From Bacillota bacterium (GTDB lineage: Bacteria; Bacillota; DTU030; DUMP01), in NCBI GenBank assembly GCA_030153805.1, contig JASKLG010000003.1:1-46486 (forward strand): a stretch of DNA of 46,486 bases, in the 5' to 3' direction. Shown piece after piece: positions 1 to 46,486 of this stretch (positions within the stretch are counted from its first letter, which is position 1; each line of letters begins with the position of its first letter). A program made the position numbers and the translations under genes. Below the pieces are notes generated by a model. The model saw only the letters and a list, made by a program, of their open reading frames with translations. It was not told the origin of the DNA and ran no database searches.

Positions 1-18
1 TTTGAACCAGGTAAGTCG

Positions 19-711
19 ATGTCTCGTTCACTTAAGACTTTCGCAGCCGGGCTGCTCCTGGGGGTATTTCTTACGGTCGGCGCCGGTTTTGCTCAGGAAA
101 ACACCGTTCCGGCCACCGTCAGCCGCGTACGGTTTATCCTCGGTGGAGAAGAGATTTCAGCTGGGGACCGGCCCGATTACTATTTCAACGGCCGCTCTTA
201 CGTGCCGACCTCCTTAAACTATGGCGGAACAACGTACGTTCCTGTGCGCTTTATAGCCGAGGTTTTGGGTCTTCACGTAACCTGGGATCAGACTACACGG
301 AGCATCATCCTGGGCGAATCCAAAACCGAACATCCACGCACCTTCGACCGGCAACAAACGCTGCCGCTAGTATTAGTCGACCCTGAAAAAGCACCGGATA
401 AAGTAAGAGAAGTCCTCACCCGCTCCTTAGGCTTCGAATGCGCCCAGAGCCTTACAGTAGGCGACTCCACTTACCTCATCGTCACCAGAGGAGAAAAGCC
501 CACTGCCGGTTACACTGTCGAGATCGAAAGTGCCGTCGATAACGGCTATGAGATTGTTGTAACGGTAAAATACGTCGACCCCGCTCCCGGGGCCATCGTC
601 GCCCAGGTCATAACCTATCCTCATATTGTGGCTGCCATCCCCAAGGCCGAAAAACCCATCCGTTTCCAAGGAGCAGGAGTCGCCCTCGACGCCTACTCTC
701 AGGAAAAATAG
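19..711 (+). CDS. Secreted copper-amine-oxidase-N / PrcB-like protein
   Basis: This 230-residue protein starts with a signal peptide (residues 1-25, cleavage near AGFAQ). Residues 34-98 form a copper amine oxidase N-terminal-like (stalk) domain, recognised by YVPVRFIAEVLGLHVTWD and the closing RSIIL strand. The second half carries a stretch like the PrcB C-terminal domain (GEKPTAGYTVEIE, residues 158-170), a beta-rich fold seen in secreted Firmicute proteins. Expected location is the cell wall or outside the membrane. The ATG at 19 follows AGGTAAG. Nothing in the sequence points to an enzyme: both domains are usually binding or structural modules, so the role is unknown. It is the first gene in the window, so its upstream context is missing. 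Confidence 0.8.
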   Translation: MSRSLKTFAAGLLLGVFLTVGAGFAQENTVPATVSRVRFILGGEEISAGDRPDYYFNGRSYVPTSLNYGGTTYVPVRFIAEVLGLHVTWDQTTRSIILGESKTEHPRTFDRQQTLPLVLVDPEKAPDKVREVLTRSLGFECAQSLTVGDSTYLIVTRGEKPTAGYTVEIESAVDNGYEIVVTVKYVDPAPGAIVAQVITYPHIVAAIPKAEKPIRFQGAGVALDAYSQEK

Positions 712-784
712 ACCGGAACCCGGCAGGAATTGCGGTTTGCGGCGCGAATTCCCTGAAAAAAAGAGACGGGAAGGACGATGCGCC

Positions 785-1576
785 ATGGAAAAAAACCGCG
801 TGCGCCAGCTTCTGGAGGCCGGGCAGCCCGTCTTCGGCACCTTTAACTGGCTGACCGGGCCAGAGTGCGTGGAAATTATGGGTGCAGCAGGCTTCGATTT
901 CGTCGTCATCGATATGGAACACGGTCCGCACGGTCAGGACGCCATACCGAACCTCCTCAGGGCAGCGGACGCCGCCGGAGTTGTCCCTATTGTTCGGGTT
1001 ACAAAAAACGAACCTACTTTAATTCTGCGGTCGCTCGACTTGGGCGCCAGGGGGCTCCATATCCCGCAGGTAAACACCGCTGCCGAAGCTGCGGCCGTGG
1101 TCAAGGCCGCCCGTTACTGGCCGTTGGGCGAACGCGGTTTCGCCCCGGGCACCCGCGCGGCCCGTTTTGGCTCATTGAGCACGGAAGAATACATCGTCCG
1201 AGCTAACGCCGACCCCCTCCTCATCATCCACATTGAAAACAAACTGGGCGTGGAGAACCTGGATGAGATCCTGGCCGTCCCCGGAATTGATGTGATTTTC
1301 ATCGGCCCAGCCGACCTTTCGCAGTCACTGGGCATTCCCGGAAAGCTGGGAGACCCGCGTGTAATAGAACTGGTGGACACCACCATCGATAAAGCTAAAA
1401 AAGCCGGCCGCCCCGTAGGCATTTTCGCGCTAGATGCCGAAGACGCCGCACGCTGGGTTCGGGCCGGCGTCACGTACATCGCCCTCGGTGCGGACAGCTT
1501 CTTTCTCTTTAACGGTGCCAAAGCGCTGGTCGAAAAACTCGCACCCATTAGAAATAAGTCAGCCGCCTTACAGTGA
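785..1576 (+). CDS. HpcH/HpaI family aldolase
   Basis: A 263-residue class II pyruvate-type aldolase of the HpcH/HpaI (2-keto-3-deoxy-sugar acid / 2,4-dihydroxyhept-2-enedioate) family. These cytoplasmic enzymes cleave or form C-C bonds between pyruvate (or oxaloacetate) and an aldehyde, using a divalent metal. Family signatures are present in order: FGTFNWLTGPECVEIM at the N-terminus, the MEHGPHG loop with the catalytic His, the GARGLHIPQV strand, HIEN with a metal-binding Glu, and FIGPADLS with a metal-binding Asp. The ATG at 785 gives the normal family length and follows GGGAAGGACG. The natural substrate cannot be told from sequence, and no sugar-acid catabolic neighbours are present. Its stop codon lies inside the following terminator hairpin. 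Confidence 0.88.
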   Translation: MEKNRVRQLLEAGQPVFGTFNWLTGPECVEIMGAAGFDFVVIDMEHGPHGQDAIPNLLRAADAAGVVPIVRVTKNEPTLILRSLDLGARGLHIPQVNTAAEAAAVVKAARYWPLGERGFAPGTRAARFGSLSTEEYIVRANADPLLIIHIENKLGVENLDEILAVPGIDVIFIGPADLSQSLGIPGKLGDPRVIELVDTTIDKAKKAGRPVGIFALDAEDAARWVRAGVTYIALGADSFFLFNGAKALVEKLAPIRNKSAALQ

Positions 1577-1589
1577 GGCGGCCTTTTTT
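1562..1589. terminator. Rho-independent terminator shared by two converging genes
   Basis: Perfect 7-bp stem GCCGCCT (1562-1568) / AGGCGGC (1576-1582) followed by a six-T run (1584-1589) on the plus strand, so it terminates the aldolase gene. The second arm begins at the last base of the aldolase stop codon. The chemoreceptor gene converges from the other side and ends at 1588, so the hairpin may also act on that transcript, although the minus-strand side lacks a strong T run. Confidence 0.85.
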
Positions 1590-2403
1590 AGGAATCCAGG
1601 TTGTTCAGCTTCTCGCCTGCAGCTGCCAGCTGAGAGAGAACCCGACCGATCTCGGACGCCAGTTTTGTCTGATCTTCATTAAGGTTGCCCGCCCTCTCCA
1701 TAGAGGTACGAACGGTAGCGAGGAAGGCCTGAAGTTCGCTCAAGGCGCCGCTTACCTTTTTCACGGCAGCGTCGCTTTCGGCCGCGAGCTTTCTAACTTC
1801 GGCCGCCACCACCGCAAACCCACGTCCGCTCTCTCCTGCCCGGGCCGCCTCAATACTGGCGTTAAGCCCGAGGATATTGGTCTGGCGCGCGATGTTGCGG
1901 ATGAGCTCAAGAACGTCGGCCATCCCCTTAGCACCCGAGGCGGCCTGAGCGCTGGCCGCCGCAACTTCTTTGGCCTGGTCGGCAGCCTCTTGGGACTTCT
2001 CTTCCCAGGCCGCTAACGAGTTCCGTGTTTCCTGGGCGGCCTGCGCTATTTCTCCGGCAATCCGGCGTACTTCTTCCACCAATTCGGCCTGTGCCGTAGC
2101 CACCTGGACAAGCAGGCGGGCAGCTATAGCATCAATCAGGTGACAACCCGGCGGGAGATTCCGTCGCAACGCTTCCTGGACGGCCTCTACGCCCGTAACT
2201 TCAATAATCAGCTCGAGGTTCGGTTGCGCCAGAAGATGAGTGTAATCCGTCCAGGTAGAAAGGCCTAACTGGCGTGCCAAGACAAGCCCGGGTGCCCCTT
2301 CATCCCGGTCACAGATGCCCACTATTTCCACTTCCGCCAGGCGATGTAGTACCTCCAGAACCCGTCTGCCTCCCTGCCCGGCGCCCACAATACCTACACG
2401 CAA
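1588..2403 (-). CDS. Soluble chemoreceptor with N-terminal Rossmann domain
   Basis: A 271-residue fusion. Residues 1-100 are a Rossmann NAD(P)-binding-like domain ([16 protein letters not shown], then an acidic residue ending strand 2 in VGICDRDE), resembling the N-terminal domain of homoserine or other dehydrogenases but without a catalytic domain. Residues 103-165 are coiled-coil helix. The rest is a cytoplasmic MCP signalling domain with the conserved hairpin tip [19 protein letters not shown]. There is no transmembrane segment. It would read a nucleotide or small ligand in the cytoplasm and signal to CheA/CheW (inference). The TTG at 2403 was chosen because AAGGGGG lies about 8 bases upstream; an alternative TTG at 2439 adds 12 residues without homology. 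No chemotaxis genes are nearby. Confidence 0.82.
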
Positions 2404-2467
2404 TCCATTTTCCCCCTTTTTCCTGCACTTACCCGGCAAATCATCTTAAAGCTCCGTCATACACCTA

Positions 2468-2496
2468 CCTATACCTTAGTCCGCTGCCCAGCTCAA
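2468..2496 (-). promoter_or_regulatory. Candidate sigma-A promoter of the chemoreceptor gene
   Basis: On the minus strand, TTGAGC (2491-2496) and TATAGG (2468-2473) are separated by 17 bases, about 65 bases upstream of the TTG start. It matches the housekeeping pattern, not the sigma-D motility pattern. Support is by motif only. Confidence 0.4.
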
Positions 2497-2580
2497 TATT
2501 AGCGTCGCCTCGCATGAACCCTCCTTTCGACCGGCTTCCTGCCGCCGGGTTTCATCGGGAGACCGTTGCCTTAGAGAGAG

Positions 2581-3009
2581 CTAAAGCTTCAGCCGCATGC
2601 AAACGGCGCTAGCCGGGCAGGCACTCTTAAATTCCGCCGACTGCCGCACCGCGGGATCCACGGCGCTCCGATCAATGGGTTTGAAACCGAAGCGCGTAAA
2701 AAAGTCAGAAGCTGTCTGGGTAAGAAGGTAAATCTCTGTAAGGCCGAGCTCGCGCGCCCGGTTGATCATGGCGCGCGTGATGCCCCGGCCCAGCCCGGAG
2801 TGCTGGTAAGCCGGTGCAACGGCTACCGAGCGGAGCAGGCCGCATTTGCCGTAAACCTCCAGCCCGGCCACCGCTGCCAGCTCGCCGTCCATCACGAGCT
2901 TGAGGAAGTTGAAAAAGTTCTCCTCCACCCCTTCAAGCGGCAGGTTGACCTCGGCCAGGAGGGCTTTAACCATGGGAAGGTCTTCTTTTTCTACAGGCAC
3001 AATCCGCAT
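2581..3009 (-). CDS. GNAT N-acetyltransferase, ArsN2-like
   Basis: A 142-residue GNAT-fold acetyltransferase that would transfer an acetyl group from acetyl-CoA to an amine. The acetyl-CoA loop is visible in VAVAPAYQHSGLGRGI, followed by the YLLTQTASDFFTRFGF segment. The C-terminal SAEFKSACPASAVCMRLKL is typical of the ArsN2-type arsenic-resistance acetyltransferases, which makes that subfamily my best guess. The ATG at 3009 follows GGGGGATGTAGG and gives a domain-sized protein; longer upstream readings show no homology. It lies 55 bases downstream of the amidase gene on the same strand, probably co-transcribed. No arsenite pump or reductase is nearby, so an arsenic role is only suggested by sequence. 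Confidence 0.8.
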   Translation of the reverse strand: MRIVPVEKEDLPMVKALLAEVNLPLEGVEENFFNFLKLVMDGELAAVAGLEVYGKCGLLRSVAVAPAYQHSGLGRGITRAMINRARELGLTEIYLLTQTASDFFTRFGFKPIDRSAVDPAVRQSAEFKSACPASAVCMRLKL

Positions 3010-3064
3010 CCTACATCCCCCCAATAGCAATCGTTTCGCGGCGTTCGCAGCAACCCACCGGGCC

Positions 3065-4222
3065 TTATTCCTGGACGGCCAGCAGCCAATAACGCGTCCC
3101 GGCGCCGTACCCCAGATCCCAGGGCACATGGTAGCGGTCGGCGGAGTGGCTGTTTACCAGGATGTAACCGGCTTTGTCCCAACCGACAACAAGGGACACG
3201 TGCTGGATTTCTCCGTGCTCCTCGTAAGCTATGATATCCCCCGGGCGTAGCGCCGCCAGAGCACTCTTCGTATTGCCTTCTCTGGCCGCCACTATTTCAG
3301 CCAAAGATCCTCTGGCTAACGAGAGCGCACGCCCTGTACCCAAGAGGTAATGGACTAGAGCCTCAGCCTTGAGCCAGGCCTCGGTCCCCTCCCCGGCGGC
3401 GTAGCACCACTGCCTATCCTGCGGCAGGCCGCCCCCTTCTTCATCCGCCAGCGCCTGGGAAACAAAATTGGCGCAGTCCCCGCCGAGGCCGGTAAAGTCG
3501 CGGTACTTCTGGTTGTAACGCCCCGTCCCGGCACCTACCTTCACTCCGGCATAGCGATCGGCATAGCGGACGGCAGCTTCGCGCCGGTAGGCACCCCGGT
3601 CCGTTAGCGAGGCCTCTAGAGCGCCGCTGGTTTCCGGCCCATATCCTTTGAGCCGGCCTTCGGCCTCCTCAACCACAGGGTTGCGGCTGGCCCCCTCCAG
3701 CGGGTCCAGGTACCATTCAGCCCTGACCAGCCAATCCCGGCCCTCCCGGGTGAACTCAATCCAGTGAACGGTGCGCCAACCCAGAGTACATTCGCCCGCC
3801 TCCGGCCGGTCGAGGTGGCGATAACTTAAAAGAGTGTGCGCACAGATGGAAATGCCGGCCTCCTTCTCTCCTGCCTCCACACTCACCCGGGTAAAGTCGA
3901 TTTTGGCCCGGGTAAATTCCATCTGGCGCATCCGGGCCCACTCACGGAGATAATGGATGCGGGTGACTTCTTTTTCCAGCGCCCATTGGGCCCTACTTTC
4001 CGTCGGCAGGTAGAACTTGGTCAGTTCTGCAGGGTCACCCTCGATGAGAAGGCCGGTGCGCAGCTTAAGCAACTCTTGTGCCCGGCTGAGGGCGTCGGAC
4101 TCGGCAGCTAAAGCCGGCGCGAACTGCGGCAGACCCGTTAAAGCCCCCGCTAATGCAAAGACTACCAGCGCTAAGCCAAGAGCACCGAAAGAAGCGTCCC
4201 TAAAATAGCGCCTTCGCTGCAC
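3065..4222 (-). CDS. Exported amidase-domain protein
   Basis: This 385-residue protein has an N-terminal hydrophobic segment (about residues 12-40, signal peptide or anchor) and a C-terminal papain-like Amidase_6 domain. That domain shows YNQKYRDFTGLGGDCANFVSQ with the probable nucleophile Cys250, IQHVSLVVG with His341, and NSHSADRYH with Asn357. Such proteins are thought to act on peptidoglycan or other extracytoplasmic amides; the substrate is unknown. The central 150 residues look like an NTF2-like or similar alpha/beta region. The start is GTG at 4222, five or six bases after GGGGAGGGG. The GNAT gene follows downstream. Confidence 0.82.
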   Translation of the reverse strand: MQRRRYFRDASFGALGLALVVFALAGALTGLPQFAPALAAESDALSRAQELLKLRTGLLIEGDPAELTKFYLPTESRAQWALEKEVTRIHYLREWARMRQMEFTRAKIDFTRVSVEAGEKEAGISICAHTLLSYRHLDRPEAGECTLGWRTVHWIEFTREGRDWLVRAEWYLDPLEGASRNPVVEEAEGRLKGYGPETSGALEASLTDRGAYRREAAVRYADRYAGVKVGAGTGRYNQKYRDFTGLGGDCANFVSQALADEEGGGLPQDRQWCYAAGEGTEAWLKAEALVHYLLGTGRALSLARGSLAEIVAAREGNTKSALAALRPGDIIAYEEHGEIQHVSLVVGWDKAGYILVNSHSADRYHVPWDLGYGAGTRYWLLAVQE

Positions 4223-4309
4223 ATCAGCCCCTCCCCGGCAGGTCCCCCGGACCGCGTTTCTTGTTAATGTATATTCAAAGGCCAGGGAGTAAAAGACCGT
4301 TGAAACAAG

Positions 4310-5107
4310 CTACCGCTCTTTAACGCGCTTAAAGGCTCGCGCCACCAAGCGATCGGTGAGCACCGGTGCCAGCCTGGCAAAGGTTGCGAGCACCCGGTCG
4401 GGCCAAGTGACAAAGATGTCGCGCTCCCCGCGGGCCGCTCCTATTAAAATGCGCTGGGCCACCAGGTCTGGGCTTACCCGCGAAAGGCGAGGCTCATTCT
4501 CCGGGTAAGCCTCACCCAGGGCATGAGCTCGAAAGCTCGTCGCCGCAGAGCCGGGGAACACATTGCACACGCGGACGCCGAACGGGGCCAACTCCAGCCG
4601 CGTCGCCGCACCCAGCGCAGCCAGGGCAGCCTTAGTAGCCGAGTAACCGCCTATATTGGGTGCCGGCTGCAAGGCGCCGAGGGAACAAATGTTGATGATG
4701 AGCCCTCCGCTCTGCCGCTCAAACCAGGGCCATGCGGCCTGAATGAGAAGGAGGGGCCCCAAAACATTTACCTCCCAGGCGGTGCTGAAGTCTTCCGGCC
4801 GAATATCAGGAATGCGGGCTCGCAGGCCCACGCCGGCGTTATTAATGAGGACGTCCAGCCGGCCAAATCGCTCGCCCCCGGCCTCCACCAGCCCCTTAAC
4901 CGCATGCCGGTCGCTGACATCGGCCGGCCGAAAAAACACCTCCGCCCCTTGGGCTGAAAGCTCAGTACCTAACTCTAGCAACTCCGGTTCCGAACGAGCG
5001 ACCAGGATCAGCTTAGCTCCCTGCCCGGCCAGTTTAGCGGCCAGCGCCCGGCCAATGCCGCGCGAAGCGCCGGTAAGAAGCACTACCTTACCCCGCCAAA
5101 AATCCAA
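4310..5107 (-). CDS. Short-chain dehydrogenase/reductase
   Basis: A 265-residue classical SDR, a cytoplasmic NAD(P)H-dependent oxidoreductase. Seen in order: the cofactor loop TGASRGIG (12-19), NNAG (89-92), Asn114, Ser142, and the YxxxK catalytic pair Tyr155 and Lys159. An Arg after strand 2 (VARSE) suggests NADPH. The C-terminal 60 residues (WPDRVLATFARLAPVLTDRLV) are amphipathic, as in SDRs near lipids or ketoacyl substrates, but the substrate is not predictable. The start codon is TTG at 5107 after AGGGGTGG; no ATG lies near the fold start. It appears to be transcribed alone or with the small reading frame just upstream. Confidence 0.88.
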   Translation of the reverse strand: MDFWRGKVVLLTGASRGIGRALAAKLAGQGAKLILVARSEPELLELGTELSAQGAEVFFRPADVSDRHAVKGLVEAGGERFGRLDVLINNAGVGLRARIPDIRPEDFSTAWEVNVLGPLLLIQAAWPWFERQSGGLIINICSLGALQPAPNIGGYSATKAALAALGAATRLELAPFGVRVCNVFPGSAATSFRAHALGEAYPENEPRLSRVSPDLVAQRILIGAARGERDIFVTWPDRVLATFARLAPVLTDRLVARAFKRVKER

Positions 5108-5122
5108 TAAACCACCCCTTTT

Positions 5123-5242
5123 CTACTTTCTTCCTGCCTCTTTCTTTCGCCACCCGCCGTTTATTTCCTGCCGCCGCCGACTTAAAGCCGCCGAACCCCA
5201 GGCGCCACCTCCCAGCATAACTATCCACGCCACCAAACGCAA
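5123..5242 (-). CDS. Possible small membrane protein
   Basis: A 39-codon frame beginning with TTG at 5242 and ending TAG at 5123, 15 bases before the SDR start. The first 20 residues are hydrophobic (LRLVAWIVMLGGGAWGSAAL) and the rest is basic (SRRRQEINGGWRKKEAGRK), the pattern of a single-pass small membrane protein. AGAAGGG lies immediately upstream, closer than ideal; GTG at codon 4 is another possible start. No family is recognised. It may be chance reading in a GC-rich spacer. Confidence 0.3.
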   Translation of the reverse strand: MRLVAWIVMLGGGAWGSAALSRRRQEINGGWRKKEAGRK

Positions 5243-5373
5243 CTACCCTTCTACCTTCGCGTTCACCACTCAGTATGAGTTTCCCGGCCGCGGCGGATTC
5301 CCGCTGAACTTAAGGGCATGTTTTTCGGCGACTAAAAGACAGCTCTCAAGCCAACTTCGGCGCTCCTGCAAGA

Positions 5374-5402
5374 TAAAAATACCCGGGCAAATAGCCCGGG
5401 TA
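5374..5402 (-). terminator. Rho-independent terminator of the radical SAM gene
   Basis: Perfect 9-bp stem TACCCGGGC (5380-5388) / GCCCGGGTA (5394-5402) with a five-base loop. On the minus strand it is followed by TTTTTAT, the usual intrinsic-terminator tail, about 30 bases past the end of the radical SAM gene. Confidence 0.88.
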
Positions 5403-5431
5403 CATCTGGGCTTTCCCTATTTAGCCCTCTC

Positions 5432-6823
5432 TTACTTGGCCGCCGGCTGCTCGCTCGCGCGCCCAAAATAGCGGGCTTCAAGCAGCTCGGCTTCTTTCAG
5501 CCACTCGGCCGAGCGCCTGTCTAGAAAGGCTGCGGTAGTGCCGGTGAGGACATCAGCTGCACCGGGGTGAGTCGGGTGCGCCCCTGCCTCGGCCACAATG
5601 GCACGGAGGGCGGCCGGAGCATCGATGATCGGGCAGGGAGCGTAATGGTTGGCATTAAACGGTTGCCGCTTCTGGTAGGCTTTAAAGAACGGCGAAGCCA
5701 GGACCTCTTTCAGGCTTTTTTCCCTGATGTTGTCGGTGGCAAAATGCACGAAAGCACACGGCTCAACTTCACCCGCAGCGTTGATGTGAAAATACATACG
5801 CCCGCCGGCGATGCAACCACCGGTGAAGTGTCCGTCGTTCCAGAAATCGGCCACGAGAATGGGCTTCGTCATCCGGATCTCCGCCACCCGCTTCACCAGC
5901 CAGGCGCGTTGCTTGGGGGTAATCATAAGGCTGAGGTCGGGCCCCCGGCCAATGGGGATGTAGTGGAAGCTCCAAACGTAGACAGCACCCTTCTCTACTA
6001 GGAAGTCCATAAATTCATCGGAGAACAGGGTGTCGACGTTATGGCGTGTGACCGTGAGCGAAGCGCCGAAGAATACCCCGCGCGTGCGGAGCCGGTCCAT
6101 GGCGGCTATCACCTTGTCGAATACCCCTTGGCCACGGCGCTCATCGGTTTCCTCCCGCCATCCTTCGAGGCTCATTGCCGGCGAGAAGTTGCCGAGTTCA
6201 GCAAGGCGGTCGGCCACACGGTCGTCGATGAGGGTGCCGTTGGTGTAGGCCATGAAGCCTAAGTCCGGGTGACGGGCCACTACGCTCAGAAGCTCCGGGT
6301 AAGCAAAAGGCTCGCCGCCGGAAAAGACAATCCAGTAGATGCCGAGTTCCTTCGCTTCGTTCAAGATGCGGTCCAGAAGCTCAGGCTCCAGTTGGTCCGT
6401 TTTCTTGTACTCGCCCGCCCAGCAACCTTTGCAGCGCAGGTTGCAGGCAGAAGTGGGATCTACCAGAATGAGGCTCGGAATGTGAATGCCCAGGCGCTGC
6501 ATGAGGGCATTGCGCCGCGGGCCGCCGAGAAGCACAGCGTTTAACACCCAGTTGCTGACGAACTTGTGGAGCATCCGCTGGTTGGAACAGAGGCGCTTAA
6601 TCTGCTGCATGACTCGTTCATCGCCCACCATGCGAGTCCTGAGCTTACGGATGTTATCCTTCTGTCCGGCGTCCGGTGCTACTTTTTCCACAAAGTCCAG
6701 GAGACGAGGCAGATTGCGCTCCGGGTCCCGACCGAGGTACTTCAGCGCCTGGTCCAAGGCCAGGTCTGCTGCTGCCTTCTTGACGTAGTCCATTCCTTCC
6801 GAAGCCACGTCAAGCACAGACAT
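5432..6823 (-). CDS. Radical SAM protein with SPASM-like C-terminus
   Basis: A 463-residue radical SAM enzyme. The [4Fe-4S]/SAM motif is Cys127-x3-Cys131-x2-Cys134 (CNLRCKGC), followed by the SAM-contact GGEP segment in VFSGGEPFAYPEL. The C-terminal third has three further cysteines (GGCIAGG, VEPCAF, YAPCP), a reduced SPASM-like arrangement that could hold an auxiliary cluster. The first 110 residues are a helical extension without a familiar motif. The reaction is unknown; SPASM-type proteins often modify peptides or cofactors. It begins 53 bases after the arsR-type gene on the same strand, so the two very likely form one unit under the operator at 7289-7308. No precursor-peptide gene is evident beside it. 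ATG at 6823 follows GGGGGAGGAA. Confidence 0.85.
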   Translation of the reverse strand: MSVLDVASEGMDYVKKAAADLALDQALKYLGRDPERNLPRLLDFVEKVAPDAGQKDNIRKLRTRMVGDERVMQQIKRLCSNQRMLHKFVSNWVLNAVLLGGPRRNALMQRLGIHIPSLILVDPTSACNLRCKGCWAGEYKKTDQLEPELLDRILNEAKELGIYWIVFSGGEPFAYPELLSVVARHPDLGFMAYTNGTLIDDRVADRLAELGNFSPAMSLEGWREETDERRGQGVFDKVIAAMDRLRTRGVFFGASLTVTRHNVDTLFSDEFMDFLVEKGAVYVWSFHYIPIGRGPDLSLMITPKQRAWLVKRVAEIRMTKPILVADFWNDGHFTGGCIAGGRMYFHINAAGEVEPCAFVHFATDNIREKSLKEVLASPFFKAYQKRQPFNANHYAPCPIIDAPAALRAIVAEAGAHPTHPGAADVLTGTTAAFLDRRSAEWLKEAELLEARYFGRASEQPAAK

Positions 6824-6876
6824 TTCTAGTTCCTCCCCCTCTCGATCTCGCTAGACTGCCTGTACGCCCCACCAAC

Positions 6877-7257
6877 CTAACCCAGCACCGGGCCTATTGA
6901 GGCCGCCAGCCTCAGGGCTCGGGCAGAAACCACAGCCGTCGCAATGAGTCCCACAATTTCCCGATTGCGCAGCGAATAGAAAACTTGCTTTCCGGCACGG
7001 CGTGCACTCACCAAATCCAGCTTCCGCAGAATGCGGAGGTGATGGGAAACTGCAGGAAGGCTGAGGTCCATAAGCTCCGCCATTTCGCGCACACAAAGCT
7101 CCCTTTGCCCTAAAGCGTAGATGAGTTTACTTCGGGTATCGTCCGAAAGAATCTTAAATAGCTCTGCGACACCTGTAAGCTTGTGGACTTCGCTGCGAAG
7201 ATCCTGGTTTCTGCTTACGCTGCCCAAGGCAGCTGGCTCGGCCTCTTGATTGGTCAT
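6877..7257 (-). CDS. ArsR-family transcriptional repressor
   Basis: A 126-residue winged-helix ArsR/SmtB regulator. Visible are FKILSDDTRSKLIYAL, the ELCVREMAELMDLSLPAVS recognition region and the wing (ARRAGKQVFYSL). The canonical ELCVCDL motif here reads ELCVREM: one cysteine is kept and the second is Arg, so the classical arsenite/cadmium alpha-3 site is incomplete and the inducer is uncertain. The ATG at 7257 lies directly after AGGAGGTGAAAGG. It heads a two-gene unit with the radical SAM gene. A perfect inverted repeat just downstream of its promoter -10 box implies autoregulation. Confidence 0.9.
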   Translation of the reverse strand: MTNQEAEPAALGSVSRNQDLRSEVHKLTGVAELFKILSDDTRSKLIYALGQRELCVREMAELMDLSLPAVSHHLRILRKLDLVSARRAGKQVFYSLRNREIVGLIATAVVSARALRLAASIGPVLG

Positions 7258-7288
7258 CCTTTCACCTCCTGCTTGTCGTTTTCCCGAC

Positions 7289-7308
7289 AATTAAGCACCC
7301 GCTTAATT
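7289..7308. promoter_or_regulatory. Probable ArsR operator
   Basis: Perfect inverted repeat AATTAAGC (7289-7296) - ACCC - GCTTAATT (7301-7308). It overlaps the expected transcription start, three bases downstream of the -10 box of the arsR-type gene, a classic repressor position. Binding by the product of the adjacent gene is inferred. Confidence 0.75.
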
Positions 7309-7310
7309 AT

Positions 7311-7338
7311 ATTATATGCCACCGGTACCATTTTTCAA
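7311..7338 (-). promoter_or_regulatory. Sigma-A promoter of the arsR-radical SAM unit
   Basis: On the minus strand, TTGAAA (7333-7338) and a consensus TATAAT (7311-7316) are spaced 16 bases apart, about 50 bases upstream of the ATG and immediately before the inverted-repeat operator. Confidence 0.8.
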
Positions 7339-7369
7339 GGGAAAAGCATAACTCCCACCCGACTTTCGG

Positions 7370-7413
7370 CCAAAAAAGAAAAGCCCCTGTAGGCAGTTGG
7401 GCTACAGGGGCTT
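7370..7413 (-). terminator. Rho-independent terminator of the DUF362 gene
   Basis: Perfect 12-bp stem AAGCCCCTGTAG (7381-7392) / CTACAGGGGCTT (7402-7413). On the minus strand it is followed by TTTTCTTTTTT (down to about 7370), just past the stop of the DUF362-ferredoxin gene. Confidence 0.9.
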
Positions 7414-7416
7414 CCT

Positions 7417-8574
7417 TTAGTGCCGGAAGATCCACCGGGTCAGGGCCGGGCGGTAAATAGAAACCGCTTGCTCGGGGCAAAGTTCCTGGCAACAAAAACA
7501 GCGTATGCAGCGCGCCAAGTCTACCTCCGGCCGGTGTTCACCCATGGTAAGGGCCTTGGCCGGGCAATCCCTAAGGCAAATACCGCACCGGCGGCACTTG
7601 GCGGCAGCAAAAAGGGGACGCGGCTTTAGCCAGCGGGCAAATATTTTAAGCGTGTCCGGGGATAACCGGCGGCCTAGGAGGCGAAAACTCGTCCCTCCGG
7701 GCGGCGGTACGGCAAAGTCGCGCACCGCCAACGAGCTTATGTCTTCGCCCAAAATGGCTATATCTTCCATGGGAGGGGCGAGTCCGAGTTCGGCGGCAAT
7801 CTTCGCCGTTTCCACCTCGTCTGCTTTAAGTCCGATGAGCGCCAGAGCCACCCTGTCCAAAGCAAACGGCGAAGAGCCGGCCAGAACTAATCCGAGCTTG
7901 CGCGGCCGGCCGGCCGAGGGCCCTTCCCCCTCCATCCCTACCACCGCATCCATAATAGTGAGGGCGGGCCGAACGAACTGAGCCAGCTCTACGAGAAAGC
8001 GACTAAAAAGGGGGAGCTCCGGTAGCCGCAGGTGGTACTCGGCTTTCGTCAGGCCCGGGATGCAGCCGAACAGATTTTTCACCGCACCGGTGTAGCGGGT
8101 GAGGCCGTGGGTTTTAAGTTTAGGAAGATTGATTACCACATCGGCTTCCACCACCGCCCGGCTGAGCGTCAGCCCTTGAAAGAGCATTCCAGAGGGATTG
8201 GGCACCTCGACGGAACTGACATCCCAGTTAAGCTCCGCTCCCGTTTCCGCCGCAACAGTTGCCATCCCTGTTGCCTCGTATACGGCTTCTAAACTCTTGG
8301 TGGTAAACGGCCCGCCCGGGCTGTCGTAAATTACCGGGTGGCCACCCGCTTTTTGTACCTCCCTTATCACCGCACGAACCAGCGCCGGGTGCGTAGTCAC
8401 CGCCGCCTCCGGCGGCCGGCGGGTAAGAAGGTTAACCTTAATGAGCACGCGCTGCCCAGCTCGCACAAAGGAGGGCATCCCTCCCAGGGCATTCATCGCC
8501 TGCTCCAGCGCCGCTTCCACGTCTTGGTCTGCGTAACTCGGGCACCGCATCAGGGCAATCCTTTCCTTAGCCAA
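7417..8574 (-). CDS. DUF362 protein with C-terminal 2x[4Fe-4S] ferredoxin domain
   Basis: A 385-residue protein. Residues 1-310 are a DUF362 domain (VLIKVNLL, INLPKLKTHGLTRYTGAVKN, IMDAVVGMEGEGPSAG), and the C-terminal 55 residues hold two [4Fe-4S] motifs, CRRCGICLRDCP and CIRCFCCQELCP. DUF362-ferredoxin proteins are common in anaerobes and are presumed redox proteins, but no reaction has been firmly assigned to this type as far as I know. It is cytoplasmic, with no signal or membrane segment. The start is TTG at 8574, following GGGAGGGG by five bases. It forms its own unit with a strong terminator and no related neighbours. Confidence 0.85.
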   Translation of the reverse strand: MAKERIALMRCPSYADQDVEAALEQAMNALGGMPSFVRAGQRVLIKVNLLTRRPPEAAVTTHPALVRAVIREVQKAGGHPVIYDSPGGPFTTKSLEAVYEATGMATVAAETGAELNWDVSSVEVPNPSGMLFQGLTLSRAVVEADVVINLPKLKTHGLTRYTGAVKNLFGCIPGLTKAEYHLRLPELPLFSRFLVELAQFVRPALTIMDAVVGMEGEGPSAGRPRKLGLVLAGSSPFALDRVALALIGLKADEVETAKIAAELGLAPPMEDIAILGEDISSLAVRDFAVPPPGGTSFRLLGRRLSPDTLKIFARWLKPRPLFAAAKCRRCGICLRDCPAKALTMGEHRPEVDLARCIRCFCCQELCPEQAVSIYRPALTRWIFRH

Positions 8575-8636
8575 ATTCGCCCCTCCCGTTGCGTCAACTC
8601 CAGTTCTGACCTAATTCTAGGTAGAACCTTTTGCTG

Positions 8637-9728
8637 CTAAAAGAGGATTTTGTGGCGGCGCATGTGGACGTTGAGGAGCAGGCCCACAGCAATCATATTC
8701 GTAAGGTAGGAACTGCCGCCGTAACTCATAAAGGGTAAAGGAATGCCGGTTACGGGCATTATACCCGTGGTCATACCCACGTTAACCAGTAGGTGAAAGG
8801 CCAGCATGGTAACAACGCCGGTGGCCAGCAGAGTGCCAAAATCATCCCGCGCCTTGGCCGCTACGCGGATGCCGCGGTAAATGATGATAAAGTAAAGAAT
8901 GAGAATTCCCACCGCGCGCAGGAAACCGAGCTCCTCTCCGATTACCGAAAAGATAAAGTCGGTGTGCTGCTCCGGGAGAAAACCGAGGCGGTTCTGCGTG
9001 CCGCCGAAGAGCCCTTTGCCCCACAGGCGCCCGGAGCCGATGGCAATCATAGACTGGATAACGTGATAACCGGCCCCGGTAGGGTCGATGTTCGGGTCGA
9101 TAAAGACCAGGAGGCGTTTCTTCTGGTAATCCTTCAAAAAATGAAAAAGCACGGGCGCCGCAGCAACTGCGCTTAAAAACAAAGCCGCCAGGTGCTGCCA
9201 GCGCACCCCCGCAACAAAAAGCATGACAAAAAGCAGTGCGGCAAAGACAAGCGATGTCCCCAGGTCCGGCTGTTTTAAGATAAGCAACATGGGAACCCCC
9301 ACGTGGGCAAAAACCGGAGCCAGGTCGCGTAAGGTACGCAGTTCAGGCGCCTTTTCCGACAACAGGTGTGCCAGAGTGATAATAATTATGATTTTGGCGA
9401 ACTCGGAAGGCTGCAGCGCAACCGGGCCGATCTGCAACCAGCGCTGCGCCCCTTTGGCTTCCGATCCCAGTACCAAAGTGGCCGCTAGAAGAGCCACGTT
9501 AAGATAATACAGGTGTCGGGTATATCGGCTAAGGTCATGGTAATCAATGGAAAGAGTGACAACAAAAGCCACCAACCCCAATACTACCCATAGGAGTTGG
9601 CGCTTAACAAAATAAAACGGGTTCTCCGGGCTGGCGCTCATAATAACGAAAAGGCTGATGGTGGTTAGCGCCGCCACAGTCCCCAGGATGACGTAATCAA
9701 GATTCTTGAGTAGACGGCGGTCGAACAT
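8637..9728 (-). CDS. rodA: Rod shape-determining glycosyltransferase RodA
   Basis: A 363-residue SEDS-family membrane protein that polymerises lipid II into glycan strands for side-wall growth together with a class B PBP. About ten transmembrane helices are visible. Signature segments are LQPSEFAKI, LKQPDLGTSLVF, the FLPEQHTDFIFSVIGEELGF loop and the final PLPFMSYGGSSYLTNM motif. The ATG at 9728 follows GGAGGAAACC. The partner PBP2 (mrdA) and mreBCD lie a few kb upstream on the same strand, separated by minCDE, which fits the elongasome assignment rather than FtsW or SpoVE. Confidence 0.92.
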   Translation of the reverse strand: MFDRRLLKNLDYVILGTVAALTTISLFVIMSASPENPFYFVKRQLLWVVLGLVAFVVTLSIDYHDLSRYTRHLYYLNVALLAATLVLGSEAKGAQRWLQIGPVALQPSEFAKIIIIITLAHLLSEKAPELRTLRDLAPVFAHVGVPMLLILKQPDLGTSLVFAALLFVMLFVAGVRWQHLAALFLSAVAAAPVLFHFLKDYQKKRLLVFIDPNIDPTGAGYHVIQSMIAIGSGRLWGKGLFGGTQNRLGFLPEQHTDFIFSVIGEELGFLRAVGILILYFIIIYRGIRVAAKARDDFGTLLATGVVTMLAFHLLVNVGMTTGIMPVTGIPLPFMSYGGSSYLTNMIAVGLLLNVHMRRHKILF

Positions 9729-9860
9729 GGTTTCCTCCGAAGGACACATATTTCCTCGTCCATTATAGCCGTTTTCTCCCCGTCCGTCCAGGCAAAACTA
9801 ATGCTCTTGTTGGGTGGTGATGCCCAATCGCTCCTGGGGAACTAACAGCGAATTTTGGCC

Positions 9861-10136
9861 TTATACTGCTTTAACTGCCCGTTTCATCCGGCGAATAGGA
9901 ATATTTGCCACCAACGCTACAGAGCGCTCCATATTGTGAATACTGACCTCTACGCCTTCTTCATCAACATCCATATAGTTAGTGATAACGCCGATCACTT
10001 CTTCTTTGATAAGTTCTAGAAACTGAGGCGAAACCGTGGCCCGGTCGTGAACCAAAACCAAGCGCAGGCGCTCTTTCGCTATTTCCTTGCTGGGAGCCTC
10101 CTCGCGCCCGAACACCCGGCCTAAAATGTCCAACAC
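9861..10136 (-). CDS. minE: Cell division topological factor MinE
   Basis: A 91-residue MinE, the factor that stimulates MinD ATPase and releases it from the membrane so that the division inhibitor is confined to the poles. The N-terminal anti-MinCD helix (ERLRLVLVHDRA) and the C-terminal dimerisation region (YMDVDEEGVEVSIHNMERSVALVANIPI) are both present at full length. The start is GTG at 10136 behind AAGGAGGGGG. It closes the minCDE order. MinE in a spore-former argues for a pole-to-pole MinE system rather than a DivIVA-only one. Confidence 0.93.
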   Translation of the reverse strand: MLDILGRVFGREEAPSKEIAKERLRLVLVHDRATVSPQFLELIKEEVIGVITNYMDVDEEGVEVSIHNMERSVALVANIPIRRMKRAVKAV

Positions 10137-10165
10137 AGCCGTTCCCCCTCCTTCATCGCCTTTCG

Positions 10166-10966
10166 CTAGCGGCCAAAGCCGAAAAGCTGTTTGACGCGTT
10201 CCATGAAACCGTGTTCGGCCTCAAGGGCCATGAGCGGCACCTGTTCGCCGGTGATCCGCCGCGCTATGTTGCGGAAGGCCTGCCCGGCGCGGGAGTTGGC
10301 ATCCAGTACCGTTGGTTCACCGCGGTTGGTAGAAACGACGATCTTGTCGTCTTCCGGCACCACGCCGATAAGGTCGATGGCCAAAATGTCGAGGATGTCG
10401 TCAATATCCATCATATCGCCCCGTTTGACCATGCTGGGGCGAATGCGGTTGATGAGAAGCTGCACCTCCGGCATCTCGCTGGCTTCTAAAAGCCCGATGA
10501 TTCGGTCCGCATCGCGTACCGCCGAAACCTCAGGTGTAGTTACGACGATGGCCCGGTCTGCTCCGGCTATAGCGTTGCGAAATCCCTGTTCAATGCCGGC
10601 CGGGCAATCCACTAGGACGTAGTCGTACTCGGCCTTGAGTTCTGCCGTTAGGGCCTTCATCTGCTCGGGGGTAACCGCCGTCTTGTCTTTGGTTTGGGCT
10701 GCCGGCAAAAGGAACAGATTTTCGTTAAACCTTTTATCTTTAATCAAAGCCTGCTTAAGCCGGCAGACGCCGCTCGTAACATCCACCAGATCGTAAACGA
10801 TGCGGTTCTCAAGACCCATAACCACGTCCAGATTCCGGAGGCCAATATCGGCGTCTAGTAGTACCACCCGGCGCTCCATGAGGGCCAGCGCCGTGCCCAA
10901 ATTAGCCGTCGTGGTGGTTTTCCCGACCCCGCCCTTGCCCGAAGTTATCACGATAACTTCGCCCAT
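10166..10966 (-). CDS. minD: Septum site-determining ATPase MinD
   Basis: A 266-residue deviant-Walker ATPase. Residues 9-17 read SGKGGVGKT with the signature lysine, followed by LLDADIGLRNLDVVMGLENR and the VDCPAGIEQGFRNAI Walker B region. The C-terminal FMERVKQLFGFGR is a typical amphipathic membrane-targeting helix. MinD recruits MinC to the membrane and is dislodged by MinE. The ATG at 10966 follows AAGGAGGAAGGTCT. It sits between minC and minE, 29 bases from minE. Confidence 0.95.
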   Translation of the reverse strand: MGEVIVITSGKGGVGKTTTTANLGTALALMERRVVLLDADIGLRNLDVVMGLENRIVYDLVDVTSGVCRLKQALIKDKRFNENLFLLPAAQTKDKTAVTPEQMKALTAELKAEYDYVLVDCPAGIEQGFRNAIAGADRAIVVTTPEVSAVRDADRIIGLLEASEMPEVQLLINRIRPSMVKRGDMMDIDDILDILAIDLIGVVPEDDKIVVSTNRGEPTVLDANSRAGQAFRNIARRITGEQVPLMALEAEHGFMERVKQLFGFGR

Positions 10967-11006
10967 AGACCTTCCTCCTTTACTAGTCCTTAGAAAGCCG
11001 TGGTTC

Positions 11007-11744
11007 TTACCTAGCTCTTGGCAGCAACGCCAGGGACGGATTGGCCGGAGCGCCTTCAATAATTACCAGGCCGTCCCGCAGCCGGGCAATCTCCGGCCGA
11101 TCTTCCGGCACCGCATTCTCGCCATCCGGAGCCCGGGTAAAGACACCGGCAATTCTGAGTTGGCTCGGTTCCAGGCGGTAAGCAGCCACAAACGCTTCTT
11201 GATTTCCCGCCGCCCCGGCATGTACCAGCCCGCGCAGGGCACCTAAGACGACAACATTCCCTTCGGCCACGATCTCTGCGCCCGGGTTGACATCGCCGAG
11301 AACCAGCACATGGCCGGCGAAATTGACGCGCTGGCCGCAGCGAAGATTGCGTTTGAGGATGAGGGTGGGAAGGTTGGACACAGTACCTTGCGGCCAGGGA
11401 GAAAGCGGTTCCTCGGCCGCCGCTTTCGGCATACTGGCCGCAGTTTCACCGGAACTTGCAGGGGGTTCTTCCTCCGGGTTTTCCCCGCTCCTTTCACTCA
11501 TGCTAAAACCCTTAAGTTTAAGCCCGGTCTGGCTGTTGATAAGCCGCTCTAAGGCTTTTCGTTGTTTTCCGCTCAGCTTGCGCTGCCCGGTATCCACAAT
11601 TACCTGGGCACCCTGAAAAAAACCACGGGCGGCCTCAAGCTTCGCCTTGAGCTTGTCCAGAACCAGGCGAAACTCACGCCGGTCGTCCAGAATAATAAGG
11701 AGGCCATCCTTTGTCCCCTTAAAGATCGCTTCTTCTTTCGTCAT
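11007..11744 (-). CDS. minC: Septum site-determining protein MinC
   Basis: A 245-residue inhibitor of FtsZ assembly. The N-terminal domain (residues 1-90) is followed by a Pro/Ser/Glu-rich linker (about 85-120) and the beta-helical MinC C-domain (LRCGQRVNFAGHVLVLGDVNPGAEIVAEG and GALRGLVHAGAAG), which dimerises and binds MinD. The end of the protein is cut close to the minD start (40-base gap). ATG at 11744 is preceded by GGGAGAGGAAAGGG. It is the first gene of minCDE, after the mrdA terminator, so it should have its own promoter. Confidence 0.92.
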   Translation of the reverse strand: MTKEEAIFKGTKDGLLIILDDRREFRLVLDKLKAKLEAARGFFQGAQVIVDTGQRKLSGKQRKALERLINSQTGLKLKGFSMSERSGENPEEEPPASSGETAASMPKAAAEEPLSPWPQGTVSNLPTLILKRNLRCGQRVNFAGHVLVLGDVNPGAEIVAEGNVVVLGALRGLVHAGAAGNQEAFVAAYRLEPSQLRIAGVFTRAPDGENAVPEDRPEIARLRDGLVIIEGAPANPSLALLPRAR

Positions 11745-11824
11745 CCCTTTCCTCTCCCTAATAACGCTTCTTCCTTAAACGTATAATTCGAACTCCCTTA
11801 ACGCAAATCCTGCTTTTTCCAATG

Positions 11825-11851
11825 AAAAAGCGAGGGTCAAATACCTCGCTT
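11825..11851 (-). terminator. Rho-independent terminator after mrdA
   Basis: Perfect 8-bp stem AAGCGAGG (11828-11835) / CCTCGCTT (11844-11851) with a T-rich tail on the minus strand. It lies about 30 bases past the PBP2 stop and separates the mre-mrdA unit from minCDE. Confidence 0.82.
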
Positions 11852-11881
11852 CTTTGCCAATATTTGACAGACGGCTGGGCA

Positions 11882-13756
11882 TCAGTCGACGGACGGCGTC
11901 GAAGGAAAATTGCTTTCCCCGGCCTGATGGGGAATACCGAAATAAGCTTCAAAGATGCGCCGGGCAACTGGAGCCGCAGCGGAACCTCCGTGCCCGCCCT
12001 GCTCCACGATAACGGCCACTGCAATTTCCGGCTTATCATACGGCGCAAAACCGACAAACCAGCCGTGGTCTGCCCCGTGCGGGTTTTGGGCCGTACCGGT
12101 TTTTCCGGCTACCGGGATCGGGAAGTCGCGAAAATAACTTACGGCCGTACCTTCACGCCCCTGAACTACGCGGTGCATGCCCTCTTTAATAACCTCAAGG
12201 GTAGACGGCTTCAGGTCTATCTTCTCTACGACCTCCGGGCCGAAGCTTTCTTTCACCTTCCCATCCGGGCCGATAATTTGGCTCACTAAGTACGGGCGGT
12301 AACGGGTACCGCCGTTGGCGATGGTAGCAATATAATTGGCCATTTGTATGGGGGTAAAAGAAGAGAACCCTTGACCGATGGCCGCACTAAGTGTTTCACC
12401 GGGCTGCCACGGCTCCGGCTTTCTCAGCCCGAGCAGCCTGTAATTGGCCAGCTTCCACTCCGGCGTCGCCAGGGTCCCCGCTTTTTCCTCAGGATAAAGA
12501 GCCAACCCCGTGCGCTGGCCCAAGCCAAAGGCCTTGGCGTAACGGTTAATGACATCGATCCCCAGGCGGTACCCCAGGTCGTAAAAGAAGACGTTACACG
12601 AAACCTCAATGGCACGAATTACGTTAACCACGCCGTGTCCCCCGGCTTTCCAGCACTTTTTGGGTTCAATGCGCCAGTACACGCCACGGTCGACAATGGT
12701 GTCCTGAGGACTAATGGTACCCGTCTCTAGCCCGGCCGTAGCCACCACCATCTTGAAGGTAGACCCGGGCGGGTATTCACCCAGGATGGCCCGGTTGAGC
12801 TGGGGTTGCCATTTGGGATCGTTCATCTCCTGCCACACGTCGGAGGGAATCTTCTCCCGGGTGAAAACATTGGGATCAAAGGAAGGTTCGCTCACCATGG
12901 CCAGAATTGCGCCGTCTCTTACATCGATCACTACAGCCGCTCCCGCCTTGGTGGGAAAGCTATCCTTTATCCTGGCCATGCTCTCCCTAAGTCCTTCAGC
13001 AGCCGCTATTTGCAGCTCGCGGTCCAAGGTCAACTTAAGCGAGGAGCCGGCCACCGGAACTTTGGGGTTTGGGATGTACTTCACCGGTCGGCCTCCCGCA
13101 TCCACTTCCACCTGCTGACCGCCGGGTACTCCTCTGAGGACTTCATCGTAGACGCGCTCCAGCCCGGTTTTACCCACGATATCGCCGATTCTGTAACCTT
13201 TATTCCTCCAGGCTTCCAGCTCTTCTCTCGAAATCTCCCGGACGTAACCAAAGACGTGGGCACCGATATCTTTCAGGAGGTAGTCCCGAATGGGCTGCTC
13301 TTCTATGATTACCCCAGGGAGTTCCAGTTGGTGCTCGGCAATCTTGCTTAGGGTCGCGATGTCGGCATCGGTTGCAATACGGATGGGCATGTACGACCGG
13401 TATTCCTTGCGTTCTTTTAGCCGGGCAATAGTTTCTTCTACGCTCTGTTTTACGTCGTAACCCAAGAGGTCGCTTAAGCGTTCAAGAACCTCGTCCGGGT
13501 TCTCCATGTCCATAGGCACCACGCTGATAACAGGTGCCAGCCGGCTCGTTACCAAAGGCTTCCCATTCCGGTCGAGAAAGTCGCCTCGAGGAGCCTCCAG
13601 GGGAAGCAGGCGAATGCGGTTTTCCGTGGCCAACTTCTCGTATCTTTCGCCCTCTACCAGCTGCAGGTAGGCCAGTCGCCCGATTAGCACCGTAAAAATA
13701 AAAACGGTCGTTGCGCTGAGCAAGAAAAGGCGCTGTTCCAGCTTTTTCGGGGTCAT
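11882..13756 (-). CDS. mrdA: Penicillin-binding protein 2 (peptidoglycan transpeptidase)
   Basis: A 624-residue class B PBP that cross-links peptidoglycan during elongation. It has an N-terminal transmembrane segment (about residues 13-31), a PBP dimerisation domain, and a transpeptidase domain with all three catalytic motifs: Ser332-T-F-K335, Ser386-C-N388 and Lys552-T-G. The ATG at 13756 gives the usual length. Position directly after mreBCD, with RodA in the same region, supports the elongation role over FtsI or SpoVD; no PASTA domain is present. The last residues run nearly to the terminator at 11825-11851. Confidence 0.93.
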   Translation of the reverse strand: MTPKKLEQRLFLLSATTVFIFTVLIGRLAYLQLVEGERYEKLATENRIRLLPLEAPRGDFLDRNGKPLVTSRLAPVISVVPMDMENPDEVLERLSDLLGYDVKQSVEETIARLKERKEYRSYMPIRIATDADIATLSKIAEHQLELPGVIIEEQPIRDYLLKDIGAHVFGYVREISREELEAWRNKGYRIGDIVGKTGLERVYDEVLRGVPGGQQVEVDAGGRPVKYIPNPKVPVAGSSLKLTLDRELQIAAAEGLRESMARIKDSFPTKAGAAVVIDVRDGAILAMVSEPSFDPNVFTREKIPSDVWQEMNDPKWQPQLNRAILGEYPPGSTFKMVVATAGLETGTISPQDTIVDRGVYWRIEPKKCWKAGGHGVVNVIRAIEVSCNVFFYDLGYRLGIDVINRYAKAFGLGQRTGLALYPEEKAGTLATPEWKLANYRLLGLRKPEPWQPGETLSAAIGQGFSSFTPIQMANYIATIANGGTRYRPYLVSQIIGPDGKVKESFGPEVVEKIDLKPSTLEVIKEGMHRVVQGREGTAVSYFRDFPIPVAGKTGTAQNPHGADHGWFVGFAPYDKPEIAVAVIVEQGGHGGSAAAPVARRIFEAYFGIPHQAGESNFPSTPSVD

Positions 13757-13774
13757 ACGCTCACCTCCTAGGCG

Positions 13775-14296
13775 CTAGCGTTCCCGCCGGCCAAGCGCGC
13801 GCTTTTCGCCCAATCTTACTACGTACAGGTAAACAAAAGGAGCGATAACGCTGTTGATCAAAGCGGTGGGGATGATGACCTGGCGGAGCGCGGTGAGGAA
13901 CGTCCACCGGACCTGCCCGAAGGCTCCGGCTGCTAGAAAAAAAAGAACTTCCTCTAAGAACGTCCCGAGAAGGATGGCCACGGCAGGCAGAAGCGGGTTC
14001 TCTTTGAAAACCTGCCCTTCCGCCAGGCCCAAAAGAAAACCGATTATGGTTTTGGCCAGCGCGTGGCTCCCGAAAAGACCGCTGGAAAAGACATCTTCGA
14101 GCAGACCTCCCACCATTCCCCATAATAAGCCCTCGCCCCAGCCACGGTTTAAGGCGATAGAACCGATCAGAATGAGAACGAGGTCCGGCCTAATGCCCCA
14201 AAAGGTAAGATCGTTAAGCAGCGTGCTTTGAAGAAACAAGACACCCAGCATACTGCCGAAGATGATGAGGGCGTATTTTCCGGCCGTAAGGCGCAT
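13775..14296 (-). CDS. mreD: Rod shape-determining protein MreD
   Basis: A 173-residue, very hydrophobic protein with about five or six transmembrane helices, the usual size for MreD. It contains TFWGIRPDLVLILIGSIAL and GMVGGLLEDVFSSGLFGSHAL, the region conserved in MreD. It links MreC and PBP2/RodA in the elongation machine. ATG at 14296 begins 11 bases after mreC ends, and mrdA follows after 18 bases, so co-transcription is nearly certain. Sequence conservation of MreD is low; the call rests on topology plus position. Confidence 0.9.
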   Translation of the reverse strand: MRLTAGKYALIIFGSMLGVLFLQSTLLNDLTFWGIRPDLVLILIGSIALNRGWGEGLLWGMVGGLLEDVFSSGLFGSHALAKTIIGFLLGLAEGQVFKENPLLPAVAILLGTFLEEVLFFLAAGAFGQVRWTFLTALRQVIIPTALINSVIAPFVYLYVVRLGEKRALGRRER

Positions 14297-14307
14297 TTTC
14301 CTCTCCC

Positions 14308-15135
14308 CTAATTCTTTATCCCTGTGATGACGAGGACCTCCTCTAAATGATCCAGGTCTACGGCCGGCTCTACCAGAGCAAATTTACCGAGCCCGTATTC
14401 TTCGCTTTTTACCTCAACCACCTGCCCCAGCACCAGCCCTTTGGGAAAAACCCCTCCTAAACCGGAGGTTACCACAACCTCGCCGGGACGTATGGTGGCA
14501 GTGCGCGGCAGGTAAACCAGGCGGCAGCCTTCGCCGGAGGCGTCACCGCCTTTGAGCACACCTACGTCCCGGCTAAACTGTCCCATGGCACCGATGGCGC
14601 TGCGCTGGTCGGTAAGCAGAAGAACTTCGGCCGTGTTGGGAAAAACTCGTATCACCCGGCCCACAACGCCACCGGCCCCGAGCACTACGGCATCCGTCCT
14701 AATGCCCGCTTGACTTCCCCGGTCGATGGTCAGAGTCTTGTACCAGTTGCCGGGCTCACGGGCTATAACGCGCGCGCCAATGGTGGTAAATTCGAGCTCA
14801 ACAGGAGGAAGGTTCAGCAGCCGGCGCAACCTGACGTTCTCGCTCCAAATCTCGCGGATTACGTTCTCCTGTGCTTTGAGTGAGGCAATCTCTTCTTTCA
14901 ACCTGGCGTTTTCCGCGCTGAGGTTCCTCACCTCGCCGATGAAGCGCAGCGCAGCCTGCACCCTGCTCGTTACGGCGAAAGCCACCCGCTCTACCGGCGC
15001 CAGTGCCGCGTTGAGTACTCCTTCCGCTTGGGACACACGGCTCCCCTCGCGCGCCGCCACACTCATCAGAAGGGTGAGCAACACCGTCGCGGCAGCAAGA
15101 ATGAGATACTTGCGGTTTTTGGCCAGCTCCGGCAC
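14308..15135 (-). CDS. mreC: Rod shape-determining protein MreC
   Basis: A 275-residue bitopic membrane protein: an N-terminal transmembrane helix (about residues 9-27), a coiled coil (about 65-105, ENARLKEEIASLKAQENVI) and the extracytoplasmic beta-barrel pair, including VVLGAGGVVGRVIRVFPNTA and a VVTSGLGGVFPKGLVLGQV stretch typical of MreC. It scaffolds PBP2 and RodA outside the membrane. The start is GTG at 15135 (GGAAGGCGG upstream), 15 bases after mreB. Confidence 0.93.
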   Translation of the reverse strand: MPELAKNRKYLILAAATVLLTLLMSVAAREGSRVSQAEGVLNAALAPVERVAFAVTSRVQAALRFIGEVRNLSAENARLKEEIASLKAQENVIREIWSENVRLRRLLNLPPVELEFTTIGARVIAREPGNWYKTLTIDRGSQAGIRTDAVVLGAGGVVGRVIRVFPNTAEVLLLTDQRSAIGAMGQFSRDVGVLKGGDASGEGCRLVYLPRTATIRPGEVVVTSGLGGVFPKGLVLGQVVEVKSEEYGLGKFALVEPAVDLDHLEEVLVITGIKN

Positions 15136-15150
15136 AAAAACACCGCCTTC

Positions 15151-16194
15151 CTATCCGCGCTTGGGCGAAATGAGCACCCGTCCCAAAACATCGATTTCGT
15201 CCAGGGCTTTGCCCGTACCACGGGCCACACAGGTAAGCGGGTCCTCGGCCACGTGTACCGGCATGCCGGTCTCCTTCTCAAGAAGGGTGTCCATGCCTTT
15301 CAGGAGCGACCCGCCGCCCGCCATGACGATGCCTCGGTCCATAATGTCGGCTGCGAGCTCAGGCGGGGTTTTTTCCAAAGTGACCTTGACCGCTTCTACA
15401 ATTGCCGCCACCGGTTCGGCCAGCGCTTCATGCACCTCTTGCGCGCTAATCCGAATAGTTTTCGGCAGACCCGTCACCAGATCCCGGCCGCGAATCTCCT
15501 TCTCTAGATCCTTAAGTTCAGGAGTAACGTAGGCCGAACCCAGGCTGATCTTGATTTCCTCGCCGGTTCGCTCACCGATCATTAAATTATAGGCCCGCTT
15601 GATGTACTGCACGATGGCCTCGTCCATTTCGTCGCCACCGATACGGATGGACCGGCTGGTCACGATTCCTCCCAACGAGATAACGGCCACTTCCGTGGTT
15701 CCACCGCCGATGTCCACAATCATGTTTCCGGTCGGCTCATGAACCGGAAGCTCCGCCCCGATGGCCACCGCCATGGGTTCTTCAATGAGGTACGCTTCAC
15801 GCGCCCCGGACTGTAACGTAGCATCGAGCACGGCCCGCTTTTCTACCTCTGTCACACCTGACGGAATGCTCACGATAACCCGCGGTTTAATGATACCGCG
15901 CGAACGGTTGGCCTTGGTAATGAAATGCCGCAGCATGGCCTGCGTTACGTCAAAGTCCGCAATGACGCCGTCTTTCATCGGACGGATGGCAATAATGTTC
16001 CCGGGCGTGCGCCCGATCATTTGCTTAGCTTCCTCGCCCACCGCCAGCACGGCGCCCGTATCCCGTTGTATCGCCACCACCGACGGCTCCTGCAGGACAA
16101 TGCCGCGGCCGCGAACAAAAACCAAGGTGTTTGCCGTTCCCAGGTCTATTCCCATGTCGCGAGAGAAATGATTGAGAATGTACTTTAGCGGCAT
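15151..16194 (-). CDS. mreB: Actin-like rod shape protein MreB
   Basis: A 347-residue actin-family ATPase that forms membrane-bound filaments guiding side-wall synthesis. The phosphate 1 loop [17 protein letters not shown], phosphate 2 [31 protein letters not shown] and the adenosine motif [11 protein letters not shown] are all present. ATG at 16194 overlaps the last base of the radC stop, so translation is probably coupled. The order radC-mreB-mreC-mreD-mrdA is the standard Firmicute arrangement. An MreB-like Mbl is possible, but the operon position favours MreB. Confidence 0.95.
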
Positions 16195-16958
16195 TACCTC
16201 TTTACTCCTTTCTCCGCCCAGCTACCGCCTGCCAAGCCTTCTACCGTGGTCGGCGTACCCAAGAGACCTCTTTCTTTCAGGCTAACATAACGTCCGTTTC
16301 CAACTATCACATGATCCAAAACATCGATACCTAGAAGTCTCCCCGCTTCAGCAAGGCGTTGCGTCAGGTTTATATCTTCGGGGCTGGGCTCCGGGTCTCC
16401 GCTCGGATGGTTGTGGATCAATATCACAGCAGCGGCACTCTTTTTAATGCAGCCCTTAAAGAGCTCCCGCGGGTGAACCAGGGCTGCGCTCAAGCTCCCC
16501 ACCGCCACTGTTTCCAGCGCGATCACCTGGTGCTTCGTGCTCAGCATTAAGGCCCTGAAGTGCTCACGGTCGAGAAGTCGCATCTCATCCCGTACCAAAA
16601 GGTAGACATCCACGGGCGAACGAATCGTCGCTCCCTGTCCCCATTCTTCATGTAGGAGGCGCCGGCCGAGCTCCAAAGCAGCCTTGATCTGCACCGCTTT
16701 GGTTTCTCCTACTCCCGGAAGGGCAGCGAGTTCCTTCAGGTCGGCGGTGGCCAAGTAGCGGAGCCCGCCTTTCCCGCCTTCCACACCGAGGAGGAGCTGG
16801 GCCACCTCCAGCGCCGTGCGCCCCCTGCTTCCGGTGCGCAGGATAATGGCCAATAGTTCGGCTGTAGACAGGTTCTCTGCCCCCAGACGGGCCAGGCGTT
16901 CGCGCGGCCGGCTGTCCGGCGGCAGATCTTTAAGCGTGAAGTGATACTTCGCGCTCAA
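16194..16958 (-). CDS. radC: RadC-like JAB-domain protein
   Basis: A 254-residue RadC family protein. The N-terminal half has a helix-hairpin-helix-like region ([22 protein letters not shown]). The C-terminal half is a JAB/MPN metalloprotease-like domain with [14 protein letters not shown] as the metal site. It was long called a DNA repair protein, but the cellular role is not settled. The TTG start at 16958 overlaps the maf stop by four bases and follows GGAGGGGAAGGAAGC, which supports this unusual start. It sits between maf and mreB as in many Firmicutes. Confidence 0.92.
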
Positions 16959-17557
16959 GCTTCCTTCCCCTCCTCCCAGATGTCGACGCCGAACTCGGCA
17001 AGCACTTCTTTAAGCTTTACCAGGGGAAGGCCTACCACATTGTAGTAGCAACCATCGATGCGCTCCACCAGCAGTGCACCTTTTCCCTGTACACCGTAAC
17101 CTCCCGCCTTATCCAAGGGTTCTCCCGTGGCGACATAGGCGGCAATCTCCTCAGGGCACAGGGGACGGAATTTCACCCGCGTCTTTTCCCTGGTACTGAT
17201 CACTCTCCCGCTTGCCGCATCAATAACAGCAACGCCGGTAAAAACTTCGTGCCAGCGTCCGGCCAGAAGCTCAAGCATGGCTCGCGCTTCTTTTGCGTCG
17301 CTGGGTTTCCCCAAAATCTTTCCGTCCAGTACTACGATGGTGTCCGCACCGATTACGAGCGTCTCTTCCTGCTCCGTCAGCTGAGCTGCCACTTGAGCAG
17401 CCTTGCGCCGCGCCAGCTCCTCCACCAGTGCCCCCGGCTCCATCCCCGGCTCTATTTCTTCCGGGACGGCGCTGGGCAGAACCCTAAACTTGAGCCCGAG
17501 CCCGGAAAGAAGTGCCCGGCGTCGCGGTGAGGCCGATGCCAGAACAAATTTCTTCAT
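16955..17557 (-). CDS. maf: Maf-type nucleoside triphosphate pyrophosphatase
   Basis: A 200-residue Maf/YhdE-type pyrophosphatase that hydrolyses (d)TTP, UTP or modified nucleotides to monophosphates. Family motifs: the N-terminal LASASPRRRALLSGLG, VIGADTIVVLDGKILGKP with its catalytic Asp, and GGYGVQGKGALLVERIDGCY followed by NVVGLPL. ATG at 17557 gives the standard length. It is the first gene of the shape cluster, 24 bases downstream of the DUF4321 gene, and overlaps radC by four bases. Predicted dTTP/UTP preference is from family knowledge. Confidence 0.93.
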   Translation of the reverse strand: MKKFVLASASPRRRALLSGLGLKFRVLPSAVPEEIEPGMEPGALVEELARRKAAQVAAQLTEQEETLVIGADTIVVLDGKILGKPSDAKEARAMLELLAGRWHEVFTGVAVIDAASGRVISTREKTRVKFRPLCPEEIAAYVATGEPLDKAGGYGVQGKGALLVERIDGCYYNVVGLPLVKLKEVLAEFGVDIWEEGKEA

Positions 17558-17581
17558 GTTCCTTACGCCCCAACTTTTCCC

Positions 17582-17833
17582 CTAAAGTTGGCGGTACAGG
17601 AGGTACCCTAAAAGGATACCGATAACCCCGGCCACGTTTATGCGGAGGCTCAATCCGACGGTAAGTTTAAGAACGCTCAAGTTGAGCGTAGTTGGTGTAA
17701 AGCCCACAGTTTCGCCTAAGGACAAAAAGGGGAGGTAGGTGGCGAAAAGGGGCTCTAGCGCGCCGCCGATAAGTGCCCCCGCAATAAGGAGCACCACTAA
17801 AAGACCGGTGCTTCGGTATCTCCGCACTAACAT
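17582..17833 (-). CDS. DUF4321 small membrane protein
   Basis: An 83-residue protein with two predicted transmembrane helices (about residues 10-30 and 58-80) separated by a loop with FLSLGETVGFTPTTLNLSVLKLTVG. The sequence matches the DUF4321 pattern, a family of unknown function found in Firmicutes, often near maf-radC-mreB. ATG at 17833 follows AAGGAGGATTG; longer upstream readings are out of character and overlap the next gene. It lies 28 bases downstream of the Gx/HepS-like gene and 24 bases upstream of maf, so it joins the two blocks. Confidence 0.8.
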   Translation of the reverse strand: MLVRRYRSTGLLVVLLIAGALIGGALEPLFATYLPFLSLGETVGFTPTTLNLSVLKLTVGLSLRINVAGVIGILLGYLLYRQL

Positions 17834-17861
17834 CAATCCTCCTTCGGAAGTTGGGTCTTTA

Positions 17862-18431
17862 TCACATATTCCACGCTCTGGGAACAACTCCTCTCGCCGG
17901 ATGTTTTTTCCATTGAGCCTGTTTAACTCCGGGGGGAAAAGCGCGCAGCACAAAGCTCGCCGTAACGCCGATAAAGTACCCTGTAGGGAGGGCGAAGAGA
18001 AGCAAATAGGGCAGGTAGAAGAAAATCCCTGGATGCCTGACGAGAAATGCCGCCATAAGAAGCTGGGACAGGTTGTGGGCAACAGCACCTAGCACACTCA
18101 CGCCTACCAAGCTGAGTGCCCCGCGACCCAGCCTGGCCGCGGTGAGCATCACCAGAGTGCTCCCGACGGCACCGGCCAGGCTGAGGAAGAAGGTGGTAGT
18201 AAGAAGTGTACCTCCTAAGAGCGAACCGAAGAAAACCCTTAGGATCACCACCCACCACATCTCGACTGGGCCAAATAGGGCCAAAGCCAGAAGTGATGCC
18301 AGGTTCGCCAGCCCGAGCTTGGCCCCCGGCAGGGCGCTGAGGGCAGGAAGGAACCCTTCAAAAACATGAAGTGCCGTACCTCCCGCTACCAAAAGCGAGA
18401 GGTAGAGCAGCCTTCTAGTCTGACCTTCCAT
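17862..18431 (-). CDS. Gx transporter / heptaprenyl diphosphate synthase component I-like protein
   Basis: A 189-residue integral membrane protein with about five or six helices, matching the Hpre_diP_synt_I / Gx-transporter family (LHVFEGFLPALSALPGAKLGLANLASLLAL is the diagnostic N-terminal half). Despite the name, these proteins look like small-molecule transport components and not prenyl synthases. The family often travels with NusG-II and ApbE genes, as here. ATG at 18431 has AAGGGTG about eight bases upstream; a GTG at 18440 is an alternative. Substrate unknown; a link to flavin supply for ApbE is inference from context. Confidence 0.78.
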   Translation of the reverse strand: MEGQTRRLLYLSLLVAGGTALHVFEGFLPALSALPGAKLGLANLASLLALALFGPVEMWWVVILRVFFGSLLGGTLLTTTFFLSLAGAVGSTLVMLTAARLGRGALSLVGVSVLGAVAHNLSQLLMAAFLVRHPGIFFYLPYLLLFALPTGYFIGVTASFVLRAFPPGVKQAQWKKHPARGVVPRAWNM

Positions 18432-18522
18432 TTGCGCCACACCCTTTCTTTCTTACATCTTTGCGCCTACCGCATTTTCGCCTTCGCGCCAGCTTGGCCC
18501 CCGCCCCTTTTGGTCAGCAGTC

Positions 18523-18912
18523 TCACTGCGTCACCGCATCATAACTCTTCTCTGATGCCGGGCCGACGATATGCACCACTATATGATTCGGCATGCAGAC
18601 GATAGCTTCTCCCGGTAAGCTAATCCAACCCCTGGCTACACACACCTTGTCAGGGCAGGGAGAGCTTTCCATCCTAACTTTATTGTCTCCGCCGATAATT
18701 ACGCTATACCCCAGCGGACCGCGAACCTGCCGGCGTTCCCCCGGCTTAAGGTCGGCGAGGGGAAACTTGTCTACAACCCGTCCGTCCACCTCTACCACTA
18801 CCTGCGCCTGGGCCGGCGACACCTCAGCTCCCCGCCTCAACCCGGCCACCGCGAACGACCCTAAGGCCAGCCCGAGGACGGCCAGCAAAATCAATTTATC
18901 GACCCGTGTCAC
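18523..18912 (-). CDS. NusG domain II-containing membrane-anchored protein
   Basis: A 129-residue protein with an N-terminal transmembrane helix (about residues 6-24) and one extracytoplasmic NusG_II-like beta domain. The pattern VVVEVDGRVVDKFPLAD, the conserved SSPCPDKVCVARGW cysteine pair and NHIVVHIVG mark the family. It is not the transcription factor NusG. GTG at 18912 with GAGGGGGG five bases upstream is the best start and overlaps the end of apbE by 17 bases. Co-occurrence with ApbE and Gx proteins suggests a role beside extracytoplasmic flavin or redox assembly, not proven. Confidence 0.83.
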   Translation of the reverse strand: MTRVDKLILLAVLGLALGSFAVAGLRRGAEVSPAQAQVVVEVDGRVVDKFPLADLKPGERRQVRGPLGYSVIIGGDNKVRMESSPCPDKVCVARGWISLPGEAIVCMPNHIVVHIVGPASEKSYDAVTQ

Positions 18913-19957
18913 CGGTACCCCCCTCTTCGCGCACAATTTCCAGCTCATCCTCCAGGTTGCCGGTTGCCACTATCTGCTCCTCGGGCGTCACTAGCACGGC
19001 CTCGAAGCTTGACAGCTTACGGATCAAGGCCAGGCCCTGGTCCGGCCCGAGGACGAAAACGGCTGTAGAGAGGATGTCCGCTTCCGCGCTGTTTTTGCCG
19101 ATGATGGTGGCAGAAATTGCCTGGGATGCCGGACGGCCCGTCCGCGGATCGAATATATGGTGATAGCGTACGCCGTTTTTAATAAAGTAGCGTTCGTAGT
19201 CACCGGACGTCACCAGGGTTAGGTCCTCGCTCGGCATCACCGCCAAGAGCTCCCCGCCGTGCTCCGGCCGGGGATTCTTGATACCGATCCGCCACGGCCG
19301 TCCGTCCGGACGCCTGCCCACCGCCCAGATGTTGCCTCCGGCATCGATCAGAGCCGAGCGTACGCCGTATCTAAGGAGCACGTCCCGGGCCCGATCGGCT
19401 GCATAGCCTTTAGCTGCGCCTCCCAGGTCGACCCCCATACCTGCCCGCCTAAGGTAGGCGGTTTTTGCCTCTTCATCGAGTACCAGATCGCGCCAGTCGA
19501 CCAGCTCCCTGGCGCGCTCGATCGCTGCCGAGTCAGGCACGTATTTATCTTTTTTTCCAATGCCCCAGAGTACAACGAGCGGCCTTACGGTAACATCGAA
19601 GGCCCCGCCCGATAGCTCAGAATACCGTCGGGCCAGTTTCAGAAGCTCAAAGGTCTCCTCGCTTACGCGAACTGGGCGCCTGCCGGCGTTCTCGTTGATC
19701 CGGCTTACCTCGCTTTTTGGGTCGTTGGCGTCCATCAAATCGGCAATGCGCCGCATCTCTGCCATGGCGGCATTTACCGCTTCCTCTGCCTTGGGCCCGT
19801 AAGCGGTAATGGTGATCAGCGTATCCATCATGAACTCCGTTTTTTCGGCTTTGGCCAGCGACACCTGCCCGATCTGGCCTGGGCCCTTGATGCGGCAGCC
19901 GGTCAAAAGGATTACAGCCAGGGCCAGGGCGAAAAGCCCCCTCTCGTGCCTCCTCAC
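18896..19957 (-). CDS. apbE: FAD:protein FMN transferase ApbE (lipoprotein)
   Basis: A 353-residue ApbE, which takes FAD and attaches FMN through a phosphoester bond to Thr/Ser in target proteins such as RnfD and RnfG, outside the cytoplasmic membrane. It has a lipoprotein signal ending LLTGC (Cys21), DTLITITAYG, DLGGAAKGYAADRARDVL, ALIDAGGNIWAVG and HHIFDPRTGRPA with the metal/FAD residues. The start is GTG at 19957 after GAGGTGATTCCCA. It lies 182 bases downstream of rnfB, beyond a strong hairpin, and translationally overlaps the NusG-II gene. The obvious local substrate is RnfD (Thr162). Confidence 0.93.
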   Translation of the reverse strand: MRRHERGLFALALAVILLTGCRIKGPGQIGQVSLAKAEKTEFMMDTLITITAYGPKAEEAVNAAMAEMRRIADLMDANDPKSEVSRINENAGRRPVRVSEETFELLKLARRYSELSGGAFDVTVRPLVVLWGIGKKDKYVPDSAAIERARELVDWRDLVLDEEAKTAYLRRAGMGVDLGGAAKGYAADRARDVLLRYGVRSALIDAGGNIWAVGRRPDGRPWRIGIKNPRPEHGGELLAVMPSEDLTLVTSGDYERYFIKNGVRYHHIFDPRTGRPASQAISATIIGKNSAEADILSTAVFVLGPDQGLALIRKLSSFEAVLVTPEEQIVATGNLEDELEIVREEGGTGDTGR

Positions 19958-19995
19958 TGGGAATCACCTCAAGCCTATTTTGCCCAGTTTACCCC

Positions 19996-20022
19996 AAGCG
20001 GGGCGCCTAAAACGCCCCGCTT
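19996..20022. terminator. Strong hairpin between rnfB and apbE
   Basis: Perfect 10-bp GC-rich stem AAGCGGGGCG (19996-20005) / CGCCCCGCTT (20013-20022) with a seven-base loop. On the minus strand it is not followed by a T run, so it could be a weak terminator, an RNA-stability element or a processing site that lowers apbE relative to rnf. Confidence 0.55.
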
Positions 20023-20139
20023 GCCAGTTGTACGCCGTGTCCTCAAAGAACAAGCCCTGGCCGTTTGCTTTTTTGGAACCAGGCACAGGCAAAGGCATAC
20101 CGTCGGCACGGCGTTCCTCAAATTTTAGGGCCGCAGGCC

Positions 20140-20955
20140 TTAGTTGGCCACAGCCGCCTTTTCTTTAGCCAGCTTGTTCACGATAATCTTCTGGGGACAT
20201 TTCTCGGCACACCGCCCGCAGTTGGTGCACTTAGCATAATCAATCCGCGCCAAGTTATCCACTACATGGATGGCATCGAATTCGCACGTTTTTTCGCAGA
20301 TGCGGCAGGCAATACAACCGACTTTGCACACCTGGCGCACCTCGCGCCCGGGAGCCGTAGAACTACAGGCTACAAAGACCTTAGCGTGCTCTGGGATCAA
20401 GGTCAGAACGTTTTTCGGGCACGTTTTCACACAGATGCCACAGCCGGTGCACTTCTTCTCGTCTACCACCGGAAGACCGTCCGGCCCCATGCTGAGTGCC
20501 CCAAAGGGGCAGGCGCGCACGCAGTTTCCGAGCCCTACGCAGCCAAAACTGCAGGCCTTGCCGCCCGAACCAAAGGCTGCCGCGCTGCGGCAATCCTGAA
20601 GGCCCTCGTACTTGGCCCGCTGCACGGCCACCCCTCGGCCGCCACGGCAGATAAGGTGGGCGATCATCTTCTCTTCTGTGCCCTCGGACTTAACACCCAT
20701 AATTTCGCTGATCTTCGTAGCCACCGAGGCTCCACCGACCTTACAGGCGTTCACCGGGGCTTCGCCTTTGGCAATTGCCTCGGCGAGACCGCTACAGCCC
20801 GGAAAACCACAGGCGCCACAGTTTGCGCCGGGTAACACTTCATTAATCTGGACGGCCTTTGGGTCCTTCTCTACAGCAAATTTACGGGCCGCGATCCCGA
20901 GGAGGACGCCGAAGAGGAGACCAAGGCCGCCGAGGCTGAGAACTGCTCCCACCAT
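20140..20955 (-). CDS. rnfB: Rnf complex iron-sulfur subunit RnfB
   Basis: A 271-residue RnfB, the ferredoxin-like subunit thought to receive electrons from reduced ferredoxin. It has an N-terminal membrane helix (about residues 3-23), the Fes [4Fe-4S] motif GANCGACGFPGCSGLAEAI, and several ferredoxin motifs: CVGLGNCVRACP, CTGCGICVKTCP, CIACRICEKTCE and CTNCGRCAEKCP. ATG at 20955 follows AAGGGGTGAGAG, 13 bases after rnfA. It is the last gene of the rnf operon. The number of cluster motifs is at the rich end for RnfB. Confidence 0.95.
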   Translation of the reverse strand: MVGAVLSLGGLGLLFGVLLGIAARKFAVEKDPKAVQINEVLPGANCGACGFPGCSGLAEAIAKGEAPVNACKVGGASVATKISEIMGVKSEGTEEKMIAHLICRGGRGVAVQRAKYEGLQDCRSAAAFGSGGKACSFGCVGLGNCVRACPFGALSMGPDGLPVVDEKKCTGCGICVKTCPKNVLTLIPEHAKVFVACSSTAPGREVRQVCKVGCIACRICEKTCEFDAIHVVDNLARIDYAKCTNCGRCAEKCPQKIIVNKLAKEKAAVAN

Positions 20956-20968
20956 GAACTCTCACCCC

Positions 20969-21556
20969 TTAAAAGAGAATCCCGCGGAAAAGCCCCTGAA
21001 AGCCGAAGAAGGCAATGGACATCAGCCCCGTGGAGACCAAAGCTATAGGAAAGCCCTGCATGCTGGGCGGGATGTCGATAAAAGCCCAGCGCTCGCGGAT
21101 GCCGGCGAAGAGGAGAATCGCCAGGGTCCAACCTAGAGCGTTGGCGGCACCGCTTACTACCGCCTGCAGGAATCCATAACCCTCCATGGCGTTAAGGAGT
21201 GCGACGCCCAAAACAGCGCAGTTGGTGGTAATAAGCGGTAGGTAGATGCCCAGGGCCTGATACAGGACCGGGCTTACTTTCATGATTACCATCTCAACGA
21301 ATTGCACCAGCGCAGCTATGACCAGAATGAAGGCCACCGTCTGCATGTACTCCAGATGCAGGGGTACAAGAATAAAGTTCTGGATTAACCATGTGACGGC
21401 GGAAGCCATGGTCATGACGAAGATAACTGCCATACCCATGCCGGTGGCCGTTTCGATTTGTTTGGACACACCAAGGAAGGGGCACAAACCGAGGAAGCGG
21501 CTGAAAATGTAGTTGTTAATGAACATGCCGCCGATGATTATCGCTAGGTATTCCAT
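20969..21556 (-). CDS. rnfA: Rnf complex membrane subunit RnfA
   Basis: A 195-residue integral membrane subunit with six transmembrane helices, homologous to RnfE and NqrE. The conserved NNYIFSRFLGLCPFLGVS with its Cys and the second half TTNCAVLGVAL hold the pair of cysteines that bind a membrane-embedded [2Fe-2S] cluster with RnfE. ATG at 21556 after AGGAGGGTTG. It lies 12 bases downstream of rnfE and 13 bases upstream of rnfB. Confidence 0.95.
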   Translation of the reverse strand: MEYLAIIIGGMFINNYIFSRFLGLCPFLGVSKQIETATGMGMAVIFVMTMASAVTWLIQNFILVPLHLEYMQTVAFILVIAALVQFVEMVIMKVSPVLYQALGIYLPLITTNCAVLGVALLNAMEGYGFLQAVVSGAANALGWTLAILLFAGIRERWAFIDIPPSMQGFPIALVSTGLMSIAFFGFQGLFRGILF

Positions 21557-21568
21557 TTTTCAACCCTC

Positions 21569-22225
21569 CTAGCCCTCGAGGCCAGCGTCCGCCGCGTGCG
21601 AGGGAACCCTCTCCGTTGAGCGGGAATTGCGGGCGGCAAGACGCGCGGTAATGAGGTTCATCGTCCCGAGGAGGAAACCTAAACTGACAAACGCTCCTGG
21701 GGGTAGTATCATAACCGTAGCCGGTTCAAATCCCGCCGGCATGAAGCGGATACCGAACCAGCTGCCATTACCTAGAATTTCGCGGATGCTGGCCAGGATC
21801 ATGATCGCCAGGGTGAAACCAATCCCCATTCCCACGCCGTCGGCCAGTGCCAAATGGACGGGGTTTTTGGATGCAAAAGCCTCGGCCCGGCCTAGAATAA
21901 TGCAGTTCACTACAATCAACGGAACAAAGACACCCAGGATTTTGTGGACATCGGGTTGAACAGCCGCCAGAACTAGGTCGGCAATGGTGGTAAAGGTAGC
22001 GATGACCACGATGAAGCAAGGGATACGGATCTTGTCCGGGATAAACTTTCTGAGCAGCGAAATCAGGATGTTGGAAGCCGTGAGAACAAAGATTACCGCT
22101 AAACCCATCCAGACGCTATTCACTACTGCGGTGGTTACGGCCAGCACCGGACACATGCCGATCACCAGGCGCAGGGTCGGGTTTTCCGGTACAATGCCGT
22201 TATAGAAGGTGCGAAGCATGTTCAT
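21569..22225 (-). CDS. rnfE: Rnf complex membrane subunit RnfE
   Basis: A 218-residue membrane subunit, six helices, related to NqrD. It carries NPTLRLVIGMCPVLAVTTA and LIVVNCIILGRAEAFA with the cysteines expected for the RnfA/RnfE iron-sulfur site. ATG at 22225 (MNMLRTFYNG) was chosen because it has GAGGGAAGTA upstream and the normal N-terminus; a longer frame would run into rnfD. Only 19 bases separate it from the rnfD stop, where most Rnf operons carry rnfG. The C-terminal 20 residues (RSTERVPSHAADAGLEG) are a hydrophilic tail. Confidence 0.94.
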   Translation of the reverse strand: MNMLRTFYNGIVPENPTLRLVIGMCPVLAVTTAVVNSVWMGLAVIFVLTASNILISLLRKFIPDKIRIPCFIVVIATFTTIADLVLAAVQPDVHKILGVFVPLIVVNCIILGRAEAFASKNPVHLALADGVGMGIGFTLAIMILASIREILGNGSWFGIRFMPAGFEPATVMILPPGAFVSLGFLLGTMNLITARLAARNSRSTERVPSHAADAGLEG

Positions 22226-22244
22226 TACTTCCCTCACTCCTTCT

Positions 22245-23222
22245 CTAAGCGCGAGCACGGGTGACGCCGTAGACCCGCGGTAGCGTCCAGCGATCAAGGA
22301 AAGGTACAACCAAGTTCATCAAGAGAATCGAGTAAGAGACTCCCTCAGGGTAACCACCCCAAAGGCGAATAAGGACGGTAATAAAACCGCAGCCGATGCC
22401 GAAGATGAGCCGGCCTTTCGGCGTAATCGGGGAAGTGACGTAATCAGTGGCCATGAAAAAGGCTCCAAGGATAAGTCCGCCTGCGAGAACGTGGTACAGG
22501 GGGTCACCGGTAAACAGGCCGCCTTTGCCGCCAAAAATCCAAGTCAAGAGTGCAACCGTACCGATGAAGCCGGCCGGTGTCCGCCAGTCGATGACCTTCT
22601 GCCAGATGAGGTAGGCTCCGCCCACAAGAAGCGCCAGGGCCGAGGTCTCGCCCAGCACGCCGCCCACGTTGCCGATAAAAAGGTCCAGGTAAGAAGGCAG
22701 CGTTCCGGTAGCTGTTCCCTTGAGAATGGCGAGGGGCGTAGCAGCTGTAATGGAATCAAGCGGCACGGGGAATCTGCCAGTCATGTGCTGGGGCCAAGCC
22801 GCCAGCATGAACGCACGTGCCGCCAAGGCTGGGTTGACGAAGTTCGCCCCTAGGCCGCCGAAGGTTTGTTTTACCACCGCTATGGCAAAGGCAGCGCCCA
22901 CGGCCACCATCCACCAGGGGGCATTGGCCGGCACGTTAAAAGCCAGAAGTAGGCCGGTGAGGGCCGCGCTCCCGTCTGCGATGGTAATCTCCTTCTTCAA
23001 GGCCTTCTGCACCAAAGCTTCCGTAAGAACTGCACTGGCAACGCCCACTAACATCAGTACCAGCGAGCGGATGCCGAAAAAGTATACGCTCACTGCCGCC
23101 GCCGGTATGAGGGCGATGATAACCTGCCACATGAGCCTATCCACCGTCTCCGCCGCTCGGATGTGCGGGGAAGACGCCACAATAAGCTTATCGAAGCTGG
23201 GCACGGCTTTTTTCTCTTCCAT
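22245..23222 (-). CDS. rnfD: Rnf complex membrane subunit RnfD (flavoprotein)
   Basis: A 325-residue membrane subunit with about nine or ten helices, homologous to NqrB. The covalent flavin site is visible as DSITAATPLAILKG, with Thr162 as the likely FMN acceptor; the third residue of the usual (S/T)GAT motif is Ala instead of Gly. SSPHIRAAETVDRLMW at the N-terminus is typical of RnfD. ATG at 23222 lies 13 bases after rnfC. ApbE downstream is its probable flavinating enzyme. In the absence of RnfG it would be the only covalent flavin carrier of the complex encoded here. Confidence 0.94.
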   Translation of the reverse strand: MEEKKAVPSFDKLIVASSPHIRAAETVDRLMWQVIIALIPAAAVSVYFFGIRSLVLMLVGVASAVLTEALVQKALKKEITIADGSAALTGLLLAFNVPANAPWWMVAVGAAFAIAVVKQTFGGLGANFVNPALAARAFMLAAWPQHMTGRFPVPLDSITAATPLAILKGTATGTLPSYLDLFIGNVGGVLGETSALALLVGGAYLIWQKVIDWRTPAGFIGTVALLTWIFGGKGGLFTGDPLYHVLAGGLILGAFFMATDYVTSPITPKGRLIFGIGCGFITVLIRLWGGYPEGVSYSILLMNLVVPFLDRWTLPRVYGVTRARA

Positions 23223-23235
23223 TCCCTGCTCCCTC

Positions 23236-24546
23236 CTACTTACGGCGCCGCCGCGCCAGAACCTCAGCCTTGCCTAAGCGCAGGGCCGGCACCAGGTGCC
23301 GTTTCGACGGACAAACATAAGCGCACGAACCACACTCGATGCAGTCCTGCACGTGGTAATCCTCGGCCAAGTCCCACATCTCTTTGCGACAGAACTGGTC
23401 GAGGAAAGTCGGTATGAGTCCGATTGGGCAGGCGTCTACGCAGCGCCCGCAGCGGATGCAGGCCCGCTCAGGCAAAGTAGTAGCCTCTTCAATCGTAAGG
23501 AGAAGAATTCCCGAAGTCCCTTTAATCACCGGCACGTCTGCCGTGGGTAAGGCAATGCCCATCATCGGCCCGCCGGAAATAATTTTGCCTACCTCTCCCT
23601 CCACGCCGCAGTAGGAGAGGAGATCGCTCACCAGGGTCCCTATCCTTACCCGGAGGTTTTGCGGGTTTTTCACGGGCGTGCCGGTCACCGTAACCACGCG
23701 TTCAACCAGCGGCCGGCCGGTCTCAAGGGCCGTAGCCAAAGCGTACGTGGTGCCCACATTCTGCACCAACGCTCCGGCATCCACCGGCAAGCCACCTGAC
23801 GGCACCTCCCGGCCGAGAATGGCCTTAATGAGCTGCTTTTCCGAGCCTTGTGGGTACTTGGTGCGGAGAGGCACAACCTCAATGTCCTTCTCGTCAGCAG
23901 CCGCCCGCTTAAGGGCGCTTATGGCTTCAGGTTTGTTGTTCTCGATACCGATATAGCCGCGTTTAGCTCCTGTCACCTTAAGCCAGGCCTTGAGCCCGAG
24001 GATGATCTTCTCCGGTTCCTCCACCATAAGGCGCTGGTCACAGGTGAGGAAGGGTTCGCACTCGGCGCCGTTGATAATGACGCTGTCGAAACTCTTGCCC
24101 GGTGGCGGCGACACTTTGACGTGGGTAGGAAACATAGCTCCACCCATGCCCACAAGGCCCGCCTCCCGAATCAAAGCCTTTAAACTTTCGGGGGACAGCT
24201 CCTCTAACTTCCGGCCGGTGGAATCTATCCAGGTATCCGTGCCGTCGCCTTCAATAATCACTGCCGGGGCTTCGCGGCCGGTGGGCAAAAGGCAGGTCTC
24301 AATGCCGACCACCTTACCGGATATGCTGGCATGAACCGGGGCCGAAACAAAGGCTTTGCTCTCCCCGATCTTCTGCCCGACCAGAACCGCATCGCCCTTG
24401 TTCACGAGGGGGTCGCACGGCGCACCGCCCTGGGCGAGTGGAATGACCACACGCCTCGGAAGGGGCGCCGCCTGAATCGGGCTTCCGGCCGTCCGCTCCT
24501 TGGATGGGGCCGGGTGCACCCCCCCCACAAAAGTCCTAAGCTCCAT
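23236..24546 (-). CDS. rnfC: Rnf complex NADH-binding subunit RnfC
   Basis: A 436-residue peripheral subunit with NuoF-like flavin/NAD(H)-binding fold. The N-terminal barrel-sandwich domain (VIPLAQGGAPCDPLVNKGDAV) is followed by the GLVGMGGAMFPTHVKV Gly-rich loop, NGAECEPFLTCD, an SLBB-like segment, and two [4Fe-4S] motifs, CIRCGRCVDACP and CIECGSCAYVCP. It would exchange electrons with NAD+/NADH at the cytoplasmic face. ATG at 24546 after AAGGAGAAACC. First gene of the rnf operon. Confidence 0.95.
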   Translation of the reverse strand: MELRTFVGGVHPAPSKERTAGSPIQAAPLPRRVVIPLAQGGAPCDPLVNKGDAVLVGQKIGESKAFVSAPVHASISGKVVGIETCLLPTGREAPAVIIEGDGTDTWIDSTGRKLEELSPESLKALIREAGLVGMGGAMFPTHVKVSPPPGKSFDSVIINGAECEPFLTCDQRLMVEEPEKIILGLKAWLKVTGAKRGYIGIENNKPEAISALKRAAADEKDIEVVPLRTKYPQGSEKQLIKAILGREVPSGGLPVDAGALVQNVGTTYALATALETGRPLVERVVTVTGTPVKNPQNLRVRIGTLVSDLLSYCGVEGEVGKIISGGPMMGIALPTADVPVIKGTSGILLLTIEEATTLPERACIRCGRCVDACPIGLIPTFLDQFCRKEMWDLAEDYHVQDCIECGSCAYVCPSKRHLVPALRLGKAEVLARRRRK

Positions 24547-24697
24547 GGTTTCTCCTTCACCCCTTCAAACAATAAGACATTCTTTTAATGACCCCGAGTG
24601 AACGCTCTAGACTTCGCCACTTACTGCCACAAATCCTTTTAGCAGGGCAGAAAATACGGGTGCAAAGCGCGAACGAAGGCTCCACGACACCTTGTCC

Positions 24698-24703
24698 ATT
24701 ATA
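24698..24703 (-). promoter_or_regulatory. Candidate -10 box of the rnf promoter
   Basis: A consensus TATAAT on the minus strand about 150 bases upstream of rnfC, in the most AT-rich stretch of the 292-base spacer 24547-24838. The -35 region is poor (CGACTT at 17 bases), so activation by a regulator is possible. No riboswitch motif was recognised in the leader. The rest of the spacer holds the hydA terminator hairpin. Confidence 0.45.
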
Positions 24704-24802
24704 ACACAAAAATAACATAAAAGTCGCTGCCCGTAATGCACATCTTTAACCAAGTTTTCGTTCTTCCTGGGAGCCATGATCAATCAAATACAGAGAATAC
24801 AG

Positions 24803-24825
24803 AGGGCGGCCGCCGGGGCCGCCCT
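24803..24825 (-). terminator. Hairpin after hydA
   Basis: Perfect 8-bp stem AGGGCGGC (24803-24810) / GCCGCCCT (24818-24825), 14 bases past the hydA stop. On the minus strand it is followed by CTGTATTCTCTGTATTTG, moderately T-rich. Probable terminator of the ten-gene hydrogenase operon. Confidence 0.65.
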
Positions 24826-24838
24826 GTAGTCGGCTTTA

Positions 24839-26563
24839 TTAAAACCGGGACCTGGGGGTGTAGTGGGTGTGAAGGAGTTGGTGGGCTCTCTCGGAAAGCG
24901 GTGCGCCCAGATACTCCTTGTACAGCGTCTGTACGGCCGGGTTCTCGTGGGACTTTCTGAGCGGCATGCTCGCGTCCACTTCATAAATGGCTCTGATTCG
25001 CGCTTCGCGCTTCTCGCGGTCCACCGGAATGGGCTGGCCGCCGCCGCCGATGCAGCCGCCGGGGCAACACATGATCTCCACAAACTGCCAATCGGCCTCG
25101 CCCGCCTTAATTTTGTCCAGCACTTTCTTGGCATTCGCCAGACCGTGGGCCACCGCCACCTTAACGGTCTTGCCGTCCAGGTCCACGGACGCTTCCTTCA
25201 CCCCGTCAAGGCCGCGAACGGCAGTAAAATCGAGACTCTCCAGGGTTTTCCCGGTCACGACTTCATAAACCGTCCTGAGAGCCGCCTCCATCACGCCGCC
25301 CGTCGCCCCGAAAATGGCGCCGGCGCCCGTGGAGATGCCGAGCGGAGCGTCGTATTCTTCCTCCGGCAGGCTCTCAAAATCGATGCCGGCCTCCTTCAGC
25401 ATGCGGGCAAGCTCGCGGGTGGTAAGCACGGCATCCACATCGGGAACGCCCGAGGCCGTCATCTCCGGCCGCTGCGCTTCGAACTTCTTGGCCGTGCAGG
25501 GCATAATCGATACCACGTAGACGTCCTCCGGCTTAAGGCCCATCTTTTCCGCATAATAGGTCTTGGCCAAGGCACCAAACATCTGCTGCGGTGACTTGCA
25601 GCTGGAAACGTGCGGCAGGAGTTCAGGATAGAAGTGTTCGCAGTACTTCACCCACCCGGGACTGCAGGAAGTAATAAGCGGGAGCGGGCCACCCTCCTGG
25701 AGACGCTCGAGGAGCTCGTGCCCTTCCTCCATGATGGTGAGGTCCGCGGTGAAGTCCGTATCGAAAACGCGGTCGAAACCGAGCCTTCTTAAGGCCGCCA
25801 CCATCTTGCCGGTGACGATGGACCCTGGTGGCATCCCCATAGCCTCGCCCACGGAGACGCGCGTGGCCGGCGCCGTCTGCACCACCACGTGCTTCTTCGG
25901 GTCGCCCAAGGCTTTCCATACCGCATCCACGTAGCTCTTTTCCGTGATGGCTCCGGTGGGGCAGACGGTTGAGCATTGGCCACAGGCTACACAGGCCACC
26001 TCGGCCAGGTCGCGGTTGAATAGCGGGAGGATAAGCGTATCCCAGCCGCGGCCCACATACCCTAGGGCGCTTACGCCCTGAACCTCGCTGCACATGCGCA
26101 CGCAGCGGCCGCAGAGGATACACTTGTTGGGGTCGCGCACCAGGGCCGGGCTGGAGGTATCTTTCGGAACGTTCCGTTTCTCTCCCTGGTACCGTACCTC
26201 GCGCACGCCCAGGTCGTGGGCCAGTGTTTGCAGCTCGCAGTTGCCGTTCCTTTCGCAGGTCAAACACTCAAAGGGGTGATTGGCCAGGAGGAGTTCCAGC
26301 GCTGTGCGCCGCGCCTCGCGCACGAAAGGAGTGTTGGTATAAACTTCCATGCCGTTTGACACCGGCATGACGCAGGAGGCTACCAGGCTTTTTGCCCCCT
26401 TCACCTCCACCACGCAAAGGCGGCATGCTCCTTCTGGCTTAAGTTCGGGGTGGTAGCAGAGGGTCGGGATCTTGATCCCAGCCGCACGCGCCGCCTCGAG
26501 AACAGTCATTCCTTTTGCGGCTTGGACTTCCCGCCCGTCTATGGTCAGGGTGATGGTTTCCAT
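24839..26563 (-). CDS. hydA: [FeFe]-hydrogenase catalytic subunit HydA (NAD-linked, bifurcating type)
   Basis: A 574-residue catalytic subunit. In order: an N-terminal [2Fe-2S] domain (Cys36, 47, 50, 64), a His-ligated [4Fe-4S] motif (HPFECLTCERNGNC), two ferredoxin [4Fe-4S] clusters (CILCGRCVRMC, CVACGQCSTVCP) and the H-domain with P1 TSCSPGW (299-304 region), P2 MPCTAKKFE (Cys356) and P3 EIMCCPGGCIGGGGQP (Cys500, Cys504). It would oxidise or evolve H2 while HydB/HydC exchange electrons with NAD(H) and ferredoxin (family knowledge). P1 has Ser after the first Cys where many enzymes have a second Cys. ATG at 26563, 23 bases after hydB. Last gene of the operon. Confidence 0.94.
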   Translation of the reverse strand: METITLTIDGREVQAAKGMTVLEAARAAGIKIPTLCYHPELKPEGACRLCVVEVKGAKSLVASCVMPVSNGMEVYTNTPFVREARRTALELLLANHPFECLTCERNGNCELQTLAHDLGVREVRYQGEKRNVPKDTSSPALVRDPNKCILCGRCVRMCSEVQGVSALGYVGRGWDTLILPLFNRDLAEVACVACGQCSTVCPTGAITEKSYVDAVWKALGDPKKHVVVQTAPATRVSVGEAMGMPPGSIVTGKMVAALRRLGFDRVFDTDFTADLTIMEEGHELLERLQEGGPLPLITSCSPGWVKYCEHFYPELLPHVSSCKSPQQMFGALAKTYYAEKMGLKPEDVYVVSIMPCTAKKFEAQRPEMTASGVPDVDAVLTTRELARMLKEAGIDFESLPEEEYDAPLGISTGAGAIFGATGGVMEAALRTVYEVVTGKTLESLDFTAVRGLDGVKEASVDLDGKTVKVAVAHGLANAKKVLDKIKAGEADWQFVEIMCCPGGCIGGGGQPIPVDREKREARIRAIYEVDASMPLRKSHENPAVQTLYKEYLGAPLSERAHQLLHTHYTPRSRF

Positions 26564-26586
26564 GCTTCACACTCCTTCACGCTCTT

Positions 26587-28380
26587 TTAGCCGCGGACAA
26601 TGGCGCCGAACGGGCAGCGCTCCATGCAGGCACCGCACTTGATGCACTTGTCGGGGTCGATGAAGTGAACTTCTTTCCTGGTACCTGAAATGGCGCCCAC
26701 CGGGCAAACTTTAGTGCAGGCAGTGCACCCGCGGCAGAGTTCAGGCTTGATGCGGTACACGAGGAGCGCCGCGCAAACGCCGGCCGGGCAACGTTTATCC
26801 TGGATATGAGCCACGTATTCATCGCGGAAGTACCGGAGCGTAGACAGAATCGGGTTGGGAGCGGTCTGCCCCAAACCACAGAGCGCGCTCTGCTTGACTA
26901 CCAAAGCCGTACGCTCTAAGAGGTCAAGGTCTTCCATCTTCCCTTCCCCGCCAACGATCCGGTCCAGAATTTCCAACATACGCTTAATTCCTTCGCGGCA
27001 GGGAGTGCACTTGCCGCAGGATTCCGAGCGGGTGAAGTTCAGGAAGAAGCGGGCCACATCCACGATGCAGGTGTCCTCGTCCATCACCACCAGGCCGCCA
27101 GAACCCATGATGGCACCGGCGCCGGTCAGGGACTCGTAATCTACCGGCAGGTCGAGCTGGCTTTCGGGGAGGCAACCTCCGGAAGGTCCGCCGATCTGCA
27201 CCGCCTTGAATTTCTTGCCGCCCGGGATGCCGCCGCCGATGTCGAAGATGATTTCGCGCAAGGTAATCCCCATGGGCACTTCCACCAGCCCGGTGTTGCG
27301 CACCTTGCCGGTGAGGGCAAACACCTTGGTGCCCTTGCTCTTTTCCGTGCCCATGGAAGCAAACCAGTCGCCGCCCTTTAAGATAATGTCCGGAATGTTG
27401 GCCCAGGTCTCCACGTTGTTGATGTTGGTGGGCTTATCCCACAGACCCTGGTTGGCGGGGAACGGCGGCCTAGGACGCGGCATACCGCGCTGGCCCATGA
27501 TGGAAGCCATAAGCGCCGTTTCTTCGCCGCAAACAAAGGCGCCGGCGCCTTCCTTAATGTGAATACGGAAGGAGAAACTGCTCCCTAAGATGTTATCGCC
27601 GAGGAGGCCCAGCTCTTCGGCCTGCTTCATGGCAATGCGGAGACGCTTTACCGCCAGCGGGTACTCGGCCCGGACATAAATGTATCCCTCGCTGGCCCCG
27701 ATGGCGTAGGCGCCGATGATCATGCCTTCCAGTACCCGGTGCGGGTCGCCCTCCATGATACTGCGATCCATGAAAGCGCCAGGATCACCCTCGTCCCCGT
27801 TGCACACGACGTACTTGGGCTCCCCTGCCGCCTTGCGGCAGAACTCCCACTTGAGCCCGGTGGGGAAGCCGGCACCGCCGCGCCCCCTGAGGCCGGATTT
27901 CTTTACTTCGGCAATAACCTCTTCCGGGGTCATCTCACCAAGCACTTTGGCAAGGGCAGAGTAGCCACCGCGAGCGATATATTCTTCAATTCGTTCGGGG
28001 TTGATGTAGCCGCAGTTCTGCAGAACTACCCGCTTCTGCTTTTGGTAAAAAGGCAAATCGCCATAGTGCGGAACTTTCTCTTCGGTGAGGGGCTCTTTAT
28101 AAAGGAGGCGCTCCACGATCCGGCCTTTATATAGGTGCTCGTTCACAATGTCCGGAACGTCGTCCGGCGTCACGTGGGTGTACATGGTCCCTTCAGGATA
28201 AACGATCACCAAGGGACCCATCTCGCATAGTCCGTGGCAACCGGTGGTAACCACTTTAACCTCTTTGTCCAATCCTTTTGCCAAAAGTTCTTTCTCTAAC
28301 CTGGCCCTAATCTCCGACGATCCGCCTGAAGTACATCCGGTGCCGCCGCAGACCAGGACGTGGGCACGGAATAGATTCAT
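26587..28380 (-). CDS. hydB: Hydrogenase NADH/FMN subunit HydB
   Basis: A 597-residue NuoF-like subunit. The N-terminal thioredoxin-like [2Fe-2S] domain has Cys11, Cys16, Cys48 and Cys52 ([19 protein letters not shown]). Next come the FMN/NADH core ([29 protein letters not shown]), an SLBB domain, the N3-type [11 protein letters not shown] cluster, and a C-terminal 2x[4Fe-4S] ferredoxin domain ([24 protein letters not shown]). This full domain set is that of electron-bifurcating HydB, where the FMN is the proposed branching site. ATG at 28380; 41 bases after the HndB-like gene. Confidence 0.94.
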
Positions 28381-28421
28381 GGCTTAAACCTCCCTTTTGC
28401 CGTCCATGACTTTTTATAATG

Positions 28422-28790
28422 CTAGTTGGCCCGGCCGACCACCAGATCCTCGACGATGCGCCCATTGACCACATGTTCGCCGATGATCCGCGGCACATCC
28501 CGCGGCGTAACATGCCCATAAGTAATACGCTTTTCCCCGGGCCGCACCACGTCGACCAGCGGTTCCTTTTCACACATTCCGATACATCCGGTTTGAAGGA
28601 CCGTAGCCTTGATATTCCGTCTGGCCAGTTCCTCCAGGATGGCCGTCATGACTTCCCGGGCTCCCGCCGCAATACCGCACGTTCCCATGCCTACGATGAT
28701 CTGCGTCTCTCCACCTTGACGCGCCTCAACTTCCTTCTGCAGTTCTTCACGCAGGCGCCTCAGGTCATCTAGGCTTTTAAGCTTCGTCAA
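28422..28790 (-). CDS. HndB-like thioredoxin-fold [2Fe-2S] ferredoxin
   Basis: A 122-residue thioredoxin-like [2Fe-2S] protein with the four ligands in MGTCGIAAGA and GCIGMCEKEP, as in HndB of NADP-reducing hydrogenase operons and in the N-terminal domain of HydB. It probably carries electrons within or beside the HydABC complex. The TTG at 28790 is preferred because GGAGGTG lies seven bases upstream; an ATG at 28805 in the same frame lacks a ribosome binding site. The gene overlaps the end of the HATPase gene by 14 bases. Confidence 0.85.
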   Translation of the reverse strand: MTKLKSLDDLRRLREELQKEVEARQGGETQIIVGMGTCGIAAGAREVMTAILEELARRNIKATVLQTGCIGMCEKEPLVDVVRPGEKRITYGHVTPRDVPRIIGEHVVNGRIVEDLVVGRAN

Positions 28791-29340
28791 CTCCGCCACC
28801 TCCATGCAGGCTTGTTAATGCTTCTTGTAAATACCGTTTAAGAAAAGTCAACACCTTGGGATCATTTATCGGAACTTCCCCCAGCTCGCGTCTTACTTCC
28901 CGGGTGCAGAAAGTAAACGTACGGTCGTCCACCGTATGCCGGTAAATGAGGTCGAGCTTGGGAGCTCCCGCAAGCACGGTTACCAGCGTAGCCGGCACAT
29001 CCCCCAGCGGAGGCCGATCCCAATGCCGCAGGCCAAACGTTGCTGTTACAGTAGTTCCTTTTCCTTTTTCCGAAGAGATCTGTACGTCTCCTCCGGCCTG
29101 GCGCGCAGCCATGGCCAAGAGGGAGAGGCCCAACCCTACCCGGCGAGTGGTGCGAGTGGTGGTAAAAGGATCGAGAACCCGGCGAACGAATTCCTGGTCC
29201 ATCCCGGAACCGTTGTCCTTAATCGTGATGATTAGAAGGTCGCCGGCTGCGTCCTCCTTGATCTCGATCACAACTTCCGTAGCACCCGCTGCAAGCGAAT
29301 TCTGCACCAGGTCTAGGATGTGAAGGGCCAGCTCTTCCAT
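28777..29340 (-). CDS. HATPase_c protein (histidine-kinase-like ATPase domain)
   Basis: A 187-residue protein whose first 110 residues form a GHKL ATPase domain: HILDLVQNSLAAGATEV (N box), IKDNGSGMD (G1), GLGLSLLAMAARQAGGDVQI (G2). There is no HisKA phosphoacceptor domain, so it is not a complete kinase. The C-terminal 70 residues have no recognised fold. Proteins of this kind recur inside hydrogenase operons of Thermoanaerobacter-type bacteria; the function is unknown, and kinase or anti-sigma activity is inference. ATG at 29340 is two bases after the hydC stop, so translation is coupled. Confidence 0.82.
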   Translation of the reverse strand: MEELALHILDLVQNSLAAGATEVVIEIKEDAAGDLLIITIKDNGSGMDQEFVRRVLDPFTTTRTTRRVGLGLSLLAMAARQAGGDVQISSEKGKGTTVTATFGLRHWDRPPLGDVPATLVTVLAGAPKLDLIYRHTVDDRTFTFCTREVRRELGEVPINDPKVLTFLKRYLQEALTSLHGGGGVDEA

Positions 29341-29342
29341 CT

Positions 29343-29825
29343 CTATTCGTACCGCGCCAGTACGCCGGCCACCTTGTCCGGAGTCATGCGGCCGTGAGTA
29401 TCCTCGTCCACCATCATTACCGGAGCCAAGCCGCAGCATCCTAGGCAAGCCACCGGTTCCAGGCTAAAGCGCAGATCTTTCGTCGTCTCACCCGGCTTAA
29501 TCCCGAGTTCTTTTTCTACTTCGGCCAAGATCCGGGCTCCGCCGCGCACATGGCAGGCCGTACCCTGGCAGACGCGCACCACATGGCGACCGCGCGGCTT
29601 CAGATGAAACTGGGCGTAAAAGGTGGCCACGCCGTAAATGGTGGTAGCCGGGATGTCAAGAGCCAGCGAAATCTCTTTTATCACGTCTTCCGGAATGTAG
29701 CCGTAGGCCGCTTGAACCTCTTGCAGAATCGGGATCAGCGAGCCTTTTTCTCCCGCGTGGCGGGAAAGGATTTCCTCAAGCTCCGGGTACTTAGGAGCGG
29801 TGTTGCCACAGGCGCATGCGCTCAT
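29343..29825 (-). CDS. hydC: Hydrogenase NuoE-like [2Fe-2S] subunit HydC
   Basis: A 160-residue NuoE-type subunit with the thioredoxin-like [2Fe-2S] fold: Cys pair in CQGTACHVRGG and pair in ACLGCCGLAP. The N-terminal helical part (LIPILQEVQAAYGYIPEDVIKEISLAL) is typical of NuoE/HydC. It connects HydB with the electron-transfer chain. ATG at 29825 follows AGGAGGAAATGCAG; a longer frame to 29849 has no added homology. It sits between the PHP gene (40-base gap) and the HATPase gene, so structural and regulatory genes are mixed. Confidence 0.92.
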   Translation of the reverse strand: MSACACGNTAPKYPELEEILSRHAGEKGSLIPILQEVQAAYGYIPEDVIKEISLALDIPATTIYGVATFYAQFHLKPRGRHVVRVCQGTACHVRGGARILAEVEKELGIKPGETTKDLRFSLEPVACLGCCGLAPVMMVDEDTHGRMTPDKVAGVLARYE

Positions 29826-29865
29826 ACTGCATTTCCTCCTTTGCCTCAACTAACTCGCGTTGTGA

Positions 29866-30654
29866 TTATAGCCTTCCAGGAAGGTCATGGGGCTTGTTTT
29901 CCAAGCTCGACACAATCACCACCTTCCGGCCCTCCAACCCGGCCAGGGCCAAAACCACCTCGGCCAGGGTGGGAGCCGCCACGTAAAACCACGTCGCACG
30001 CGGCGTAGCCAAATCGCTGAGCCGGTGCGCATCAGATGAAGTGATTAGGGAATAACCCGTCAAGGCCGGAAACAAACTCTTAACCTCTTCAGGCGTGACG
30101 CGGCCGGAAATTTCCAGCGCGTCAGGTTCAAGGGCCGGCGGCACCACGCCGAGGTTAGCCAGCAGGCTGAAGGCCGGCCGGTCTACGTGCGCCGGAATGA
30201 ACAGTCCACCGGCACGCCTGGTAATGTCCTGCACTTCTTCTAAGGTGAGCTCGACAGAATTGAGAAGGAGCGTATTTTCAAAGCCCAGAATATTCTCTTC
30301 GGCATCTACAATCACCTGGTCTCCAAAAACCTCCGGGCGATTTTCAATCCGCGGCAGATGGCGTCGGATCTCTTCCCCCACCACCGCTAGAGAAGCCAAA
30401 TCCGGAAAAAAGCAGAGAACGTGAACCTCCTCCCGCGTCTGCACCTCCATCCCCGGGAGTACCGCTATTCCTTCCCGCGCAGCCAGGGCAGCTACCGCCG
30501 GGACGTTGGCCCAGGCGTTGTGGTCGGTAATGCCAAGAAGGCCTATCCCGTTGGCGGCCGCAGCGGCCACGATGGCACGCGGGCCCATCTCCAGTTCGGC
30601 ACAGGGCGAAAGCACGGTGTGAACGTGGAGGTCAGCCTTGAGCCAGCGCAGCAT
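29866..30654 (-). CDS. PHP-domain phosphoesterase
   Basis: A 262-residue PHP-domain protein with metal-binding motifs KADLHVHTVLSPC at the N-terminus, GITDHNAWANV, PGMEVQT, IPAHVDRP and SSDAHRL. Relatives hydrolyse phosphoesters such as nucleotide or histidinol phosphates, usually with two or three metal ions; the substrate here is unknown. PHP genes are frequent in HydABC operons, including the Thermotoga-type locus, so a role in a signalling nucleotide pathway or in cofactor turnover is plausible but unproven. ATG at 30654 overlaps the DRTGG gene by 23 bases. Confidence 0.86.
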   Translation of the reverse strand: MLRWLKADLHVHTVLSPCAELEMGPRAIVAAAAANGIGLLGITDHNAWANVPAVAALAAREGIAVLPGMEVQTREEVHVLCFFPDLASLAVVGEEIRRHLPRIENRPEVFGDQVIVDAEENILGFENTLLLNSVELTLEEVQDITRRAGGLFIPAHVDRPAFSLLANLGVVPPALEPDALEISGRVTPEEVKSLFPALTGYSLITSSDAHRLSDLATPRATWFYVAAPTLAEVVLALAGLEGRKVVIVSSLENKPHDLPGRL

Positions 30655-31006
30655 AGGAGTTCGACGCCCTAATCCCCAGGGCGTAAAGCCGTCCTACCAC
30701 CTCAAAGGCAGGGAGGTTGGTCGTGAAAATTGTGACTCCTTCTGCGTCCGCCTTGCTCAAAGTGTCCTCCTGGGGCTCAATCCCCCCGGCAATGATGATG
30801 CCGGCCAAATTGAGCAGCACGGCCACAGCGACGATGTTCTGGTGGGCCTGGACCGTCACCCAAAGATCACCCTCTCGCGCCCGGGACATGACGTGGCTCA
30901 GGAGGTCGGAAGTGTAGCCGCCCCTTACTTCCCGCTCAAGTCCGGACCGGCCTGCCTTCAGGTTGAGGCCTAGCTCCGGTGCTTCAAGAAGCGTCTTAAG
31001 TTGCAT
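30632..31006 (-). CDS. DRTGG-domain protein 1
   Basis: A 124-residue DRTGG-domain protein (MQLKTLLEAPELGLNLKAG, VRGGYTSDLLSHVMSRAREGDLWVT, then IIIAGGIEP and VTIFTTNLPAFEVVGRLYALG). DRTGG domains occur in phosphotransacetylase N-termini and beside CBS domains, and probably bind small ligands; the ligand is unknown. ATG at 31006 behind GGAGGAGAGCGCG. It overlaps the sensory hydrogenase gene by 11 bases and the PHP gene by 23, which indicates tight translational coupling. Confidence 0.83.
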   Translation of the reverse strand: MQLKTLLEAPELGLNLKAGRSGLEREVRGGYTSDLLSHVMSRAREGDLWVTVQAHQNIVAVAVLLNLAGIIIAGGIEPQEDTLSKADAEGVTIFTTNLPAFEVVGRLYALGIRASNSYAALAQG

Positions 31007-32351
31007 CGCGCTCTCCTCCCTTTGGCGTTCTGTTTTGATCCATGGCCGGTGGTACCAGTTGTGCCAGGTTGTACGTCTCCTGGGCCAAAGCCATGATCTT
31101 TTCGCGCAGCTTAAAAATACAGTCGGTCTCGAGAGCCTTACCCACAGCAATATCCTCGGCCAGGGCACGGCAGGTAGGGGCGCCACAGGAACCACAGTCC
31201 AGCCCGGGTAGGTGCTCTATAAGGGCTTGGACCTGTTGCAGCTTCTCCATAGCGCGCCTTAAGTTCCGGTCCAGGCGCACGATGGGCCGCGGCTCCACTT
31301 TTATTTCCGGAACCTTGGGCATGGGTACGCCGAAAGCGGCCAGGCGCTCAGAAAGCGGCTCGCGGGCGGGAAGGTCGCGGACCAGGTGCCGGAGGCGCAC
31401 GCCGGCCACAAAGCGATTGTTGACGTTAAGGATCCCACCCACACAACCGCCGGGGCAGGCTTGGGCTTCAATGAAGTCTATATCCACCAGCCGGCCCAGC
31501 TCAATTTCCTCGAGCACGCTGATAACGTTGTGAATTCCGTCGACAATTAGGGCGTTTTCAATCCCCGCCGCGGCCACCTCTCCGCCGGAAGCGCCCCACC
31601 CGATCCCCAGGCGGTCGGCGCGGGTAAGGGAGGGCTGCTCCTGGCGCAGGTTCTCAAGCAGACGCCCGTAAACATCCGCCACTGCCAGCACCCGGTCCAC
31701 CTCTGAAGGAACGCCGCCCACCGGGCTTTTCACCGCCGTAACCTTGGCCGGGCAGGGACTTAAGAAGAAGATGCCGACCTTTTCCGGGGCCAAGCCCGTC
31801 TCCTGCATTGCTTTCCTGCGCATCAAAGAAGCGGTCACCTGCATAGGGCTTTCGAGGGGAATGATGTGATCCACCAGCGCTGGAAACCGCACCTGGATAA
31901 GGCGAACTACGGCAGGACAGGCAGAAGAGATGATCGGGCGCAGGTGGTGGTTCTTCTGGAAGTATTCGCGCACCGCCTGCGAAACGATTTCCGCTCCGAG
32001 GGCTACCTCGCAGACCTCGTCGAACCCCAAGGCCTTGACAGCCGCCAGGATGCGTGCCGGGCTCGTGTTTTCTCTGAACTGTCCGTAAAGGGAGGGGGCT
32101 ACGAGCGCTATCCTGTACTCAAAAACCGTAAGCTCTTGGAGGGAATCACGCTCGGCATACTTGGCATGGTTGGGGCAGGCCCGGATGCACTCGCCGCAGT
32201 CAATGCAGCGATCCTCCATGATCTCCGCCTTGCCGTGGCGCACCCGGATGGCTTCCACCGGGCATTTCTTAATGCAGTTCACGCAACCTTTGCACTTCTC
32301 TTTATCCAGTCGCACCGAGTGGAAGTAGTCCATAGCCATCCTTATCCCCAT
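30996..32351 (-). CDS. Sensory-type [FeFe]-hydrogenase (HydS-like)
   Basis: A 451-residue protein with two N-terminal [4Fe-4S] clusters (CKGCVNCIKKCP, CIDCGECIRACP), an H-cluster domain and a C-terminal Fes-type [4Fe-4S] motif (Cys386, 389, 394, 411). The H-cluster motifs are modified: P1 SSACPAVV (Ala144-Cys145), P2 LSPCPAKV (Cys200), P3 EAQACPGGCVGG (Cys299, Cys303). Loss of the first P1 Cys is what is described for the putative H2 sensors HydS of Thermotoga and Thermoanaerobacter. It therefore probably senses H2 or redox state with little turnover (inference). ATG at 32351, three bases after the HATPase gene. Confidence 0.9.
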   Translation of the reverse strand: MGIRMAMDYFHSVRLDKEKCKGCVNCIKKCPVEAIRVRHGKAEIMEDRCIDCGECIRACPNHAKYAERDSLQELTVFEYRIALVAPSLYGQFRENTSPARILAAVKALGFDEVCEVALGAEIVSQAVREYFQKNHHLRPIISSACPAVVRLIQVRFPALVDHIIPLESPMQVTASLMRRKAMQETGLAPEKVGIFFLSPCPAKVTAVKSPVGGVPSEVDRVLAVADVYGRLLENLRQEQPSLTRADRLGIGWGASGGEVAAAGIENALIVDGIHNVISVLEEIELGRLVDIDFIEAQACPGGCVGGILNVNNRFVAGVRLRHLVRDLPAREPLSERLAAFGVPMPKVPEIKVEPRPIVRLDRNLRRAMEKLQQVQALIEHLPGLDCGSCGAPTCRALAEDIAVGKALETDCIFKLREKIMALAQETYNLAQLVPPAMDQNRTPKGGERDAT

Positions 32352-32354
32352 TCC

Positions 32355-32786
32355 TTATGATATTCGAATGACGATCTCTAGTCGCGTTCCCTGGCCAACG
32401 GTACTAGTGATTGTCAGCTTGTCGGCGGACTTTTTAATGTTGGGAAGGCCCATTCCGGCGCCAAAACCCATTTCCCGGATTTCATCTGGGGCAGTGGAGT
32501 ACCCTTCCTGCATGGCCAGGTCGATATCCTGAATTCCCGGACCTTCGTCCTCGGCCACCAGAGTGAGCGCGTCGGGGGTGACCTTTAAGGCCAGCTGGCC
32601 CCGGTAGGCATGAATAATGATGTTCATTTCGGCTTCGTAGGCCGAGATGCTAGCCCGTCTAATAACCTGGGGTGGCAGGTTCAGTGCCTGCAAGACTTTC
32701 TTAATGCGGCTCGCGGCTTCCCCCGCCCGGAGAAAGTCATGCCCGATCACGGGTATCTTCAGGTCGTAGCTAGGATCATGGCTCAT
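32355..32786 (-). CDS. Anti-sigma-factor-like ATPase (RsbW/SpoIIAB type)
   Basis: A 143-residue GHKL ATPase of the anti-sigma regulatory kinase class: SAYEAEMNIIIHAYRGQLAL (N box), VAEDEGPGIQDIDLAM (G1) and MGFGAGMGLPNIKKSADKL (G2). Such proteins bind a sigma factor or phosphorylate an anti-anti-sigma factor; no STAS partner is encoded in this window. ATG at 32786 follows GAGGTG; a TTG at 32804 is less likely. It overlaps the second DRTGG gene by 11 bases and directly precedes the sensory hydrogenase. Confidence 0.86.
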   Translation of the reverse strand: MSHDPSYDLKIPVIGHDFLRAGEAASRIKKVLQALNLPPQVIRRASISAYEAEMNIIIHAYRGQLALKVTPDALTLVAEDEGPGIQDIDLAMQEGYSTAPDEIREMGFGAGMGLPNIKKSADKLTITSTVGQGTRLEIVIRIS

Positions 32787-33144
32787 GGCCGGCACCTCGG
32801 CCAAGCATACAGCCGCCTAACCCGGCCTGAAACAGGAGGCCGCAGGATTCATACATGGGAAAGCGGGTAAGCATTAGGGGTAGGCCCTGGGCGCGGGCCA
32901 ATTCCAGCACCTCCGGACCGGGCCTTTTCCCCCGGACAAAAACGATGCCCGCAAGGTCAATGATCTCCGCCGTTCGCACAACCTGGGGCGTAGTTAGGCC
33001 GGTTAGGAGCAGCGTGCGCTCCTTGCTAAAGGTTAAAACGTCGCTCATGAGATCGGCCCCACAGGCCGTAAGCACGTCTCGTTCCATATCGGCCGGAACC
33101 AGCACCTCAGCCTGGAGAATCTTCACTATTTCGGAAAGCCGCAC
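32776..33144 (-). CDS. DRTGG-domain protein 2
   Basis: A 122-residue DRTGG-domain protein (VRLSEIVKILQAEVLVPADM, ACGADLMSDVLTF, IVFVRGKRPGPEVLELA). It is a diverged second copy of the type found at 30632-31006 and ends with a Cys-containing tail (YESCGLLFQAGLGGCMLGRG) not seen in the other. GTG at 33144 is chosen because GGGGAG lies eight bases upstream; two other GTG codons and a GTG at 33201 lack good ribosome binding sites. It is the first gene of the hydrogenase operon. Ligand and function unknown. Confidence 0.78.
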   Translation of the reverse strand: MRLSEIVKILQAEVLVPADMERDVLTACGADLMSDVLTFSKERTLLLTGLTTPQVVRTAEIIDLAGIVFVRGKRPGPEVLELARAQGLPLMLTRFPMYESCGLLFQAGLGGCMLGRGAGHEP

Positions 33145-33248
33145 GCGCACCACTCCCCGTTTTTCACGCCCTGCTTTTCTTCGCGGTAACCTTAAAGTCA
33201 CTCTATTCTTTCAAAGTTCCGGCTAATTGGCACTAAGGACGACTTCTT

Positions 33249-33266
33249 CTGGGCCAAATGGCCCAG
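33249..33266. promoter_or_regulatory. 18-bp perfect palindrome upstream of the hydrogenase operon
   Basis: CTGGGCC (33249-33255) - AAAT - GGCCCAG (33260-33266), a perfect inverted repeat about 105 bases upstream of the first operon gene. It lies in the only non-coding segment where the operon promoter can be, so it is a candidate operator or leader hairpin. It does not resemble the Rex consensus (TTGTGAAATAATTTCACAA type). A weak promoter TTGTTA-16-TATCGT lies upstream of it on the minus strand. Confidence 0.5.
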
Positions 33267-33333
33267 TGCTATTTTGACAAACCTCCGACGATACCTTATT
33301 CGCTTTCTTTAACAAAATTCCTGCCGCTTGAGC

Positions 33334-33369
33334 AAAAAAAATAAGAACGCCCTCCTTCCAGGCGTCCTT
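33334..33369 (-). terminator. Rho-independent terminator of the SPOR gene
   Basis: Nine-bp stem AAGAACGCC (33343-33351) / GGCGTCCTT (33361-33369) with one G-T pair. On the minus strand it is followed by ATTTTTTTTG, 30 bases past the SPOR-protein stop. Confidence 0.85.
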
Positions 33370-33398
33370 GTCTGTCGCATATTGCCTTTGTCCGTCTG

Positions 33399-34199
33399 CT
33401 ATTCCTCCAGCCCGGCATACCAGCGGGCAAATTCGGCCAGCGCCCGGCTTACCGCCTGCTCGCGCTCGGCGCCCTTCGCCCGGGCAGCCTGAACCAGCTC
33501 GCCCTCTATCCGGCCGAGGAGCCCCATAAGCTCAGTTTTACCTTTAGCAGGGTTTTCTGGCAATCTTTCTGCCGCGGCCGCCATACTTTTTACTTGGGCC
33601 TCTGCCTCGGCAATCCGACCTTCCTCAGCGGCCAGGAGCGCCTCGGCCAATCCGCCGGCAGCCGCCTGGACAAACTCGTAGTACTCTTTATCAGCCGCGG
33701 TATAATCTAGTTCCTTTGCCGCCAGGACTTTAGTGACTACCATAGGCTGTACTTTCTCCTCGGTATACCTCTCCTTAAGCGCTTCGGCGCGCGGGCGCCC
33801 AAAAAAGCTGCCGGCGCGCACCTGAATTAGATTGCCGGCTACCACCTGCTCTGCCGGCCAGCCGTCCTTCTTAATGGCATCGACTAAACGATCGGCGTTG
33901 GCCTTTTGGCTAAAGGCCCCCACTTGCACCTCAAAGAGCCTAAGTTCGGGCAAATTTACCCTTCCGGCCGGAGGCAGTGATGCTGGCGCCTCCGGCTTCG
34001 TAGGCGCCGGAGACACCGGTTGGGCCTGGGAAGCCGGCGGCTGGGCAGGTTTAACCGACGTGGTTTCTCTGAAAAGATAAGAACCGAAGAAATAACCCAG
34101 GGCCACTGCACAAACAGCAGCCACCAGAAACTGCACCAGGCATCCCGTGCCGCCTCTAGGGCGTTTAGGTGCCGGACGGTGTATACGGCGCCCTCCCAT
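33399..34199 (-). CDS. SPOR-domain membrane protein
   Basis: A 266-residue bitopic protein: a basic N-terminus, a transmembrane helix (about residues 21-43), a Pro/Ala-rich linker (45-80) and a SPOR domain (LFEVQVGAFSQKANADRLVDAI and IQVRAGSFFGRPRAEALKERY). SPOR domains bind denuded glycan strands at division septa or the spore cortex. The final 100 residues are Ala/Glu-rich helix. ATG at 34199. It is transcribed alone with its own terminator and diverges from the MFS gene. A role in division or in spore wall remodelling is likely; which one is open. Confidence 0.85.
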   Translation of the reverse strand: MGGRRIHRPAPKRPRGGTGCLVQFLVAAVCAVALGYFFGSYLFRETTSVKPAQPPASQAQPVSPAPTKPEAPASLPPAGRVNLPELRLFEVQVGAFSQKANADRLVDAIKKDGWPAEQVVAGNLIQVRAGSFFGRPRAEALKERYTEEKVQPMVVTKVLAAKELDYTAADKEYYEFVQAAAGGLAEALLAAEEGRIAEAEAQVKSMAAAAERLPENPAKGKTELMGLLGRIEGELVQAARAKGAEREQAVSRALAEFARWYAGLEE

Positions 34200-34334
34200 C
34201 CTTATTCCCCCGCTTCCTCCGCTAATAGATAGTCCTTTAAGCTATTCGTCCCTTAAGGCAGAAATTCCTCCCAGCGTAGAGGCCGTCGTTCGCGGGAACA
34301 TTAAGTACTGCACCTCGGACCAAGGAGCTTGAAT

Positions 34335-35603
34335 ATGCACGGCAAAACACTGAAAAGCTTCGCCGCTCTATGTACCGTACCCTTCGTCCTCGTCCTCAGC
34401 AATTCTCTCCTCATCCCAGTACTGCCGCAAATTCAAAAAGCGCTCCACCTGACCCTTTTTCAAGCCGGGCTGATCATTACGGCCTTCTCTCTTACCGCCG
34501 GGCTGGTCATACCCTTTGCTGGCTACCTTTCCGACCGCGTGGGGCGTAAGGTAGTTATGGTCGCCGCCCTCGCCGTTTTTGGACTGGGCGGAGTCCTGGC
34601 CGGGGTGGCGGCCTGGCTATCTCCGCGAGCTTTTCCCTGGATCCTGGCCGGGCGCGTTCTCCAGGGCATCGGCGGCGGCGGTACCTACCAGCTGGCCATG
34701 GCGCTGGCCGGCGATATGTTCACCGACCGCGAACGAAGCCGCGCCCTCGGCTACCTGGAGGGAGCTAACGGGCTGGGAAAGGTAGTCGCTCCGCTTTTAG
34801 GCTCCGCTGCCGCCCTCATCGTTTGGTTTGCACCCTTTTTTGTGTACGGCCTCCTGGCCTGGCCGGCCGCCTTGCTCGTATGGTTTATCTGCACTGAACC
34901 CCCTCTACCGGCCCCGCCGCCGGGAAGCACCTACCTGGAAGACTTAAGGAGCGTTCTGGCCAAACGCGGGCGGGGCCTGGCTACTTCCTTCCTAGCCGGC
35001 TTTCTCGGCCTGTTTCTTCTTTTCGGGCTCTTAAGCTACCTGGCCAACGTCTTGGAAAAACACCTGGGGGTGAGGGGGTTCACCCGCGGGCTCCTCGTGG
35101 CCGTCCCGGTTCTGGCCATGACCATCACCTCGTCCACCACAGGAGTGTACCTGCAAAAACACCTGGGTCGGCGGCTTAAGCCCGTCCTTCTCCTCGGGCT
35201 CGCGTTGGTAGCCGTTTCGCTGGTCGCCCTGGCCGTCGTCCCGTCCGGTCTTTTCTTCCTTTTTCCCTTAACCGCGGCCGGAGTCGGCACCGGCCTTTTT
35301 CTCCCCGGGCTTAACCTCCTTATCACCAGCGCCGCCGAGGGCGAGCGCGGCCTGGTTACCGCCCTGTACGGCACGGTCCGCTTTTTTGGGGCCGCTCTGG
35401 GTCCGCCGGCCATGGGCCTGGGTTTAAAGTTCGGCCGTTTTCCCCTTTTCGTCGGAGCAACGGCAGCCACTTGCCTGGTCCTCTTCCTGGCCTGGCTCCT
35501 CATTAACGCAAACGAAATGTTGCCGCAACATCTGGCAAAGAACCCCGGGGATGAGGCTTCGGCGGCCGGTCAGAATAAGAAGAGGAAAAGCACAAGGAGG
35601 TAA
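34335..35603 (+). CDS. MFS drug-efflux type transporter
   Basis: A 422-residue major facilitator with 12 predicted helices, a proton antiporter type of the Bcr/EmrB-like drug efflux group. Motif A appears as GYLSDRVGRKVVMVAAL between helices 2 and 3, with GRVLQGIGGGGTYQLAMAL and DRERSRALGYLEGANGLGKVVAPLLG (motif C region) after it. The last 30 residues are a hydrophilic tail (GDEASAAGQNKKRKSTRR). ATG at 34335 after AAGGAGCTTGAAT; a TTG at 34329 would add two residues. The small protein gene follows after six bases, probably co-transcribed. Substrate unknown. Confidence 0.86.
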   Translation: MHGKTLKSFAALCTVPFVLVLSNSLLIPVLPQIQKALHLTLFQAGLIITAFSLTAGLVIPFAGYLSDRVGRKVVMVAALAVFGLGGVLAGVAAWLSPRAFPWILAGRVLQGIGGGGTYQLAMALAGDMFTDRERSRALGYLEGANGLGKVVAPLLGSAAALIVWFAPFFVYGLLAWPAALLVWFICTEPPLPAPPPGSTYLEDLRSVLAKRGRGLATSFLAGFLGLFLLFGLLSYLANVLEKHLGVRGFTRGLLVAVPVLAMTITSSTTGVYLQKHLGRRLKPVLLLGLALVAVSLVALAVVPSGLFFLFPLTAAGVGTGLFLPGLNLLITSAAEGERGLVTALYGTVRFFGAALGPPAMGLGLKFGRFPLFVGATAATCLVLFLAWLLINANEMLPQHLAKNPGDEASAAGQNKKRKSTRR

Positions 35604-35609
35604 AGCCCG

Positions 35610-36029
35610 GTGACGAAAAACGAAAAGGAGACCGCCCAAAATAAGTTTTTTGCCCCGGCGACCCGCGGCGAGGAAGAAGATATGTTTGGCCAAGCCGCTC
35701 TCACCGACGGCGACCGATTCGGCGAGCTCATCCCCAGCCTGCACGCCTGGATGCCGCCCGAAGCTATGCGGGAACGGGTTAAATACATGGAGGAGGTGAC
35801 GCAAAACTTGGCCCGGAAAGAAGAGGAGGCACGCCAGAAGTCTAAAAGGCTGGACGTTCCTCCCTGGCCGACCGCTCAGTCCGACCAAGAAGCCTACGCC
35901 GCTCAGGCCGCTGCCCCGCCTAGGCGGACAAGAGGAACACCGGCCGGCAAAGGGTTTCTCGACGAATACGGCGAAGAGCTCCGGACACCTGAGAGAAAGA
36001 AAACGGATCCCAAACAGCCAGCAGGTTGA
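35610..36029 (+). CDS. Hypothetical soluble protein downstream of MFS gene
   Basis: A 139-residue hydrophilic protein with no family I recognise. It is rich in Glu, Lys, Ala and Pro, with acidic and basic clusters (RGEEEDMFGQAAL, RKEEEARQKSKRLD) and a Pro-rich, probably disordered C-terminal half. There is no signal peptide or membrane helix. The start is GTG at 35610 with AAGGAGGTAAAG upstream, six bases after the MFS stop, and a terminator follows ten bases after its stop. These features argue that it is a real gene and not chance reading. Function unknown. Confidence 0.65.
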   Translation: MTKNEKETAQNKFFAPATRGEEEDMFGQAALTDGDRFGELIPSLHAWMPPEAMRERVKYMEEVTQNLARKEEEARQKSKRLDVPPWPTAQSDQEAYAAQAAAPPRRTRGTPAGKGFLDEYGEELRTPERKKTDPKQPAG

Positions 36030-36038
36030 TAACCCCCT

Positions 36039-36060
36039 GCGCCGCGGTGCGGCGCTTTTT
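36039..36060 (+). terminator. Rho-independent terminator of the MFS unit
   Basis: Perfect 7-bp stem GCGCCGC (36039-36045) / GCGGCGC (36049-36055) with a three-base loop and a five-T tail (36056-36060). The DUF441 gene converges from the other side and ends at 36064. Confidence 0.85.
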
Positions 36061-36063
36061 CGC

Positions 36064-36525
36064 TTAGATGATACCCAGGGCCCTGAGTACGTCTAAGAGT
36101 ACGGCCGTAAGCCCCGCCGCCATTACCGGCCCCACCGGGATTCCGCCGAAAAAGGCAATGGAGACAAGAGAGCCCAACACCACCCCGGCGGCCACCCGCG
36201 GCTCGAGTTGTAAGAGGTCCACCCCCTTGTGGTTCATTATCGAAGACATGGTACCGCCCAGGACGGCCACCAGGCCTAGGGGTGAAAGCAGGGTGGCCAC
36301 CACGTCGGCAAAGCGTAAATCGCCCCGAACCAGCGGGGCCAGCACGGCCGTGGTGAGAAAGAAGAGCCCGAGAAAGATGCCGTGCCGGCACAGGAACGAG
36401 ATACCTTCCTGCCCCGGCAGGACGGCCAGGGCCAGGACAAAGGCTGCAGCACCGCCCAAGATTTTGTTTCCTGTGGCCAGGGCGGCAGCCATGATTAGGA
36501 AAACCATAATGATGCCGTCGCGCAT
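36064..36525 (-). CDS. DUF441 / UPF0756 membrane protein
   Basis: A 153-residue protein with four or five transmembrane helices, matching the DUF441 (UPF0756) family by its GTMSSIMNHKGVDLLQLEP segment and VAAGVVLGSLVSIAFFGGIPVGPVMAAG ending. The family is widespread in Firmicutes and of unknown function. ATG at 36525 (MRDGIIMVFLIMAAALATGN). It is transcribed alone, divergently from the solute-binding protein gene. No transport or enzyme motif is visible. Confidence 0.85.
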   Translation of the reverse strand: MRDGIIMVFLIMAAALATGNKILGGAAAFVLALAVLPGQEGISFLCRHGIFLGLFFLTTAVLAPLVRGDLRFADVVATLLSPLGLVAVLGGTMSSIMNHKGVDLLQLEPRVAAGVVLGSLVSIAFFGGIPVGPVMAAGLTAVLLDVLRALGII

Positions 36526-36648
36526 GCCGACTCTCTCCCTTCCCTGCCAACATCATATGCCTGCCCACTTTGGCGAATGTTTCCACGCACCGTTTGGAAG
36601 ATAAGCTTATATCCTGTTTCCGGCAAAACTTGAAGGGGGATTGAGAAA

Positions 36649-37635
36649 GTGAAGCATTTCCTCGTCGCCTCCCTGGTGCTCATTCTCACAGCGGGCATGC
36701 TGATTTTGAGCAGCTGCACCGGAAAACCCCCGGCCGCTGCAGCACCCACTATCCGGCTGGCCGACCAGTTTGGCTTGGGCTATGCTCCCCTCACGATCAT
36801 GCTGGAAAAGAAATTTTTGGAGAAGCATCTACCGGGAATTCAAATTGAACGCAAAAAGTTCGGCTCGGGCAGCGCCGTGCGCGAGGCGATCATCGCCGGC
36901 GATCTCGACGTGGGCTTCATGGGCATCCCGCCCTTCTTAGTGGGCTGGGACAAGGGGGTAGACTGGAAAATTGCCGGAGCTTTAGACAGCATGCCGCTTC
37001 TGCTCTTAACTTATCGAGAAGAAGTAAAAGGGATCAAGGATCTCGGACCGGAGGACAAGATTGCCCTTCCCGGCCCCGGTTCCAACCAGCACATTCTGCT
37101 TGCTATGGCGGCAGAACAAGAGTTGGGAAACGCCCGGGCGCTCGATGAGTTTATTGTGGCCATGCCCCATCCCGATGCCGCCACCGCCCTCCTCAGCCGC
37201 CAGGACATCACCTGCTACTACGGCGCCCCGCCTTACCAGTACGAACTTCTCCGTCACCCGGGGATAAAGCAGATCGGCGACGCTTTTACGGCCTTTGGCG
37301 AGCCCTTCTCTTACATCGTCGCCGTAGCCGCCGGTGAATTCTACCGAGAGCAGCCTCAAACTTACCAGGCCTTCTGCGCAGCGCTGGAGGAAAGCCTGCA
37401 CTTTATCCGGACCAACCCTGAGGAGGCGGCAGAGATCCTGGCCCGGGCAGAAAAAACCGTTCCCACCGCCACCTACAAAGAATACCTCACTTGGCCGGGT
37501 ACCAACTGGGACATTACTCCACGCGGCATCATGCACTACGCCAGGTATATGCAAAAAGCAGGTTATATCAAGAAAACTCCCACGTCCTGGCAGGAAGTCA
37601 CCTATCCCAACCTCCACTCACTTGAGGGCAGTTAA
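36649..37635 (+). CDS. ABC-type solute-binding lipoprotein (NMT1/SsuA-like), orphan
   Basis: A 328-residue extracytoplasmic binding protein with a lipoprotein signal peptide (lipobox LSSC, Cys23). The body resembles the NMT1/SsuA/TauA group: IRLADQFGLGYAPLTIMLEKKF, IIAGDLDVGFMGIPPFLVGW and LALPGPGSNQHILLA-type hinge segments. Ligands of this group include sulfonates, nitrate and thiamine precursors, so the substrate is open. The start is GTG at 36649 (GAAGGGGGA about ten bases upstream). No permease or ATPase gene lies beside it, and a terminator follows 80 bases downstream, so it must work with a transporter encoded elsewhere or as a receptor. Confidence 0.85.
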   Translation: MKHFLVASLVLILTAGMLILSSCTGKPPAAAAPTIRLADQFGLGYAPLTIMLEKKFLEKHLPGIQIERKKFGSGSAVREAIIAGDLDVGFMGIPPFLVGWDKGVDWKIAGALDSMPLLLLTYREEVKGIKDLGPEDKIALPGPGSNQHILLAMAAEQELGNARALDEFIVAMPHPDAATALLSRQDITCYYGAPPYQYELLRHPGIKQIGDAFTAFGEPFSYIVAVAAGEFYREQPQTYQAFCAALEESLHFIRTNPEEAAEILARAEKTVPTATYKEYLTWPGTNWDITPRGIMHYARYMQKAGYIKKTPTSWQEVTYPNLHSLEGS

Positions 37636-37714
37636 TGCCATTAAAAGGAAATGAATTGCCTGCATATTTGACGACGCACATGAAAGAATAACGGCGTAAA
37701 CTTCCTTTTGCCAG

Positions 37715-37755
37715 GAAAGAACGGCCCGAGGAAAAGGGTGGCCGTTCTTTCTTTT
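37715..37755 (+). terminator. Rho-independent terminator after the solute-binding protein
   Basis: Perfect 12-bp stem GAAAGAACGGCC (37715-37726) / GGCCGTTCTTTC (37740-37751) with a T-rich tail, 80 bases after the stop. Confidence 0.88.
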
Positions 37756-37782
37756 CATGGGACGGAAGGGAAGAAATTATCA

Positions 37783-37811
37783 ACATAAGCGGTATCACTT
37801 CGGCCAAAATA
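37783..37811 (+). promoter_or_regulatory. Candidate forespore sigma-G/F promoter of the SASP gene
   Basis: ACATA (37783-37787) and CAAAATA (37805-37811) with a 17-base spacer, each one mismatch from the sigma-G pattern (GnATR and CATnnTA). The downstream spacing to the ribosome binding site (37819-37828) leaves a short leader. No sigma-A promoter is visible here. Confidence 0.4.
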
Positions 37812-37836
37812 AGTAACGAAAGGAGGTGAACCGTAA

Positions 37837-38088
37837 ATGGCAAGAGGAAGTTACAACCGTTCTCGCGGCGCAACGCACGTGGTCCCGGAAGCCTGGAATG
37901 CGATGAACAACTGGAAATATGAAATTGCCCGTGAACTCGGTGTTGATACCCAGATCCAGAACGGCTACTGGGGCAACGTGACTTCGCGGGACGCCGGCGC
38001 CGTCGGTGGTCACATGGTCCGGAAGATGATTGAGATGGCTGAGTCGCAACTGAGTGGTAAGGCTGCTGGCCCAACGACCACCCGGTAA
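37837..38088 (+). CDS. Alpha/beta-type small acid-soluble spore protein
   Basis: An 83-residue SASP that coats spore DNA and protects it, degraded by the GPR protease at germination. Both family blocks are present: NNWKYEIARELGV, which contains the GPR cleavage region, and WGNVTSRDAGAVGGHMVRKMIEMAE. ATG at 37837 follows AAAGGAGGTGAACCGTAA. Expression should be forespore-specific. This is the clearest evidence in the window that the organism makes endospores. Confidence 0.96.
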   Translation: MARGSYNRSRGATHVVPEAWNAMNNWKYEIARELGVDTQIQNGYWGNVTSRDAGAVGGHMVRKMIEMAESQLSGKAAGPTTTR

Positions 38089-38142
38089 CGCGCAACGTAC
38101 GACTGGGCTTCAAGGTAACAACCTTGTACCGAAATATAGCAG

Positions 38143-38165
38143 GGGCCTCTCACCTGGAGAGGCCC
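38143..38165 (+). terminator. Hairpin after the SASP gene
   Basis: Perfect 9-bp stem GGGCCTCTC (38143-38151) / GAGAGGCCC (38157-38165), followed by GTTCATCTTG. The weak T tail makes it a likely but imperfect intrinsic terminator. Confidence 0.65.
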
Positions 38166-38223
38166 GTTCATCTTGCCGGAGCGGTATCCGCTCCCGGTTT
38201 TCGGTGAGCGCCGGCCGGCAGGA

Positions 38224-39015
38224 CTAACGGCTGGCGCCGCCTCCGCCGGACGAACCACCGCCAAAGCCGCCGCCGAAGCCCCCACCGCCGAAACCGCCGA
38301 AGCCGCCACCGCCGAAACCGCCCCAATACCAAAAGCCGCGGCGGCGCCGCCCCATGCCGCCGGCCAAGAAGATGAAAAGGAAAATGAGAAGCGGCAAAAT
38401 TTCCCAGGCAAATCCTTCCGAAACGTTGGCGGTCAAGCGGTAATCCGTAAGCACATTCAAGGTACGGTCGGCACCAAGGTCCACGCCGTATTCTTCGGCC
38501 ACCGCCGCAGCTAAGGCCAAGTAGCCAGCGCGGATACCTTCAGCGTACTTACCTTCCTGCCAGAAAGGCAAAACCTTTTCATCAAGAATCCGGCCGGCCT
38601 TGCCGTCGGGAATTGCACCTTCCAGCCCGTAGCCTACTTCAATGCGGACTTTGCCGCTCTGCCCATTTAGAAGGCGTTCTTTATCCACTAAGAGTAGTAC
38701 CCCGTTGTTCTTTTCCCTGTCGCCCAGGCCCCAAGTGCGGAAAAGTTCTAAAGCATAATCCTCGATAGGTACACCGCCCAGTGAAGGCACCGTAACCACC
38801 ACAATCTCTGCTCCAGTCTTTGCATCCAGGGCCCGGCCGATAGACTCTAACTCGCTTTTTGTTCCTGGATCAAGCAAGCCGGCAAAGTCGTTTACAAAGG
38901 TGGCCGCCGGTGGGCGAGGCGGCAAGGGAGCAATCCCCGCGGCCGGCAAGCAGGCCAGAATCGCCGCGGTTGTGAAAAGGAGCCCCCATATAAGGCCACG
39001 GCGCACCGTGTGCAT
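38224..39015 (-). CDS. TPM-domain (YgcG-like) membrane protein
   Basis: A 263-residue protein with an N-terminal signal peptide (about 1-27), a TPM domain (residues 38-165: FVNDFAGLLDPGTKSELESI, KTGAEIVVVTVPSL, NNGVLLLVDKERL, RIEVGYGLEGAIPDGKAGRI), one transmembrane helix (about 207-221) and a Gly/Phe-rich tail (residues 231-263) ending in GGGGASR. TPM proteins of this type are paired with LemA in many bacteria; the function is unknown. ATG at 39015, 12 bases after lemA. The low-complexity tail is normal for the family. Confidence 0.88.
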   Translation of the reverse strand: MHTVRRGLIWGLLFTTAAILACLPAAGIAPLPPRPPAATFVNDFAGLLDPGTKSELESIGRALDAKTGAEIVVVTVPSLGGVPIEDYALELFRTWGLGDREKNNGVLLLVDKERLLNGQSGKVRIEVGYGLEGAIPDGKAGRILDEKVLPFWQEGKYAEGIRAGYLALAAAVAEEYGVDLGADRTLNVLTDYRLTANVSEGFAWEILPLLIFLFIFLAGGMGRRRRGFWYWGGFGGGGFGGFGGGGFGGGFGGGSSGGGGASR

Positions 39016-39027
39016 GTTCTAGCCTCC

Positions 39028-39600
39028 TCACTGCCCGCCGGGAGTACCGAAATCTACCTGGGGCACTTCCTTGGCCCCGGCTTCGGCCTGAAAGTAGTCC
39101 TTTGCAGTAAAGCCCAGAAGGCGCGCGAAAATTACTGTGGGAAAACGGCGGATGGCCGCATTATAACGCTGAACGGCATTGTTATAGTCCATGCGGGCCA
39201 CGGCGATCCGGTTCTCCGTCCCGGCCAGTTCGTCCTGCAATTGGCGGAAATTAGCATCAGCCTTAAGGTTAGGGTAGTTCTCCACTACCGCGAGAAGCCG
39301 GCTCAAGGCGCTGCTAAGCTGGGCATCCGCCTGCGCCGCCTCCCTTACGCTTTGCGCACCGGCCAGCTTAGACCGAGCTTCGTTCACCTGGGCGAAAACT
39401 GCCTCTTCATGGGCCGCGTAGCCTTTCACCGTTGCTACAAGGTTGGGGATAAGGTCCGAACGCCGCTGCAACTGGTTTTCCACCTGACTCCAGCGGCTGT
39501 TTACTGCTTCGTCGAGATTCACCAAACTGTTGTAGCTGCCGAAAGCAAAAAGGGCCAACAGCAGGACTACGCCCACAACGACCATAGTGGTCTTAGACAT
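39028..39600 (-). CDS. lemA: LemA family protein
   Basis: A 190-residue LemA protein with a transmembrane helix at residues 5-22 and a long helical domain outside or beneath the membrane: YNSLVNLDEAVNSRWSQVEN, RRSDLIPNLVATVKGYAAHE, AENYPNLKADANFRQLQDEL-type and ENRIAVARMDYNNAVQRYN. The family is widespread, of unknown molecular function, and commonly encoded beside TPM proteins. ATG at 39600 after GGAAGGAGGAACCGT; the extra upstream codons to 39657 have no homology. Confidence 0.92.
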   Translation of the reverse strand: MSKTTMVVVGVVLLLALFAFGSYNSLVNLDEAVNSRWSQVENQLQRRSDLIPNLVATVKGYAAHEEAVFAQVNEARSKLAGAQSVREAAQADAQLSSALSRLLAVVENYPNLKADANFRQLQDELAGTENRIAVARMDYNNAVQRYNAAIRRFPTVIFARLLGFTAKDYFQAEAGAKEVPQVDFGTPGGQ

Positions 39601-39694
39601 ACGGTTCCTCCTTCCGTACGTTAAAATGCCGTCATAACAGGGCCGCACCCACTGCATCTTTCTTATACGGTACTTTAAAGACTTGGCAGCTGTT

Positions 39695-40135
39695 TCACTT
39701 TTTCTTTTTAGCCCTGCGGATAAGGCGCACCAGCTCCTCTGAAGGGCTCATGATAACCCAGTGCTCCTCATCCTTTGGTCCCCAGCGAATGGCCAAAAGG
39801 TTACTTGTAGTTATGGCCGCCCGTAACTTAGGGCCTTTAGGTAAGTTCCGCCCACCAGGGCAGGAACGTATTTCCCAGATTTCTGCCACCGGAATACTCG
39901 CTCCCCGCCAGGCCTGGCGCACCCTGAGCACCCCTTCATCCAAGGTATACACGGTCAACGCCCGTTGCAGAAGATCGAGTAGGAGGGCAAAGGCGAGCGA
40001 ACCCCACAGCACAAAGGCAAACTCCGAAGCGCGGCTACGCCAGGCCTGCCAGAAAAGCAGCACCAACAAGACATAATTGAGAAGGTGCGCCGCGCTTCGG
40101 TTTTCCGCCAAGAACACCGGATACTCTCGCTTCAC
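39695..40135 (-). CDS. Membrane protein with PH-like domain
   Basis: A 146-residue protein with two N-terminal transmembrane helices (about residues 17-30 and 38-57), then a soluble C-terminal domain with the strand pattern of bacterial PH domains (YTLDEGVLRVRQAWRGASIPVAE, IWEIRS, LLAIRWGPKDEEHWVIMSP) and a basic end. The fold assignment is tentative. GTG at 40135 follows GGGGGGAGAAAA. It lies 95 bases upstream of lemA on the same strand and may share a transcript. Function unknown. Confidence 0.7.
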   Translation of the reverse strand: MKREYPVFLAENRSAAHLLNYVLLVLLFWQAWRSRASEFAFVLWGSLAFALLLDLLQRALTVYTLDEGVLRVRQAWRGASIPVAEIWEIRSCPGGRNLPKGPKLRAAITTSNLLAIRWGPKDEEHWVIMSPSEELVRLIRRAKKKK

Positions 40136-40415
40136 TTTTCTCCCCCCTGGTGTACATCCTGCGCCGGCATCTGGCCTTTCTTCGAGTAATTAGTTTCGCC
40201 TTTGAGAAAGAAGATCCCTGCCGGGAGGAACATTTCTTTTTTGGGGACCAAAGAAGTAAGCTTTATTTCCGCTGCCGCCAAGGCCAAAGGCCCTCACCGG
40301 ACAAACAGGACCAACCTTAACTACAGGGCATTGGGCGACCATTAGCCACCCCTGGAACAAAAAATACCCTCTCGTCGTCATTACTTGCAGCAACAGCACC
40401 GAGGAGGAAGGGATT
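40136..40415. other. Spacer between divergent genes
   Basis: A 280-base divergent spacer. I compared it by eye with cyclic-di-GMP, cobalamin, TPP, SAM and T-box signatures and found none. It contains no convincing consensus promoter and no inverted repeat longer than about six bases. The ribosome binding site GAGGAGGAAGG of the lipoprotein gene is at its right end. Confidence 0.5.
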
Positions 40416-41978
40416 ATGATCTCAAAGTACAAACAAAAGATCGCATTGGGTGCAGCCGCCTTGCTTCTCACCCTGGCCCTCTCCGGATGCACCGGCAAGC
40501 CGGGCAGACCTCCTGGTCAGACGGGAGGAGAGGGACCGGGAAAGGAAGCTTCGCCCCATCCCACCGTGAATGCCCCGGCCACTGTTGAGGAAGTGGTGAG
40601 ACTTGATCTTCCACCCGGCCCCACAGGTTACGTGGAGCACGCCCTTTCCCCGGACGGCCGGTGGGCGGCAGTAATCTCTACGCAGGATGGAAAAAAGACC
40701 GAGCTCTGGCTTTACTCGGTAGACCAGGGAGAAGGAAGGGTCATTGCCAGTGTAAGTGAAGAAGACTACCGGGCCGGACGCCTGTGGCTTCGCCCGCTCG
40801 GCTGGACCCAAGACAACGAGCTCGTCTTTGCCCGTCAGGGCACCCAGCCGGAAGGAACGCACAAAGGCCAGCGCGGTTTAGTTTTCTTTTCCGTACAGGC
40901 CGGCGACCCGCATGATCCTCCCCAAGAGGTGGCGTGGCTGCCGACCGGCACCTCTCATGTTAACGAGGTGTACCCGGACCTTGACCGTGGCCGGGTTTTC
41001 GTCCACGCCGGCAAGGCGATCTGGCGGGTATCCTTGGACGGCAGCGAGCCATCGGCCCTGCGCCAGAACCTCCCCAGCTATGATGGGCTCTTATACCCCC
41101 GACTGTCGCCTGACGGTAGGTATTTTGTTTATGAACTCTGGGAACCCGAGCAGAGCGGCATCTACGTTTTGGACACCGCTACCGGTACCGAAACCTGCCT
41201 GGCTCCGCGCGAGGAGACCATGAGCTTTGCTCCCAGGTGGTCGCCGGACGGCCGTTATCTGGCCTATTACACGGCAAACGAGAAAAAAGACACTTCCAAC
41301 CCCTACGATAAATACGATATTATCCTCGGAGAAGACGCACCTTTTCCCATTGCCGCGGCCATCCAGATTGCCTCGCCAGACGGTAAAAACAAGATTCAAC
41401 TTTCCATCCCCGACCAGAAGCTCGGTTACTTTACGTGGTCCGAAGATGGACGCCATCTGGCCTTTGCCGCCGGCGAAGTATTCAGCGTGCCAGGTCAGCC
41501 GGTACCGACTTGGGCTTTTAAAAACGCTTCCCTTTGGGTGGCCGATGTTGAAGGGCAACTCACTAAGGTAGCGGATCTCGGCGAGAGCCCGTTAGCCATC
41601 ATCTCCCTTCCGGCAGTTTTCCCGGGAGTGCCGGCAGTCTATTTCCTCACCCAGGAAGAAAAAGTCAATGCCCTCTGGCTGGCCCGGGCAGGTGAAGAGC
41701 CGCGCCGTCTGGAGCCGCCGGAAGAGATGACGGGTTACTGGTCCGGCTTCCCTGGAGTCTCTTTTGGTGAAAACCTCTTTCTAACCTTTCTCGCTGTCGA
41801 CTACGACCCGGCCGTTAGCCACAAATTGGTGCAAGTCTGGTACGACCAGGTCTTGCCTGTGACCGAAGGTGGAGTAGCCAGTTTTTTGGCGGGTCGAAGC
41901 GGCCGGCGCCTGGCCTACCTCCAAGAAGATACTGAGAATAATCAAGCCAAACTCATCGTCTTCGAACTAGAGGAATAA
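40416..41978 (+). CDS. Lipoprotein with PD40/TolB-like beta-propeller
   Basis: A 520-residue surface lipoprotein (signal peptide with lipobox LSGC, Cys25, then a Gly/Pro-rich linker to about residue 55). The rest is a beta-propeller with repeated S-x-DGR blades: LSPDGRWAAV, LSPDGRYFVYE, WSPDGRYLAYY and WSEDGRHLAFA. Such propellers resemble TolB or the non-catalytic part of prolyl oligopeptidases, but no peptidase domain follows. It may bind protein or glycan partners. ATG at 40416 after GAGGAGGAAGGG. Single gene; no terminator hairpin of note follows. Confidence 0.82.
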   Translation: MISKYKQKIALGAAALLLTLALSGCTGKPGRPPGQTGGEGPGKEASPHPTVNAPATVEEVVRLDLPPGPTGYVEHALSPDGRWAAVISTQDGKKTELWLYSVDQGEGRVIASVSEEDYRAGRLWLRPLGWTQDNELVFARQGTQPEGTHKGQRGLVFFSVQAGDPHDPPQEVAWLPTGTSHVNEVYPDLDRGRVFVHAGKAIWRVSLDGSEPSALRQNLPSYDGLLYPRLSPDGRYFVYELWEPEQSGIYVLDTATGTETCLAPREETMSFAPRWSPDGRYLAYYTANEKKDTSNPYDKYDIILGEDAPFPIAAAIQIASPDGKNKIQLSIPDQKLGYFTWSEDGRHLAFAAGEVFSVPGQPVPTWAFKNASLWVADVEGQLTKVADLGESPLAIISLPAVFPGVPAVYFLTQEEKVNALWLARAGEEPRRLEPPEEMTGYWSGFPGVSFGENLFLTFLAVDYDPAVSHKLVQVWYDQVLPVTEGGVASFLAGRSGRRLAYLQEDTENNQAKLIVFELEE

Positions 41979-42040
41979 AAGGCCATCTTCTTCGCTAGGC
42001 CTGCTGAGAGCTCCACTTCGAGTACCCGACAAAGCTGTTA

Positions 42041-42069
42041 TTGACATCTAAGCCCCCCAGATTTAGAGT
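42041..42069 (+). promoter_or_regulatory. Sigma-A promoter of the DUF134 gene
   Basis: Consensus TTGACA (42041-42046), 17-base spacer, TAGAGT (42064-42069), 33 bases upstream of the ATG at 42102. Confidence 0.6.
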
Positions 42070-42101
42070 AAACGGTAGAGTAAAAACAGCACAGGGGAGA
42101 G

Positions 42102-42518
42102 ATGGAGGTGCCACGGCCTAAAAAACTTCGCCGCGTGGAGTTTCTTCCCGCCGTGATGGTCTTTAAACCGGCAGGTGTGCGCCGTTGCAACCTGGAAGAA
42201 GTAGTGCTCACCGTAGAGGAACTCGAAGCCATCCGGTTGAAGGACGGAGAAGGACTAGAGCAGGAAGAGTGTGCCGCACGCATGCAGATCTCCCGTCCTA
42301 CTTTTCAACGTATCCTTACCTCCGCCCGGGCCAAGGTGGCCCGCATGCTTACTGCCGGGTTGGCCCTGCGGGTGGAGGGTGGGACGTACGAACTCGCAGG
42401 ACGGGGCCGGCGGTGCCGCCGTTGTCACGGCGAGTTTCTCGCACCCGCGCACCCTGCCTCCCCTGCTGAAGATGCCCTGTGCCCTAAGTGCCGGGATGAA
42501 GAAAGCGCGAACTCTTGA
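42102..42518 (+). CDS. DUF134 (UPF0251) DNA-binding protein with zinc-ribbon tail
   Basis: A 138-residue predicted transcription regulator. Residues 1-95 match DUF134 (PRPKKLRRVEFLPAVMVFKPAG, then a sigma-70 region 4-like helix-turn-helix LTVEELEAIRLKDGEGLEQEE and MQISRPTFQRILTSARAKVA). The C-terminal part has a Cys-x2-Cys (105, 108) and a Cys-x2-Cys (127, 130), consistent with a zinc ribbon or another metal site. DUF134 genes are often next to NifX/dinitrogenase-cofactor-like genes; none is present here. ATG at 42102 with GGGGAGAG upstream. Its stop codon overlaps the -35 box of the next promoter. Confidence 0.85.
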   Translation: MEVPRPKKLRRVEFLPAVMVFKPAGVRRCNLEEVVLTVEELEAIRLKDGEGLEQEECAARMQISRPTFQRILTSARAKVARMLTAGLALRVEGGTYELAGRGRRCRRCHGEFLAPAHPASPAEDALCPKCRDEESANS

Positions 42519-42543
42519 CAGTTCCCGTTTTCCGTGTTAATAT
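42515..42543 (+). promoter_or_regulatory. Sigma-A promoter of the metNIQ operon
   Basis: Consensus TTGACA (42515-42520), 17-base spacer and TAATAT (42538-42543). The -35 box overlaps the DUF134 stop codon. Transcription would start about 20 bases before the riboswitch. Confidence 0.8.
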
Positions 42544-42570
42544 TCATGGCAACAAGTGAATAGCGGCAAG

Positions 42571-42725
42571 CTCTTATCCAGAGAGGTGGAGGGACTGGCC
42601 CTGTGAAACCTCGGCAACCAGCCGCTCATGCGCGGCCCGGTGCCAATTCCAGCAGGACAAGAGTTGTTGTCCTGGCAGATGAGAGTGCGGAATCATTACC
42701 CCTCCGTCTGTCGGAGGGGTTTTTG
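42571..42725 (+). promoter_or_regulatory. SAM-I (S box) riboswitch with terminator
   Basis: The aptamer spans 42571-42685: P1 arms CTCTTATC and GATGAGAG, and the conserved core AGAGGTGGAGGGACTGGCC, GTGAAACCTCGGCAACC and GGTGCCAATTCCAGCAG. It is followed by an intrinsic terminator, stem CCCCTCCG (42699-42706) / CGGAGGGG (42712-42719), and five Ts. High S-adenosylmethionine would stop transcription before metN. Confidence 0.95.
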
Positions 42726-42746
42726 TTGCCTAAGGAGGGTGAGAGA

Positions 42747-43532
42747 ATGGTCGAGGTAAAGCACCTTACCAAAGTGTACACGACACCAACCGGAAAGGTA
42801 ACGGCGCTAGCGGATGTCTCGTTTAGCGTGGCGAAGGGCGAAATTTTCGGCGTGATGGGCCTCTCCGGCGCCGGCAAAAGCACCCTAATCCGCTGCCTGA
42901 ATTTCCTGGAACGACCCACCAGCGGCGAAGTTTGGATTGAAGGGAAGAACCTGGCGACGCTAGACCGGCGCGAACTGGCCCGCGCCCGCCAAGGCATCGG
43001 TATGATCTTCCAGCACTTTAATCTCCTTAAGCTAAGGACGGTGGCGCAGAACGTGGCTTTTCCGCTGGAGATCGTGGGGGAACGCCCGGAGGCTATTCGA
43101 GCACGCGTGCGGGAACTCCTGGACCTGGTGGGGCTGGCAGACAAGGCCAACGCCTACCCCCACCAGCTCTCCGGCGGCCAAAAGCAGCGGGTGGGAATTG
43201 CCCGCGCGCTGGCCTGCCGTCCGCGCCTGCTGCTCTCGGATGAAGCCACTTCGGCTCTTGATCCAGAAACCACCCAGTCCATCCTCGCCCTCCTCAAGGA
43301 AATTAACCGCAACCTCGGGGTTACCATTATCCTCATCACCCATGAGCTGGCGGTTATCCGGGCCGTGTGCGACCGCGTGGCTGTGCTGGAGGGCGGCCGC
43401 CTGGTGGAAGTGGGGCCGGTGGCTGAGGTATTCAGCCGCCCGCGGGCACTGGCTACGCGCCGGTTAATCGCCATGTCCGGGTTGGTACCGGCGCGGCCCG
43501 AACTTGCGTCCGCAACAGTAGGGGTGGTTTAG
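42747..43532 (+). CDS. metN: Methionine ABC transporter ATPase MetN, short form
   Basis: The 261-residue ATPase of the D-/L-methionine importer. Walker [10 protein letters not shown] (38-46), the [16 protein letters not shown] signature and Walker [13 protein letters not shown] are intact. ATG at 42747 follows AAGGAGGGTGAGAGA and comes after the riboswitch terminator. The usual MetN is about 340 residues with a C-terminal NIL/ACT-like domain that binds methionine and shuts down transport; here the protein ends about 20 residues after the ATPase domain, so feedback inhibition of this kind is absent. First gene of metNIQ, two bases before metI. Confidence 0.92.
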
Positions 43533-43533
43533 C

Positions 43534-44220
43534 ATGCGCGAACTTTTTGCCGATGCCGCCCTGCAGCGCCTCATTCTTCAGGCAACAGCGGAAACCCTTT
43601 ACATGGTTGGGTTTTCGCTGGCCATCGCCCTCGCCTGCGGCGTTCCGCTGGGCGTATTCTTGGTGGTGACGGCGCCGGAGCATATCCTGCCTCAACCGAA
43701 GCTGAATGCCGCTCTAAGCAGCGTGGTCAATGCCGGGCGGTCCATTCCCTTTGTCATCCTTCTTTTTCTCCTTATGCCGGTTACAAAACTTCTAGTCGGG
43801 GTTTCCATAGGAACTCGTGGAGCCATTGTCCCTCTGGCGGTAGCGGCCATCCCTTTTGTGGCCCGGGTAGTGGAAAGCTCTCTTAAAGAAATAGACCCGG
43901 GAGTCATCGAAGCCGCCCAGGCCATGGGCGCCTCGCCCGCCCAGATCGTCTTCAAGGTGCTCCTGCCGGAGGCCCTACCGGGGCTGCTTTTAGGTTTTAC
44001 CTTGACGGCCATCAATCTCGTCGGCTACTCGGCCATGGCCGGAGCCATTGGAGGAGGTGGTTTAGGGGATATTGCCATCCGTTACGGCTACCAGAGATTC
44101 CGTGACGACGTCCTTTTCGAAACCGTCATTATCTTAATTGCCCTAGTTCAGGCCACCCAATCGTTCGGCAATTGGCTGGCCAGGAGGGCGGCCAAAGATC
44201 AAAGGAGGTTAAGCGCATGA
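43534..44220 (+). CDS. metI: Methionine ABC transporter permease MetI
   Basis: A 228-residue permease with five predicted transmembrane helices. The EAA coupling loop is EAAQAMGASPAQIVFKVLLPEA. Typical MetI segments: NAGRSIPFVILLFLLMPVTKL and SAMAGAIGGGGLGDIAIRYGY. ATG at 43534 directly follows the metN stop, and the end overlaps metQ by four bases (ATGA). As a dimer it forms the membrane channel for methionine. Confidence 0.95.
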   Translation: MRELFADAALQRLILQATAETLYMVGFSLAIALACGVPLGVFLVVTAPEHILPQPKLNAALSSVVNAGRSIPFVILLFLLMPVTKLLVGVSIGTRGAIVPLAVAAIPFVARVVESSLKEIDPGVIEAAQAMGASPAQIVFKVLLPEALPGLLLGFTLTAINLVGYSAMAGAIGGGGLGDIAIRYGYQRFRDDVLFETVIILIALVQATQSFGNWLARRAAKDQRRLSA

Positions 44221-45056
44221 AAAAGCAGATTGCCCTTATCTTGAGCAGCGTTCTTCTTATCATCAGCCTTGCCGCCTGTTCCCCGGTGAAGCCCGAGTCA
44301 AACAACTCCGGCTCTAACGAATCCACTGCCCAGCCCAGCGTCACCCTAAAAGTCGGTGCTACCACCGTGCCCCATGCCGAAGTACTGAACTTTATCAAGC
44401 CGGCCCTGGCCAAAGAAGGTATTAACCTCGACGTTAAAGAGTTCAGCGACTACACCCAGCTTAACCCGGCCCTGGTGTCCAAAGAGCTTGACGCCAATTA
44501 CTTCCAGCACATCCCGTACCTGGAGAGCTTCAATCAAGGCACGGGAAACAACCTGGTCGCCATTGCCCGCGTCCACATCGAGCCTATGGGCATCTATTCC
44601 AAGAAGGTAAAGGACCTGTCTTCTGTGCCGCAGGGGGCAACCGTGGCCATCCCTAACGATGCCACCAACGGCGGCCGGGCCCTTCTCCTACTCCAAAGTG
44701 CCGGGCTCATCAAGCTCAAGGATGGAGCCGGGATCACGGCAACGCCGCTCGACATTGCCGACAACCCCAAAGGCCTTAAGATCCGGGAGTTGGATGCGGC
44801 CTCTCTCCCGCGCACGCTGGACGATGTCGACCTGGCCGTGATCAACACCAACTATGCTCTGGAAGCCAAACTCGTACCCACCAAGGATGCCCTCTTTATT
44901 GAAGACAAGAACTCTCCTTACGTAAACGTTCTCGTGGTGCGCCCCGAGGACAAAGACAAGGAACCGCTCAAAAAGCTTGCCGCCGCCCTGAACACGCCGG
45001 AGGTCAAGAAGTTCATCGAGGAAAAGTACCAAGGCGCCGTAGTGCCGGCGTTCTAA
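44217..45056 (+). CDS. metQ: Methionine-binding lipoprotein MetQ
   Basis: A 279-residue NlpA-family binding protein. Signal peptide with lipobox LAAC (Cys20), a Ser/Asn-rich linker, then the conserved LKVGATTVPHAEVLNFIKPALAKEG-type start (in part), DANYFQHIPYL, VAIPNDATNGGRALLLLQSAGLI and NTNYALEA. ATG at 44217 after AAAGGAGGTTAAGCGC; a longer frame from 44172 is inside metI. It delivers methionine to MetNI. The whole operon is under SAM-I control, which supports methionine as substrate. Confidence 0.95.
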   Translation: MKKQIALILSSVLLIISLAACSPVKPESNNSGSNESTAQPSVTLKVGATTVPHAEVLNFIKPALAKEGINLDVKEFSDYTQLNPALVSKELDANYFQHIPYLESFNQGTGNNLVAIARVHIEPMGIYSKKVKDLSSVPQGATVAIPNDATNGGRALLLLQSAGLIKLKDGAGITATPLDIADNPKGLKIRELDAASLPRTLDDVDLAVINTNYALEAKLVPTKDALFIEDKNSPYVNVLVVRPEDKDKEPLKKLAAALNTPEVKKFIEEKYQGAVVPAF

Positions 45057-45084
45057 CCCGGCAAAGCCCGTCTCCTTTTTTAGC

Positions 45085-45135
45085 GGCCGGCCTTGTCGAT
45101 TCCCGCGAAGCTTTGCGGGATAGACGAGGCCGGCC
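45085..45135. terminator. Long hairpin between metQ and the hydrogenase gene
   Basis: An extended stem-loop: GGCCGGCC-TTGTC (45085-45097) pairs with GACGAGGCCGGCC (45123-45135), enclosing an inner stem TCCCGC (45101-45106) / GCGGGA (45115-45120). It follows the metQ stop by 28 bases and a CTCCTTTTTT tract. There is no T run after it, so it may be a terminator, an attenuator or an RNA-stabilising element. Confidence 0.55.
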
Positions 45136-45209
45136 TTACTTGTCTCGGGCCACCGGGCGAGGTAGAGAAATGCCGGGTCAAGGTTAAACTAAGGCCGGGT
45201 GATGAGCAC

Positions 45210-46486
45210 ATGGAACTTGAGCTTACCCCTCATCAGGTCTTGCGCCGGCGCCTCTGGCGCGGAGCAACTCGCGCGGTCCTCCGGGGAAACCTGAAAGAGG
45301 AGCTCCCGGCCCTCGTCAACACCGCCACAGCGTTTTTGCTGGAACGGGGGCTTGAAGTCCAGGACCCGGCGCGTGCAGCAGAGGGCCTCGTGCGCTGCGC
45401 GCTGGGGCTCGTCCCGGAACCCGAAGAAAAAGAATCCTTCGCCGAGACGGCGGAGGCGGCCCTGGAAAACGGCGCCCTGGCAGGCCCCCCCATAGTAGCC
45501 GTGCCCGGCGCCTGCCGCTCCTGCCGCGACGTAGAATGCGCCGCGGAGCTCGCCTGCATCACCGGCGCCATAAAAAAAGGGCCGGGAAACACCGTCCGGA
45601 TCGATAACGGGCGTTGTCTAAACTGCGGCCTCTGCATCGGCGCCTGCCGGGCCGCCGCCCTCTCCGATAGGGCTGAAGTGGTGCAGGTCGCACGCCTGCT
45701 GCTGGACGGTGAAAGGCCGGTGGTGGCGGTGGTCGCTCCTTCCTTTGCCGGTCAGTTCGGCCCGGATGTGTTCGGAGAAGAGGTGGCCATGGCCCTTAGG
45801 CAGTTCGGCTTTGCCGCCGTGGTAGAAGTGGCGCTGGGTGCCGATGTGATTACCATTAAAGAGGCCGAAGAGTACATCCGCCGCATGGAACAAGGCGACC
45901 CCTTTATGATCACGTCCTGCTGTTGCCCGCCCTTTATTCGCCTGGTGCAGAAGTTCCGGCCGCGCCTCGCTCATCTCATTTCCGATTCGGTGTCCCCCAT
46001 GATCGCCATCGGCCGCCTGGTAAAGGCCGAACACCCCGGCACCCGCGTGGTCTTCATCGGCCCTTGTATCGCCAAGAAATCCGAGGCGCGCCAGCCGGAA
46101 CTTACCGATGCCGTAGACTACGTTCTCACCTTCGAAGAAGCGGCAGCCATGCTGGAAGCAGGCGGAATCCAGGTACCGCGCCGAGCAGATGCCCCGCCCC
46201 TTAGGGATGCCAGCCACGACGGGCGCATCTACGGGCACACCGGCGGCGTCACCGACGCCATCATCCGGAGCATCCGGAAGCTTAGGCCCGATATTCCTGT
46301 TTTCGCCCGGCAGGGCAACGGCATCAAGGAATGCCGCGACCTCTTAAATGAGGCTGAAGCCGGCCGGCTTAAGGCAACCTTCTTGGAAGGCATGGCCTGC
46401 CCGGGCGGCTGCGTGGGCGGACCGGGGAAGCTCATCCCGCCGGAAGTGGGCCGGCGGGAGGTAGACGAGTTCGCCGCCGAGGCCGC
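45210..46486 (+). CDS. [FeFe]-hydrogenase, third paralogue, cut by window end
   Basis: A 425-codon partial protein, open at the window edge. Residues 1-95 are helical with no familiar motif. One irregular Cys set (Cys102, 105, 110, 116) is followed by a regular [4Fe-4S] motif CLNCGLCIGAC (136-146). The H-cluster domain has P1 TSCCCPPF (235-242), P2 GPCIAKKSEA (Cys286) and P3 EGMACPGGCVGG (Cys397, Cys401). The triple-Cys P1 and short architecture resemble the group B / monomeric branch more than HydA; that grouping is from memory. ATG at 45210 is the first start in this frame that keeps the protein open; another ATG at 45202 is in a dead frame. No partner gene is visible downstream. Confidence 0.9.
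   Translation, partial: MELELTPHQVLRRRLWRGATRAVLRGNLKEELPALVNTATAFLLERGLEVQDPARAAEGLVRCALGLVPEPEEKESFAETAEAALENGALAGPPIVAVPGACRSCRDVECAAELACITGAIKKGPGNTVRIDNGRCLNCGLCIGACRAAALSDRAEVVQVARLLLDGERPVVAVVAPSFAGQFGPDVFGEEVAMALRQFGFAAVVEVALGADVITIKEAEEYIRRMEQGDPFMITSCCCPPFIRLVQKFRPRLAHLISDSVSPMIAIGRLVKAEHPGTRVVFIGPCIAKKSEARQPELTDAVDYVLTFEEAAAMLEAGGIQVPRRADAPPLRDASHDGRIYGHTGGVTDAIIRSIRKLRPDIPVFARQGNGIKECRDLLNEAEAGRLKATFLEGMACPGGCVGGPGKLIPPEVGRREVDEFAAEA

Follow-up and report, generated by a model that had tools for sequence, protein, structure and literature searches.

A conserved DRTGG-ATPase-HydS unit beside a bifurcating hydrogenase operon as a candidate signalling complex

Analysis of the window, a 46,486-nucleotide stretch of DNA from a Bacillota bacterium, together with related loci revealed that its sensory-type [FeFe]-hydrogenase HydS belongs to a conserved sensory unit of five genes, DRTGG1-ATPase-HydS-DRTGG2-PHP, whose order is kept far beyond chance. 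We propose that the core of DRTGG1, the SpoIIAB/RsbW-like ATPase (termed W), HydS and DRTGG2, together with the PHP-domain protein, constitutes a signalling complex that operates by partner switching, with DRTGG proteins taking the place of STAS proteins; we regard the chances of this proposal as evenly balanced. It builds on gene content, conserved gene order, natural gene fusions, intact sequence motifs and the finding of no dedicated STAS partner in the window genome.

All genes of the unit are encoded on the minus strand, and the hydrogenase genes come after them in the same orientation. It starts with DRTGG1 (32776..33144; PF07085, 26.1 bits against a cut-off of 25.2), which carries a conserved D-x-x-S motif, and W (32355..32786; PF13581 and PF02518), a GHKL ATPase with intact ATP-site motifs. 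HydS (30996..32351, with an alternative start at 32339) matches PF02906 and PF04060 and has two N-terminal 4Fe-4S clusters, and is followed by DRTGG2 (30632..31006; PF07085, 30.7 bits against the same cut-off), also with the conserved D-x-x-S, and by the PHP-domain phosphoesterase (29866..30654; PF02811), which has the conserved metal-site His/Asp/Glu set. Downstream are the NuoE-like structural subunit HydC (29343..29849, by homology), the second GHKL ATPase GHKL2 (about 28777..29340; PF02518) with a MutL/HK-like N-box, the thioredoxin-like protein Trx of [2Fe-2S] fold (28422..28805, by homology), the NuoF-like HydB (26587..28380, by homology) and HydA (24839..26563), a group A6 NADH-dependent [FeFe]-hydrogenase scoring 941.7 bits against the NF040763 cut-off of 765. 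This HydA score above the curated cut-off, in addition to the NuoF- and NuoE-like partners, identifies a bifurcating HydABC of group A (A3/A6). Next come an RnfC-like gene named from sequence (23236..24546, minus strand) and RnfD-, RnfE-, RnfA-, RnfB- and ApbE-like genes (18896-23222, minus strand), RnfD being assigned by homology and the others from sequence. The first-pass annotation had placed two DRTGG proteins, an RsbW-like ATPase, HydS, a PHP protein and a second GHKL ATPase at 28777-33144, and Pfam matches confirmed all of them on the minus strand. The gene overlaps of 11-23 bases that it reported are also real, measuring 11 bp for DRTGG1/ATPase, 11 bp for HydS/DRTGG2 and 23 bp for DRTGG2/PHP, and the corresponding median gaps in relatives are -10, -4 and -4 bp.

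A survey of 399 genomes of the phylum found HydS in 161, and 140 stretches around HydS plus 80 named loci gave, after removal of identical HydS, 203 distinct loci including the window. The five-gene order is kept in most of them: W sits directly 5' of HydS in 187 of 201 loci, DRTGG1 lies 5' of W in 156/178, DRTGG2 follows HydS directly in 180/199, PHP comes after DRTGG2 in 157/171, and hydA falls inside the fetched stretch in 126/157. The Thermoanaerobacter wiegelii locus (L193) shares the complete order of the window, DRTGG1-W-HydS-DRTGG2-PHP-HydC-GHKL2-Trx-HydB-HydA. Moreover, block-type DRTGG occurs in 181 of the 399 genomes, of which the HydS-bearing ones are a strict subset (161/161), and 218 genomes have neither. 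In about 19 loci, a hydC-(GHKL2)-Trx-hydB-hydA run is divergent from DRTGG1-W-HydS-DRTGG2-PHP. GHKL2 mostly sits between hydC and Trx, adjoining or fusing to PHP only in some lineages, so that it is a bridging part mostly on the HydABC side (hydC-GHKL-Trx-hydB-hydA). The divergent orientation and the conserved five-gene order therefore resolve the signalling block of the first-pass annotation into a sensory unit and part of the hydrogenase operon: the HydS-centred unit with the ATPase and both DRTGG proteins stood, but the boundaries did not, as HydC is structural and GHKL2 belongs chiefly with HydABC. Nor is the circuit self-contained, for no output gene lies inside the block.

All 16 cluster cysteines of HydS are invariant across 201/201 sequences, including the H-cluster cysteines C145, C200, C299 and C303 (201/201) and the C-terminal Cx2Cx4Cx16C motif (C386, C389, C394 and C411), where PF04060 was found. 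HydS is predicted to have its H-cluster site complete and to hold a further 4Fe-4S site at the C-terminus. The proton-transfer cysteine (C299 of CpI) is absent from every HydS of the 201 sequences, mostly replaced by Ala or Ser; the M353 position holds Thr or Ser, and the M497 position mostly Gln, Leu or Asn. Pfam detected no PAS domain in HydS. Judged by motifs and synteny, HydS matches the group D (M2e) type, as described for Thermoanaerobacter (PMC8163306). The HydS of Thermotoga maritima is a PAS-bearing group C protein (PMC10055695 and PMC13104023), an identity that was rejected for the window HydS because it has no PAS domain; the likeness to Thermotoga-type gene sets drawn at first was thus imprecise. 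Group C HydS proteins (TmHydS; HydDB C1-C3, PMC5037454) share with the window HydS a sensory-type H-domain, a C-terminal 4Fe-4S site and a linkage to proteins such as kinases, phosphatases or chemotaxis proteins (PMC5037454), but carry PAS or direct output domains, whereas the output of the window HydS seems to run through the SpoIIAB-like ATPase and the DRTGG proteins.

The closest studied counterpart is TamHydS of T. mathranii, which PMC8163306 describes as H2-active, with a raised H2 affinity, and proposes as a sensor; its gene lies upstream of a bifurcating hydrogenase (PMC8163306 and PMC13104023). Both proteins have an H-domain with the H-cluster cysteines, two N-terminal 4Fe-4S motifs and the C-terminal Cx2Cx4Cx16C, lack a PAS domain and are encoded upstream of a bifurcating hydrogenase, but differ at the M497-equivalent position, which is Gln in the window HydS and Leu in TamHydS. 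The 2026 TamHydS study speaks against a messenger role for the redox state of the C-terminal cluster.

The best evidence for joint action of the four central proteins comes from natural gene fusions, with the reservation that their origins are few and that overlapping neighbours fuse easily. DRTGG1 and W share a single reading frame in 11 distinct loci, W and HydS in three (L118/L162/L227 type) and HydS and DRTGG2 in two; further fusions join PHP to GHKL2 (three loci) and GHKL2 to Trx (one locus). On the HydS tree, the DRTGG1-W fusion needs two changes, with one origin also possible, and the W-HydS, HydS-DRTGG2 and PHP-GHKL2 fusions each fall into one clade, at different places. As DRTGG1-ATPase, ATPase-HydS and HydS-DRTGG2 fusions all exist, the four proteins very likely form one complex. 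The HydS-ATPase-DRTGG unit suspected from the window is therefore well supported, by three kinds of fusion, conserved order and obligate co-occurrence. Fold models of fusions from relatives gave a pLDDT of 90.5 and a pTM of 0.76 for DRTGG1-W, and a pLDDT of 91.7 and a pTM of 0.79 for W-HydS, which matches [FeFe]-hydrogenases; the relative placement of the domains is uncertain in both. Mean-field direct coupling analysis between the module proteins scored likely partners and controls alike at ~100 effective sequences.

W has a GHKL fold with the N, G1 and G2 boxes present. Its ATP-site motifs are intact in 186/190 sequences, the E, N, D-x-G-x-G and G2 residues being invariant or nearly so. Structural comparison of the DRTGG1-W fusion model gave SpoIIAB as the best PDB match (TMt 0.85), with RsbW lower among the top matches. 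For both W and GHKL2, Pfam finds ATPase domains only. A two-component system was considered as well and rejected: there is no DHp/His domain, and Pfam detected no receiver domain in any of the ten proteins of the operon.

The window genome and three close relatives each have exactly two DRTGG domains, both inside the block. Sequence comparison revealed a D-[hydrophobic]2-S motif in 167/169 DRTGG1 and 179/179 DRTGG2 proteins, the Asp and Ser being the only residues listed as fully invariant in DRTGG2. In the DRTGG1-W fusion model, the Ser of D-x-x-S opens a helix directly after a strand. The phosphorylated Ser of STAS proteins such as SpoIIAA occupies the same place. When two canonical DRTGG proteins from a relative were matched to a block-DRTGG profile, the alignment left D-x-x-S uncovered, so the motif may, on this thin evidence, be special to the block subfamily. 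The DRTGG1 of a relative adopts the DRTGG fold, matching AF1212 (2ioj) with a TMt of 0.79. The block proteins have this fold in common with AF1212 and with the DRTGG/CBS region of family II pyrophosphatase (3l2b), whose link between DRTGG and CBS domains recurs in the CBS-ATPase clusters described below, but differ from both in being stand-alone, in carrying D-x-x-S and in being encoded beside a GHKL ATPase. Compared to the SpoIIAB/SpoIIAA/SigF and RsbW/RsbV/SigB systems, W shares the SpoIIAB fold and ATP-site motifs, and the conserved Ser of its proposed partners lies where a helix starts after a strand. However, these partners are DRTGG rather than STAS proteins, no dedicated sigma factor was found, and relatives encode W in one chain with DRTGG, with a hydrogenase or with a CBS pair.

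Such CBS fusions came to light among the loci fetched from the 20 DRTGG-bearing genomes without HydS: in six of these loci, W begins with a fused CBS pair at its N-terminus (three checked by Pfam). They are arranged as DRTGG1-[CBS-W]-DRTGG2-PHP-GHKL2, with the same order beside hydABC in L280, or as DRTGG1-[CBS-W]-Trx-Rnf in L276 and L278; L287 and L288 have DRTGG1-W-RseC-Rex-NfnA-NfnB. CBS-W also occurs in a few HydS loci (L049, L056 and L169). The sensor therefore looks exchangeable, HydS or a CBS pair being mounted on the DRTGG-ATPase unit. In genomes without HydS this unit lies near HydABC, Rnf or Rex-NfnAB, so that DRTGG-W gives the impression of a switch that can be reused beside complexes that bifurcate electrons or pump ions.

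These features suggest how the unit might work. HydS would be the sensor of H2 pressure or redox state, and its state would control W as a SpoIIAB-type ATPase/serine kinase; a signal flow from HydS to the ATPase, as envisaged in the first-pass annotation, is plausible. W would in turn act by partner switching, binding the two DRTGG proteins and probably phosphorylating the near-invariant Ser of D-x-x-S; this Ser could instead bind a ligand rather than accept phosphate. One DRTGG protein would carry the signal to the target, most likely DRTGG2, because it is the part retained next to hydABC where the other genes have gone: three genomes without the remaining block keep DRTGG2 alone ahead of hydC (L281, L285 and L286). 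The PHP protein would reset the state or remove a small-molecule signal. The target would most likely be the neighbouring bifurcating machinery, namely HydABC and, in the window, also Rnf, reached directly or via transcription.

The first-pass annotation had read W as anti-sigma-like, and in the corresponding classical circuit W would be an anti-sigma factor proper and would have both a SigB/F-type sigma and a STAS protein as partners. SpoIIAB is indeed both its closest curated family and its closest fold, and the operon has a SigH-type promoter. However, W scores only 55 bits against the anti-sigma F (spIIAB) cut-off of 135, and 18.9 against 145 for RsbW. A search for a STAS or sigma partner did not yield the expected pair: the sole STAS found in the window genome (about 90% complete, PF13466/STAS_2 not included) is SpoIIAA, encoded next to the SpoIIAB and SigF that belong to it. 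In the window genome and four others, the only STAS match adjoins the best SpoIIAB-type match, a pair that is SpoIIAA and SpoIIAB, with SigF, in the window genome and a complete relative, and among 80 genomes carrying the block, 41 gave just one STAS match. The only STAS found in the window genome being a sporulation protein, the usual partner of W is absent there, with no dedicated STAS antagonist found. Furthermore, genome G238 contains the full block (locus L159), and no SigB/F/G-type sigma above the curated cut-off was found in it. The lone SpoIIAA and this genome together indicate that a classical circuit is not required, and we judge it very improbable.

Alternatively, the set of W, DRTGG proteins, PHP, GHKL2 and Trx may act directly on HydABC after translation, governing its assembly, its activity or the loading of its cofactors, with HydS as a catalytic or redox-tuning accessory and no sensor. 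The tight linkage to hydABC (hydA in 126/157 loci), GHKL2 and Trx inside the hyd gene run, the solitary DRTGG2 beside hydC and the extra subunit HydD of Acetobacterium woodii HydABC (PMC6288185) speak for such a role. We nevertheless consider it unlikely: the block diverges from hydABC in about 19 loci, related clusters of DRTGG and ATPase genes stand next to Rnf or Rex-NfnAB with no hydABC inside the stretch that was fetched, the exchange for CBS-W looks like sensing, and the catalytic proton-transfer Cys is missing throughout HydS. The switch might also modulate Rex, the repressor responding to NADH/NAD+, and thereby the transcription of redox enzymes. Rex lies within the fetched stretch of 44 loci, chiefly in one of three positions (immediately 5' of DRTGG1, behind RseC or behind hydA), and minimal DRTGG1-W-RseC-Rex-NfnAB clusters exist. 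Yet most loci have no nearby Rex, and no match to Rex was found in the window assembly (about 90% complete). Neighbouring genes may also do no more than share targets, and common ancestry links many of these loci, which makes this route improbable. The partner-switching proposal with DRTGG in place of STAS can be extended, in a tentative and rather doubtful step, to a new class of switch with exchangeable sensors (HydS for H2 or redox, the CBS pair for nucleotides) that would govern HydABC, Rnf and NfnAB, complexes of flavin-based electron bifurcation and ion pumping, in anaerobes, possibly via Rex or SigH.

Group D HydS, its location near hydABC and two flanking genes are known already. The module, the fusions, the sensor swap and the likely replacement of STAS by DRTGG look new: open-access literature searched for DRTGG with hydrogenase or anti-sigma held no description of the module, nor any of its fusions, of the lack of a STAS partner, of the exchange for CBS or of the Rnf/NfnAB/Rex company, and none of the papers found mentioned DRTGG. 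The accessible text of the TamHydS papers (PMC8163306 and PMC13104023) likewise does not describe DRTGG-ATPase fusions, the STAS question or sensor exchange. For the way in which sensory [FeFe]-hydrogenases hand on their signal, the gene record points to the next components and the contacts they probably make, and the natural single-chain fusions (ATPase-HydS, HydS-DRTGG2 and DRTGG1-ATPase) can be expressed and tested directly. If true, partner switching without STAS and shared control of energy-yield enzymes would apply to acetogens, syntrophs and gut Clostridia, and would be useful for H2 and CO2 biotechnology.

Inspection of the surroundings revealed a SigH-type promoter-like element, AGGAATTTTGTTAAAGAAAGCGAAT (33298..33322, minus strand), ahead of the block, which follows the strict motif AGGA-17 nt-GAAT. 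A terminator-like hairpin with a T run (33343..33369, minus strand; a consensus-scan match that is weak alone) follows the upstream gene (33399-34199) and separates it from the block. Of 184 loci, 17 have the strict motif ahead of the block (18 sites, with 0.26 expected, the related loci not being independent); these 17 fall in the class of the window, the family that includes Moorella and a further family. The element fits the SigH motif that PMC12456013 mapped in Sporomusa and reports for M. thermoacetica and T. phaeum as well. No SigA-like TTGACA/TATAAT site was found upstream of the block. The same SigH motif precedes spoIIAA in the window genome, and spoIIA is a textbook SigH operon. Given the SigH-type promoter of the window operon, an alternative sigma factor is therefore at least in play. 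A plasmid search gave no clue to function. Elsewhere in the window, the sole Rfam match is a SAM riboswitch at 42571-42685, unrelated to the block.

Downstream of hydA, RnfC-, RnfD-, RnfE-, RnfA-, RnfB- and ApbE-like genes lie on the minus strand (window 18896-24546). This run leaves no space for an RnfG gene, and RnfG-type FMN_bind domains are matched only on other contigs (C54 and C82).

Judged by sequence inspection, some loci carry group-C-like HydS paralogues fused to a PAS-histidine kinase (L046, 12424-14727; L047, 12671-15007), a methyl-accepting chemotaxis-type domain (L102, 5971-7884; L139, 5845-7758) and a sigma-54-type AAA+ activator (L108, 11584-13809). The kinase and chemotaxis-type fusions match the HydDB subtypes C1/C2, whereas the AAA+ activator fusion falls outside all three group C subtypes (PMC5037454). 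G007 (contig C35; L013/L293) and G006 (contig C1; L014/L294), which belong to the same genus as the window, each encode a second HydS that is group-C-like and sits ~2 kb from the Rex gene.

Genome G046 carries a sensor block in decay (L279), in which HydS and the RsbW-like ATPase are fragmented (5165-6493) beside DRTGG1, DRTGG2 and hydABC, all still present. Two further loci, L287 (5822-10836) and L288, harbor a minimal cluster without HydS, ordered DRTGG-ATPase-RseC-Rex-multihaem cytochrome-NfnA-NfnB. Elsewhere in the window, a SAM (S-box) riboswitch occupies 42571-42685 on the plus strand (95 bits).
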